A stretch of DNA of 64,000 nt from Argopecten irradians (lineage: Eukaryota > Mollusca > Bivalvia > Pectinida > Pectinidae). Every line of letters begins with the position of its first letter. Within the stretch, counting starts at the first letter, position 1. Shown piece after piece: positions 1 through 64,000 of the stretch. The DNA lies in NCBI RefSeq assembly GCF_041381155.1, contig NC_091142.1, positions 33,302,369 to 33,366,368 of the forward strand, read 5' to 3'. The position numbers were made by a program, and so were the translations under genes. The notes under the pieces were generated by a model. The model did not search any database. It had not been told where the DNA came from and saw nothing but the letters and a program-made list of their open reading frames with translations.

Positions 1-416
1 GAAAATGATTTTGGCAGTAGAGTGCAGTGAAATGAGTACATAGTATACGGTATGACCACGAAACCTAATAGTGGTTTGCAATTTCTTTTCACATTTTTTA
101 CAGTGTTATTAGTAATTATTAAGTCGTTGCTGCATGTGTATCCACATCGAAACGAAAATATGGCATTAGAAACAGGAATTTTACATTGAATAATTTCTAA
201 GGTATCCTATACATTTGTCTGTTCATTTGAATGATTTTTACAGCTTAATTTGTTAAACATTATGTATGGTTTTCAATAGGTTATTGAAGAAAAAAATAAG
301 ACAGCGTTTACGCCCAGTTACTGCACATATATATATATTTAGTAATGGATTCCCTGTCCCTATCCAGATACAAAATTTGACCTTGACATCAGACCTATAC
401 ACAAAAATGTATAGGA
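1..416. other. No gene seen, left edge
   Basis: AT-rich sequence with no convincing exon, repeat array or transposon end. The short open frame near 266-457 runs into the tRNA gene on the other strand and is not credible. Confidence 0.5.
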
Positions 417-489
417 GGCTCCAGGGGGAGTCGAACCCTCGACCTCCAGTTTACTAGACTGGCGCTCTAACCAACTGAGCTATGGAGCC
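417..489 (-). tRNA. tRNA-Thr (anticodon AGT)
   Basis: Read on the minus strand, 73 nt fold as a standard cloverleaf. The acceptor stem GGCTCCA pairs perfectly with TGGAGCC. The D arm carries the A-box (TAGCTCAGTTGGTTAGAGC). The anticodon stem CCAGT/ACTGG closes the 7-nt loop CTAGTAA, giving anticodon AGT, which reads threonine ACN codons after the usual A34-to-I editing. The T arm carries the B-box (GGGTTCGACTCC). No intron is present, and CCA is not encoded, as expected in eukaryotes. All stems are intact, so this looks like a functional gene and not a SINE head. Confidence 0.95.
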
Positions 490-728
490 GGCGAATGACA
501 CAGAAAGACCATTCACTCTATACACATATATGCAGTGTACTATCCATTCGTTTGTGTATTGCATCAGATATCATATGTAGATAGTATGTTTACCTTCCAA
601 TATAAGTATTGGTATCGTGGCGTTAATATTTTACTTCTTAACATCCGATTAACACATGTACAATGTATTACATATTGCAACTGATTAGTTTCACAATAAA
701 TCGACATAGTCATTGATAAAACGAGACA
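490..728. other. Spacer, nothing recognised
   Basis: AT-rich spacer between the tRNA gene and the repeat block. I see no exon or element. Confidence 0.4.
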
Positions 729-1440
729 TCATCCTCAATATCCACCACATCCTCATTATTCCAGGGGTTACTATCACTGTTATTATATCCACCACATCCT
801 CGATATTTCCGTCGCCGGTTACCCATGTTAATTAGTCTACGGTCTGTGGAGCGTTGGAGTTTAGACATTGGGTTTCCGAGGGTGTGATATTCTATTTACC
901 TCATCCTCGATATTCCAGGCGTTACTTTCACTTTCGTTATATACACCTCATCCTCGATATTCCAGGGGTTACTTTCACTGTCGTTATAGATCTCATCCTC
1001 GATATCCGAGGAATAACTGTCACTGTTCGGTTATAGCCACCCCATCCTCGATACCCCAGAGATTACTGTCGATATTGCCACCCCATCTTCAATAATCCAT
1101 GGGTTACTCTCACTGTCGTTATTACACATCATCCTCGATATTCCTTGGGTTACTTTCACTGTCGTTATTACACGTCATCCTCGATATTCCTTGGGCTATT
1201 TTCACTGTCGTTATATGCATCTCACCCTCGATACTCCATGGGTTATTTTCACTGTCGTTATATACATCTCATCCTCGATATTCCAGGGTTTACTTTCACT
1301 GTCGTTACATGTATATACACCTCATTTTCGATATTCCAGGGGTCGCTATCATTATATCCCATCCTCGATACCCCAGAGATTACTAAAACACTGTCGATAT
1401 TGCCACCCCATCTTCAATAATCAAGGGGTTACTATCACTG
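729..1440 (+). repeat. Tandem array of ~46-bp units resembling a MITE terminal repeat
   Basis: About a dozen imperfect units carry the phrase CATCCTCGATATTCCAGGGG followed by TTACTTTCACTGTCGTTATA and a short AT-rich linker. The same phrase forms the terminal inverted repeats of two MITE copies inside the SART3 gene (37966-38282 and 56402-56722). The array therefore looks like tandem amplification of one MITE terminus. The overlapping open frames here only reflect the repeat and are not genes. Confidence 0.8.
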
Positions 1441-3310
1441 TCAGGGGCGTAGGAAGCGGGGGGCAGGGGGGCAAACATGTCTTTTTGCCCCCCCCCTCCC
1501 CCATTTTCGCCGACTGAAATGTTCTAAAAATGCATATTTGAAAGAAAAAAGGGTCCTCCTGCACATTTTTCGTACTTCATTCTAGAAAATTTTCCGCTGC
1601 GCGGCGCATTTCCTAAAACGTTCAAGCACATAGTGTTCAAACCTTTAATAGTAAAAATTCAATACACATGAACTAGACTACAAATGTCCATCAAGGGATT
1701 CTACGTACTCTTTCAAAATATGTCTCTTAAAAGATTAATTTGTTTATATTTCTTAGCAAGACAATTAATTCATCATCACTTTGAGTTGCACAACAGTGTG
1801 CCGATGGTGTGAAGCCGATATGTTCAGATCGAGCAGGTTTGCATAATGATATGACGACACAATTATCACAATTATCATCCCTAAATGCGGGTAATTTTAA
1901 ATCGAAAAATTATCATGTTAAGAACGCTTTAAAATCATTAAAATACATCGTAAATCTCAACTCAGCCATTCTAAATCGTAGTATTTTTTCCCGGGGGAGA
2001 CCCCTGGACCCCCCAAACACCTAAATCTCGCGCATTCGGGCGTTCGCAAATTCATCAAAATGCATCGTAAAACTCATCTTAGCCATTCTAAATCGCAATA
2101 TTTATTCCCGGTGAGACCCCCGGACGCCCAAAACACCATAATCTTGCGCCTTCGGGCGCTCGCAAAATCATCAAAACACATCGTAAAACTCATCTCAGCC
2201 ATTCTAAATCGAAATATTTTTCCCTGGGGAGACCCCCGGACCCCCAAAACACCTAAATCTCGCGCTTTCGGGTCCTCGCAAAATCATCAAAATACATTGT
2301 AAAACTCATCTCAGCTATTCTAAATCGTAATATTTTCTCGGGGTGACTCCCAGACCCCCAAACACCAAAATCTCGCGCCTTTGGCGCTCACATGCTAATT
2401 TGGCCAATTTGCGCAGGGGCGTAGGAAGCGGGGGGGGGGGGGAGGAGGGGGGGGGGGGGGGGGGCAACTGCTCCCCGTTCCCCAGGACGGGGGGGGGGGG
2501 CAAACATGTCTTTTTGCCCCCCCATTTTCGCCGACTGAAATGTTCTAAAAATGCATATTGAAAGAAAAAAGGGTCCTCCTGCACAATTTTCGTACTTCAT
2601 TCTAACAAAATTTCCGCTGCGCGACGCATTTCCTAAAACGTTCAAGCACATATATAATGTTCAAAACCTTTAATAGTAGAAATTCAATACATATAAACTA
2701 CACTAAAAATGTCTATTAAGAGATTCTACGTACTGCATTTGTATTTAAAAAAATGTCTCTTAAAAGATTACTTTGTTTATATGTCTTAGCGAGACAATTA
2801 ATTCATTATTATTTTGAGTTACAAAACAATGTGCCGATGGTGTGAAGCCGGTATGTTCAGATCGAGCAGGGTTGCACAATGATATAACGACATGATTATC
2901 ACAATTGTCATTTCTAAATGCAGGTTACTTTAAATAAAAAAATTACCATGGTAAGAACGCTTTAAAATCATTAAAATACATCGTAAAACTCATCTCAGCC
3001 ATTCTAAAATCGCAATTTTTTTCCCGTCGGAGACCCCCGGACCCCCCCAAACTCCAAAAGCTCACGCCTTCGGGCGCTCGCAAATTCATCAAAATGCATC
3101 GTAAAACTCATCTTAGCCATTCTAAATCATAATATTTTTTCCCGGGGGAGACCCCCGAACCCCCCAAACACCAAAATCTCGCGCTTTCGGGCGCTCGCAA
3201 AGTCATCAAGATACATTGTTACTCATCTCAGCCATTCTTAATCGTAATATTTTTCCCGGGTCGACCCCCAGACCCCAAAACCTCGCGCCCTCGGCGCTCA
3301 CACGCTAATT
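1441..3310 (+). repeat. Two tandem copies of a ~0.95-kb element with G/C runs and ~117-bp subrepeats
   Basis: Each copy starts with CAGGGGCGTAGGAAGCGGGG (about 1442 and 2414), followed by a G run, a C run and the phrase TTCGCCGACTGAAATGTTCT. Both then carry a shared AT-rich middle and end in several subrepeats of about 117 bp, marked by TCATCTCAGCCATTCTAAAT and by GGGAGACCCCCGGACCCCC. The second copy has much longer G runs (about 2431-2505). The start resembles the complement of CTTCCTACGCCACTG found three times just downstream, suggesting the ends of a non-autonomous DNA element. No transposase is visible. Confidence 0.7.
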
Positions 3311-3319
3311 TGACCAGTA

Positions 3320-3965
3320 TTCGTTAATTTCCTTTTAGCGACCCCACTGTCTATAAATGTGTACAAGGATGATATTAATGATATATCAAAAAAGTATATA
3401 TGGTTGTGTGTTGAATTAATCTATTCCTGTAGGTGCGGGGGGGGGGGGGGGTAGGGGTTACAAAATATTGAGGACCTTTGCCCCCCCCCCCCTTTACGTT
3501 TCATCTTCCTACGCCACTGTTGCGTAGCCGTTAACTTCCTTTTAGCGACCCCACTGTCTATAAATGTTGTGTACAAGGATTATATTTAATGATATATGAA
3601 AAAGAATATAAAGTATATATGGTTATGTGTTGAATTAATCTCCTCCTGTAGGTGCTGCGGGGGGGGGGGGGGGTTACAAAATATTGAGGACCTTTGCCCC
3701 CCCCCCCCCCTTTACGTTTCATCTTCCTACGCCACTGTTGCGTAACCGTTAACTTCCTTTTAGCGACCCCACTGTCTATAAATGTGTACAAGGATTATAT
3801 TTAATGATATATGAAAAAGAATATAAAGTATATATGGTTATGTGTTGAATTAATCTCCTCCTGTAGGTGTGGCGGGGGGAAGGGGGGGGTTAAAAAATAT
3901 TGAGGACCTTTGCCCCCCCCCCCCCCCCCCCCCCATTACGTTTCATCTTCCTACGCCACTGACTG
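3320..3965 (+). repeat. Three tandem ~215-bp units with paired G- and C-tracts
   Basis: Three near-identical units begin at TTAGCGACCCCACTGTCTAT (about 3337, 3542 and 3762) and end at CATCTTCCTACGCCACTG. Each holds a G run, about 25 bp containing TATTGAGGACCTTTG, then a C run, so each can fold into a G:C hairpin. Run lengths differ between copies, as expected for slippage or for homopolymer sequencing error. Confidence 0.8.
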
Positions 3966-4035
3966 TCGTTGTATTATTCACCCCATCCTCGATCTCGATA
4001 TTTCAGGGGTTACTATTACTCTCGTTTATTGACAT
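3966..4035 (+). repeat. Stray unit of the MITE-terminus array
   Basis: One unit of the family seen at 729-1440 (CCCATCCTCGAT, TTTCAGGGGTTACTATTACT) lies directly after the third G/C-tract unit. This suggests that the blocks at 1441-3965 were inserted into, or expanded within, one ancestral array. Confidence 0.6.
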
Positions 4036-4421
4036 AGCCCAGGCGGTGAGTGTATAACCGACAATCACATAGGCTTGCGGAGATTTTCCTTGGAGATGTC
4101 AGAGTTACCCTGTATATTTTATAATTTAAATAGTGAAGATTTATTATTATTTATTATTCAAATTTTGCTGTTTTGCCGTTTGCGCAGTGATTGTCAACGG
4201 ACAACAGCGGTAAAATAAGACGACGAAAATATTTTTTTTATGAAAATTGTTCTGAATGTATTGGTAACAGTACTAGTGTAGATTATATAGTATTAACCTT
4301 TGCGACTCTAAAAGCACATGCAGGCCTAACTTTACCATTTCCAAAATTAAAAGCCGTTTCGGAGAGGTAATGTGTACGTACATGATGTGACGCCACACTT
4401 GGGCCGTTTTTTACACTACAG

Positions 4422-6560
4422 ACTTCCAGTTTTTGAGAGGTGACGGTGAAGGACTTCTCCATTGGTATTGCAGAGACTGCGAACCACCGGAGTTGTCAAT
4501 CACGGCATCCACGGATCCGGAGAGCGACGACCAGCCTCCCATTTTGGAGCTTTCCGCTGCAGTAGAGCCAACTCTACCGCACATGGACGAGGTAAGAACA
4601 GCAAAACACAATGCAACATAACGATAGCATTTGTAATTGACCCTATAACTTTATTTGGATGTGTGTTATTATATATTCTGCTACTGATGCGACTGAGATG
4701 AGTGCCGAGTGAGTATGCATGCAAAAATATCATATTGATTATGTATTTGATATTTCTTTTTCTTATATTTCAATTATTATTGAATGTAATTAAACACAGT
4801 AGAAATTTGACTGTAATATTATATTGTGAATTGAATAAAATTGAAAACGGTAAATTATTGCAACATCTACTTCTTTTACAGACTTGATGCATCATTTGAC
4901 GTGAGGAATGTGATGGATCCAGCTATGGACATTGACCCTTTGGATGATACAACAACCCTCCCATTTTAGAGCAGTATGTATCAATGATAATATAAGTGTA
5001 CATTAATCAATATCATTCATTGATGTATTCTGTTTTTGAATCTGGAATCACTACCCGTAAATTCGTAACTATTTAAGTATCTGCGATAATTCTACATTCC
5101 AAATTATATGCTTAGCAGTTAATGATTTCTTAAATGATTTACAGGTCCCTGGATGACGTAGTCCCTACTGATTCTGTGTTAGAGGACCAGCCCATACAGT
5201 ATGATATCGTGGAGGATGGTTCCAACAAGCGCCGACGCAAGCTTGTAACAACCGACGGATATGCTTACATCGTGAAGGTATGTACTGTCATAAATTGGCT
5301 ATAAAATTTGAATGGTGATATGTATTCAATTATCTCAAAGAGATCGGTATTTCAAACAATATATGAATTTTTTCTCATCTTATCATAGTATTAACTCAAC
5401 ATTCCATCGTTTCATCAACATTGTGCATGAGTTTTCTCTTCTTATTCCACAGAAAGCCACGAACAGAACCACGACCTGGCGATGCAGCGTCCGCAACAAG
5501 ACTGTTTGGTGTAAGGCAACGGTGCTGCAGAGAGGCGCAGACTTCATCCCAGGATCTGTTGACCACATCCACGCGCCGGACCACTTGATTGTCAAGCGAG
5601 TACGGATCGCAGCCGAGGTATGCTATATAAACTTTTGTAAGATAAAATGATATTATTGTTATGTACGATTTTTATTATGTTTATACGTTATTATACTATA
5701 TATATATTTTTATGTTTATGTTTATACTGCGTAAAGAATTCATGTAAGTAAAATTAAGAAATGAATATCATAAATCATAAAAACTATATCATAGATAACA
5801 TCGAAAAAATATATTAATTCATTTTATTTAATTTGCAGGCATACACCAGTTTGTCAAGCAGTTGCTAGCGCTGCCGTTTCTTCCTGCCGAACAGATTGAG
5901 CCAGCGTTCCGCATGATGTCTGCCCGCGCCAACACACCTGAGCTGAGAGACCTGACAGCCTATATTGATCATCAGTGGATGCAGGTGTGGCCCCCCTGTG
6001 AACTGGTCCATCCATCAACAGTCTGTAAGGACCAACAACGATGTTGAAGGTAATTATATTAAATTGACAATTGGTTTAGTTTTGAATTAAATACAAGTAT
6101 GAATTATTATTATAATCGTCGAAATATCTATATAGATTGTAATAGATAAAAATAAAAAGTATGCGCCCATATAGAGTTGATATTATAAGTCAAGAAAAAA
6201 AGTACGTCTTATAATAAGTCAAGAAAAATAGTTCTATTCCTAGTATTATATTATTAGATTATTCACATGACCTTTTTTGTTGCAGGATGGCATCACAGGC
6301 TGAACGGTAAGGCTGGACGCGCCAACTTGCCGTTCTACATGATGGTCCATCTGCTACTGCAAGAAGCCTCCCTGGTGACGATCCAGATGCGCCTGGTCTC
6401 CCAGAACGCCCTCCAGCGCCACCAGAGGACCACATATCGAAGGATCCAGGGAAAGATCACCGAGCTGTGGGACGACTATGATGCTGATAGGATTTCCACC
6501 TCAGCCTTCCTCAGGAGAGTCGGACACATCTATGCACCGCGACCCGCGACGGAACAGTGA
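4422..6560 (+). pseudogene. FLYWCH zinc-finger/MULE-transposase-derived gene, core missing
   Basis: Six exon-like blocks with AG/GT borders: 4422-4591, about 4883-4974, 5145-5277, 5453-5617, 5839-6049 and 6286-6560. Blocks 3-4 encode a FLYWCH-type zinc finger, with GYAYIVKKATN, then WRC, a CKA motif and a closing H-I-H. Blocks 5-6 encode the C-terminal end typical of animal MULE-type proteins: LLALPFLPAEQIEP, then SVRTNNDVEG joined to WHHRLNGKAGR, ending at TGA 6558-6560. The DDE catalytic region that should lie between them is absent; only a 221-bp gap separates blocks 4 and 5, and the reading phase does not join across it. Block 2 carries an in-frame stop. In block 5 a six-C run at 5991-5996 puts the two halves in different frames; five Cs would join them as VWPPVNWS. 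I read this as a broken DNA-transposon-derived or host FLYWCH gene. Upstream exons are not seen. Confidence 0.7.
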
Positions 6561-6568
6561 TTCGCTTT

Positions 6569-6785
6569 GGACATCTACGCGATCGGATATTATGTGACTT
6601 AATGTTTTCCTTCTACGCGATCGGATATGTGATTTCAGTGTTTCCCTTCAACGCGATCGGATATAATGTGACTTTAGTGTTTTCCTTCAACGCGATCGGA
6701 TATAAGTGACTTTAGTGTTTCCTCAACGCGATCGGATATATGTGACTTTAGTGTTTTCCCGGACTTCTACGCGATCGGATATGTA
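6569..6785 (+). repeat. Six ~43-bp tandem repeats
   Basis: The phrase ACGCGATCGGATAT recurs six times, separated by variants of GTGACTTTAGTGTTTTCCTTC. The array starts just after the FLYWCH/MULE stop codon and would lie in its 3' untranslated region if the gene were transcribed. Confidence 0.85.
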
Positions 6786-6856
6786 TGTGATTTTATAACT
6801 AGTGGTTCTGATATATTTGATTTTTATAGACTTTAAACAATCGTGTGGCTCTTGCA

Positions 6857-6958
6857 GTGGAGGCCTCCACGTGGCAAGAGCTGGGCAACTACGTGAAACT
6901 GCGGAGGCAGGTTCAGTGTTGGCAGACACCCTCTAATAAAATTAATAAAATTCAATAA
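6857..6958 (+). other. Possible terminal exon with AATAAA signals
   Basis: After TCTTGCAG an open stretch reads VEASTWQELGNYVKLRRQ and continues to a stop about 90 bp later, overlapping several AATAAA hexamers between 6938 and 6965. It may be an alternative last exon of the FLYWCH/MULE gene. I do not recognise the peptide. Confidence 0.25.
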
Positions 6959-7065
6959 ATAAAATGTACTTTTTATATTTACCACTTTTGTTTATTTTAT
7001 ATGTAGCATATTATGGATATGCATCTAAATGCATTGACACATAATAGTCTACCGTGAAATTCATT

Positions 7066-7414
7066 GAAGATGCTCCACCGCCGACAGAGCATAAATGATA
7101 TTAATCACATGAACAATAATTGGTGTTTAATCGTGTAAATATATGTTTAATTAACACAAAAATAATATAAAATAATTTATTTTGCCCTTAGTACATGCGT
7201 AATCAGTACTTAATTCCATATAGGATATAGTGCCACGGAATTTTTTCGGGATGCAATTAATTATTTTTTGTAACTTCAACTTGAAGTAAAATTAGAAGCT
7301 CAAACTTTTCAATGGTGGTAATGGTGTAAAGTAAGTAACTTTTGTAACTGAAGAAAAATACTAAATCGTCTGCTCGTGTTTTTGATAGTGAAAAAATACC
7401 ATTTGTCTTTAAAG
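7066..7414 (+). mobile_element. MITE, TTAA-type family, copy 1 (right end lost)
   Basis: Starts AGATGCTCCACCGCCGACAG and is closely similar over about 340 bp to the complete copy at 27738-28103. The right terminal repeat (GCGGTGGAGCATCT) is absent here; similarity stops after ACCATTTGTC. There is no coding capacity. Confidence 0.85.
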
Positions 7415-7536
7415 AAAATAATTTTATGAATACACATATTAATTAACAAGACATAATGTTATATTATTACATGATATACATAGATATGTTAATATATAAA
7501 TCTAATACCATATATTTAACATATATTTATATTGTT

Positions 7537-7700
7537 ACGGGGCCGTTTTAACTGGGGCCGTTCTGACTCGGGCCGTTATTGCAGTGGGGCCGTTCTGACT
7601 GGGGCCGTTTTACAGTGGGGCCGTTTTAACGGAGTACGGTTAAAACGGCCCCACTGCAATAACGGCCCCAGTTAAAACGGCCCCAGTCGAAACGGCCTCA
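7537..7700. repeat. GGGGCCG foldback cluster
   Basis: A run of modules of the form GGGGCCGTTTTAACT or GGGGCCGTTATTGCAGT on the plus strand, then the same modules inverted (AACGGCCCCACTGCAATAAC). The turn is near 7631-7639, between CCGTTTTAAC and GTTAAAACGG. It could form a GC-rich hairpin. A directly oriented relative lies at 9974-10080. Confidence 0.85.
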
Positions 7701-9973
7701 CTTTTATGTAGGCAGATATAAGACAAAGCTTATGACGGAACACATTGAGATTAATTAAAAGTAAATTTAAATGAATGAACATGTTTGTTGTCTATCTTAT
7801 TAAAGATGGTTGGTTAGGTTAATACTGTATACCTACATATACAAGTAAATGATGTTTCAAATGATGATTTTTTTACGTTCACGATCTCTAGCAGCGTTTG
7901 ATAGATCTAATATTCAAGTAAGAAATCAATTTGAAATGTCTTCAAAATACTTTTAGTATTGATTTCTCATCGATTCATGTATGGTTGAGACGAAGATATT
8001 GTTGAAAAGGGAAGTGCTAGCATTTAACTCGGAACTTACTTGTACTTGTTTAGTAGGAGTTTTTGATATTTTGACAAACGGAAAATATTGAGAATGCAGT
8101 TAAAGTAATAAATATATTCAAATCTTTAATTATTGCAAATTTTTTCAATATGTTCAGTGTGTTGATTATATACATTTGTCTTCTAAATGTTCACTGTAAA
8201 ATATGTGGTAAGTTTTGCTTGTAACATTATCTTACAAAACGAATTACATGTAGCTCACATATCAGTATGAGGAAAAACGGTATAAAACTAGTATATTAAT
8301 AATCCGAAATAAAAGGCCAAAATAAATTCAAAGTAAAATCAAAATCATTTCATTTTTTTATTTTCATTTTCATTTCATTTCACATATCAGTATCTAAGAA
8401 ATTACAAGAAATAGATTATCTTTCTCATTAATTAAATAGAAAACGTCCAAATGATAGTATGTGAAACATTTTGTTAAACTAATAGAAATCAAATGTACAT
8501 GTGTCAAAAATTTAGTGAATTTGAGCAAATGTTTGTTCTTAATTATGAAAGACGTTAAGATAAGTTTTAATTATGTGAATTATGATAACATGCACTGAAA
8601 TTTCGAAGAGAACGGCTTGAGTTTTACATGAGACCAACAGAATGTATGAGGCAGAATTGAATTATATCCTTTATATATTCATGATTTGATTTGTTCTTTC
8701 CCGTACAGTTTTACCTTAATTTTGTGGGATAATCAGCGCCTTTACAATTACACCGTATACACTATATAATTACCATATAATTAGGTATACACTGACCACG
8801 GCTAATTCATCTTGTGGTGACAACTGTCAATCATAACTTGTTATGGGTTCAGATTCTCTATTTGCTTTGGGTTTACTGTGACGATATACGCCACACTCAC
8901 ACAACTTTGATAAAAACATACATTCTTGATAAAATTGAAATGTATTGTAGTAGAGAAAGAGAGCACAAAAACTTGGTCTTAATCTTAATTACAGTAATGT
9001 TCTTTTCTAGAGCTAATGAAATATAGTTACAAAGATTATTTTATTCTTTTATATTTTGTGCATTAAGTAATTGAGCATTAAGTAATTGAACCAACTTAAA
9101 CATGTTGGAATATCGGACAAAAATGGTTTTCTTATATGAAATCTTCATACACTTTGCACTTTTAAGGAAATAAAATTCACCCTCACTATCGTTATTGCAA
9201 AATGCAATATTCTCCTTTCTCTTCTCCTTTCTATATATATTTACACCTTATGCAGATAACCGAGATGTATGCAATAATAAGATGTTTGTATGAAGTTAAT
9301 TCGAAAGTATTTCCAGCAAAAGCCATCTGTATTAATGTTTTTGTTTTTTTTACCGAGGCTATGGAAAAATAAAATTAAAGCTTTCGAATGAAATATGATT
9401 GTGTCTATGACCCACAGTCCGTTCTTAGTCTCCGTGATAAACACGTATATTTCATTGACTATATTAAAAGACTAAATGTACATCGCTAGAACCGTGACCA
9501 ATTTCACGGCTATTTGCGTCCAATTTGATCATTCGTTGATCTAATAATAAAATATCAGAAACAAAAGTATCCATAATTTAACATTTATTCTGCCAAAGCA
9601 TGTTTTACAGAGGTGTATAAGTTACAATGTAGTGTTGTTAGAATGAATAGTTTCCAATTTGAAAAAAATACGTTGTACAAAAGAAAGAACAAAACACAGC
9701 AAGAAAACCTATCAAAGATATTAAACAATTTCACTGTAACAAGCATTGTAGAATATCTAGGCATAAATTCTACATGTATAATGAAATGATTAGTTACAAA
9801 TTAGTGCCGTCAAGGATTTATATGTCTCATATACGTCCTTGGTGCCGTGTTTCGTATTTTTCTATCATTATAATGTACAAGACAATATATAAATTCTTAT
9901 AAATAAAATAAACAAAATCAACGCTGAATATAAGCTGAAATAAACATGTGTTCCTTTTTTAAACATTTTTTGT
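7701..9973. other. Intergenic, no gene recognised
   Basis: About 2.3 kb of AT-rich sequence between the two GGGGCCG clusters. The few short open frames have no recognisable domain, no convincing splice borders and AT-biased composition. I see no transposon ends. A TTTCATTTT simple-repeat patch lies near 8345-8390. Confidence 0.45.
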
Positions 9974-10080
9974 AACGGGGCCGTTTTGACTGGGGCCGTT
10001 ATTGCAGCGGGGCCGTCCTGACTGGGGCCGTTTTAACAGTGGGGCCGTTTTAACTGGGATTCGTTTTAACTGGGATTCCC
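9974..10080 (+). repeat. GGGGCCG direct module array next to the FET promoter
   Basis: Five modules (GGGGCCGTTTTGACT, GGGGCCGTTATTGCAGC and so on) end in two decayed modules, AACTGGGATTCGTTTTAACT. They share order and phrase with the left arm of the foldback at 7537-7700. The array stops about 110 bp upstream of the FET start codon. Confidence 0.8.
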
Positions 10081-10127
10081 TAGTTCTCCTACTTGAGCTG
10101 ATATTTATTGGGAGAATCACGGTAAAG

Positions 10128-10168
10128 TCACGTGGCATTTATGAACACGAGGTTTTGGGGTCACGTGA
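10128..10168 (+). promoter_or_regulatory. Paired CACGTG E-boxes upstream of the FET start
   Basis: TCACGTGG at 10128-10135 and TCACGTGA at 10161-10168 lie 66 and 33 bp upstream of the ATG. CACGTG is the core site of bHLH-zip factors (MYC/MAX, USF, MITF/TFE). No TATA box is evident. Function is inferred from sequence and position only. Confidence 0.5.
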
Positions 10169-10193
10169 CTGCGCACCACGCTTGGGAAGAAAA

Positions 10194-13100
10194 ATGGCGG
10201 ACGCAAGTCGTAAGTCTTATCGTGCTCATCTATGTTTTACGTTATTCGATTTACCTATCTACTAAATCATCGAAATATTTTTGTTTTGAGATGTCTAATT
10301 AATTCATGCAAACTTGGAAATATTTGAAACGTTCATTGTTGTGATGATTTTCAAAGGTTATTGAATTTTCATCAAGCCGGTAATCCTGATTTCACAAAAC
10401 ACTATGGTTTGTGTTTGCGTGGTTGTTTCCATTATATTGATGTGTGATGTTTTCATGGTTGGAACTTAATAATAGCATCCAGATCTCATTAAATCATGCT
10501 ACTTTCTGTGTTTGCGTGAAGACAAAGTCGTCGATTCATCTATTTGTTCTTTTGACAAAGACCTGTTCGGCCTTGACTTATGATATTTCTATTTTTAGCA
10601 GCACAACGAGGCCGGCACAACGATATTACAAAATAAGTTTAACAAGCATTAGCTTCCCAAAAAGCTCAGTGGGCTACGCGGAAGCTTAACCCTTTGATTG
10701 GTCAGATTATGGAAATTAAACAATGATATGACGATATTGTTTTGCAATTTTAATTGATCTGTTGAAAGCCATTTTATAATTTGTGAGCTTGTGGTAGTGC
10801 AAGGTTGCCAGGTCTAGTACAGAAGAACAGTTTTAATAATACTTTTTGTACCAACAATATAAAAAGATGCAGAGATTACTAAGCTCAGAGAAAAGGCAAC
10901 GAAAATATTGAACTTAATCTCATATGTTTCTGTGTTTGTCTATGATCCTTTTTCATTCCGCTTTTAGTATGTACTGTCATTCCGCATTTTAGTATGTTCC
11001 GTATCCCGTTAATTAGTATCTACGCATTGTCTGATTATTAATGTTACATGATGGTGATCTAAATTAAATAAGAAATATAAAAGTAATGTCTCGAACATGT
11101 TATACTTCTACAGATATATTTGTTCCATCATTAAAATGGAACCAGATTTCATTTAAAATGCCCGATTAATTTCTAGACAATCCTTATTCAGAATACTTTT
11201 TTCACGAATGCATGTTCTACACTGAAAATCTGAACGGATGGAAGCGCTTGTGTGACCATGCTTTATCAGAAAGATGGCGTCCGAATCCGGACAGATTGAA
11301 GTCTGTTTCCGTAAAACGGTTTAATATTACTTTGTCAGACAATGCTTGTAACACACCGAACATCCGTCTGATTCAAGCGTTCTTGATACATGGCTATCCT
11401 GGAAGATGACACGATTTGCATACGGTTCTAACTGCTACGCCTCAAGCGTCGTAGCAATAACTGTTTATGACTTTACTTTCAAATGCATTTTCTTCTTTGT
11501 TTTAGAATACAGTTACTCAACATCGGCAGGGCAGCCAGCTGCCAGGTAATTCATAAAGACTTTTATAGAACTATTCAGGCATGAATTCTTAGAATAATTG
11601 GAAATGTGAAAATTTGGAGAGTTCACCAACTTTCCTTCAAACAAATCAGCTAATTTTGTAATTCTGATAGTTACTCTGGTGTTTGTCGTTAAAAAAACCC
11701 TTTTCTTTTATTGTCTTAAAAACTTTTATTTTAACTACTTTGTACATAGATTATTGAAGAGAACATGCATCTTCACTAGATATTTTCCCTAAGCACATCA
11801 CTGTAAATCCACCACCATAATATAAGCTTTTATGGGAATGTGAATGCAATAAAAAAAGATCGTCCAAAAAACAGACTAGTGTTGATGACAGATGTGCATT
11901 AAGTTAAGCACTAAATGTTTCTTTGTCAATTTACAGCTACTCCTACGGGGGTTATGGCACATCTACAGATGCTGCATCTTACCAACAACAACAACCAGCA
12001 GCAGCAGCAACATATGGACAGGTGAGTTGTGATGTATAGGTAAATTGTTAGGATAACACGAGTAGAAAATACAGAATCAATAACATTGTCATAATTTGAA
12101 AACATATTATTTCAAATTTTATCTAAAATGTATATATAATACATGTATACAATTCCAAAAGCATGTTATCAAATTGGTCATAAATTTTCCCACTTTTTGT
12201 TTTCCGCAGCAACCTGCAGCAGCCTATGGACAGCAGGGATATACTGGATATGATCAAAGTGCTTACTCACAGGCGCCACAATCAGCAGCTACAACACAAG
12301 CTGCTTCATATACAGCACCAGAAAGTTATGGTAGGCAAACAGTGAAACATTAAAAAAATAAATTTCTATACAAAATTCTAGTTGTGCTTAAGGCTGAAAC
12401 GACTCATTGCAATACCCATTGAATCGCGATAATTTGTATATTCAGTGTTCACCATGACCTGTTATATGATGGTGGGCCGCCATCGTTAAATTATGCAGCG
12501 CCATCATTAAAAGTTCAGCGCCATCATAAACAATTTGTTGCGCCATCGTAAAATATCCCTGAGATTTTACCTGGACTGCCCATCAACACCACATGTAAAT
12601 GCTTGCGGGCAAATAGAACAATGGACTGTTGGGACCCACGCTCACCTGAGTGTCTATATCGTACATGGGTCAATGCACACACCATAGGAGATCTATTACG
12701 GTTAATTGATAAATTACGTACACATCCTAATTAGGCATGGTTGCGTATCTCGCGGGTTGAAGTTTCTATCAACTCACATTGATAAAATGCTTTGAAGTAA
12801 TGATTATAGTTTTCAAACGCCGAGCAGAAACGGTTTTGCAGAAGCTATCAAAGATGGCAGATAGTGAAGACATCGTTCAATATAATAGCATGTTGATGAA
12901 GAATTAACCACAAAACTTATCAGCTATTACTACTGAAATTAATAGTTGACTGATTCTAGCACAATCCATGATGAGGTGCAATGCAAGTGATCATGAGCGG
13001 TTATACCATAGAAGTTTATACGACATGTGTCTGCCCAAACAAAGGCCTAACCTGCTAACCGTTGGGTATTCACTGTGTGAAGTTTTAGCACACAATGGAA

Positions 13101-16100
13101 GAAATATGACCATGATCTCCATAAAATAATCAGTTAATCATAGGTTAATCTATTCGCTACACTGAAAACACGGCAGCCTACAATAACAGGCTTTGACATA
13201 AACAAACAATAGGTGAAAACAAATGTATTTACTTGTTTGATGGTTCGTTCAAATCCCCCTCTCGTGGTCCTTGTGTTGTTTTTCAGCGTTAATAGTTATC
13301 CGGGTCAGGTTGACTGCCAATTTGCCATTATCTTAAAAGTTATGTAAGGCCTAATCTCATTGGCTAAGCTAAAACCAACCGACGAATGAGATTAGGCTTT
13401 ACATAACTTTTAAGATAGTGGCAAAATGGCAGTCAACCTGACCCGGATAACTATTAACGCTGAAAAACGACATAACCAACCGACGAGAGGGGGATTTGAA
13501 CGAACCGTCAAACAAGTAAATACATTGTTTTCACCTGTTGTTAGTTTATGTCAAAGCCTGTTATTGTAGGCTTCCGTGTTTTCAGTGTAGCGAATAGACA
13601 TTTTCGTTTGCAAAAATGTTCTTGATCGTGTCCGACTAACGAAAATTTGTCAATTTTTCAAGTTTCGAGGCTGTTTGTGAAAAAAAGTAGACAAGTTCAG
13701 TAGGATTTCTTGTTACCATCGTGAAGTGTAACATCTTAACTTTCAATTAAGACCAAAGCTGCTGAAATAGTTGGTCTGGATATTTTTTTACAACACTTTG
13801 AACTAAATTACCCAATTTTGCGTCACTGAGGAGTTCCTTACCTTTCTCTATATATTAGTCTATAGTGGGTCTTTGACTTATCAGCGTGCTAAATACCTAT
13901 GAGTTAATGTTGTTGAAATGTCTAAATATTGTGCTCTTGTCTAATTTCATTTTTAAACAAATTGAACATATTGAGAAAATCGATCTTATTTCCTGGGTCA
14001 TCTGCAGGCATTTGATGCTACAAACGTAATACAAATGTCCACATGCCAGTGTATTACAAGCATTATTTCCACAATATAAACTATACAATCGTATATTATA
14101 TTATATTCCATTAGTAATTGGGTTGAGTTTCATTAAGATATAAGGCTATTTTGCAGGAAAAACATTCTTTTTCTTGGAATATCAAATCAGGTCAAAGTCA
14201 AGGGAGGTAACTCTTACATAAAACAAGGAAAGATTCATATTTTTTCTTTATTTCTAAAGTTCAAATTGTAGTGTCGTCCAATTACCTTACTCAGAATACA
14301 ACTAATATGTTTAATACATTTTTTCGTTTTTTGAATAAGCATAATTTTGAAATGCTAATACACTGTATTTGTTTTAAATGTTGAAGAAGTATATTTATTA
14401 GAATATATCATCATTGAAATGAACATGATTTAAGAAACACAAGATGTAGAAGAACCCACTCTGGATAAATGTTTAATGACCAGGGGCTTTTCATTTTATG
14501 TCAATCATGACTTCAATGTGATCACTTTATAGTAAAGCTTTGCTGGACCAATAATAATTAGCAATTGTTGGATTTTTGTCATAATGACTAATGATATAAG
14601 ACATAAATTTAACCTTTATTAAGTAGTTTTGGTTGCAAAGGAAAAAATCACTTTGATATCATTTAATGGTGTAATTATAAATACTCCTTAGGAAAAAGCT
14701 CGCGCGTGAATTCTTTGAGTGAAAAAAAAATTACACAATTTCCTCCATCATAAAATTTTCACCTGTGGTGATCCCTGATGTCGATACAATTTTATGATAG
14801 TCTTGTCGTTGTGGTGCGATACAATGCAGTCTTTATACTCACACTTGAAGCAATATATCTTGGCCATATCAAGATTATCAGACTGGGATCAGACCCAATA
14901 GAGGTTTAAACACTCACTGACCATCCCCCACGTCGGTTTTGATTAACAGTCTTAAGCCTATTAAGCCTAGGTGGTAGTGAGCTAGTGTAACTATTCACTT
15001 GTGTCTGATGCAGAAGCTGACCAGCTAGCCGAGGCTGATTTAGAAACAAGCTATGCATGGCGCTCTTATAAAGCCTTTACAATAAATATTATGACTACAG
15101 CTAGTAAGAATCACATCAACAGCAAACACTTTTGTTGTATGATTTACTCATGTTTTCAGTGTTACATAGCCCTATATATACTGTCTGAAGGTAGTCATAA
15201 AGTTTGCAATGGAAATGGCCGCCATTTTGGAATTTGGTAATTGTAATAAAGGAGTCAGATAGTTATAACAAATCCAGATTTAAATTTAATTTTATTAATT
15301 ATAAACTACTCAAATGTCAATAAATTGTACAAGTATAAAAACAGTTTGTACAGAAATTTTATGAATTTAATTAAATATAATAATTTAATTAGTTGATCCA
15401 AAGATATTTTATTAGTACTTCAGGCCTATAGCTAGTTGCCATGAAAACAAGTCCATAATAGAATGATAATTATTTATAATTTTGAACCATGTTCAATCAA
15501 TTTAAATAAGTACATTATTGCTTTAAAAATATCTCAAGCTATATATGAACCTAGTTTTATTATTTTTGTTACAGTTAGGCTACAGGTACTTATACTCTAG
15601 TCATTAATTGTTATTTGTCTCTCTTTGAATTATTTATTATTCATTTTATATTATTTGTTTACCTTTTTTTGTAATTTGAGATATTGATGTTTGTTTACAT
15701 CAAAAATATCTGTTTTATGTATTATTTTAAGGCGTTTGTTGTACATTATAAAATCCAGGTGTGAAAAAAAAAGGTTTAGAAATGTGATGGCACAAAAGAA
15801 TCGAGAGGCATGTATAGTGGTACATATCGTATTGGGATACTGGTGTATCATTGCAGTCCTAGTTGTACTTGTGCGTCATATACTATATATATGATGACAG
15901 TTTTGTATATAAAACATTAATAGTGTTGTAAAACCTTGTTCAATGCCACATGAAACTACATGGTCTCTGATAATGAAAGTATACTCACCAGGAACTGTGA
16001 GTCTTGCCTAGTATTTACAGTCAATAAAAGTCATAGTCAATGTCATTATATAAGGTACATAAAATATGTGTACAACGGATGGTGCTGGATTCAAGACTTG

Positions 16101-19100
16101 TTGAGATTTGTCAACTACCTGGACATACACAGATACCTAAAATATCCAGAATATCCGCTGCATTCAGATAATTGAGACAACTCAACCAAACCGGTTTCAC
16201 TCCACTAGCTCTATGGTAAAATTAGATTGTTTACTTATAATAAATTGCAGAGCTATCAGTTTTCATTTGTTGCTTGTTAAATAAGTTTCAGTTTTCAAGT
16301 CTCAAAGTTTAGAGAAAATTACTCGCATATGCAAGTAAATATTCCCAAAGGCGAGTTAAAAAATTAACCATGTATCGCCATCTGGCGAGTAAAAAAAATG
16401 TGGAAAATTTCCAGATTTTTTTGGTACTTGGGTTTTTTTAGTTTGTATTTAATTGGTGTCTGAAAAACGCTTAAACGCATTATCGCCCCTGCTGTAAAGC
16501 GTCATTATGACCCTACCTCATGTATCATAGCAACCCATAGCAATATGGCGGCAAAGATACCGGGGCAAACACCCCTCACTTGTTTTGGATTTAAAAAATC
16601 AAAACCGACAGCATCTACGGCGGATTCAGCAACGGATTCAGGCGTAAAAGAAGCCAAACCATCTTAGGAAGTAAACGCCATTTTGTTTCGGCATGGCTGA
16701 AGGAATTTTCATGGCTAAGGTATGACAATGATGCAATGTTTTGTAAAATGTATGAAGAAAATGCATCGATGGCTGGCAAAACTGGCTTCGTGTCAGCAGT
16801 GAAGGGCCCCCCACCCCCCCCCCTCAGCAGTGAAGGGCCCCCCAATAGTGGATCTCGACACTCGGCCATTTATTGAGAAATGGTTTGAAACAAAACGAAA
16901 ACTTAAATACAGAGGCTGGCCAAACCAAATCCAGTGGGATGTTGAATAAAAAGATGAAACCAACACAAAACTATTGTTTTTCTATTATTTTAATACTTGT
17001 GCAAGCATATCTGCATGCAATAACACAGATATAATCAATACAATGTATCTCTCAAATTTATAAATTTCTGTTGACAACATCTGGCGAGTAAAATCCAAAG
17101 GCCACTCGCCACTTGGCTAGTCATTCTCAAGTGCTACTTTGAGGCCTGGTTTTCATTTGGTGCTTGTTAAATTACTTAATAAAACAGCTGTTGCAGCATG
17201 TTTTAATTTTGAATGGATAATGAAATCATACTATTGTAATTTTGTCTCTATCAGGTCAAAGTTCAGCAGGACAAGCACAGACTTATGGTTCATATGGACA
17301 ACAGGGCTATACCCAGCCTGCTAGCACAGACTACAGTCAGTCACAAACGACACCATCTTACTCATCAGGTAGGTGTCACACACCCCTATATACATGTAGC
17401 AAGTTAATGTTTCACAAGGACATTAACAGACATAACTAGCAGATGAGGCATACAATTTAAAAAATCAAGGTCTTGGAAAATTTCAATATTACTTTTTTTC
17501 TTTCACATGAAATACCTTTTTTCTCATAATAACACTTTATGACACAAACCTGTTTATATGTCCATGGGTTTCACTTATGTGTCTTATAGTGTCATTATAG
17601 TGAAAAGAGTTTCATATTTTTCACAGAGAAATCTTTTAATCTTTTTAATTTTCATTTGTACTTTAAATTGCTTTGGCTGAATCATCTGCTAGCTGTAGAA
17701 AGCACCATCAATGTAACTGAATATTTAATCTTGGTGTTCTTACAAAAGAAAGGAAGGTCATTTCAATTTACAGTAATTTGGCATTTGTGAAATCTATGAC
17801 TGAAGCTTTTGAAATATTTTAAAGAATTTATGTCTAGAAATAAATGGAGGTTTTCTTATTTTGTTTGAACACTGTTCTTGGCTTACAAGATATATAAGAA
17901 GCTAACCTTGCCTATTCCTATCATTTCTTTGTCCCACTTGCATGGCTACATCCTGTTAAAGTTAATAAAAGTATTGAGACCATCAGGTCAAAGTCAGACA
18001 ATTTTATCATTAACTTTCTGTCATAATTGATGTGCTCTGTTTGATGTACAACTTTCTTCTGAAACAAAGGCAGCATCGAGTTGTCTTCTGAAGCCATGGA
18101 GATCCGAAGAAATTGGAAACTTTGGACGAAATAAATTTGATTTTGTTTCTATTATTTGTGAAACATTTGGTTGGAAATGATGCAATAGGCACGGTTCTGT
18201 GAATAACCTGAAGTTTGGTATCAAAAGTAAATAAAGGATATCGATTCTGTGTATTAGGTTCATACGGAGGTCAACAGAGTTACGGCTCATCTTCCTACGG
18301 GGACGGCTCACAACAGTCATATGGTCAACAGTCAGGTAAATCCTCCGACTACATGTCACACACAATCTGGAGGCACGCAGCATCAATACAGGAAGAACAT
18401 GCTTTTTCAGAGACAGGGATTTTTGTAGTTTTGTCTATCCTCACTTTGCCAAATTGTTTTTCTGCTTTGTTTGGTGTGAATATTAAACATGTTAGTTTGC
18501 AAATCTACAATACTGACATCGATAATGAAAAAGAAACATGTTTAAGATGCACAAGGACCATATTCCTTGTATGTGTTATTCAGACCGAGTATCAAATATG
18601 TTTAAAGTGTTGTTTTAAAGTGTTAAAAGGATGAAGTGGAATTAATTGTATGTTTGTACTTTTTGTCAAGTGAATTTCATTTTAAAATTAAATACCTTTG
18701 AAAAGATCTAAAGCAACATTTGTACTTTTGTTAACAGTAATAAGCTTTCACGTGTAAACACTTCATTTTATGATAAGTTTCAAACCCTTTGATAAAAAAA
18801 AAATCTGCGCTAAATTATGCAGAATTAGAGTACTGGGAATACAAAATTTGCAATTTTAAAAACATCAGAAATGTTGCCCATCCTCTCTTTTGAATTTCTA
18901 TTCAATATCGGCATGCTCTGTATTGCCATACTACAGAAGCTTGCATGCATGAAGGCAGAATTAAATCAATTTCAATTTAGAAAATGAGACAAAATGTAGA
19001 CAAAAAATTTCAAGATCACAGTTGCAAATCTTATAGGAGGAGCATATGATGTTTTTTTTGTGCTGCTGGTTAAATGTTTAAAATTAGAATCTTCTTTCTT

Positions 19101-22100
19101 ATTAATACTGAAAATTCAATTTTAGCCATATTTTAGGAGATCATCATTTTATAAAGATCAGCTGGCAGACATGTTTATACCAAAACTTTCTTGTAATTCA
19201 AATATGCTGAAGGAAAGATCCCAACATCTTATTTATAATTTGAACAAAAAGCAAATTTCATTATTTCACTGAAAATAGACAAGTGTTGGTGTTTTCCTTA
19301 GCATTATGAATTACCAGAACAACACTGGGGTTAATTGATAAAAGATCTTTAGCTAATTTTGTTTCTTGTCTTTGTATCAAAAGGTTACCAACAGCCACAA
19401 CAACAGGCTACAAGTCCTACTGCATCTTATGGCCAGCAGGGATACGGTGGCAGCGGCCAGCAGCAGTCCGGGGGTTATAACTCGGGCAGCAGTAGTGGGG
19501 GTGGGGGCTCCGGCGGCTATGGAGGTGGATCAGGAGGATACGGTGGTGGCCAGCAGTCCAGTTATGGAGGTGGTGGCAGCGGGGGTGGTTCCTACGGTGG
19601 CCATGGAGGAGGTGGTGGTGGCGGCAGCGGCGGTGACTCATACGGATCTGGCAGGGGTGGCGGCAGTTCATATGATGACAGACGCAGTAAGTTTATAATC
19701 TTAACATTAACAACAATTTCATTGGGATCCAAAATCATTTTCTGCAGGATTGATTCAGATAAGGGTGGGAAAGTTTAAGTTTATAGAATAATAATTCAAC
19801 TTTGCTTGTTATGAGCATTTTCATTGGATTAAAATTTAATTCGTCGCCGTTTGTGACGTTGCTTCTCATTGGCTGAGATGACAGCGTAATGATTTCATAG
19901 ACAAAAGAGTCTCAAAATGAATTTTGAGTATTGAAGAGATTATACATTTTTTATGTTATGGAGATATAACACAAAAATCTGAGTGTACTCTCATCATAAA
20001 CTGCTTTTTGGTTTATTTAGAGTATACACAGATTTTTGTGTTATATCTCCATAATAAAAAAAAAACTATTCAAGTTAATCCTTAACTGATTTTAAAAACA
20101 AAGACTAGCATTTTGTCTGTAGATGGTGAAATTTGTCACCTTTTTAAAAGGAATATCTTTATATTTTTAGGATGCCTAAAAAACCCCAGCTTTTTTTGTT
20201 GATTTACATGTTGGATTATGTAAGAAACTTAATATGACTTTGCTGAGATGATATATGTTTTTCACAATTTTATACTTTTATTTGACAGATAACCGAGGTG
20301 GCAGCGGCGGGTCAAGCTATGGGTAGGTTACATCGTACTAGTATTTAAAGTTAATTGTCCTAGGGTACACTTTCTAAACATTGGTCTGATAAAAACATTA
20401 CCGTAAAGCTAAGATCAACAATGAAGGAAATGAATACCATTGTTTCAAGACTCTAGGTGGTGAACAAGAAGGGTTACAAAGGATTGTACTGTATTTAGAG
20501 CTACCTGTGTGTAATGTTTACAGTGGGGATTTAGATGTTAAAAAACATATCCCTTTAGTAACCATAGGTTACAGGGAAAGGTTGGAAAGAAATGGTGGAA
20601 TACATTCATAAAAACAAATGGGTTAACTTAAAGTGTTTTGTAAACAGTGTAAAACAAATGTGGACATGAGATATTGTGTGTATGCCTTTGATATGCATAA
20701 TCCTTTTTCCATTTCTAAAGACTTTCTACCAGGTGACCGAATGAGAGTTTGCAATCAACTGTGGGCTTATATACAATGACAAAAATGATTTTTTTAAAAA
20801 CAACAAACATTGGATTTTAAGATAAAAGCAAAATGGACTCGCTGGATTTGCATTTAGGAATGGTGACTGCTGAGTACATTACTAATACAAGGCTTATAAA
20901 AAATGGTAATAGGTATTTCAATGTAAGCGTAAATGATTTTTACGACTGAAAGTTAAATATGAGAATGAGGTATGACCATCCTAGATATTTTTAGTCCTGA
21001 CCCACACACTGCTCACAACTGGTTACCATGAGGAGAATGATTGGTGCCTCGGTTTTACAAACAAGTTTGAAATTGTGACAAGAATATATCAAGCTGAAAA
21101 AGCTGACTAAAAGTTGCTTCAGAAAAATTATTTCATTTAACTAAAGCATAACTGAGATCAGTATAAATTAAACACTAACCTATGCTAATTACTATATATA
21201 TATTGGGTATAAAAATGTATCCACAATTCAATATTACACTGAATCTTTCAGTATGACATTAAATAGGTTTTTTTGCTCTCTTTATTTTTGATATGTAGCT
21301 TATAAAACAATGGCTTGATATATAGGTATTTTACTTTTAATACATGATATCTAGATCAGCTTTGATCATCATCATATTATAGACCAACATGGATCTCATT
21401 ACGTACATGAACGTCTGTAGACATACAAAAATTACAAATGTTTCTGCAATACTGTATTTATTAGCAGTCCAGCGAGTCCAATGCAACAAGTTATTCCGCG
21501 TCTTAAAAGTGGCTCTGGTTATCAAAAGCATGACTTGGTCCAACCGTAATAAAACTTCTCCCTCTAGTGATAATGAAATGTTAGTAGGATCAGGAGGAAT
21601 TAGTTTTCCTTTGATAATGTATAAAACCGGAACTTTTATGTGTTCTATCTTCAAATATAGACTTTTTAAAGAAAGTAATTTCATTAATCTATTCAGTAGT
21701 AGTTACTATACAACTCTATTGAAACAGTTGAGATGGCCCTTGACGTAAGTAATCATCACAGTGTCGGAATAAAAAGATTTTACAACATCCATACATTTGA
21801 TGGGATGTATATATATATTATGCTGGTAATGTTACACACTGAATACTATTCAAAGTAGCTCTCTCTCCTTTACATTGGCCCTTCATTATAAACCATCAGG
21901 ACAACCAGGAGAAAGCCATAGCAGTAGTTTCTGTATTCAGCAGACTGATTGGATTATCCATGCATGTGGAGGTAGTGCTGTGACAGAGCCTAGGACTGCA
22001 GTACTGCTATACAATACTGGTCTACTTTCAGTAACAAGCAAAGTAGCAAAAGCCTTGCCATACTTATAAAATTTAGCCGTTATGGTATAGCCAAATGAAA

Positions 22101-25100
22101 ATGTCACTAGTATGCAAGTTGAAGCAGTATTTGTAATTTAGTGCCCATTATATTGAATATGATATTTAATACTTCCTTCAGCTCATACCTTCACCTAATC
22201 TTCATTAATGTTGACCAAGTCCAAAAGTGTACTTATGGATATTTATCATTTAGGCATATTGCCAGTATAAAACTTTGCATTTTTTACTTTTTATTTATTT
22301 TGAAGTTTTATTGATTTTATTTTTGCTAGTGTATTTTTTGCTAACAAAGTTCACTTATTTCAAGTGAAGACTGTCATGCGCTTTTTCCCTTGTGTAGAAC
22401 CAGAAAATAAGATCATGATTAGAAACATTTAGTCCTTGATAGACCAGAGCCACTACATGAAAACCGTTATGAAAACTGAGTGTTTATACCAATCTTAAGC
22501 ATATGAGATTTTCAAAATGCAAAGAAATGCATTGGGGTAAATAAAAAAATAAAAAAATGGTTACATATAAAAAGGTGGAAATGGTTGACTACTGCCACTG
22601 AGAATTGGCCGTGTGAAAAAAGGGGGATCTAAATTAACTAATGGAAAGGACATCTAGGTTTTTGGTTGATTGTTGACGAAGAATGGCTACAATTTCTGGA
22701 GAAGCTTGCAAATACTAATGTGGAAGTAGAAGAACAATTGAAAACATAGAACACAAGAAGATAGTATGTGTTCAACAAACAACCAATTTGGGAGTCCATA
22801 TACGAGACTCCATAAGACCAGAAGTTGCAGTCCAGCAGTGAAGAAGTAATCCAGGAGATCAGTACGGCTGGTCACCCCGCCGTACACAGTAGTTGGGTGC
22901 TGTGTGTGATTGGTGTGACCACTCGATACTGACCGTACTCTTTAATATATTGCAGCGGAGGTCGCGGAGGGTACAACAAAAGTTACGGTGGTGGTAAGTC
23001 CACAGTCATGGCTAGCATGACAGTTTCTCTTATCTTATTACCACTGTGAATTCTCGTCTTAGTTTGTCTCACAACCGGTAGGGCCCCATGGATGGGTACA
23101 GGGGCCTTTAAAAATCTATGGCTGGATTGGAATTTTTTTTTTTTTTAATTTTTTTTACCACTTAAAGATTTTTCAGGGAAAATGAAAGCATGAGTCAAAC
23201 TTAATACTAAGAGATATACTGGGTGCCAAGTACCATGTCAAGTTTAAATATTTCAAAGAAAAATGGGAAGACTAGAATGGGACATGGTTATTTAAACTGG
23301 AATACATATTGGTTATTATTTATTTATTTTTGTCACTCATCGAGAACCACTATTTTACAGTAAAGATTCTTCATTTATTTTAGTACCTAGCATCCAAGAA
23401 ATTTCTAAATCCAGGCTACCGTTTTGCCTTCATCCATATAAAAAAAATTGAAGGTTACAATTTACGGTTATTTTCTGATATGTACATATATTTTACAACT
23501 GAGACAGATTTCAAATCGTGCAAAAGTTTTAACCTTGAGTCCTTTTTTGCAAGAAGTTCAGATATTGCATGTTTATTGAAAAATAAAGAGGAAGAAATAT
23601 AGAAAGTTCAGTGAGAACAAAGTTGTATATGATAGGTGTAGTTAAAGAATATGTCTCTTGTTATTACGAACACCAATAGATATATGAAACATTACTAAAT
23701 CAATTCCGACTTGCAGTGAATTCTAATATTCAACTTGTTCCTGTTTTTCATAAATATGGTGTATCAGAATTTTATGTAAAAATTAATGTTTATTTTAATT
23801 TTTTGTAGAATTATGTGGTAACTTTTTATTCTTTATTTGGGAAATTTTTTAATCAGTACTTAATATAAATCAAAATCAATATTTTAGTCTTGAATAGAAG
23901 TTTATTAGCCCATTTTTTTTTTTTTTTTTTTTTCGTCATATTATAATTTCATTCAGATGATACGTTTATAAAGCCCATCTTAATTTTGATAATTTAGGAT
24001 TCTCCACATAGTGTGTCATCAGAAGAGAGAGAAAGTTGGTGGATGATGAAATTAAGCAACCTAACTGTATAATTTATTATACCCATGGACAAAATCCTGG
24101 CTTTATGTATGGTTGTCTTATTATATTAATTTTCAAAAAAATCTTTAGTTGAAATTGATATAATAAAAAAAAAAAGGATTTAATTTTCAAAACTGATGGT
24201 ATCTTGTTTAACTGAAAAGTAATAAAAACTGAATGCTCCGCTTGGTAAATATAATGTTAGGTTGCTGGAATCTGTGTGACGTATGTGTGAGAAATGTATT
24301 TTATGATTAACATTAATTATGCTTATCATTATCATGTGTTTGTAATCATTTGTTATTATGAGATGTTTTAGCATTCACTATGTACAACGTTCACCAGCAC
24401 TTAAAACGACAAACTCCAAATAATTAGGATTTGAACAAAATGAACACAGGAAATTAGAGACTGATTATGATGTGTGTAAAACTTGCTATGGTAGTAAAAC
24501 AAAACTTTGAAAATGAATCAAAGAAAACTAAAAAAAAAAAAATCCAAACGAACTGAGAAAAAAAAATCATAAAAGAAATATCAAAGTAAGTGTATTATAT
24601 CATCACTATGCAAACCATAATAATCACAATATGCGAACTATAATTACTTTAGGGCTTAAAAACGTCCATAGCTGAATAGAAAGCATTTATGTGTGGATTT
24701 GTCAAATGCAAAGTTTCGTGGATTTTGTGTACTATAAACAAAACCCAACAAAAATCAAATGAAGGTACGTTGAACAATATGTGTCATGTCTTGACAGTAA
24801 TTATGAATCGACGTGACTGTAAACAATGAAGTGTGTATACTAATTTATGAAACATTAAAATGTTATGAAACGGAAGTAAAGGTATAAATAGCAGATTATG
24901 GACTCTATGAGGTGTAGATACACAAGTACTATATGTGTATACTAAACATTGTAAAATCAATGGTTACAAGCTATTTAAAGGTGTTGATCAATGGTGGACT
25001 TGAAATGATTTTAAATGCTAAAAGGACAAGGTGTTTATAAATGATTACAGACTTAAATGTGTGTAGAAATCATTACTAAAATACCAACCATTATTCAAAG

Positions 25101-28100
25101 GTGTTGGTAAATGGGTTCTAAAATGTGTAAAGTATACCTTGAAAGGTATCTTACTAAAACACCCGGGTTTTACATCATGAAATATATGCGACTGTACATT
25201 GGTATATACAACAATGTACCAGGCTACCAGCTGTTTAACAGTGGAGAAAGTTAATCACTGAATAGGTATTTAAAAAAAAGTGCAGAATGTACCATTATAT
25301 TATGGTTTAAAGAAAATGGTACCTGCGTTTTAAAGTGTTTATTGGTTAAACAGAAGTGTTAAAAATGACTTTTAAAAACCATTAAACGATGTACAACATG
25401 CGATACCTGTACCATCAAATGTGTGTATATAAACATAGTACAGGCCATTAAATGGTTGGTAAACCCATTAAAGGTATGAAATTAGTGAACTCATTAAAAA
25501 TTTATCCTCAAAATATGTACTAAGCCAAGGTTCCATATTGGTTACAAGTTAACCCATTGCAATGTCTGAGGAAATGAAAAAATGTCCATTCTTGTGTATG
25601 GACAGGTACCATCAATTATTCGTTTGGATGCTAAATGGATTTGTATTATTATCCAGAAGCTTGAAGGGATTAACATATGATGGTTTGTTGACAATATTGA
25701 ACTTTATTATCGTTAGAATGTTTACAATGTTTAAAAACAAAATAAAAAGTAAACAATGGCTTTGATTTAAATATGGACAGCAGAGTGGACTTATTCGACT
25801 CTACCTTTGTACCTGATAGTTGGAAATCCAAGGTGAAGACTTGAATTTAATAACATCTAATTAACAATGTAAAGTGTCATAATCCGGATTCAAAGGATTG
25901 AATCAGTTTGTGCTGTCACTACTATTACAATAACCTGAATGTGCTGTAACTCCAGTTTGTAATTTGGAATGTGGAGTAGCATGAAAAAGTTCTGAAATGG
26001 GTATTAAATCTGAAAAACATCAACACAACCAAAGTTGTGCGTATGTGTAGTGTGTACAAGCTCTAAAGTAGTAATGCTACATGTATTTATGTTTGTAATA
26101 TGTCATACGGTCCAGAGAAAAGTGTTACTTGTTTTCTGAGTATGAAAGTGTTGGGGAAAAAATCATGAAATGTTTAAAAGAGTTAAAATCAATTGGTATC
26201 TAACTGGAAAGAAAGCCAAAAAGTGTCAAAATGAATTGGTCACCTACTTACAAAATCATGGTTAAATTCTTCATGGTACCGATATGTACCAGGTACTTGT
26301 AGAACAAGAAAGCAGAGCCTGTACAGTGTAATGAATCGCTCTGAAAGTGTCATTAGATTTATACATGATTAATATGAGGTGAGACAATGTCACCGAAGAT
26401 CCTGTAAGTTACAACAAATGATTTGTAATATAGTTGTGTAAAAAAAGAAAAAAGAGCATTAGCATTAGTTGTAGAGAATTCAGAACCAAAGTACACTTGT
26501 ATGTTACAGTTCAATGAACAACATTTGTTTTTGGTTGAATATGTTTGAATTTTTTGAGTAGCTGAAATGGATTTTGATTTCTAATGAAATGAAAAGTGCT
26601 GGTCACCAAAGCTGTGTGCACTGTAAATAATATTGAGATAGTGATGTATGTATCAGTGTGTAATACACTGGACGATACGCTAAACCTAAGTTACAAGTAG
26701 CTGCCTGTATAGGCAGAAAGTGTATATAAATCAGAATTCTAAAGTGAGTGACTGCTGACTTTGGAAATAAATATCCATAGTAACAGGATGTCTCTTTAAC
26801 AAGAAAATCATTCTAAAACAGGATTAAATGTAATTAAAAAAATGAAAAGAAAAAGCATTGACTTAAAAAATGTAATGAAACAAAAAAAAAGTTAGCACAA
26901 TGGCTTCAAATTATTCAATCGGTATCCCGATGCAAAAATAAACCAATAGCTGGAAGGTTGTTCATATAATGCAGTGTGTTTTTTAAGTGTTTTCTTAAAT
27001 ATTCTGTCACCTTGTACAGAAGCCATTTCAATTTTTGAGAAACAATTTTTAGGTTTCATAATCAGAAAACTTGAATTGGCTGTTATCTATGATAATGAAC
27101 AGAGCTCTTGAATAAAGATTTCCTGTTGTAATTGGAGTCTAATCTCCAAGTTTGATTGATGCATGTGGTTTAACTACCATATAGTAAAGAGCTCTGGTCA
27201 TATCAGTGTTCAGTTTCCAATGATGTAATTCCTTATCACAGTTTGAAGGCTAATGCTGCATGTTCAATCAAAATTTGAAAAAGCACTGGAAATATCGGAG
27301 AGGGTTGAATTATAACTTAATTGTGATAAGATTTATTAAATTGGATTCTGAAAATTTTTAATTTGTATTTGTGAAGTGTTGCTAGATGCAAATGAAACTA
27401 GGGAAGGGTAAAGTAGGAAAAAAGATTGACAAATTTTGGAGCGGGAAAAAATGAAAAATATTGTTTAGACATAATTAATGGCAACTTTGTTGTTAAGCGT
27501 AACTTGCTCCTAGCAACACTTTACTTATAGCCAGTGTGTCAGTGTTATGTCAGAGAATAACTTGTGTACCCCATTACAGGAAGGGATGATGAGAGTGGTG
27601 GTGGTGGTGGCGAGCGACCTGAGATGGAACAGATGATGGATACCATCTTCGTATCGGGACTAGCTGACGGGTCAGATGAGGACGCTCTAGTCAATCATTT
27701 TGGAAGCATTGGCGTCATCAAGGTGAGTGAACATTTATTAAAGATGCTCCACCGCCGACAGAGCATAAATGATATTCATCACTTGAACAGTAATTGGTGT
27801 TTAATCGTGTGTATGTATGTCTAATTAGCACAAAAAATGTAATAAAATAATTTATTTTGCCTTTGGTGCATAAGCAATCAGTATTTCATTCCATATAGGA
27901 TATAGAGACATGGAATTTTTTCGGGATGCAATTAATTATTTTTTATATTTTTAACTTAAAGTAAAATTAGAAGCTTAAACTTTTCAATGATGATAATGGT
28001 GTAAAGTAAGTAACTTTTTTAACTGAAGAAAAATACTAAATCGTCTGCTCATATTTTTGATAGTGAAAAAAATACCATTTGTCAGCGGTGGAGCATCTTT

Positions 28101-29853
28101 AATTGTTGGTATTATGGTATCGAACATGTTTTAAATGACAGCATGTATCAAGTTTAAATGGTGATATGACCTGGTGTTATCTTAATAGTTAACTTATTGT
28201 CCGACATTGCTGTTTCCAACAGACTGACAGAAGGACAGGTAAACCCAAGGTATGGATTTACAAGGACAAGATATCCGGCAGACCAAAGGGCGAGGCCACC
28301 ATTACCTATGACGATGCCGAGTCGGCAAAGGCTGCAATCAACTGGTTCAATGGTAAGTCTTGGTAATACATTCTCTGATGGGCCTCAATAACACTAAAAT
28401 GTGATGATTTATTTATAAATCAACTTATTTTCATGCACTATGAAATTTTGCATAATTCTCGAGCTATAACAAGCATTGCAAAAAATTAATCGTCGATTCT
28501 TAAATGCAAAATTTAGTCAAATCAAATTGATTTACAAGAGGCAGTTGTCGATTTCTATATAAGGAGCAAAAACGTTTTTGGTTTTCATCAACGATTTATC
28601 CTTACAACCAATAGTTTTTCTTAAACCTGACATTGTGAACCTTGTGTTGTGATTTTATACACGAGTTGGTGAACCTCATGTTGCAATTTCATCACTCATT
28701 ATCAACAGAAAAAGACTTCCTTGGAAATGTCATCAAGGTGGAGATAGCAGAGAGGAAGATAAACCCAATGGGAATGCGAGGCCGTGGACGAGGTGGTTTC
28801 CGTGGTGACCGTGGAGGTGGTGACCGTGGAGGTGGTAGAGGTGGTTTCGGTGGTGGTCGTGGAGGCGGCGGCGGTGGTGGATCAGAGAGGTCCGGAGACT
28901 GGATGTGTGAAGAAGATGGCTGTAGCAACAAAAACTTTGCCTGGAGAAACTCGTGTAATCTGTGTAACAGTCCCAGGCCAGACGGTGTAGGAGATGATGA
29001 TGGAGGTAAGATACTTGAAGATTTCTACAGTACTGCGTTCAAAGTGACATAAAATAAAGGCTTTTATGATAGGCAGAGATATTACCATTTAAAATAAAAA
29101 ATCAGAGCTTTATCAGATAAACCCCAAACCTTCAATATTAATTGGGAGTGACCAAATTTAATTGCAGGATTCCGTGGCCGAGGACGTGGAGGTTTTGACC
29201 GTGGTGGTCGTGGAGGATTTGACAGAGGACGTGGTGGTCCCAGAGGTGGCGGCCGTGGTGGATTTGGAGGCGATCGTGGAGGTCGTGGTGGGTTTGGAGA
29301 CCGAGGTGGACGTGGAGGGTTCGGTGACCGAGGACGTGGAGGACCTAGAGGCGGACGAGGATTTGGCGACCGCGGGGGACGAGGAGGATTCGGCGGGGAT
29401 AGAGGAAAAGACAGGTCAGTACTATGTGTTCTTAACAGATGAAGGGGGGGGGGTATTAATTTTGGTCTTGATACACTGGTCAAATTGTTTTATAAATGGC
29501 CATTTTGGAGGATCCCAAGAAAGTTGTTCTAATAACAAGCAGGTGGTCTTTATACAGAAGTGGTTGCTTAGGCAGGTTTTACTGTATATTTAGACTTTGA
29601 GATATTCCAAATGAAAAATCATTATTTCTCTTATATAAACTTGAAATTTGCTTGAAATACATCAAAGTGTTTGAATGGGTTAAAATTTCAGCTGTAGGGC
29701 AGTGGTTTAGGTTAAGGATAAGTTATGGTAATGGTTGTCCTTGATGTGTCTAATGGTTGTGATGTGCCTCCCAGGATTTCAAGTTTTAACTTTAATGCAT
29801 CTTTTTGTGCTTTTAGAATGGACCGTGGAGACAGAAGACCTAAGCCCTACTAA
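10194..29853 (+). CDS. FET-family RNA-binding protein (FUS/EWSR1/TAF15, cabeza)
   Basis: Complete coding region of 14 exons with AG/GT borders and consistent phases: 10194-10209, 11506-11545, 11937-12021, 12210-12330, 17255-17368, 18258-18335, 19384-19686, 20289-20322, 22956-22993, 27580-27722, 28223-28352, 28709-29005, 29168-29414, 29817-29853. Total 1683 nt, 560 aa, between human FUS and TAF15 in length. Residues 1-190 form a Q/G/S/Y prion-like domain (repeats such as [11 protein letters not shown]) that becomes glycine-rich to about 275. An RRM spans about 298-383, with TIFVSGL as RNP2-like strand and the FET-type loop [17 protein letters not shown] repeats follow (390-420). A RanBP2-type zinc finger at 430-456 has W432, C434, C439, N443, C450 and C453. 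A second long RGG block (468-548) leads to a C-terminal PY-NLS ending RRPKPY. FET proteins are nuclear, bind RNA and nascent transcripts, and link transcription to splicing. Invertebrates usually have a single FET gene, so it cannot be assigned to FUS, EWSR1 or TAF15. The start ATG has the context AAAAATGGCGG. Confidence 0.95.
12440..12560. repeat. Short degenerate repeats in FET intron 4
   Basis: Four imperfect copies of a GCGCCATCGTTAAAAT-like phrase occur between about 12474 and 12558. Origin unknown. Confidence 0.5.
13150..13597. mobile_element. Foldback element with ~212-bp inverted arms, FET intron 4
   Basis: The left arm begins CTATTCGCTACACTGAAAAC and the right arm ends with its complement at 13597. 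The arms (about 13150-13363 and 13386-13597) are nearly identical throughout and turn around about 23 nt. There are no open frames. This is a MITE-like or foldback element. In the plus-strand pre-mRNA it would form a long near-perfect RNA duplex. Confidence 0.9.
16283..17149 (+). mobile_element. hAT-like remnant with a TTF-type zinc-finger fragment
   Basis: Plus-strand reading at about 16670-16800 gives [19 protein letters not shown] followed by [13 protein letters not shown]. This resembles the N-terminal TTF-type finger of hAT-derived proteins (ZNF862-like). The right end, read inward, begins CAGGCCTCAAAGTA and the left end CAAGTCTCAAAGTTTA, a plausible decayed hAT terminal pair. Copies of a TGGCGAGTAAAA phrase occur inside both ends. 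There is no intact transposase. A near-identical 24-bp phrase starting GTTTTCATTTG flanks the block (16259-16282 and 17149-17172); it is longer than the 8-bp duplication hAT elements make, so the exact borders are uncertain. Confidence 0.55.
19956..20055. mobile_element. Small inverted-repeat element, FET intron 7
   Basis: TTATGGAGATATAACACAAA and the rest of a ~35-bp left arm are repeated inverted at 20020-20055, ending TTATATCTCCATAA, with a loop of about 28 nt. It is likely a short MITE. No coding capacity. Confidence 0.7.
22994..27579 (+). other. FET intron 9, no element recognised
   Basis: This 4.6-kb intron separates the glycine-rich exon 9 from the RRM exons. It is AT-rich with several A and T homopolymers. 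I see no exon, transposon end or tandem array in it, and its short open frames have no recognisable domain. Confidence 0.4.
27738..28103 (+). mobile_element. MITE, TTAA-type family, copy 2 (complete)
   Basis: Terminal inverted repeats AGATGCTCCACCGC and GCGGTGGAGCATCT are flanked on both sides by TTAA, which fits a piggyBac-like target duplication. About 360 bp, non-coding. It lies in FET intron 10, only about 15 bp downstream of the donor site at 27723. Confidence 0.9.
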
Positions 29854-30188
29854 AGGAGAGTGATATGACCAGGCCATTTCTGTGACACAGGCTGTATATC
29901 CCAAGCTATAGACATTGTAAAAACTCCTACAGCATCATCAGTGTGCCCACGTAAAAAATCCAACAGCATCGTCAGTGTGCCCATGTAACTGTTTGTGTCC
30001 ATTGTGAACTAAAGACTATTGTGCGTACAGAGAAATGGGGCTATAACAGATGTTAACATCGATGAGAAATTAGAGAACAAACGCTTGCTGTCCTTTTTAA
30101 ATATTTTATTGTCTGTCATTTGTATTGTTTTGTTTACATACTTTTTCATGCGAGACATCATCTACATCATGTGTCATACTTTGGGGAA

Positions 30189-30194
30189 AATAAA
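30189..30194 (+). terminator. Poly(A) signal of the FET gene
   Basis: AATAAA about 336 bp after the FET stop codon. It is the first canonical hexamer I see in the 3' untranslated region, so the transcript probably ends near 30210-30220. Confidence 0.6.
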
Positions 30195-30220
30195 CTTCAT
30201 CAACATACAATTGTAATTAT

Positions 30221-31281
30221 TTTCTTATTAAATGAACATCAGTTAATCCTAATAAACTGACTATACTTCTTATACTGTAAACCAACTGTCTTTTACAGCG
30301 ACTTAATTTGCAATTGCCATTTCACAATATTGCAAAGATAAACATTCAGTTAAAAACTGAAGAGAAATTTTGTATTCAACTTTTAAGAGATGTAGATATA
30401 ATTCAAAAATTTTAACATTCATGATGTTACCTGCATCGCAAAAGTGCATCACATGTAGAAGAATGTTGGTTCACCGTTAGAGAATCTTTCCAGTGTAGCC
30501 AAGATTTCAACATGATCACTATGCTAGTGAGAGTAACTTAAAACTGCTGTACACTAGTTATATTCCGTCTTTGCATATTACAGAGTAAGGTCCCTTGTGG
30601 GTAGGTATCGATTGTAATGTCATTATTTTGTGAGCACAATTCCTGTTATTTTCCCAGAAACGTACGGTACGAAGTCACAATCACTACTTATCTAATAATA
30701 TTAGACTTCGATATCGAGGAACTTCTGATGGGCAATATCGATACGATGTAATTATCAAAAGTGTCACGTCGTGCTATACCTCTAACATTGTTGGAGTAAA
30801 GGTACCCTTTGAAATTGCAATTGTACTGCCTCTCCTGAAAGTTAATGGAACCCCTGCTCTGTAATATGTAAATACGGAATACATACAAAACCTAAGAATA
30901 CCTGAATTAAATATCTGTGGAATAAAACACCAAAATCTACTGTGGTAATATCATGACATATAAATGAACAAGTTAAAATTGAAACCTAGTCCAACATTAC
31001 ACCTTTATCACTGAAGTAGGCTTAACTATAGAATCCCAAATTTCAATACTACTGGTATACGAGTATTACCTGTGACAACCTTAGCCAATGACAAATGTAC
31101 TGACTAAATGATGATCATGGTCCATGATCCACTGATTTCATCATCTACATTTTAAGAGATAACTGACCAAACAAATGACGTATATTAAAACAAGTCTTTT
31201 TCAAGCTCCTGATGTGATGCACATAAGTAAGATGAGAGGTATACAAAGGAAACAGAAACAAACCTTGCCTTTCAACAATGT
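30221..31281. other. Convergent intergenic spacer
   Basis: About 1 kb between the 3' ends of the FET and CCDC86 genes. I recognise no exon, RNA gene or element. Confidence 0.5.
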
Positions 31282-31287
31282 TTTATT
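31282..31287 (-). terminator. Poly(A) signal of the CCDC86 gene
   Basis: AATAAA on the minus strand about 50 bp past the CCDC86 stop codon. Confidence 0.6.
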
Positions 31288-31337
31288 TCTGTACTGTCAT
31301 TCTTGTAAATCCATATTGTATAAATAATATATTCAAA

Positions 31338-34300
31338 TCATCTTTTAGCTAGAAGTCGTAACTGTTTCTTTTTCATCCTCTTGATTTTGGCCGTGTTCTT
31401 GATCTGAAATGAAGCAAAAAGAATATTACAAAAGCATTTTTATAAGTTCAACAAATAATTTTCATGACTAATGAAGTTGCCAATTAAAGTTAAAAAACAT
31501 TTCCATTAGAGAAGATGGGGATAATTTTACAGCTGTATTATGATCATGACAGAACAAAATTATTATAATACTATATGCCCACATCCCATCCATTTCAAGG
31601 CAGAGGCCATAAAAAGAAGATTGTATAAACAAAGTTTGTATGACAAGAAACTTGGTATTATCAAAACACTATCTCAAAAAGTGACACATTTTATCACAAG
31701 GAACAACTGCTGTGCCACAGTTAATAACTAAAAATACTGTTTCACAAGAAGATTTTCTGTATCATAGATTTAGGCCGACTCATATCGAGACTGACTACAA
31801 AGCACTTTACATTGTGGGGAGAGACTTTGTATATCGTAAGACACTTCATCAGAAGATGTTTGTATCAAGAGAAGACAAGAAGATATCATTGAGAGACATC
31901 TTTTGTCAAGATCATACACATTGGACTACGAAGTAATCTTCAGATGCAGAAAGACTTTGTGTTTGTATAGCAAAGACACTTAATTTATCATCAGAAAGCG
32001 CAAGTGTCATAAGAACACACTATCCAAATCAGGATACCGTCTCCAGGAGACACTTTATATCATGGTAAGACATTATATTAGTATATATACCAGTATCTTG
32101 ACTTATTACAAGAAGACGAAATGTCTTGATAGTGGTGAGATGACAGTTGGTGATTATTAAAAAGTTGAGAAGAATCAACAACCAGTGACACATTTATTAC
32201 AAGTGACTTGTATTTTATATCGCATTCAAACTCTCACTCATAAAGGACAGTCAGCATCAAGAGAAGACATTTATAGTTTGATGACAAGACGGTTCATTTC
32301 ATTACTATTTCTTCTAATACTTGTCTTATATAAGTTTCAATCAAGAGATGTATGATTCACATGTACACTTCTATATTACAAAATGATGCTTACTAATAAA
32401 GAGCAATATGTGACATGAGGTGACATTTGTACCATGAGGTGACATTTGTACCATGAGAAGACATTGAAGAGAACAAGACACTACCAAGATGGCACTAAGT
32501 CACATTACAATTTACAAGTAGGTATTTTGAACAATTGTTTTTATTTAAATCACCAAATTTAATTTCATGCGGTTTTGAGAAAGGTAACATATATATATAG
32601 TACTTACACTTTGTACTACTTCCGATTTCCTTTCGTTCTCCAATTTTCTCTGCTTATGTTCTTCTTGTCTCTTTCTAAGTAACTACAGATTAATAAGACA
32701 GCAAAATGAAAACTACAAAGAAATGTATCAAGCAGAACTACTTTCATAATATTGTTGTAAAAGGATGTTAAAAGAAAAAACAAGAGATCCCAGAGGGATC
32801 TTGGCGCCGCACCAAAGAATGATCTATGTCTGACAAACAAAAGAGGGATCTTTTCTCTGCTTTTCAAACTTTTCGTACAGCTGTACATATTACTACATAT
32901 GAAATTTGAGAAAGATCCTTCGAGTACTTTCTGAGTAACAAACTTCAATTATCAAAATCCAAGATGGCTACCTGTTGGCCATCTTTTTGATTGGTCAGCT
33001 GAAAATGCAATATGCACAAATAAGGTCATAAATACATATAAAATTTGATACAGATCACTTCAGTACTTTCTGAGCAATAGTGGTAACAAGCTTCAACTAT
33101 CAAAATCCAAGATGGCGGCCTATCGGCCATCTTGTTCATCAATCGGTCCCAAAATACAATATGCACAACTAGACCCCTAGGGGAACCTGCAAATGCAATT
33201 TGAGACAGATCCCTTCAGTACTTTATGAGAAATAGCGGTAACGAACTTCAATTGTGAAAATCCAACATAAAGTCCTGTTGGGCATCTTGTTCACTGATCG
33301 GTCCCTACATGTAAAATTTGAGAGCGATCCCTTCAGTACTTTCTGAGAAATAGTGGTAATAAGCGTCAACAATCAAAATCCAAGATGGCGGCCTGTTGGC
33401 CATCTTGTTCATCGATCAGTCCGAAAATGTGATATGCACAACTAGACCCCCAAGGGGAACCTGTACATGCAATTTGAGACAGATCCCTTCAGTACTTTCT
33501 GAGAAATGGCGGTAACAAACTTCATTGTCAAAATCCAAGATGGCTTCCTGTCGGCCATCTTGTTAACCGATCGGTACCAAAATGCAATATGCATAACCAG
33601 GGACCTATGGGACCATGCACTTGAAATTTGAGACAGATCCCTTCAGTACTTTCTGAGAAATAGTGGTAACAAACTTCGATTGTCAAAATCCAAGATGGCA
33701 TCCTGTCGGCCATCTTGTTGACCAATTGGTCCCAAAATGCAATATGCACAAGACTCCTAGGGGAACCTACATGTAAAATTTGACAGAGATCCCTTCAGTA
33801 CTTTCTGAGAAATAGCGGTAACAAACTTTAACTATCAAAATCCAAGATGGCTGCCTGGCGGCCATTTTGTTGATCGATTGGTCCCAAAATGCAATATGCA
33901 TAACTATACCCCTAGGGGAACATACATGTAAAATTTGAGAGAGATCCCTTCAGTACTTTCTGAGAAATAGTGGTAACAAACTTCAATTGTTAAAATCCAA
34001 GATCGCGTCCTGTCGGCCATCTTGTTGACTGATTTGTCCAAAAATGTGATATGCACAACTAGACCCCTAGGGGAACCTACATGTAAAATTTGAGAGAGTT
34101 CCCTTCTGTACTTTCTGAGAAATAGCGGTAACAAACTTTAACTATCAAAATCCAAGATGGCTGCCTGGCGGCCATTTTGTTGACCGATTAGTCCCAAAAT
34201 GCAATATGCAAAACGAGGGCCCTAGGGGAACCTACATATGAAATTTGAGAAAGATCCCTCTGAGAAATAGCGGTAACAAGAATTGTTAACGGACGGAAGG

Positions 34301-35392
34301 ACGGACCACAGACGAAAGGCGATTTGAATAGCCCACCATCTGATGATGGTGGACTAAAAATCTACAATTAAGAAATAAATTGATGCGTCAGAGAGGCAAA
34401 AACTGCCTATGAATAAAAAAATTTGATGACAGGTAATAGATAATAGAGACATTGTATGATGTTCTTATTCTGTATATTACTCACTTCTAGTTTTTCTGCC
34501 CTTTCATCCTTCAGCTGTTTTTCAAAATCTTTAATTGACTTTTCTTCTGCCTTTTTCTTCATTTTCTTGTCCCATGATGACTTAAGTGACTTTACTTTCT
34601 TGATTTCTGAATACCTGTAAAAATAACAGATGCAGAAACACATTAACAAGTCCAACTGTACCTATATTAGACTTCTGTTTTGTTCCTTTTTGCATAGATG
34701 TTTATTAAATGTTTAACAAGAGGCCAATAGGGCTTAACGGTCAACTGACTCGTGGCATAAAACAGCAGTCTTTAACGTTACATGTTTACAAACATTAGGC
34801 CTAACTGTTAATGGCTAGCCATTAATCTCACTGTCCACACTGTTTTCCAGCTGTGGCTTGTAAGGCCGATCTATATTTGGTTTCATCCTCGATCCTCATC
34901 TTGTTGCGCAACGAGGTGACAGTTTACATTATGTATATCATAAAAACACTATTCACAATTAAAAGGTTAAAAGAAGAAAATTCTGGTAAGCAGCATACAA
35001 TTTCACTAGCTTACACCTTTTGAGTCCTGTTTGCTTTTCTCAATAAGTTTTGATACTGCAATTAATCAACTATCAACCTAGACTGGATCATTACTTAGAT
35101 ATTTATGACAATAGAAGTGATTGTACAATATATCTTCATCTTCTTATCATGTGCTCTTGGTATGAAATCTGAGATTCTTATTTAGCGACACAGTGACACT
35201 TATTTCAATTGATTATTTCAATTATAGTTTGTAGAATAACCTAGTTAATTAATAACAGTAATATATGTACCTAGCGGTTCTATTTGATTTCCACGGCCTC
35301 CCTGATTTAGCTTTTCCTTTTGGTATACTATTTAGTTGTTCTTTCACTTCCATTCGCCGTTGAATAACGGGATCTGTTGCCTTCTTATCCAT
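31338..35392 (-). CDS. ccdc86: CCDC86/Cgr1-like nucleolar protein
   Basis: Minus-strand gene with four coding exons: 35392-35271, 34614-34485, 32682-32608 and 31403-31338. Total 393 nt, 130 aa, all borders AG/GT and phases consistent. The protein is very basic and mostly charged helix. The conserved core matches the C-terminal part of vertebrate CCDC86 (Cyclon) and fungal Cgr1: GRPWKSNRTARYSEIKKVKS, then SSWDKKMKKKAEEKSIKDFE, KRQEEHKQRKLENERKSEVV and the final IKNTAKIKRMKKKQLR. Human CCDC86 is 360 aa with a long N-terminal tail that is missing here, so this protein is close to the Cgr1 size. Cgr1 functions in pre-rRNA processing for the large ribosomal subunit, and CCDC86 is nucleolar and coats mitotic chromosomes. 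I chose the ATG at 35392 because the open frame further upstream has no ATG. Intron 2 holds a Helitron-like element. Confidence 0.9.
31700..32560. repeat. Degenerate purine-rich repeats in CCDC86 intron 3
   Basis: Phrases such as CATCAGAAGATG, GAAGACATTT and CAAGAGAAGACA recur irregularly through this stretch without a clear period. It may be an old decayed tandem array. There is no coding signal. Confidence 0.3.
32779..34358 (+). mobile_element. Helitron-like non-autonomous element with a ~155-bp tandem core
   Basis: The left end carries the palindrome AGATCCCAGAGGGATCT. The core holds ten copies, spaced about 155 bp apart in most of the array, of a unit marked by GATCCCTTCAGTACTTTCTG, CAAAATCCAAGATGGC and CCTAGGGGAACCTACATG. 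The right end has the hairpin CCACCATCTGATGATGGTGG directly followed by ACTAA. A subterminal hairpin followed by CTRR is the classic Helitron 3' end, and tandem cores flanked by unique ends are known in the bivalve pearl elements. No Rep/helicase is encoded. Assignment is by structure, not by homology search. Confidence 0.65.
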
Positions 35393-35434
35393 TTTCAACT
35401 TTTTAGAAATAACAGTTCTTTTTAAGACCGGAAG

Positions 35435-35440
35435 CACGTG
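35435..35440 (-). promoter_or_regulatory. CACGTG E-box at the CCDC86 start
   Basis: A palindromic CACGTG lies about 43 bp upstream of the CCDC86 ATG. Such sites bind MYC/MAX-type factors in animals and are common at ribosome-biogenesis genes. Occupancy is inferred only. Confidence 0.45.
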
Positions 35441-37200
35441 TTAGTCTAAACAACAGTCGGACAGCATTAGATTTATACCAGTTGATTAGTTTATAATTTT
35501 AGAAGTGTTCCGAATGTCTACATAGATGGTTCTAATACAAAAGCAACTATCGGTAAAGGATTAAATTCCGAAACTAATATAACACTATCTAAGAAAATGA
35601 AAAAAGAGAGAGAAAATTGACTTTACTGTAGCAATTTTGGCTATACTCAGTAACGTTAAATGCATACAGTAAGCAGAAACATATATACATAGAGATTGGC
35701 AACTCCGCCATTTTTACGATCGGCAGATGTACCTCTGTATGTGCTTAGGGGTTTTTAGATAACCTTTTAAATAGTTAAATACAGCAGAATAACTTTGAAA
35801 TGTTATAAAAGTTCAGCAATTTGCAGATGGTTTGAGGACGATTTTGGAAAGAAAAAATAATATTTTAACTTATATATTAATAAAACAAAATGCACTTCCG
35901 GTTTTGAATGTCTGATTTTCGAAAAACCAGGTAAAATTGCCGATTTTCATGCTTTTAAAAACATATTAAGGTGGTAGTCTCACATTCCCCAAAATTTTCC
36001 TGTCGTTCAATATTTTTCATATTTGATTTATGAAGTAAATATGTTGTTATGCATCTTCTGTCAAAGTTTCGAAGAAATTGAACCATCTATTTTTTCTAAA
36101 TAAATATTCAAATTTGCCATTTTTGAGTAGATTCTGCACATGATAAAACAGCATTAGTCTGTACTATATCTGCCCTGTAAATGAAAATAATTAACAAAAT
36201 GTTCTACGATATATATATTGTTTAATTGATGTGATATATATCAATCCTTTTTTTAAAGAAAATACTTTACTTCTCGTCATAATTAATTTCTAGTGATCAT
36301 TTTTGGAGGAAATTAGGTAAAAAAGACGCAAGTAAATTACCTAAAATATTCTCACCAAAATGAAAATAAATCAAAATTGTGAAGTTCAATTTTTATAGAA
36401 AAATAACAGACTAAAAAGTGACAAAGTTGCTTTTAATCAGTCAATTTTCAAGAAAATTGAACCACAATTTGTCAAGATAGAGCATTTTTAGCACCAAAAA
36501 ACCTTCATTTTTCATTGAAAAAGACGGGATTCACAATAGAGTTATCTCCCCTATTATATATACTTTTTATACATTCACTGCAGAATTTTCTGTTACAATA
36601 TAGCCTAGATGTCAATACTTTTAGTTTTAAAATTATTAACAATGTTTAATTAATATATATTTATCATTAAAATAGCAATTTAAGATTGATAGGATTATTT
36701 GTGTTATTATTTTTTTAAACTAATAAAATAATTTATTCATAAATTCAAACTTCAGAAAAGGGGGTATTAATCAAATCGCGGTCATTCAAATGCTTGAAGA
36801 GCTTGAGGCACTGTCATAACTCAAGCGTCTGTATGAAAAAAATCATGATCTGTCTCCCTTACCACGAGACTACATTCTTAAATAACATCAATTGGAAAAA
36901 CTGGTCACATCAAACCATGATTTAATGTTTAAACTTTGTATTGATGGAAAAATATCATATTTAAAAGAATACACTTGAAAGTAGTTAGCCAAGGGAAAAT
37001 GCCTATAAACCGGAGGTCCCGCTGCCTGTCAACAAAGACAAAGAAGGAGTTTCCAATCTCTATGTATATATGTTTCTGCAGTAAGTTACATCTGTAGTTG
37101 TAAAATTTACTTCCTTGAGAAATATTAACAGAACCATACTAAATTGTACAGTGATGTACTGTACGGTAATTAATATATAAAGATAGGCTAGTACTGAAGT
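35441..37200. other. Divergent intergenic region between CCDC86 and SART3
   Basis: The two start codons are about 2.2 kb apart, head to head. The region is AT-rich with no exon or recognisable transposon. It presumably holds both promoters, but no clear TATA box or initiator stands out. Confidence 0.4.
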
Positions 37201-37214
37201 ACAAGGCGAGGGTA

Positions 37215-37312
37215 GTGTTCCGCCAGATATTTGAATAGTAATTATATTTAAATATCTGGTTCCGCTAACCGGGCTCGAACCCGCGAGCTCGGACTTAATG
37301 GTCCGCCGCTAC
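37215..37312 (-). repeat. tRNA-derived fragment next to a small hairpin
   Basis: On the minus strand, GTCCGAGCTCGCGGGTTCGA continues into GCCCGGTTAGCGG. This resembles the anticodon-arm and T-arm half of a tRNA with a B-box-like core, but the D-arm half is missing and the T stem does not pair fully. On the plus strand it abuts an inverted repeat (TTCCGCCAGATATTTGAAT and ATTTAAATATCTGGTTCCG). It is likely a SINE or tRNA pseudogene remnant, about 250 bp upstream of SART3. Confidence 0.4.
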
Positions 37313-37555
37313 AAAACTTGCTACAATGTGAAAAATAAACAGTTTTGATAACAAAAACTTAGTTTAAATGTTAGGTGCCATCGTAACATATGCTTGCATC
37401 ATCAATATTCATCATATATAATAGCTCATTTGGGATTTATTAGAAAAATGATTAATTCCGGATAGTCTGTCCCATCCGGGTCCTTCATGAGTTTTTAGTA
37501 TCGCCATTGACGGAACTCTTCAAAAAGAAGTTTCATTTGGCTTGCGTTTAAAACA

Positions 37556-40500
37556 ATGGCGGACAACAGGGAAAATGAAAATAAGATGTTGACAGACGAA
37601 GTCGAAGAGCATGAAGTCTGCAACGACGATGCTAAAGATGAGGAAATGAACAGTGACGACGATGGAACTTCAGACTCAGCATCCTCGGCTAGTGACAGTG
37701 AAGACAACGAAGGCATTCAGAACGAATTACAAGTACAGGACCTCGTACAAAAGGTGGTTTGATATATGGCCGTTTTCGATTATACGGATTGACTGGTTGG
37801 ACCTACATGAAGTTCTTCGTTATTAATTAAAGACATACCTGTTGATTTTACATTGATTTCAGACGACCATTGACAATGCCCTCACAGGCCTGTACCAAAA
37901 CCTGCAGGTCCGTCAGGATTTTAACTTGAAATCGTGACGTTAACAGGTTGTGGACACTACCGTATCATCCTCGATACTCCAGGGGTTCCGATCACTTTCG
38001 ATCTCTACACCCCTGGACTATCTCATAGTAAAACTGGAGTCAACAGAATAGAACAGTTAATTTAGTCATTTGATATACATCAAAAGAGCCGTATAACGGT
38101 ACACTGTGGTTGACTGTGTGGCTTAGATGTTAGGTGTCGCTCTCTCTGTAGTCTTCAAAGGAAATCTTTGCTAGCCTGTGATTGGTCAAATGTTTTCTGC
38201 TGAGCTGCCTTCAATTTCACTATGAGATAGTCCAGGGGTGTAGAGATCGTAAGAGATCGGAAGCCCTGGAGTATCGAGGATGCTCCCGTATATGCAGGAT
38301 AGTCTTGTATTTGAGTAACAGTCCTGTATTTGAGGATAAATTTGTTATGCAAATGCAGTATTATGTTATTTAAGTATGAATCCTAACACAAATGCAGAAT
38401 TTAGATTTATTTCCAGGTCGGAAAATATTGAAAATAGATTCAATACTTTAAGAAAAGTTGCATCAAGTTCCTAAGTAACAAATGCTTCTACTGTACAAAT
38501 TTCAGTAAATTGTACTTTATCTTGGCAAATATTAATGTGATTTTTTGAAAAGTATAGCAAAATTTTTAATTTTGATATTTCAGCAATTTATGCTATATTT
38601 TTAGTAACAAATTCATACTCCAATTGGGCTATAATACTCTAGTTTGCGTATAATACGCAAGTTGGTGGTTTTCCCGGGCCTGATGGTAGAGTTTAGGGAG
38701 TGGAGTTTAGGTCTTCCCTTGGAATATCTCTCAGCTTTAATCGAAAAATTTTTGTTAAGGCAATATGCAGAGTTGTTTTTGAGAAGTGTACTCAGCTTTA
38801 ATCGAAAACGATTAACCTTTCCTGAAGAATGTATCAAAAGAGGAGAAAATGTAAAAGCCAGACCAAGATTCAAACCTCCGAACACAAGCCGAATGCTCTA
38901 CCACTGAGCTACAGCGCAATGACAAAAGTATTTGTGATTTTTCAAGATGGCGGACATAAAAAGAGGGGCATCTCGGTAAACAAAAATGGAAATTGAAATC
39001 ATTAACGTCAACGCACTTACCTAATATTTGGTGAGGTCACCTTTAGATTTGATTACTGCCAGCAGACATTGGGGGATTGATTTATACAAAGATCTCACAT
39101 ACTGACAGGAGAGCGAAGTCCATATGTCAGAGATAGCGATAAAAAGTTTGTCAGTTGTGTTGATGTTCCGGGCTTGATTTTTCAACATTCTTTTAATCTT
39201 GAGCCATATGTTTTCGATCACATTAATGTCCGGAGACTGTGCTGGCCATGTTATATCAGGAATGTTATTTGTTTGCTTGTATTGGTTAGTTACATGCATC
39301 CGATGAACAGGAGTATGATCATCCTGGAAATTGTAAACTCCGTCCAGAAAATGACGAGCAGTAACAGGCCACACATTGTGATCAAATATTTTTGTGTATT
39401 TCTGTGCATTAATGTTAACATCAATTTTGTAAAGAGTCCCCACGTCGTTGTAACATATACATCCTCAAATCATAACTGATATCCCCTGTTGCCGGGGAGG
39501 ACACATGCACTGGGACAGATACGACTCTCTAGCTGTTCTCCATATATACATATACACGAAAATTGTCACCCATAACTACTTGAGATTTGTCTGAAAATAT
39601 CACGGTATTCCAGTAATGATCTATTGAAAGTCGTCTTTTTCTAAACACCATGCTAAATGCTTTTTCCAATTAATTTTCGATACTATCATTTTCTTTCTGA
39701 TAACCCGCTGCTTCATATCATTATTACGTAAAATTCTTTGCACTGTTCGTTGATTCACTGTATTTCTAGGATGTAATCTTTGATTTAGATCTTGAGTTAT
39801 GTCCTTTAAATCTCTCCCTCTATTGGTTTCGGTGTGCCTAGTAGCCATGTTTGATCCAGTTGTGACAACTTACAAGGACAGCCACTTCGTTGCTTATTTT
39901 TCACATCCGATCGTTCTAGAGATCTTTTCCAGATGGACCGAATGGTATATTCAGATATTCCCATCAACCTTACCAATTCTGATGTTTTATATCTGGCTAA
40001 TTTCATGTCCACAATTATTTCTTTGATGCTATCTGTGATTTCGTTTCATTTCCTTCCCATTTTGACAGGAAATTTATTTATGTCAAATAAACGTAGCAGA
40101 CAATGGTGCGCAAAGGATGACGTCACTTAAGTCGTCAACAACGTCACGTTAAAATTTCAGCAAAAATAACCATTCTTGTATGAGTTACACCCCCTTAAAC
40201 GCTCGAAGCACACAATGGCTAAACCGCCATCTTGGAAAATCATGAATACTTTCGTCATAGCGCTGTACCTCGTCACCAATATGTGCTCACTTTTGGATAG
40301 CAGTTTGGGCATTAAATAATCATTTTACCTTTTTTTGCTTTAAAGCCGTCTTTTACTGAAAAAAGAAAACGTTCTTTGCAATTTCATGCAAACCATAGAG
40401 TACCAGTATGTAAAATCAATGGGTTTTTTCTGCATTCTAAATTTAAGCATTAAACATTTCAAAGTCCAAGTTAGCCTGCATTATTAACATTGTCTGCATT

Positions 40501-43500
40501 TAGCTTTGGCAACTATATACAGTATATTGACCATAGATTCCAATATCTATGATAGTGTACAGGGGATGATTGTACAGTGTATATAAAATCAATTATTTTG
40601 CCTGTCTTCAACAGACTCCATGTTTTTATTTTGACTTTGTAGTTAATAAGCTTGATATGGACTGAAGTTTGTTTTGAAATTTAAAAAAAAATGTTACTGG
40701 TATAAAAATAAGATAATAAAATTATAATGGTTTTTTTTTCAGATTGCAGAAAATCCATATATGTACGACTGTCATGTAGAACTCATCAAAATCCTGCGCC
40801 AGATGGGAGAGCTTAGCCGTCTGAGGGATGCCAGAGAGAAAATGAGTGAATTATTTCCATTAACAGAAGGTACCTGATGAGAGTACATAGACTGTTTCTG
40901 TTACTGTACTGGTAACAGAAGGTACCTGATGAGAGTACATAGACTGTTTCTGTTACTGTACTGGTAACAGAAGGTACCTGATGAGAGTACATAGACTGTG
41001 TCTGTTACTGTACTGGTAACAGAAGGTACCTGATGAGAGTACATAGGCTGTTTCTGTTACTGTACTGGTAACAGAAGGTACCTGATGAGAGTACATAGAC
41101 TGTTTCTGTTACTGTACTGGTAACAGAAGGTACCTGATGAGAGTACATAGGCTGTTTCTGTTACTGTACTGGTAACAGAAGGTACCTGATGAGAGTACAT
41201 AGACTGTGTCTGTTACTGTACTGGTAACAGAAGGTACCTGATGAGAGTACATAGGCTGTTTCTGTTACTGTACTGGTAACAGAAGGTACCTGATGAGAGT
41301 ACATAGACTGTGTCTGTTACTGTACTGGTAACAGAAGGTACCTGATGAGAGTACATAGGCTGTTTCTGTTACTGTACTGGTAACAGAAGGTACCTGATGA
41401 GAGTACATAGACTGTGTCTGTTACTGTACTGGTAACAGAAGGTACCTGATGAGAGTACATAGGCTGTTTCTGTTACTGTACTGGTAACAGAAGGTACCTG
41501 ATGAGAGTACATAGGCTGTTTCTGTTACTGTACTGGTAACAGAAGGTACCTGATGAGAGTACATAGGCTGTTTCTGTTACTGTACTGGTAACAGAAGGTA
41601 CCTGATGAGAGTACATAGGCTGTTTCTGTTACTGTACTGGTAACAGAAGGTACCTGATGAGAGTACATAGGCTGTTTCTGTTACTGTACTGGTAACAGAA
41701 GGTACCTGATGAGAGTACATAGGCTGTTTCTGTTACTGTACTGGTAACAGAAGGTACCTGATGAGAGTACATAGGCTGTTTCTGTTACTGTACTGGTAAC
41801 AGAAGGTACCTGATGAGAGTACATAGGCTGTTTCTGTTACTGTACTGGTAACAGAAGGTACCTGATGAGAGTACATAGGCTGTTTCTGTTACTGTACTGG
41901 TAACAAGGTACCTGATGAGAGTACATAGGCTGTTTCTGTTACTGTACTGGTAACAGAAGGTACCTGATGAGAGTACATAGGCTGTTTCTGTTACTGTACT
42001 GGTAACAGAAGGTACCTGATGAGAGTACATAGGCTGTTTCTGTTACTGTACTGGTAACAGAAGGTACCTGATGAGAGTACATAGGCTGTTTCTGTTACTG
42101 TACTGGTAACAGAAGGTACCTGATGAGAGTACATAGGCTGTTTCTGTTACTGTACTGGTAACAGAAGGTACCTGATGAGAGAGTACATAGGCTGTTTCTG
42201 TTACTGTACTGGTAACAGAAGGTACCTGATGAGAGTACATAGGCTGTTTCTGTTACTGTACTGGTAACAGAAGGTACCTGATGAGAGTACATAGGCTGTT
42301 TCTGTTACTGTACTGGTAACAGAAGGTACCTGATGAGAGTACATAGGCTGTTTCTGTTACTGTACTGGTAACAGAAGGTACCTGATGAGAGTACATAGGC
42401 TGTTTCTGTTACTGTACTGGTAACAGAAGGTACCTGATGAGAGTACATAGGCTGTTTCTGTTACTGTACTGGTAACAGAAGGTACCTGATGAGAGTACAT
42501 AGGCTGTTTGTGTTACTGTACTGGTAACAGAAGGTACTGGATGAGAGTACATAGGCTGTTTCTGTTACTGTACTGGTAACAGAAGGTACCTGATGAGAGT
42601 ACATAGGCTGTTTCTGTTACTGTACTGGTAACAGAAGGTACCTGATGAGAGTACATAGGCTGTTTCTGTTACTGTACTGGTAACAGAAGGTACCTGATGA
42701 GAGTACATAGGCTGTTTTGTTACTGTACTGGTAACAGAAGGTACCTGATGAGAGTACATAGGCTGTTTCTGTTACTGTACTGGTAACAGAAGGTACCTGA
42801 TGAGAGTACATAGGCTGTTTCTGTTACTGTACTGGTAACAGAAGGTACCTGATGAGAGTACATAGACTGTTTCTGTTACTGTACTGGTAACAGAAGGTAC
42901 CTGATGAGAGTACATAGGCTGTTTCTGTTACTGTACTGGTAACAAGGTACCTGATGAGAGTACATAGGCTGTTTCTGTTACTGTACTGGTAACAGAAGGT
43001 ACTGGATGAGAGTACATAGGCTGTTTCTGTTACTGTACTGGTAACAGAAGGTACCTGATGAGAGTACATAGGCTGTTTCTGTTACTGTACTGGTAACAGA
43101 AGGTACCTGATGAGAGTACATAGGCTGTTTCTGTTACTGTACTGGTAACAGAAGGTACCTGATGAGAGTACATAGGCTGTTTCTGTTACTGTACTGGTAA
43201 CAGAAGGTACCTGATGAGAGTACATAGGCTGTTTCTGTTACTGTACTGGTAACAGAAGGTACTGGATGAGAGTACATAGGCTGTTTCTGTTACTGTACTG
43301 GTAACAGAAGGTACCTGATGAGAGTACATAGGCTGTTTCTGTTACTGTACTGGTAACAGAAGGTACCTGATGAGAGTACATAGGCTGTTTCTGTTACTGT
43401 ACTGGTAACAGAAGGTACCTGATGAGAGTACATAGGCTGTTTCTGTTACTGTACTGGTAACAGAAGGTACTGGATGAGAGTACATAGGCTGTTTCTGTTA

Positions 43501-46500
43501 CTGTACTGGTAACAGAAGGTACCTGATGAGAGTACATAGGCTGTTTCTGTTACTGTACTGGTAACAGAAAGTACTGGATGAGAGTACATAGGCTGTTTCT
43601 GTTACTGTACTGGTAACAGAAGGTACTGGATGAGAGTACATAGGCTGTTTCTGTTACTGTACTGGTAACAGAAGGTACCTGATGAGAGTACATAGGCTGT
43701 TTCTGTTACTGTACGGGTAACAGAAGGTACCTGATGAGAGTACATAGGCTGTTTCTGTTACTGTACTGGTAACAGAAGGTACCTGATGAGAGTACATAGG
43801 CTGTTTCTGTTACTGTACTGGTAACAGAAGGTACCTGATGAGAGTACATAGGCTGTTTCTGTTACTGTACTGGTAACAGAAGGTACCTGATGAGAGTACA
43901 TAGGCTGTTTCTGTTACTGTACTGGTAACAGAAGGTACCTGATGAGAGTACATATGCTGTTTCTGTTACTGTACTGGTAACAGAAGGTACCTGATGAGAG
44001 TACATAGGCTGTTTCTGTTACTGTACTGGTAACAGAAGGTACCTGATGAGAGTACATAGGCTGTTTCTGTTACTGTACTGGTAACAGAAGGTACCTGATG
44101 AGAGTACATAGGCTGTTTCTGTTACTGTACTGGTAACAGAAGGTACCTGATGAGAGTACATAGGCTGTTTCTGTTACTGTACTGGTAACAGAAGGTACCT
44201 GATGAGAGTACATAGGCTGTTTCTGTTACTGTACTGGTAACAGAAAGTACCGGATGAGAGTACATAGGCTGTTTCTGTTACTGTACTGGTAACAGAAGGT
44301 ACCGGATGAGAGTACATAGGCTGTTTCTGTTACTGTACTGGTAACAGAAAGTACTGGATGAGAGTACATAGACTGTTTCTGTTACTGTACTGGTAACATA
44401 AAGTACTGGATGAGAGTACATAGGCTGTTTCTGTTACTGTACTGGTAACAGAAAGTACTGGATGAGAGTACATAGACTGTTTCTGTTACTGTACTGGTAA
44501 CAGAAGGTACTGGATGAGAGTACATAGGTGTTTCTGTTTCTGTTACTGTACTGGTAACAGAAAGTACTGGATGAGAGTACATAGGCTGTTTCTGTTACTG
44601 TACTGGTAACAGAAAGGTACTGGATGAGAGTACATAGGCTGTTTCTGTTACTGTACTGGTAACAGAAGGTACTGGATGAGAGTACATAGGCTGTTTCTGT
44701 TACTGTACTGGTAACAGAAGGTACCGGATGAGAGTACATAGGCTGTTTCTGTTACTGTACTGGTAACAGAAGGTACCTGATGAGAGTACATAGACTGTTT
44801 CTGTTACTGTACTGGTAACAGAAGGTACCTGATGAGAGTACATAGGCTGTTTCTGTTACTGTACTGGTAACAGAAGGTACCTGATGAGAGTACATAGGCT
44901 GTTTCTGTTACTGTACTGGTAACAGAAGGTACCTGATGAGAGTACATAGGCTGTTTCTGTTACTGTACTGGTAACAGAAGGTACCGGATGAGAGTACATA
45001 GGCTGTTTCTGTTACCGTACTGCTTTCAGAAAATCTTATTATCTCTATGAAATTGTCTCTGTTTTCCTCTAAGCCAAACAAATTACTTGTACATAATCTA
45101 CATATTGCCACACAGTAACCAAAATTTAAATTTATGATATAATCAGTCCTTTCTAGAGTGATTTGTAATTTATTATATTAAGTGATTAAAAGAAGGTTTT
45201 ACTGTACAGATGATTTGAATATTTAGCTGATTACAGAAATTTTATTTTGTACTTATTGAAATTGTATAGTTGTGGAGGAAAGCTGGAGTTCCAGACGAAG
45301 AAACATATTCACTTGTCAATTTCATAACAGTATGGTGGTTTTGAGATATCTTGAGGGTAAAGCAAAATTAACTGTTGATTAGTCCCCCTTCCAGTAATTG
45401 TTATATCACAAAAATCACTGGAAGATGGGACTAATTCATGGTTAGTCATACTTCACCCATGTTGTTTATGTATCTTGAAATTGAAGTAATTGCAATTGTA
45501 TACCAAACTTGCCTATATCATTGTTTTCTTCATATGTTCTTTGAACATCAAACAAGTGCCCTAGTTGTGTATTTTGCTATTGCGGACCTTCCTTTTTTGT
45601 CATGTTTTCTGTTACCATGGAAAAGTACCAAATTATTGTTTTCTTTTGTTTCCGGATTATAACTCCAAAACCGTTCGACGAAGCTCCATGAAACTTTCTG
45701 TATATATCAGACAAGAGCCCTAGTTTTTCCTTTTGCTATCGCAGACCTCCCATTTTGGGAATTTTTTCTGTAACCATGGCAATTTAGTCAAAATTACTTA
45801 ATTACTGTTTCCTTTTGTTTCTGGACTATAACACCAAAACCGTTCCAAGGCAGCTTCAGGAAATTTTCCGAATATATCAGACAAATGCTCTAGTTGTGCC
45901 TTTTGTTATTGCGGACCTTCCATGTTCGGTGTATTTTCTGTTATCATGTAAACTTAGTCACAAATACCAAATTACTGTTTCCTCTTGTATTCGGGCTATA
46001 ATTGAAAACCCATTCAACACAGCTCCATGAAACTTTCTGTATAATACCCTCACAAGTGCCCTAGTTGTTGTGGACCTTCAATTTTTGGAATTTTTTATGT
46101 TACAATGGAAACTCTGTCAAAAATACCAAATTACAGTTTCTTTCTGCTACCTGTTTGTTTCCAGTTTTACAATACTCGCATACATTTAAAGTTATACTTG
46201 AATAATTGTTACATTGACCTTGATGTATTTGGGTTTTTATACCAACTGGGGGACATGGGGGATAATGCCACGCTTTGTGTCTCCTTGTTACTTTTGTAGT
46301 ACATGTACAACTATCTTCAGTTGTCATGGGAATGTACCTCCTGTTGTCATTCCTATGGTTACTCCAATAAGCATTGTTATGTGTTACAGAGCTATGGCTG
46401 GATTGGTTACGAGATGAGATACCCCTGGCCACAGAGGAGACGGAGAGAAGTAAACTTGAACAGTTGTTTGAGAGGGCAGTGAAAGACTATCTCTGTAAGG

Positions 46501-49500
46501 TTCCTAGTCAATCTGATTGAAATACACATCCTTATATAACCACTTCATTAAATAGAGGATCTGACAATATCCCATAAAGGGTCATGTTCGTATGACCTTT
46601 ATATCACCTGTACTTCAGATCACATACATTTTCTACACCTTGCTACATTGATTGCCAATGCCGTTTTTCGTTCCAGTGTACATATACATTAAGCTTTGTT
46701 GTGCTCTTTGGGCGAGATGACTAAATACGCAAAAATAATTCTGACAGTGTTTTCAAACTGTTTTGTCCCTGCTCAAGATTCTGGTGACAGCAATTTATTA
46801 AGCCATTTGCAAAGGTCACCAGAACATGACCCCAAATGGGATGTTGTCAGATCCTCTTATCAATCGTAGTGATGATAAGAATATGTATTTTAATCAGGTT
46901 GGTTCCTAGTGTATAAAGCTCACATATTTTTACATTAAATTCCTTATAATATGCTTTACATGGAAATTAAAAAATGTGTCTTTCAATACCTCGATTGATT
47001 CAGGAAGTATGTCAATTGTTTAACTAAATGTGGAATGTATATTGTTGGTTTGATAATAGTGTGATAATGAGTCAGTTTTGGAACACAAATATACCTAAAA
47101 TTAAATACATTGATCAGTCTAAACATCATCTATATTGTTTATTTGTTTCTGGTTATATTTCCCTCCAATTCTCAATCTTATTAATTTTTTCTGCCCTTCA
47201 ATTTGATGTGTTTGCAGCAATACAAGATAATGTGAAGACCTTGATGTACATGTATCATATAATTGTATAGTTCTGTTTACGGCTTTACAGATCTGTTTAT
47301 GATGTAGTATCTGTTTACAGCTGTACAGATCTGGTTATGTTGTATGATTCTGTTTACAGCTGTACAGATCTGGTTATGTTGTATGATTCTGTTTACATCT
47401 GTACAGATCTGGTTATGTTGTAGTATCTGTTTACAGCTGTACAGATCTGGTTATGTTGTATGATTCTGTTTACAGCTGTACAGATCTGGTCATGTTGTAT
47501 GATTCTGTTTACAGCTGTACAGATCTGGTTATGTTGTATGATTCTGTTTACAGCTGTACAGATCTGGTTATGTTGTATGATTCTGTTTACAGCTGTACAG
47601 ATCTGGTTATGTTGTATGATTCTGTTTACAGCTGTACAGATCTGGTTATGTTGTATGATTCTGTTTACAGCTGTACAGATCTGGTTATGTTGTATGATTC
47701 TGTTTACAGCTGTACAGATCTGGTTATGTTGTATGATTCTGTTTTACAGCTGTACAGATCTGGTTATGTTGTATGATTCTGTTTACAGCTGTACAGATCT
47801 GGTTATGTTGTATGATTCTGTTTTACAGCTGTACAGATCTGGTTATGTTGTATGATCCTGTTTACAGCTGTACAGATCTGGTTATGTTGTATGATTCTGT
47901 TTACAGCTGTACAGATCTGGTTATGTTGTATGATTCTGTTTACAGCTGTACAGATCTGGTTATGTTGTATGATCTGTTTACAGCTGTACAGATCTGGTTA
48001 TGTTGTATGATTCTGTTTACACTGTACAGATCTGGTTATGTTGTATGATTCTGTTTACAGCTGTACAGATCTGGTTATGTTGTATGATTCTGTTTACAGC
48101 TGTACAGATCTGGTTATGTTGTATGATTCTGTTTACAGCTGTACAGATCTGGTTATGTTGTATGATTCTGTTTACAGCTGTACAGATCTGGTTATGTTGT
48201 ATGATTCTGTTTACAGCTGTACAGATCTGGTTATGTTGTATGATTCTGTTTACAGCTGTACAGATCTGGTTATGTTGTATGATTCTGTTTACAGCTGTAC
48301 AGATCTGGTTATGTTGTATGATTCTGTTTACAGCTGTACAGATCTGGTTATGTTGTATGATTCTGTTTACAGCTGTACAGATCTGGTTATGTTGTATGAT
48401 TCTGTTTACAGCTGTACAGATCTGGTTATGTTGTATGATTCTGTTTACAGCTGTACAGATCTGGTTATGTTGTATGATTCTGTTTACAGCTGTACAGATC
48501 TGGTTATGTTGTATGATTCTGTTTACAGCTGTACAGATCTGGTTATGTTGTATGATTCTGTTTACAGCTGTACAGATCTGGTTATGTTGTATGATTCTGT
48601 TTACAGCTGTACAGATCTGGTTATGTTGTATGATTCTGTTTACAGCTGTACAGATCTGGTTATGTTGTATGATTCTGTTTACAGCTGTACAGATCTGGTT
48701 ATGTTGTATGATTCTGTTTACAGCTGTACAATCTGGTTATGTTGTATGATTCTGTTTACAGCTGTACAGATCTGGTTATGTTGTATGATTCTGTTTACAG
48801 CTGTACAGATCTGGTTATGTTGTATGATTCTGTTTACAGCTGTACAGATCTGGTTATGTTGTATGATTCTGTTTACAGCTGTACAGATCTGGTTATGTTG
48901 TATGATTCTGTTTACAGCTGTACAGATCTGGTTATGTTGTATGATTCTGTTTACAGCTGTACAGATCTGGTTATGTTGTATGATTCTGTTTTACAGCTGT
49001 ACAGATCTGGTTATGTTGTATGATTCTGTTTACAGCTGTACAGATCTGGTTATGTTGTATGATTCTGTTTACAGCTGTACAGATCTGGTTATGTTGTATG
49101 ATTCTGTTTACAGCTGTACAGATCTGGTTATGTTGTATGATTCTGTTTTACAGCTGTACAGATCTGGTTATGTTGTATGATTCTGTTTACAGCTGTACAG
49201 ATCTGGTTATGTTGTATGATTCTGTTTTACAGCTGTACAGATCTGGTTATGTTGTATGATTCTGTTTACAGCTGTACAGATCTGGTTATGTTGTATGATT
49301 CTGTTTTACAGCTGTACAGATCTGGTTATGTTGTATGATTCTGTTTACAGCTGTACAGATCTGGTTATGTTGTATGATCCTGTTTTACAGCTGTACAGAT
49401 CTGGTTATGTTGTATGATTCTGTTTTACAGCTGTACAGATCTGGTTATGATGTAGTATCTGTTTACAGCTGTACAGATCTGGTTATGTTGTATGATTCTG

Positions 49501-52500
49501 TTTACAGCTGTACAGATCTGGTTATGTTGTATGATTCTGTTTACAGCTGTACAGATCTGGTTATGTTGTATGATTCTGTTTACAGCTGTACAGATCTGGT
49601 TATGTTGTATGATTCTGTTTTACAGCTGTACAGATCTGGTTATGTTGTATGATTCTGTTTTACAGCTGTTACAGATCTGGTTATGTTGTATGATTCTGTT
49701 TACAGCTGTACAGATCTGGTTATGTTGTATGATTCTGTTTACAGCTGTACAGATCTGGTTATGTTGTATGATTCTGTTTACAGCTGTACAGATCTGGTTA
49801 TGTTGTATGATTCTGTTTACAGCTGTACAGATCTGGTTATGTTGTATGATTCTGTTTACAGCTGTACAGATCTGGTTATGTTGTATGATTCTGTTTTACA
49901 GCTGTACAGATCTGGTTATGTTGTATGATTCTGTTTACAGCTGTACAGATCTGGTTATGTTGTATGATTCTGTTTACAGCTGTACAGATCTGGTTATGTT
50001 GTATGATTCTGTTTTACAGCTGTACAGATCTGGTTATGTTGTATGATTCTGTTTACAGCTGTACAGATCTGGTTATGTTGTATGATTCTGTTTACAGCTG
50101 TACAGATCTGGTTATGTTGTATGATTCTGTTTTACAGCTGTACAGATCTGGTTATGTTGTATGATTCTGTTTACAGCTGTACAGATCTGGTTATGTTGTA
50201 TGATTCTGTTTTACAGCTGTACAGATCTGGTTATGTTGTATGATCCTGTTTACAGCTGTACAGATCTGGTTATGTTGTATGATTCTGTTTTACAGTGGTA
50301 CAGATCTGGTTATGTTGTATGATTCTGTTTACAGCTGTACAGATCTGGTTATGTTGTATGATCCTGTTTACAGCGGTACAGATCTGGTTATGTTGTATGA
50401 TTCTGTTTTACAGCTGTACAGATCTGGTTATGTTGTATGATTCTGTTTTACAGCTGTACAGATCTGGTTATGTTGTATGATTCTGTTTACAGCTGTACAG
50501 ATCTGGTTATGTTGTATGATTCTGTTTTACAGCTGTACAGATCTGGTTATGTTGTATGATTCTGTTTACAGCTGTACAGATCTGGTTATGTTGTATGATT
50601 CTGTTTACAGCTGTACAGATCTGGTTATGTTGTATGATTCTGTTTACAGCTGTACAGATCTGGTTATGTTGTATGATTCTGTTTACAGCTGTACAGATCT
50701 GGTTATGTTGTATGATTCTGTTTACAGCTGTACAGATCTGGTTATGTTGTATGATTCTGTTTTACAGCTGTACAGATCTGGTTATGTTGTATGATTCTGT
50801 TTTACAGCTGTACAGATCTGGTTATGTTGTATGATTCTGTTTACAGCTGTACAGATCTGGTTATGTTGTATGATTCTGTTTACAGCTGTACAGATCTGGT
50901 TATGTTGTATGATTCTGTTTACAGCTGTACAGATCTGGTTATGTTGTATGATTCTGTTTACAGCTGTACAGATCTGGTTATGTTGTATGATTCTGTTTAC
51001 AGCTGTACAGATCTGGTTATGTTGTATGATTCTGTTTACAGCTGTACAGATCTGGTTATGTTGTATGATTCTGTTTTACAGCTGTACAGATCTGGTTATG
51101 TTGTATGATTCTGTTTACAGCTGTACAGATCTGGTTATGTTGTATGATTCTGTTTACAGCTGTACAGATCTGGTTATGTTGTATGATTCTGTTTACAGCT
51201 GTACAGATCTGGTTATGTTGTATGATTCTGTTTACAGCTGTACAGATCTGGTTATGTTGTATGATTCTGTTTACAGCTGTACAGATCTGGTTATGTTGTA
51301 TGATTCTGTTTACAGCTGTACAGATCTGGTTATGTTGTATGATTCTGTTTTACAGCTGTACAGATCTGGTTATGTTGTATGATTCTGTTTACAGCTGTAC
51401 AGATCTGGTTATGTTGTATGATTCTGTTTACAGCTGTACAGATCTGGTTATGTTGTATGATTCTGTTTACAGCTGTACAGATCTGGTTATGTTGTATGAT
51501 TCTGTTTACAGCTGTACAGATCTGGTTATGTTGTATGATTCTGTTTTACAGCTGTACAGATCTGGTTATGTTGTATGATTCTGTTTACAGCTGTACAGAT
51601 CTGGTTATGTTGTATGATTCTGTTTACAGCTGTACAGATCTGGTTATGTTGTATGATTCTGTTTACATCTGTATAGATCTGGTTATGTTGTATGATTCTG
51701 TTTACAGCTGTACAGATCTGGTTATGTTGTATGATTCTGTTTACAGCTGTACAGATCTGGTTATGTTGTATGATTCTGTTTACAGCTGTACAGATCTGGT
51801 TATGTTGTATGATTCTGTTTACAGCTGTACAGATCTGGTTATGTTGTATGATTCTGTTTACAGCTGTACAGATCTGGTTATGTTGTATGATTCTGTTTAC
51901 AGCTGTACAGATCTGGTTATGTTGTATGATTCTGTTTACAGCTGTACAGATCTGGTTATGTTGTATGATTCTGTTTTGTACAGATCTGGTTATGTTGTAT
52001 GATTCTGTTTACAGCTGTACAGATCTGGTTATGTTGTATGATTCTGTTTACATCTGTATAGATCTGGTTATGTTGTATGATTCTGTTTTACAGCTGTACA
52101 GATCTGGTTATGTTGTATGATTCTGTTTTACAGCTGTACAGATCTGGCTAGAGTATGTCCAATATTCTATTGGAGGTATGGGCTTGAAGGGTGGAGTTGA
52201 CCGCATACGTGCTGTGGCTGAGCGAGCACTGACAGCTGCTGGACTTCATGTCACTAGAGGGGCCTATCTTTGGGAAGCCTACCGGGAGTTTGAGAATGCT
52301 ATTCTAGCTGGCTTACTGGTAAATGTCATCATGTGGTGTTTTATAGGGCTGTATCAGTATACTGTGTGAAACTTACCGTAAATTTTGGTGTTCTAGCTGG
52401 GTTTCAATTAAATATCATTATATTGAATTCTACAGGGCTTTAAGGTTCTCTATATGCCCCATTGTATCATCAGTATATATTGTGCATTGTTGCAATGTAT

Positions 52501-55500
52501 TGGGAATACGTATTGTATTGATTAAGATTTTCCAATATCCAGAGATATATATCAGTGCATAGTCTAACACTTACAGCTAAGTAATGACTAGAAAAATGAG
52601 ACTGAAATAAGATGACCAGTTGTACTATAAGATACCTCAGTACCTGTCCACAGAAAGAAAATCCTATATTTACAGTATTTAACTATCTTGTAGCCACAGC
52701 CAGGCCAAGTCGCTACACCTGAGCAGGAGGAAGCTTTTAAGTCACAGCACCAAAGAGTCAACACACTGTTTAAACGACAACTCTCCATACCTTTGTTTGG
52801 TAAGATGTTGGAAGGGTGGAAGTTTTGTATAAATAAACTTTAATGTCATTATTATACAATACCAAATGGGAAAGTTTTCTTTGTCTAAATGACCATTGAA
52901 GATTAACCAATAAAGATCCTTTTTTAATACAACGCGACTAGCGTTTGTTTAAATTTCATTTACTACAATAGATAATTATAATAGATAATCACCCTTCACG
53001 GGATTATCTCCCCTGGGTTATCTCCCTTGGAATGTTGGTACATTCTGGTAATTTACTAGGGCCATTTTAATTGATCCAGTTGAACTGGTTGGACCATTTA
53101 TAAAAGTAATTATTCAAGTATAAATCTTGATGGAACTGCAGATTTTGATACGAGATATGATTTCTTTGTCAAGGCTTGTCTGAAAATAAATTAATCACCA
53201 GATTTAACATTATATTCAAAAATGAACAACTAGGTCCAACCAGTCAAACCATATAAAAGAAAGCAGACTAGGTATGAATTTGACTGGTGACCATTTCATG
53301 TCTTTTGTTTTAGATATGAAAGAGACATACTGTGAATACAAAGACTGGCTACAGGAAGATCTAGACAACTACACAGAACAGACATACAAAAAAGCTTGTA
53401 CCAGTCTGGACAAAATTAAAGCTCTGGAGGAAGCTCTGGTGAGTAACCATGGAGATCCTTGTGTGTCTTTTGTTGTCAATCAGCTCCTGGATATTGATAC
53501 ATATAGATCCTCACCCTATATATGGATGTGGACCAAATAATACGACAGAATCATGATAGTTAGACTCTTCTCTTTAAAGATGCTCCACCGCCAACAGAGC
53601 ATAAAGGATACTCACCATTTGAACAATATTTGGTGTTTAATCATATATACAGTGGCCCCTCGATAATCTGAAAACCTTCGTTTCCAGCCTAAACCGTCCA
53701 GATTACGAGTTTTCGGGAGTGCCGAAGTCTGTGTTCGTAGTCAATTAAATTGTCACATAAGAGTTACTCCCCTTTTCCTTGTAATCGATGATAGGTTTTT
53801 ATGTAATATACATGCATTACAAAAAATACTTTGTTTGTTATGTTTTATAGGTGTTTTTTTATATTATTATGTTAGGAATATTAAATAAACGTATTTCTTT
53901 TTCAAAATACAAAACGGAAAGCCATCGTTAATTGTGTACTATGTATGCATATAGCTAAGTATCTCACTCTTGATCTGTCATACGGCAAATTATGTTTCAA
54001 AATGCCTAACCAAGGATCAATATCATCTACCTTCTTAGCATAAAAGAACTATGATAACAAATAGTTGTGAACATTATAAGAACTAATGTAATTATTATTT
54101 TGTATATTGTGTGTTTTTATTGACCATTTCCACAAGTCTTTGCTTTCTGACTTATAGACGTGTGTAACAACCACGCGCCCGTTCACGTCTAACTTCGTGC
54201 ACAATGTCACACATGTGTAAATGGCATGTGCCGTAGCCTTTTTATCAAATACCATAGACGATTAATTTGAATAGATTCACATACATTTAAAATACTTCTT
54301 AATTTTGTGAGTATTATCTCACTTTAGTGTATCCGAAACTCAGAGCGATATGTATGCGATTCCAGTAAGGTATCTACAGTCAATCTGATTTAAATCAGAT
54401 CTTCGATTACGCTCTGATGGGAGCATATAGTATCAGATTGATTTACAGCATACTGCATGTTTAAAAATGTGTGGCTACAAATATATTGCGTATCTTAATT
54501 ACAACACTGAAGTTTGATCTCTTATAGAAAACCAGTGAACCGTTACATGACTGCATGTACCCTTGTGAAAGTTGTTCAGGTAAACGCCTGTGGCTTTGAC
54601 CTGGCAGCCGTCGTTATGGCAACACACACACACCAGTGTCATTTGGTAGTGTGTATTTTACATATGACTGTAGCTGGCCTTGGATTTTCTTTGCACGTGG
54701 CGACAACAAATTGTCGGGATTATTGCAGGAATTTATTAACAAAAATAACATTCTGTTCCCAAAATGGAGTTCCGGATTCGGAATCCGAATTCCAGAATAG
54801 TGAGTACAAGTAACGTTACAGAAATCTGTTCCCTGACATTTCCGTCCGGATTGTGAGTTTTCCAGACTATCTGCGTCCGGATTATCGCAGGTCCACTGTA
54901 TATATGTCTATTAGATTAGCACAAAACATGTGTAATGAGAACTTCATTCCAGATAGAACAAAATGCCACAGAATTTAATTAATTATTTTTAATAGTTTTA
55001 TCTTGAGGTAAAATTATATGGTCAAACATTTTAACAGTGTAAGTGAAGAAAAATACTTATTTGTCTGCCTTTATTTTTGATAGAGAAAAAATACCATTTG
55101 TCAACAGTGGAGCATCTATAACCTATTGTAAATTGACACACAACCAAAATACTGTTATAATAAAAGTATGCACATACCTAACTCTTTGTCCCATATATGG
55201 ATGTGGACCAATGATGTGACTGAATCATTATTTTTAAACCTTTTGTAAATTGACTCGCATCTATAGAATGCTTTTATTCATAGTAAAAGTAAACCTATGC
55301 CCACAAAAAGTACAGTATTATTAATTTAAAATGCAAGATGATATTTTGTCACAAATGGAATATTCCCAATAGTTACGTTCACATTTTAGTGAGCTTATTA
55401 AAGGACTTTTAGGATTAATCAAATCCCTTAAAGTGAAATTCAATATAGAGTGAATGATTTATGGTTTGGATTGATGTTGTGATGTTACAGGAAGCTGGTG

Positions 55501-58500
55501 AGCCACCAAGGCTAACACAATACAAGACGTATATAGACTTCGAAATAAAGGAGGGAAACCCAAGCCGGATACAGTGCATGTTTGAGCGGGCTTTACAAGA
55601 GAACAGTCTCGACTCAGATCTCTGGATACAATATACTAAATATTTGGTTTGTTACTTTGCTTTATACTAATATCAATTTCCTTATATCATACATGGAGAT
55701 TGTTATCAACTCATTAATAAAATGTCTCCTTTGTGCGTACCCGATATATGTTGTGTTTATACACTAATCGTGTAACAGGACACTAGATTCAATCTGAACC
55801 TCTTTTGTAAAGTTTATTTAGATAAACTGGTTTATAAGTCATTATATTTCATTTATTATTTCAGGGTCCAGTTTCATGAGTATTCCTTAACTTTAAGGGA
55901 TTCTGAAACTTCAAATTCCCCATAGGAAAGCATAGCAAAATTTAAGGGGTGAAATCTTAAAAAAGCTTTTCTTAAAATCTGTTATGCTTTAAATACTATG
56001 GAAAGTCATAAGTTAAAGAATGTTTGTCAAACTGGGCTCAGGTATGATTATGACTGACCTACAGATATAAATGTAAACATACATGTGAGAGGTCACTAAT
56101 ATGAAGTATGTTATAATGTTTATTGTTTAGGATGAGAAGCTGAGGGTCAAGTCGGTGGTACTCCCTGTTTATGAGCGGTCAGTACGGAACTGTCCTTGGT
56201 GTGGTAAACTCTGGCATAAGTACATGTTGGCTATGGAACGATATCAGGAGCCTCATGACAAAATCAAAGGTAGTGTTCCTTAGTGTCTAGTTAGGTGGTT
56301 CATTTATATGTCTAGGTCATGAATCATTACCCATATCTGGCATTCTCCCTCCTAACCATAAGCTGTTCAATTCCATATTGAGGTTATGGCATAAATTCTT
56401 TATCCTCAATACTCCATGGGTTACTATTTACTATTGTTATATCCACACCAGGAATATTTCATAGCAAAACTGAAGGCAGTTTAGGAGAAAAAACTGACTA
56501 ATCACAAGCAGCCTGCAGAGACTTCCTTTGAAGGTTACAGAGAAAGCGAAGCCCAACTTTAAAGCCACTCTGTCAACTACAGCGTACCGTTATTTGATTC
56601 TGTTCAATACATCAAATGACCAAACTATCTGCCTCATCTGGTGCCACCCACAGAGCCTTGCTATGATATATTTCTGGGGTTGGTATAACAACACTGATAG
56701 TAACCCCTGGAATATTGAGGTTGACATTTCAAGTTATTAGGAGACAACCAAATTATTGTTTGTCATAACACTTGTTTGTTTTAACTTGTATTCTCAATAA
56801 CCTGAGGACTTTGACTTGAATTCTGCATTTTGAAATAATTTAAAGTTTTCTTTTCACTGGTAATGTAGCTTTATTGATAAAAAAAATTACACTATAGACA
56901 AGTAAGATATCTGTAATTCGGTCTGACTGTTATACAATATAGACAAGTAAGATATCTGTAATTTGGTCTGACTGTTATACAATATAGACAAGTAAGATAT
57001 CTGTAATTTGGTCTGACTGTTATACAATATAGACAAGTAAGATATCTGTAATTTGATCTGACTGTTATACAATATAGACAAGTAAGATATCTGTAATTTG
57101 GTCTGACTGTTATACAATATAGACAAGTAAGATATCTGTAATTTGGTCTGACTGTTATACAATATAGACAAGTAAGATATCTGTAATTTGATCTGACTGT
57201 TATACAATATAGACAAGTAAGATATCTGTAATTTGATCTGACTGTTATACAATATAGACAAGTAAGATATCTGTAATTTGGTCTGACTGTTATACAATAT
57301 AGACAAGTAAGATATCTGTAATTTGATCTGACTGTTATACAATATAGACAAGTAAGATATCTGTAATTTGGTCTGACTGTTATACAATATAGACAAGTAA
57401 GATATCTGTAATTTGATCTGACTGTTATACAATATAGACAAGTAGATACTGTTTGTTGGAGTACATATCTGCGTGATCAAATGACGAAGTCGTAATTGTC
57501 TGTACTGACTCTGTATGTTTTGCAATTTTTGATGTTACATATAGACAAGAAGATATAAGTCAATCTTAACGACCGCTGTATATGACTGTTATATAGACAA
57601 GTAAATATAGATGCTGGTTTTAATTTGTTGAATGGTTGTTTTTACAGAACTTTAACAGGCTTCCTGTCTGGTTTTAACACCGGGGCAGACTACCTGTTGG
57701 TATGGAGTACATACATAGACTACCTCCGGCGTCGGATCAAATGGGACGAAGGTCAGTAGGCCATGTGGCTCTGTACCTGATACTTCTGTAGTGTTTGTTG
57801 AAAACAGATGTTATTGAATGTTAGCTAGACACTGAAGCAAATACTTCTGAAATTTGTTAAGTGATAAAGGATTCTTTTCTTACTGTCAATGAAGCCTCTT
57901 TGTTTAAGTAACAGATCCATGTAAGATTTTGTGATTCTCCTACAATTCACTTATTTTTCTCCGGATCTAGCTGTGGGAGATTTCTCTGTCAACCCCTAGG
58001 GTATGACAGATTGTCCGCGCTAACCTTTTGAACCTGAAGACAATTACGTGACGTCGCAACTTCATGCAATGTGACTGTGGCGTACATTGTAGATGACATC
58101 ATCAATATTGACATGCAGATGACGGAACCAGGTTCATGTTGCTGTGGAAATGCTTCTTTTTAAGCTATTATCTCGGCAAGCCTCGGCTTGGACGTTCATG
58201 AATTACCCCCCGACGGGTTTATTAAATGTGTTTTATCATGTCGCTCTTGGTAGGAAAAGTATTCTATTAGTTCCTATCCAAGGTGTTGATAAACCACGAA
58301 ATAATTATGCTCTTGTTCACTTAAAAATTTTAAAACATCAGAACAACAGTTATAATTTAGCGGAATTGACGATTATTTACGTAGGCCAAAAGTTTTGTGA
58401 TTTTAAATTTAAGACAGGAAAATTGAAATGATTAAGAGCACTTTTAAAATATTCAATATTTCGACCTAATTTCAAGATTCAATAATTCATTTATGTCATC

Positions 58501-61220
58501 GGTCTGGCCATGCTACTTCCTTACAAATGGTCCACTCAGATAGTCTCAACCGGACAACCTATAGAGTGACTTGTATAAATAGTTTTGAGACTATAATTAT
58601 TGTGAGAAAACTGAATCACAGCCTACATTTCTTTCATGAATCCGAGGAAGACTTTGGATAATCCGTCAAAACTGGTTACACGGCAACAAACATTACAAAC
58701 GACTTGCCAGCGAAAATGTGTTGTAAAAAAATATTACACGCATGCATTGTCTGAAAATAATCGTTCACAGATAATTCCAGGCCATGTGAAGTCAGTAATT
58801 AGGTAATGATTATGTTCATAGCTGAAAAAAATCTACTATGTATCAAAACGAGTTGATTTTGTTATGATCGAAATTTCCGATTGCATTAAAATAAAACGAA
58901 CACAAATCACGGAAATATATTGACACAATTATTTCTTAAATAATGCATGGCAATAAATATATAAACATCCAGTAGCAGGTCTGTTTTGTATTAATACAAT
59001 TCTGTTTTTATTTACTGGCTCGTTGGTTGGCACGAAAGACCCAACCTGTCTATAAAGGCAACCTGTCTATAGTGACCGTTTTTCTGTCTCCCCTTCAGTG
59101 GTCGTTATTGAATGTTAGCTAGACACTGAAGCAAATACTTCTGAAATTTGTTAAGTGATAAAGGATTCTTTTCTTACCATCAATGAAGCCTCTTTGTTTA
59201 AGTAACAGATCCATGTAAGATTTGTGATTCTCCCACAATTCACTTATTTTTCTCCGGATCTAGCTGTGGGAGATTTCTCTGTCAACCCCTAGGGTATGAC
59301 AGATTGTCCGCGCTAACCTTTTGAACCTGAAGACAATTACGTGACGTCGCAACTTCATGCAATGTGACTGTAGCGTACATTGTAGATGACATCATCAATA
59401 TTGACATGCAGATGACGGAACCAGGTTCATGTTGCTGTGGAAATGCTTCTTTTTAAGCTATTATCTCGGCAAGCCTCGGCTTGGACGTTCATGAATTACC
59501 CCACGGGTTGTGATTTTATTGTCGCTCTTGGTAGGAAAAGATTCTATTATTCCTATCCAGGGGTTGATAACCACAATAATTATGCTCTTTTCACTTAAAA
59601 ATTTAAAACATCAGAACAACAGTTATAATGCGGAATTGACGATTATTTACGTAGGCCAAAAGTTTTGTGATTTAAATTTAAGACAGGAAAATTGAATGAT
59701 TAAGAGCACTTTTAAAATATTCAATATTTCAATATTTTCATGATCAATAATTCATTTATGTCATCTATCTGCCATGCTACTTCCTTACAACATGGTCCCT
59801 CAGATTTTCTCACCTACAACCTATAGAGTGACTTGTATTTATAATTTTCACTATAATTATTCTATATAATCTGAATCACGCCTACATTTCTTTCCAGAAC
59901 ACGAGGAAGCTTTGGAGTTATTTCGTCTAACACTGGAGAAAGCTGTGGAACACTTGGCTAGTAAGTAACTGATTATAAGTCTGATTTGAATACAGGCCAA
60001 TTTTCTTTTTCTGTTGATTAATAAGCTCATGGATTACTTTTAACAAATGTTAAATGTAATGTTTTGTTTTTGTTGAACCCATACTGCAAATAAGCTAAGC
60101 CTATTTGGTGTTAGCAACTGAGTTTGATAACTGCGCAAATTTTGATAAAAATTTTGTACCGGGGATTTCTTAGGATGGTGCTTAACTTTATATTCCAAAT
60201 TTTCAAACACATGCAAAACTTTGATGGTCTTAAATTATTGTTGTTTATATTTTGCTAAACTATTTATGTAAAGGATTTCCACTTAATGTTCCAATATTCA
60301 CTACATTTCTTACCTAGATTATGAGGATGGAGATCCATTTGGAACGCTACGACAGTACTGGGCAAACATTGAGGTACGTGTACATAGAAGTTTTCACGTA
60401 TTTATGAAATCTTTGATTGCAACAAAAAAAAAACTATGTGATCAACTATTCTTTGAACCTTGTCTTTCTGATATTCCTTCATTCTGAAGAACCTGTTTGA
60501 TATGTAAATCTGCAGGCAAAATTCTGTAAAAATGTGGCGAAGGCTCGTGAGTTGTGGAGTGGGATTATGACAGAGGGACACGGCAACGAGGCAACCATGT
60601 GGCTCGAGTATTACAAGATGGAGAGGTAATATCATGATAATGCTAAAAGAGTGCCCATCGTAATGCTTACTCTGACTTGCATTCCCATCATGTTTATCAA
60701 TGAAGAAAGGATGTGGTACAATTAGTCAGATAAAATGATTCACTACAGTAACGATGTATCTACCAATTTGAAAGTTCAATCATTAAATGTCAAGCTATAG
60801 AAAGTCATATTTTATAGACCTTCAATAAAAGATCAATAACTTTTATTCTGTTAAGTAAATAATTTCAATTTTATTTCATTTATTTATAAAGAACATAATA
60901 TTTCATTCTCGTATTAATGAATACAAATTGTTTTATGAACCAATCTTGGTTCAAAATTTAGCAATAAATAATCTAATTGTGTAAGGTCCATTATTAATTG
61001 TTGTCAAGGAAACAATGCTATTCAACTTTGTGGTTTATAGAAACAAAACTGTAACAACATATTTTTAAAAAAAAATTGTCTCATTTCAGAATGTATGGAA
61101 ACAACAAACATTGCCGAAAACTTCTGATAAGGGCGCTTAACTCTGTCACAGATTGGCCTGAGAGCATAGATTGGCCTGAGAGCATAGTGGAGGCTTACAC
61201 AAATTTCGAGAGAGAAGAGG
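37556..61220 (+). CDS. sart3: SART3-like HAT-repeat splicing factor (5' part)
   Basis: Fourteen exons: 37556-37753, 37863-37907, 40743-40869, 46390-46494, 52134-52318, 52694-52799, 53314-53438, 55491-55646, 56131-56269, 57659-57751, 59898-59960, 60318-60373, 60516-60625, 61090-61220, about 546 codons. Residues 1-66 are acidic. HAT (half-a-TPR) repeats follow, matching SART3 in order: YDCHVELIKILRQMGELS, LWLDWLRDEIPL, WLEYVQYSIGG, LWEAYREFENAI, RLTQYKTYIDFEIKEGNPSR, NCPWCGKLWHKYMLAMERY, STYIDYLRRRIKW, ARELWSGIM and WLEYYKMER. SART3 (yeast Prp24 relative) promotes U4/U6 snRNP reassembly and recruits USP15/USP4 through its HAT domain, in nucleus and Cajal bodies. The RRMs and C-terminal LSm-binding motif must lie past the window. 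Oddities: exons 3, 5 and 14 abut huge tandem arrays built from their own splice sites; about 10 HAT residues are missing at the exon 9/10 join; DWPESI is duplicated in exon 14. Confidence 0.9.
37966..38282 (+). mobile_element. MITE with ~63-bp inverted ends, SART3 intron 2, copy A
   Basis: The left end CATCCTCGATACTCCAGGGG continues to CTATCTCATAGT. The right end is its near-perfect complement, ending GGAGTATCGAGGATG. The interior (TTTGACCAATCACAGGCTAG on the minus strand) matches copy B at 56402-56722 in inverted orientation. No coding capacity. It shares its terminus with the array at 729-1440. Confidence 0.9.
38650..38911 (-). repeat. tRNA-derived SINE head, split by a Tc1-type insertion
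   Basis: Minus strand from 38911: TAGCTCAGTGGTAGAGC (A-box) followed by ATTCGGCTTGTGTTCGG and a B-box-like GGTTTGAATCT, then a non-tRNA tail. The missing 5' acceptor part (GTGACGAGG) lies on the far side of the transposon, at about 40268-40276. This is a decayed tRNA-derived SINE; the tail boundary near 38650 is a guess. Confidence 0.65.
38912..40265 (-). mobile_element. Tc1/mariner-type DNA transposon, DD34E, inactive
   Basis: 1354 bp flanked by TA (38910-38911 and 40266-40267). The 42-bp terminal inverted repeats start CAGCGC and end CAAGATGGCGG, with 5 mismatches. The minus strand encodes transposase pieces in different frames. From 40012 down there is an HTH region (LVRLMGISEYTIRSIWKR, RSGCPCKLSQLDQ). 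About 39838-39621 matches the usual middle part (TVNQRTVQRILRNNDMKQR). A first-Asp motif VIFSDKSQV lies near 39570. From 39443 to 39021 come the second Asp (DDHTPVH) and WPAQSPDINVIENIW; 34 residues separate this Asp from the Glu. At least two frame changes and stops break it, so it is not autonomous. Confidence 0.92.
40861..45015 (+). repeat. 52-bp tandem array on the exon 3 donor site of SART3 (~80 copies)
   Basis: Starts inside the last nine bases of exon 3 (TAACAGAAG, ending 40869) and continues through GTACCTGATGAGAGTACATA and CTGTTTCTGTTACTGTACTG, then repeats. Every unit therefore repeats the authentic exon-end/donor junction AACAGAAG|GTACCT. Each also has a 9-bp stem hairpin, TTCTGTTAC and GTAACAGAA around TGTACTG, just before the donor. 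Single-base variants mark subfamilies: TAGACTG/TAGGCTG, GTGTCTG/GTTTCTG and GTACCTG/GTACTGG. Open frames on the minus strand (repeats of YVLSSGTFCYQYSNRNSLCT) are a by-product of the repeat. Confidence 0.97.
45480..46150 (+). repeat. Diverged ~175-bp tandem repeats, SART3 intron 3
   Basis: About four units share ATTGCGGACCTTCC, TTTCTGTTACCATGG, CAAATTACTGTTTCCTTTTG and CTCCATGAAACTTTCTG. Divergence is high, so the array is old. It may be the core of a Helitron-like element, but no ends were found. Confidence 0.6.
46495..47264 (+). other. SART3 intron 4, left part
   Basis: AT-rich intron sequence between exon 4 and the 39-bp array. Nothing recognised. Confidence 0.4.
47279..52147 (+). repeat. 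39-bp tandem array on the exon 5 acceptor site of SART3 (~125 copies)
   Basis: The unit is TTGTATGATTCTGTTTACAG, CTGTACAGATCTGG, then TTATG. The real acceptor is the last copy: exon 5 starts at 52134 with CTGTACAGATCTGG, after TTTTACAG. Each unit thus carries a pyrimidine stretch, the AG and the first 14 bases of exon 5. Being 13 codons long, the unit gives long open frames (AVQIWLCCMILFT and MLYDSVYSCTDLV repeats) that are artefacts. Some units are 40 bp (TTTTACAG) or shorter. Leftmost units are the most diverged. Confidence 0.97.
53576..55119 (+). mobile_element. MITE, TTAA-type family, copy 3, split by a pogo-like element
   Basis: Left end TTAAAGATGCTCCACCGCC and right end CAGTGGAGCATCTATAA match the ends of the 27738-28103 copy. 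The interior matches on both sides of the insert at 53650-54898. The right TTAA is changed to ATAA. About 295 bp of MITE remain. It lies in SART3 intron 7. Confidence 0.88.
53650..54898. mobile_element. Non-autonomous pogo/Tigger-like element nested in a MITE
   Basis: 1249 bp flanked by TA on both sides. The left end CAGTGGCCCCTCGATAATCT pairs with the inverted right end CAGTGGACCTGCGATAATCC, with 4 mismatches in the first 21 bp; the style is that of pogo/Tigger elements (Tc1/mariner superfamily). Longer imperfect symmetry continues inward (TCCAGATTACGAGTTTTC against the right end). No transposase motif is visible in any frame. Confidence 0.8.
56402..56722 (-). mobile_element. MITE with inverted ends, SART3 intron 9, copy B
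   Basis: Left ATCCTCAATACTCCATGGGT and right ACCCCTGGAATATTGAGG form the ends. The interior GACTAATCACAAGCAGCC and ACTTCCTTTGAAGGTTACAG matches the inverted interior of copy A at 37966-38282. About 321 bp. The frame crossing it is not a gene. Confidence 0.85.
56893..57440 (+). repeat. 45-bp tandem array, ~12 copies, SART3 intron 9
   Basis: The unit is TATAGACAAGTAAGATATCT, GTAATTTGGTCTGACTGTTA, then TACAA, very uniform (G/A variant at TTTGGTC/TTTGATC). Each unit contains a donor-like CAAGTAAGAT. Unlike the other three arrays it does not touch a recognised exon edge. The long minus-strand frame (SYLSILYNSQIKLQI repeats) is an artefact of the 45-bp period. Confidence 0.95.
57443..57510 (+). 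pseudogene. Decayed copy of SART3 exon 10
   Basis: TGGAGTACATA, then TGATCAAATGACGAAGTCGTA, lines up with exon 10 (TGGAGTACATACATAGACTA and GGATCAAATGGGACGAAGGT) with several small deletions, about 240 bp upstream of the real exon. It cannot code. It is evidence of a local duplication of the exon and its donor. Confidence 0.6.
57811..59920 (+). repeat. Two ~0.85-kb direct copies, second ending in SART3 exon 11
   Basis: Copy 1 (about 57811-58674) and copy 2 (about 59104-59920) start TTATTGAATGTTAGCTAGAC and are collinear throughout, including CCTAGGGTATGACAGATTGT and GATGACATCATCAATATTGA. Copy 2 runs into real exon 11 (TTTCCAG then AACACGAGGAAGC, from 59898). Copy 1 ends with the decayed counterpart TTTCATGAATCCGAGGAAGA, which lacks the AG acceptor. 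About 430 bp of unrelated sequence separates them. Copy 2 is shorter through many 1-3 base gaps. Confidence 0.85.
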
Positions 61221-62895
61221 GTAGGTTTTAACTTTGAAGGAGAATAGGGTAGGTTTTAACTTTGAGAGAGAAGAGGGTAGGTTTTAACTTGGAGAGAGAA
61301 GAGGGAAGGTTTTAACTTTGAGAGAGAAGAGGGTAGGTTTTAACTTTGAGAGAGAAGAGGGAAGGTTTTAACTTTGAGAGAGAAGAGGGTAGGTTTTAAC
61401 TTTGAGAGAGAAGAGGGTAGGTTTTAACTTTGAGAGAGAAGAGGGTAGGTTTTAACTTTGAAAGAGAGAGAGATAGAGGGAGGTTTTAACTTTGAGAGAG
61501 AAGAGGGTAGTTTTAACTTTGAGAGAGAAGAGGGTAGGTTTTAACTTTGAGAGAAGAGAGGTAGTTAGCTTTGAAGAAAGGTTTTAACTTTGAGAGAGAA
61601 GAGGGTAGGTTTTAACTTTGAGAGAGAAGAGGGAAGGTTTTAACTTTGAGAGAGAAGAGGGTAGGTTTTAACTTTGAGAGAGAAGAGGGTAGGTTTTAAC
61701 TTTGAGAGAGAAGAGGGTAGGTTTTAACTTTGAGAGAGAAGAGGGAAGGTTTTAACTTTGAGAGAGAAGAGGATATTTTAACTTTGAAAGAGAAGAGGGT
61801 AGGTTTTAACTTTGAGAGAGAAGAGGGTAGGTTTTAACTTTGAGAGAGAAGAGGATATTTTAACTTTGAAAGAGAAGAGGGTAGATTTTAACTTTGAGAG
61901 AGAAGTTGGTAGGTTTTAACTTTGAGAGAGAAGAGGGAAGGTTTTAACTTTGAGAGAGAGAAGAGGGTAGGTTTTAACTTTGAGAGAGAAGATGGAAGGT
62001 TTTAACTTTGAGAGAGAAGAGGGTAGGTTTTAACTTTGAGAGAGAAGAGGTAGGTTTTAACTTTGAGAGAAGAGGTTTTAACTTTGAGAGAGAGAGGGTA
62101 GGTTTTAACTTTGAGAGAGAGAGAGAAGAGTAGTTTTAACTTTGAGAGAGAGAGATGGTAGGTTTTAACTTTGAGAGAGAAGATGGTAGGTTTAACTTTG
62201 AGAGAGAAGAGGGTAGGTTTTAACTTTGAGAGAGAAGATGGTTGATTTAGCTTTGAGAGAGAAGAAGTTAGATTTTAACTTTGAGAGAGAAGAGGGTAGG
62301 TTTTAACTTTGAGAGAGAAGAGGGTAGGTTTTAACTTTGAGAGAGAAGAGGGTAGGTTTTAACTTTGAGAGAGAAGAGGGTAGGTTTTAACTTTGAGAGA
62401 GAAGAGGATATTTTAACTTTGAGAGAGAAGAGGGTAGGTTTTAACTTTGAGAGAGAAGAGGGTAGGTTTTAACTTTGAGAGAGAAGTAGGTAGATTTTAA
62501 CTTTGAGAGAGAAGATGGTAGGTTTTAACTTTGAGAGAGAAGATGGTAGGTTTTAACTTTGAGAGAGAAGAGGGTAGGTTTTAACTTTGAGAGAGAAGAG
62601 GGTAGGTTTTAACTTTGAGAGAGAAGAGGGTAGGTTTTAACTTTGAGAGAGAAGAGGGTAGGTTTTAACTTTGAGAGAGAAGAAGTTAGGTTTTAACTTT
62701 GAGAGAGAAGAGGGTAGGTTTTAACTTTGAGAGAGAAGAGGGAAGGTTTTAACTTTGAGAGAGAAGAGGGTAGGTTTTAACTTTGAGAGAGAAGAGGGTA
62801 AATTTTAACTTTGAGAGAAAAGAGCGTAGGTTTTAACTTTGACAGAGATGAGGGCAGGTTTTAACTATGAGAGAGAAGAGGTTAAGTTTTAACTT
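61210..62895 (+). repeat. 28-bp tandem array on the exon 14 donor site of SART3 (~60 copies)
   Basis: Exon 14 ends TTTCGAGAGAGAAGAGG at 61220, followed by the donor GTAGGTTTTAAC. The array unit is TTTGAGAGAGAAGAGG then GTAGGTTTTAAC, so every unit repeats the exon end and the donor. Units vary (GGGAAGG, GATGG, GATATT, extra GA pairs) and decay towards the right end near 62895. Confidence 0.96.
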
Positions 62896-64000
62896 GATTA
62901 AAAATTATGTTTTCACCAAACTTTGCTAAAATATACATTAACATCCCTTATGAAAGGTTCTTCATTTGGTTTCTTTCCAATGAAGATAATTACGCAGTAA
63001 TCAATTAGTAAAGAATTCTTAAAATAGAACGGGTTGATTTGCATAGTTAAAAATACCTCGTGTATACGTATATGTTCGATACCCGGATATAGTAAACAAA
63101 ACAAGCATGGCCGAGACAGAGGGCAGTTTTGAGGAAACGGTGAGCAATACAATGTTCTATAATTGTTTTAGTATATGATACATATTAGATTTCATTTATT
63201 ATAAATGTGTCCTGTCAAAGGTTACATATAGTTTATATAGAGCATAATACAAAATATGTATTAATCGAAAAATAGTGAATGTAAATAGTGAAATGCATAC
63301 ATGGGGCACCATATGGGGTATTTTATCGTACAAATATAAACACGTGGCTGTGTCAATTTTGGTGATGATCAGTTGATTTTCTTTCCTCTCGTGTAATAAT
63401 TTGAGATAAATACAGTATTAATCCAAACTATATATAGATAAATAAATACCATGATGCTACTAATCTATTCATAATTTGAGAGTAAGGAGAGCACAGTATA
63501 TCTAAATACTTAGAACATACGTAAAGAGGTGGACTAATAGGTTACTATGTATTATAACTGCTTTCTATTTATTCTTTGGGTGGGTATTTTATAACGATAT
63601 TCGTCTATGAAATATGTGATAGTATATGCAGGTACATATAGATGAAAGATCACTGGAATCGACGCTAGTCGAGATACATCAATCTGTATGTTGTATCTAT
63701 ATACCGATACCTGTCGAAATTTCATTTCTGTATAATTAACTGATTAAATGTTTTTCGATTACGTTTCGTGTATTTAGAGAAGGATCATTATATACATCAA
63801 GTAGTGATTACCAGGTGCATGAGTCTAAATTATCGTATGGGCATTTTTAGCTATAAGCCTACAATTTTATGTACACGGATCGAATTAAACTAATCAAAGA
63901 CTCGCATTTAAATTAGTACAAACGTCAGTATTAGATTGACTAAGGGGATATAAATATTGTCAGATTATCGGAGTTTCATCATTAAAAAAACACAACATAT
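62896..64000 (+). other. Right edge: intron sequence with one candidate first exon
   Basis: AT-rich. If SART3 continues, this is its intron 14. A short open piece at 63106-63138 begins ATGGCCGAGACAGAGGGCAG and reads MAETEGSFEET, ending at a good donor (GTGAGC). It could be the first exon of another plus-strand transcript, but it is too short to identify. Confidence 0.3.

Follow-up and report, generated by a model that had tools for sequence, protein, structure and literature searches.

Why should several unrelated minisatellites within a single gene each lie across the border between an exon and an intron? The question is raised by a stretch of 64,000 nucleotides from Argopecten irradians (contig NC_091142.1, positions 33,302,369 to 33,366,368, here called the window), in which a gene encoding the splicing factor SART3 carries tandem arrays at some of its splice junctions. 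A preliminary description of this DNA had placed such arrays next to exons 3, 5 and 14, and had ascribed them either to a shared mechanism, such as R-loops or replication-fork slippage at splice signals, or to selection under which an array is tolerated only if a working splice site remains at the border. The reading favoured here, to which we assign a probability of roughly two in three, is that the arrays are ordinary minisatellites, which originated as duplications over an exon edge and are tolerated through splicing.

The gene was rebuilt as a spliced model of 14 exons with GT-AG junctions throughout (Table 1). Residues 81–532 of the model protein match the human SART3 structures 5jpz and 5ctq with E values of about 1e-142 (8.7e-143 for chain 5jpz), and the gene presumably runs past the end of the window. 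All 14 exons read in frame, except for a question at the join between exons 9 and 10 that is taken up below, and the exon numbers 3, 5 and 14 used earlier agree with the rebuilt model.

Table 1. SART3 exons and tandem arrays in the window; coordinates are window positions and a slash marks an exon edge.
Feature	Coordinates	Strand	Description
SART3 exons 1–14	37556..61220	+	start codon at 37556; GT-AG model; human SART3 match
SART3 exon 3	40743..40869	+	donor inside first A1 copy
SART3 exon 5	52134..52318	+	acceptor inside last A2 copy
SART3 exon 9	56131..56269	+	ends in phase 1
SART3 exon 10	57648..57751	+	exon 9 joined straight here gives a stop; in-frame alternative acceptor 11 nt inside
SART3 exon 14	61090..61220	+	donor inside first A3 copy
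A1	40861..45022	+	52 bp x 80.0, 97% matches (TRF); unit TAACAGAAG/GTACC... takes in the final 9 nt of exon 3 and its donor
Intron 3 tandem array	45547..46146	+	160–170 bp x ~2.5; TRF 45621–46037 (170 bp x 2.5); self-alignment 45547–46146
A2	47263..52147	+	39 bp x 124.9, 97% (TRF); unit ...TTTACAG/CTGTACAGATCTGG = acceptor + first 14 nt of exon 5
A4	56888..57452	+	45 bp x 12.6 (TRF); unit ...AG/ACAA/GTAAG...; candidate 4-nt microexon between an acceptor and a donor of its own
A3	61208..62895	+	28 bp x 61.0, 88% (TRF); unit GAGAGAGAAGAGG/GTAGG... takes in the final 13 nt of exon 14 and its donor

TRF returns all three of the arrays described earlier, at the same places and with units of 52, 39 and 28 bp, and the statement that each unit straddles a real border, two of them donors and one an acceptor, is borne out by overlaps of 9, 14 and 13 nt with the exon. 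When each of the model's 27 exon edges, with 40 nt on either side, was compared by BLAST with the window at E values up to 0.05, junction-spanning repeats were found at only three edges, those belonging to exons 3, 5 and 14, and nearly all matches inside the arrays spanned the junction (78 of 80 in A1, 122 of 123 in A2 and 54 of 57 in A3). By their TRF coordinates the three arrays total 10,735 bp, in line with the "over 10 kb" claimed before. The accompanying figure of some 260 duplicate splice signals holds as a count of copies, which number 265, but only 243 of these have an intact GT or AG: the donor dinucleotide is present in 80/80 copies of A1 and in 44/60 of A3 (62 copies were parsed, and two with gaps in both columns were dropped), and the acceptor dinucleotide in 119/125 copies of A2. 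Copies identical to the consensus and free of insertions amount to 47 of 80 in A1, 85 of 125 in A2, 26 of 62 in A3 and 6 of 13 in a further array, A4. Within A1, variants recur in non-adjacent copies: one type is shared by copies 3, 7, 9 and 11, a second by copies 1, 2, 5, 39 and 76. The units are unrelated, as had been stated (the lowest shuffle p in 12 local comparisons was 0.050), and a unit family common to the arrays was looked for and not found. A 30-base stretch of the A1 unit had no exact counterpart in the viral contigs searched, and exon 5 had no relative in the prokaryote contigs searched, as is expected for an animal gene.

Tandem duplication in this gene is not confined to the arrays on exon edges. 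The intron 3 array lies away from any exon edge and thus represents a counter-example within SART3 itself. Intron 10 contains a duplication of 0.87 kb (57810–58675 versus 59104–59936) that runs 39 nt into exon 11, its halves differing at 43 gap positions and 31 mismatches over 871 columns; the exon 11 acceptor region gave one extra BLAST match, at 58611–58635, which does not span the junction. A further tandem duplication, of 18 bp, lies within exon 14. Outside SART3, the window carries tandem arrays at 898–3961, 6569–6796 and 32893–34289. The second gene recognised in the window is FET-like, with a RanBP zinc finger (PF00641, E 2.1e-6), and no comparable intronic array was found in it by TRF at a score of 30, a search made over the gene with a partial exon model; its largest repeats, besides coding glycine-rich ones, have a 24-bp unit in 2.4 copies and a 23-bp unit in 2.0 copies.

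A4, a high-copy array in the same gene, had been passed over by the preliminary description. It is located between exons 9 and 10, and both AG and GT are intact in 13/13 parsed copies. If exon 9 is joined straight to the acceptor at 57648, a stop follows after seven residues of the stretch inspected. When exons no longer than 61 nt with a length of 4+3k nt were sought between the two, 51 stop-free candidates emerged; 14 of them have the length 4 and all of these read ACAA, 13 being in A4 copies and one in a decayed tail at 57597. Inclusion of an ACAA exon would restore both the exon 9/10 frame and the length of human SART3. The alternative acceptor within exon 10 keeps the frame with no microexon at all and has a weight of 1.4 versus 1.8 for the main acceptor, all splice-site weights given here being approximate frequencies; because this acceptor is nearly as strong, the ACAA microexon is a candidate only. 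In the fit to human SART3, the sole orthologue compared, the ACAA version scores 158.2 bits without a gap, the alternative acceptor 155.1 bits with a five-residue gap, and a 25-nt exon at 56654–56678 scores 151.3 bits. This last exon ranks first among the 51 by splice-signal sum, yet it was rejected, as it lies in a dispersed repeat (56402–56724) and has the poorest human fit of the three. The splice signals around ACAA are uneven on the same approximate weights, with a weak acceptor (-3.4 in most copies versus a median of -4.6 for all AGs in the region) and a donor of 3.2, near the top 1% of regional GTs, a set that includes the A4 copies. When 8000 random intronic 45-mers were read as arrays, 0.04% held an equally strong 4-nt exon and 11.7% any stop-free AG-N4-GT; the share holding an equally strong exon rose to 0.4% when every frame-restoring length of at most 31 nt was allowed. 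Microexons down to 1 nt have been reported and validated in plants, according to excerpts of PMC8831610. Judged from the DNA, we predict with a confidence slightly short of even that ACAA in A4 is a real microexon.

How seldom arrays would come to lie on edges by accident was estimated by reducing every array to a single unit and placing it randomly in SART3, a straddle being defined as an overlap of at least 4 nt with any of the 27 edges, to which the microexon edges were not added. The 0.87-kb duplication was left out of these counts; with a unit of that length an edge would mostly be taken in. The chance of straddling an edge is 4.5 to 9.4% for the short units and 25.5% for the 160-bp unit of intron 3. 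For values that are post hoc, SART3 having been picked for the pattern, the probability is 0.008 for at least three of the five arrays and 0.0013 for at least three of the four short-unit arrays, and it falls to 0.00035 for at least four of five if A4 counts as a junction array. A separate formula without the 160-bp array gives 0.00085 for three of four at an overlap of 4 nt and 0.00036 at 8 nt. Placement on edges as found here is unlikely by chance under random placing within SART3.

The sense strand is G-rich in the units of all four arrays, with GC skews of 0.27 (A1), 0.29 (A2), 0.82 (A3) and 0.23 (A4), values that are reached by 14%, 15%, 1% and 20% of intronic windows, respectively. The remaining SART3 junctions have mean skews of 0.24 (11 donors) and 0.20 (10 acceptors). 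Skew was therefore rejected as a signature specific to R-loops, the units resembling the other junctions of the gene apart from the stronger A3, and the R-loop proposal gains no specific support from it. A shared DNA fold was likewise rejected: A2 folds strongly (z -3.4) and A1 moderately (z -2.0), and folding is absent for A3 (z 0.6) and A4 (z -0.1). As regards slippage, the far flank of A1 shares only CAGAA with the start of its unit, and no clear microhomology was seen at the other array ends examined.

The inner copies were considered with regard to reading frame and conservation. An in-frame stop lies 8 nt past exon 3 and 11 nt past exon 14, so that every inner donor of A1 or A3 loses the frame. 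In A2, 115 of the 116 acceptors tested fail to leave exon 5 open, the last acceptor being the only one that does. An in-frame extension of exon 5 through A2 was entertained, given that the consensus unit is open, but was rejected: 39 of the 116 acceptors are in frame and the true one alone is open throughout. Since the inner donors of A1 and A3 and all but one of these A2 acceptors lose the frame, the inner copies look like passengers. The columns that form the splice signals (9/52 in A1, 16/39 in A2 and 9/28 in A3) show identities of 0.950 versus 0.994 for the rest of the unit in A1, 0.992 versus 0.997 in A2 and 0.931 versus 0.987 in A3, where 16 of 60 copies are without GT. In A4, by contrast, the signal columns are more uniform than the rest (1.000 versus 0.982, 13 copies). 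Substituted cells, which are not to be equated with independent events, fall in signal columns in 36/56 cases in A1, 17/26 in A2 and 36/51 in A3; counted by variable column, the excess is slight (3/10, 7/13 and 8/17, with 0/3 in A4). This heaping of substitutions on the signals of A1–A3 could reflect selection against decoys, or chance.

Ordinary minisatellites are the probable explanation of the arrays. Short tandem duplications would now and then happen to take in an exon edge, and unequal exchange or slippage would then enlarge the array. The spliceosome would pick the exon-proximal copy through exon definition, and the remaining copies would be spliced out as intron, the arrays growing nearly invisible to selection. 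An array of this kind would be tolerated, since splicing would take place at the exon-proximal site and dispose of the other copies; the copy adjoining the exon body is indeed the only one found to keep the reading frame open. As most copies are uniform and the signal columns of A1–A3 are no better conserved than their surroundings, a minisatellite-like turnover is favoured. The account is also consistent with the other tandem duplications of SART3, namely the 0.87-kb one reaching into exon 11 and the 18-bp one in exon 14, and with precedents in IFI6 and in repeats at human exon-intron boundaries. It is opposed by the placement probabilities (0.008 for at least three of five, 0.00035 for at least four of five with A4), by the better conserved signal columns of A4 together with the substitutions heaped on signals in A1–A3, and by the lack of clear microhomology at the array ends beyond CAGAA at A1. 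Tolerance alone, moreover, gives junctions no preference over introns: purely intronic sites are tolerated as well and make up most of the target, and the excess at edges is thus left unexplained. The proposal that arrays are tolerated only where a border site survives therefore fits their persistence and fails to explain where they are. The cautious answer is that several SART3 arrays came to lie on junctions partly by chance, partly through ascertainment and partly because the gene readily undergoes tandem duplication.

The same placement probabilities, from 0.008 for three of five arrays to 0.00035 for four with the candidate microexon, argue for a shared mutational mechanism acting at splice junctions, or during co-transcriptional splicing, that starts arrays in this lineage through R-loops or fork slippage. 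The apparently independent origins of the sequence-unrelated units and the positive skew of all four speak for it as well, but the gene was chosen post hoc, the skew is like that of the remaining SART3 junctions, the arrays differ in folding, which leaves no common structure, and the FET-like gene of the same window has nothing similar. Of the earlier proposal, the anatomy thus stands, as does the rarity of such an arrangement under random placing inside SART3, whereas the mechanism itself, weakened by the choice of gene and by the FET-like neighbour, is unlikely. More doubtful still is the fuller version, in which mutation coupled to splicing or transcription seeds arrays at junctions in the lineage and SART3 has come to hold arrays of three kinds, made of donors, of acceptors and, in 13 copies, of interchangeable 4-nt microexons; were the microexons interchangeable, any one A4 copy would yield an identical protein. 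Chance and selective reading alone, with an array-rich genome, one multi-array gene and a reader who picked it, would agree with the tandem arrays outside SART3 and with a P of 0.008 that is unremarkable across many genes, but sit badly with the drop to 0.00035 if A4 holds a microexon, and we regard this as similarly doubtful. Functional decoys, that is, poison splice sites tuning SART3 output through premature stops and mRNA decay, for instance as an autoregulatory sensor, would suit a gene that encodes a splicing factor, the 80/80 GTs of A1 and the broken frames at inner sites (A1, A3 and 115/116 acceptors of A2). Intronic sequence would carry early stops anyway, however, and with signal columns no better conserved in three of the four arrays and GT absent from 16/60 A3 copies, such a role is very unlikely. 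Finally, the arrays might be missing or far shorter in the real genome. The halves of the intron 10 duplication, with more gaps (43) than mismatches (31), can reflect read errors, but the variants common to non-adjacent A1 copies and the 14 exons in frame, save for the exon 9/10 question, make an assembly artefact of this extent extremely improbable. We accordingly retain ordinary minisatellites begun across exon edges.

If the arrays are real in the living genome, SART3 offers a natural test of how the spliceosome chooses a single site when 80 to 125 near-identical copies are present, and might also show whether repeats are born with special frequency at exon edges. For annotators, junctions in such arrays would be easily misplaced, and a 4-nt exon hidden by repeats would be missed.

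The view that no system of this kind had been described was too strong, as an IFI6 minisatellite and boundary repeats in human genes are known. The IFI6 minisatellite lies across the end of an exon, and the units of A1, A2 and A3 likewise include an exon end with its splice site. In human IFI6 (6-16, G1P3) it supplies several splice donors (excerpts of PMC4526556, citing Turri, Cuin and Porter 1995). Both cases, as far as those excerpts go, consist of minisatellite units carrying splice donors; two downstream units of IFI6 act as donors, whereas the SART3 copies are known from DNA sequence alone, and SART3 differs in having three or four unrelated arrays, of which one is built of acceptors and another may repeat an entire microexon. 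A survey of human tandem repeats at exon-intron boundaries, in genes of segmental duplications, gave 162 alignments before manual inspection and 27 intron modifications after it (PMC2812944, in excerpt); these repeats resemble those of SART3 in having minisatellite-size units at exon-intron borders, but they average four 30-bp units and may form new introns, in contrast to tens of copies in a single gene. UBC, in the part of PMC10809524 consulted, has a dual-specific splice-site array with introns embedded in tandem repeats, and repeat growth is argued there to be less harmful if it is spliceable. Tandem arrays of splice sites are thus common to UBC and SART3, but in UBC, so far as the same part describes it, one site plays both splicing roles and the intron length is an exact multiple of the unit, whereas introns 3 and 4 of SART3 have a single end in an array and the far end of intron 14 lies beyond the window. 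Intron gain by tandem genomic duplication (PMC4974935, in excerpt) likewise involves within-gene tandem duplication affecting introns; in contrast to what is outlined there, A1–A3 lengthen existing introns and imply no new one, A1 and A2 each holding one splice site of their intron and the acceptor for A3 lying beyond the window. Among the matches listed from the open-licence part of PMC, no paper concerned several junction-spanning arrays in one gene. Single junction-spanning arrays are therefore known, and what appears new in SART3, as far as these searches show, is the combination of several in one gene with an array of acceptors and a possible microexon array.

Substitutions among the repeat copies are concentrated on the splice-signal columns in arrays A1, A2 and A3 of SART3, these columns holding 36 of the 56 substituted cells in A1 (exon 3 donor, 40861-45022), 17 of 26 in A2 (exon 5 acceptor, 47263-52147) and 36 of 51 in A3 (exon 14 donor, 61208-62895). 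This pile-up may reflect selection against decoys (duplicate splice sites in the inner copies) or amplification by chance.

Duplication also reaches exon sequence elsewhere in the gene. The two halves of the intron 10 duplication are identical at 797 of 871 alignment columns, with fewer mismatches (31) than gap positions (43), and in the upstream copy the acceptor AG is replaced by TG. In exon 14, a short duplication leads to DWPESI being encoded twice, and A3 starts 20 nt downstream of it. The candidate exon beyond A3 could belong to a different gene.

Intron 2 carries open fragments (39021-40045, minus strand) which, judged by motif, may be similar to a Tc1/IS630-type transposase. The FET-like gene is SYGQ-rich, with a RanBP zinc finger and RGG repeats.

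Features within and around SART3
Feature	Position	Strand	Remarks
tRNA gene	416-489	-	Rfam RF00005, 68 bits
Related dispersed element	738-1442		forms a 47-bp tandem array here, in the window's first kilobases
Related dispersed element, inverted arms	37958-38290, 56402-56724		
FET-like gene	17250-29450	+	extent judged by eye; upstream of SART3
Diverged 155-bp tandem array	32893-34289		separates FET-like gene from SART3
Direct duplication, ~0.87 kb	57810-58675 and 59104-59936		SART3 intron 10, reaching 39 nt inside exon 11
Exact 18-bp tandem duplication	61150-61187		within SART3 exon 14, in frame
Candidate first coding exon	63107-63139	+	ATGGCCGAGACAGAGG... then gtgagc; closely downstream of A3
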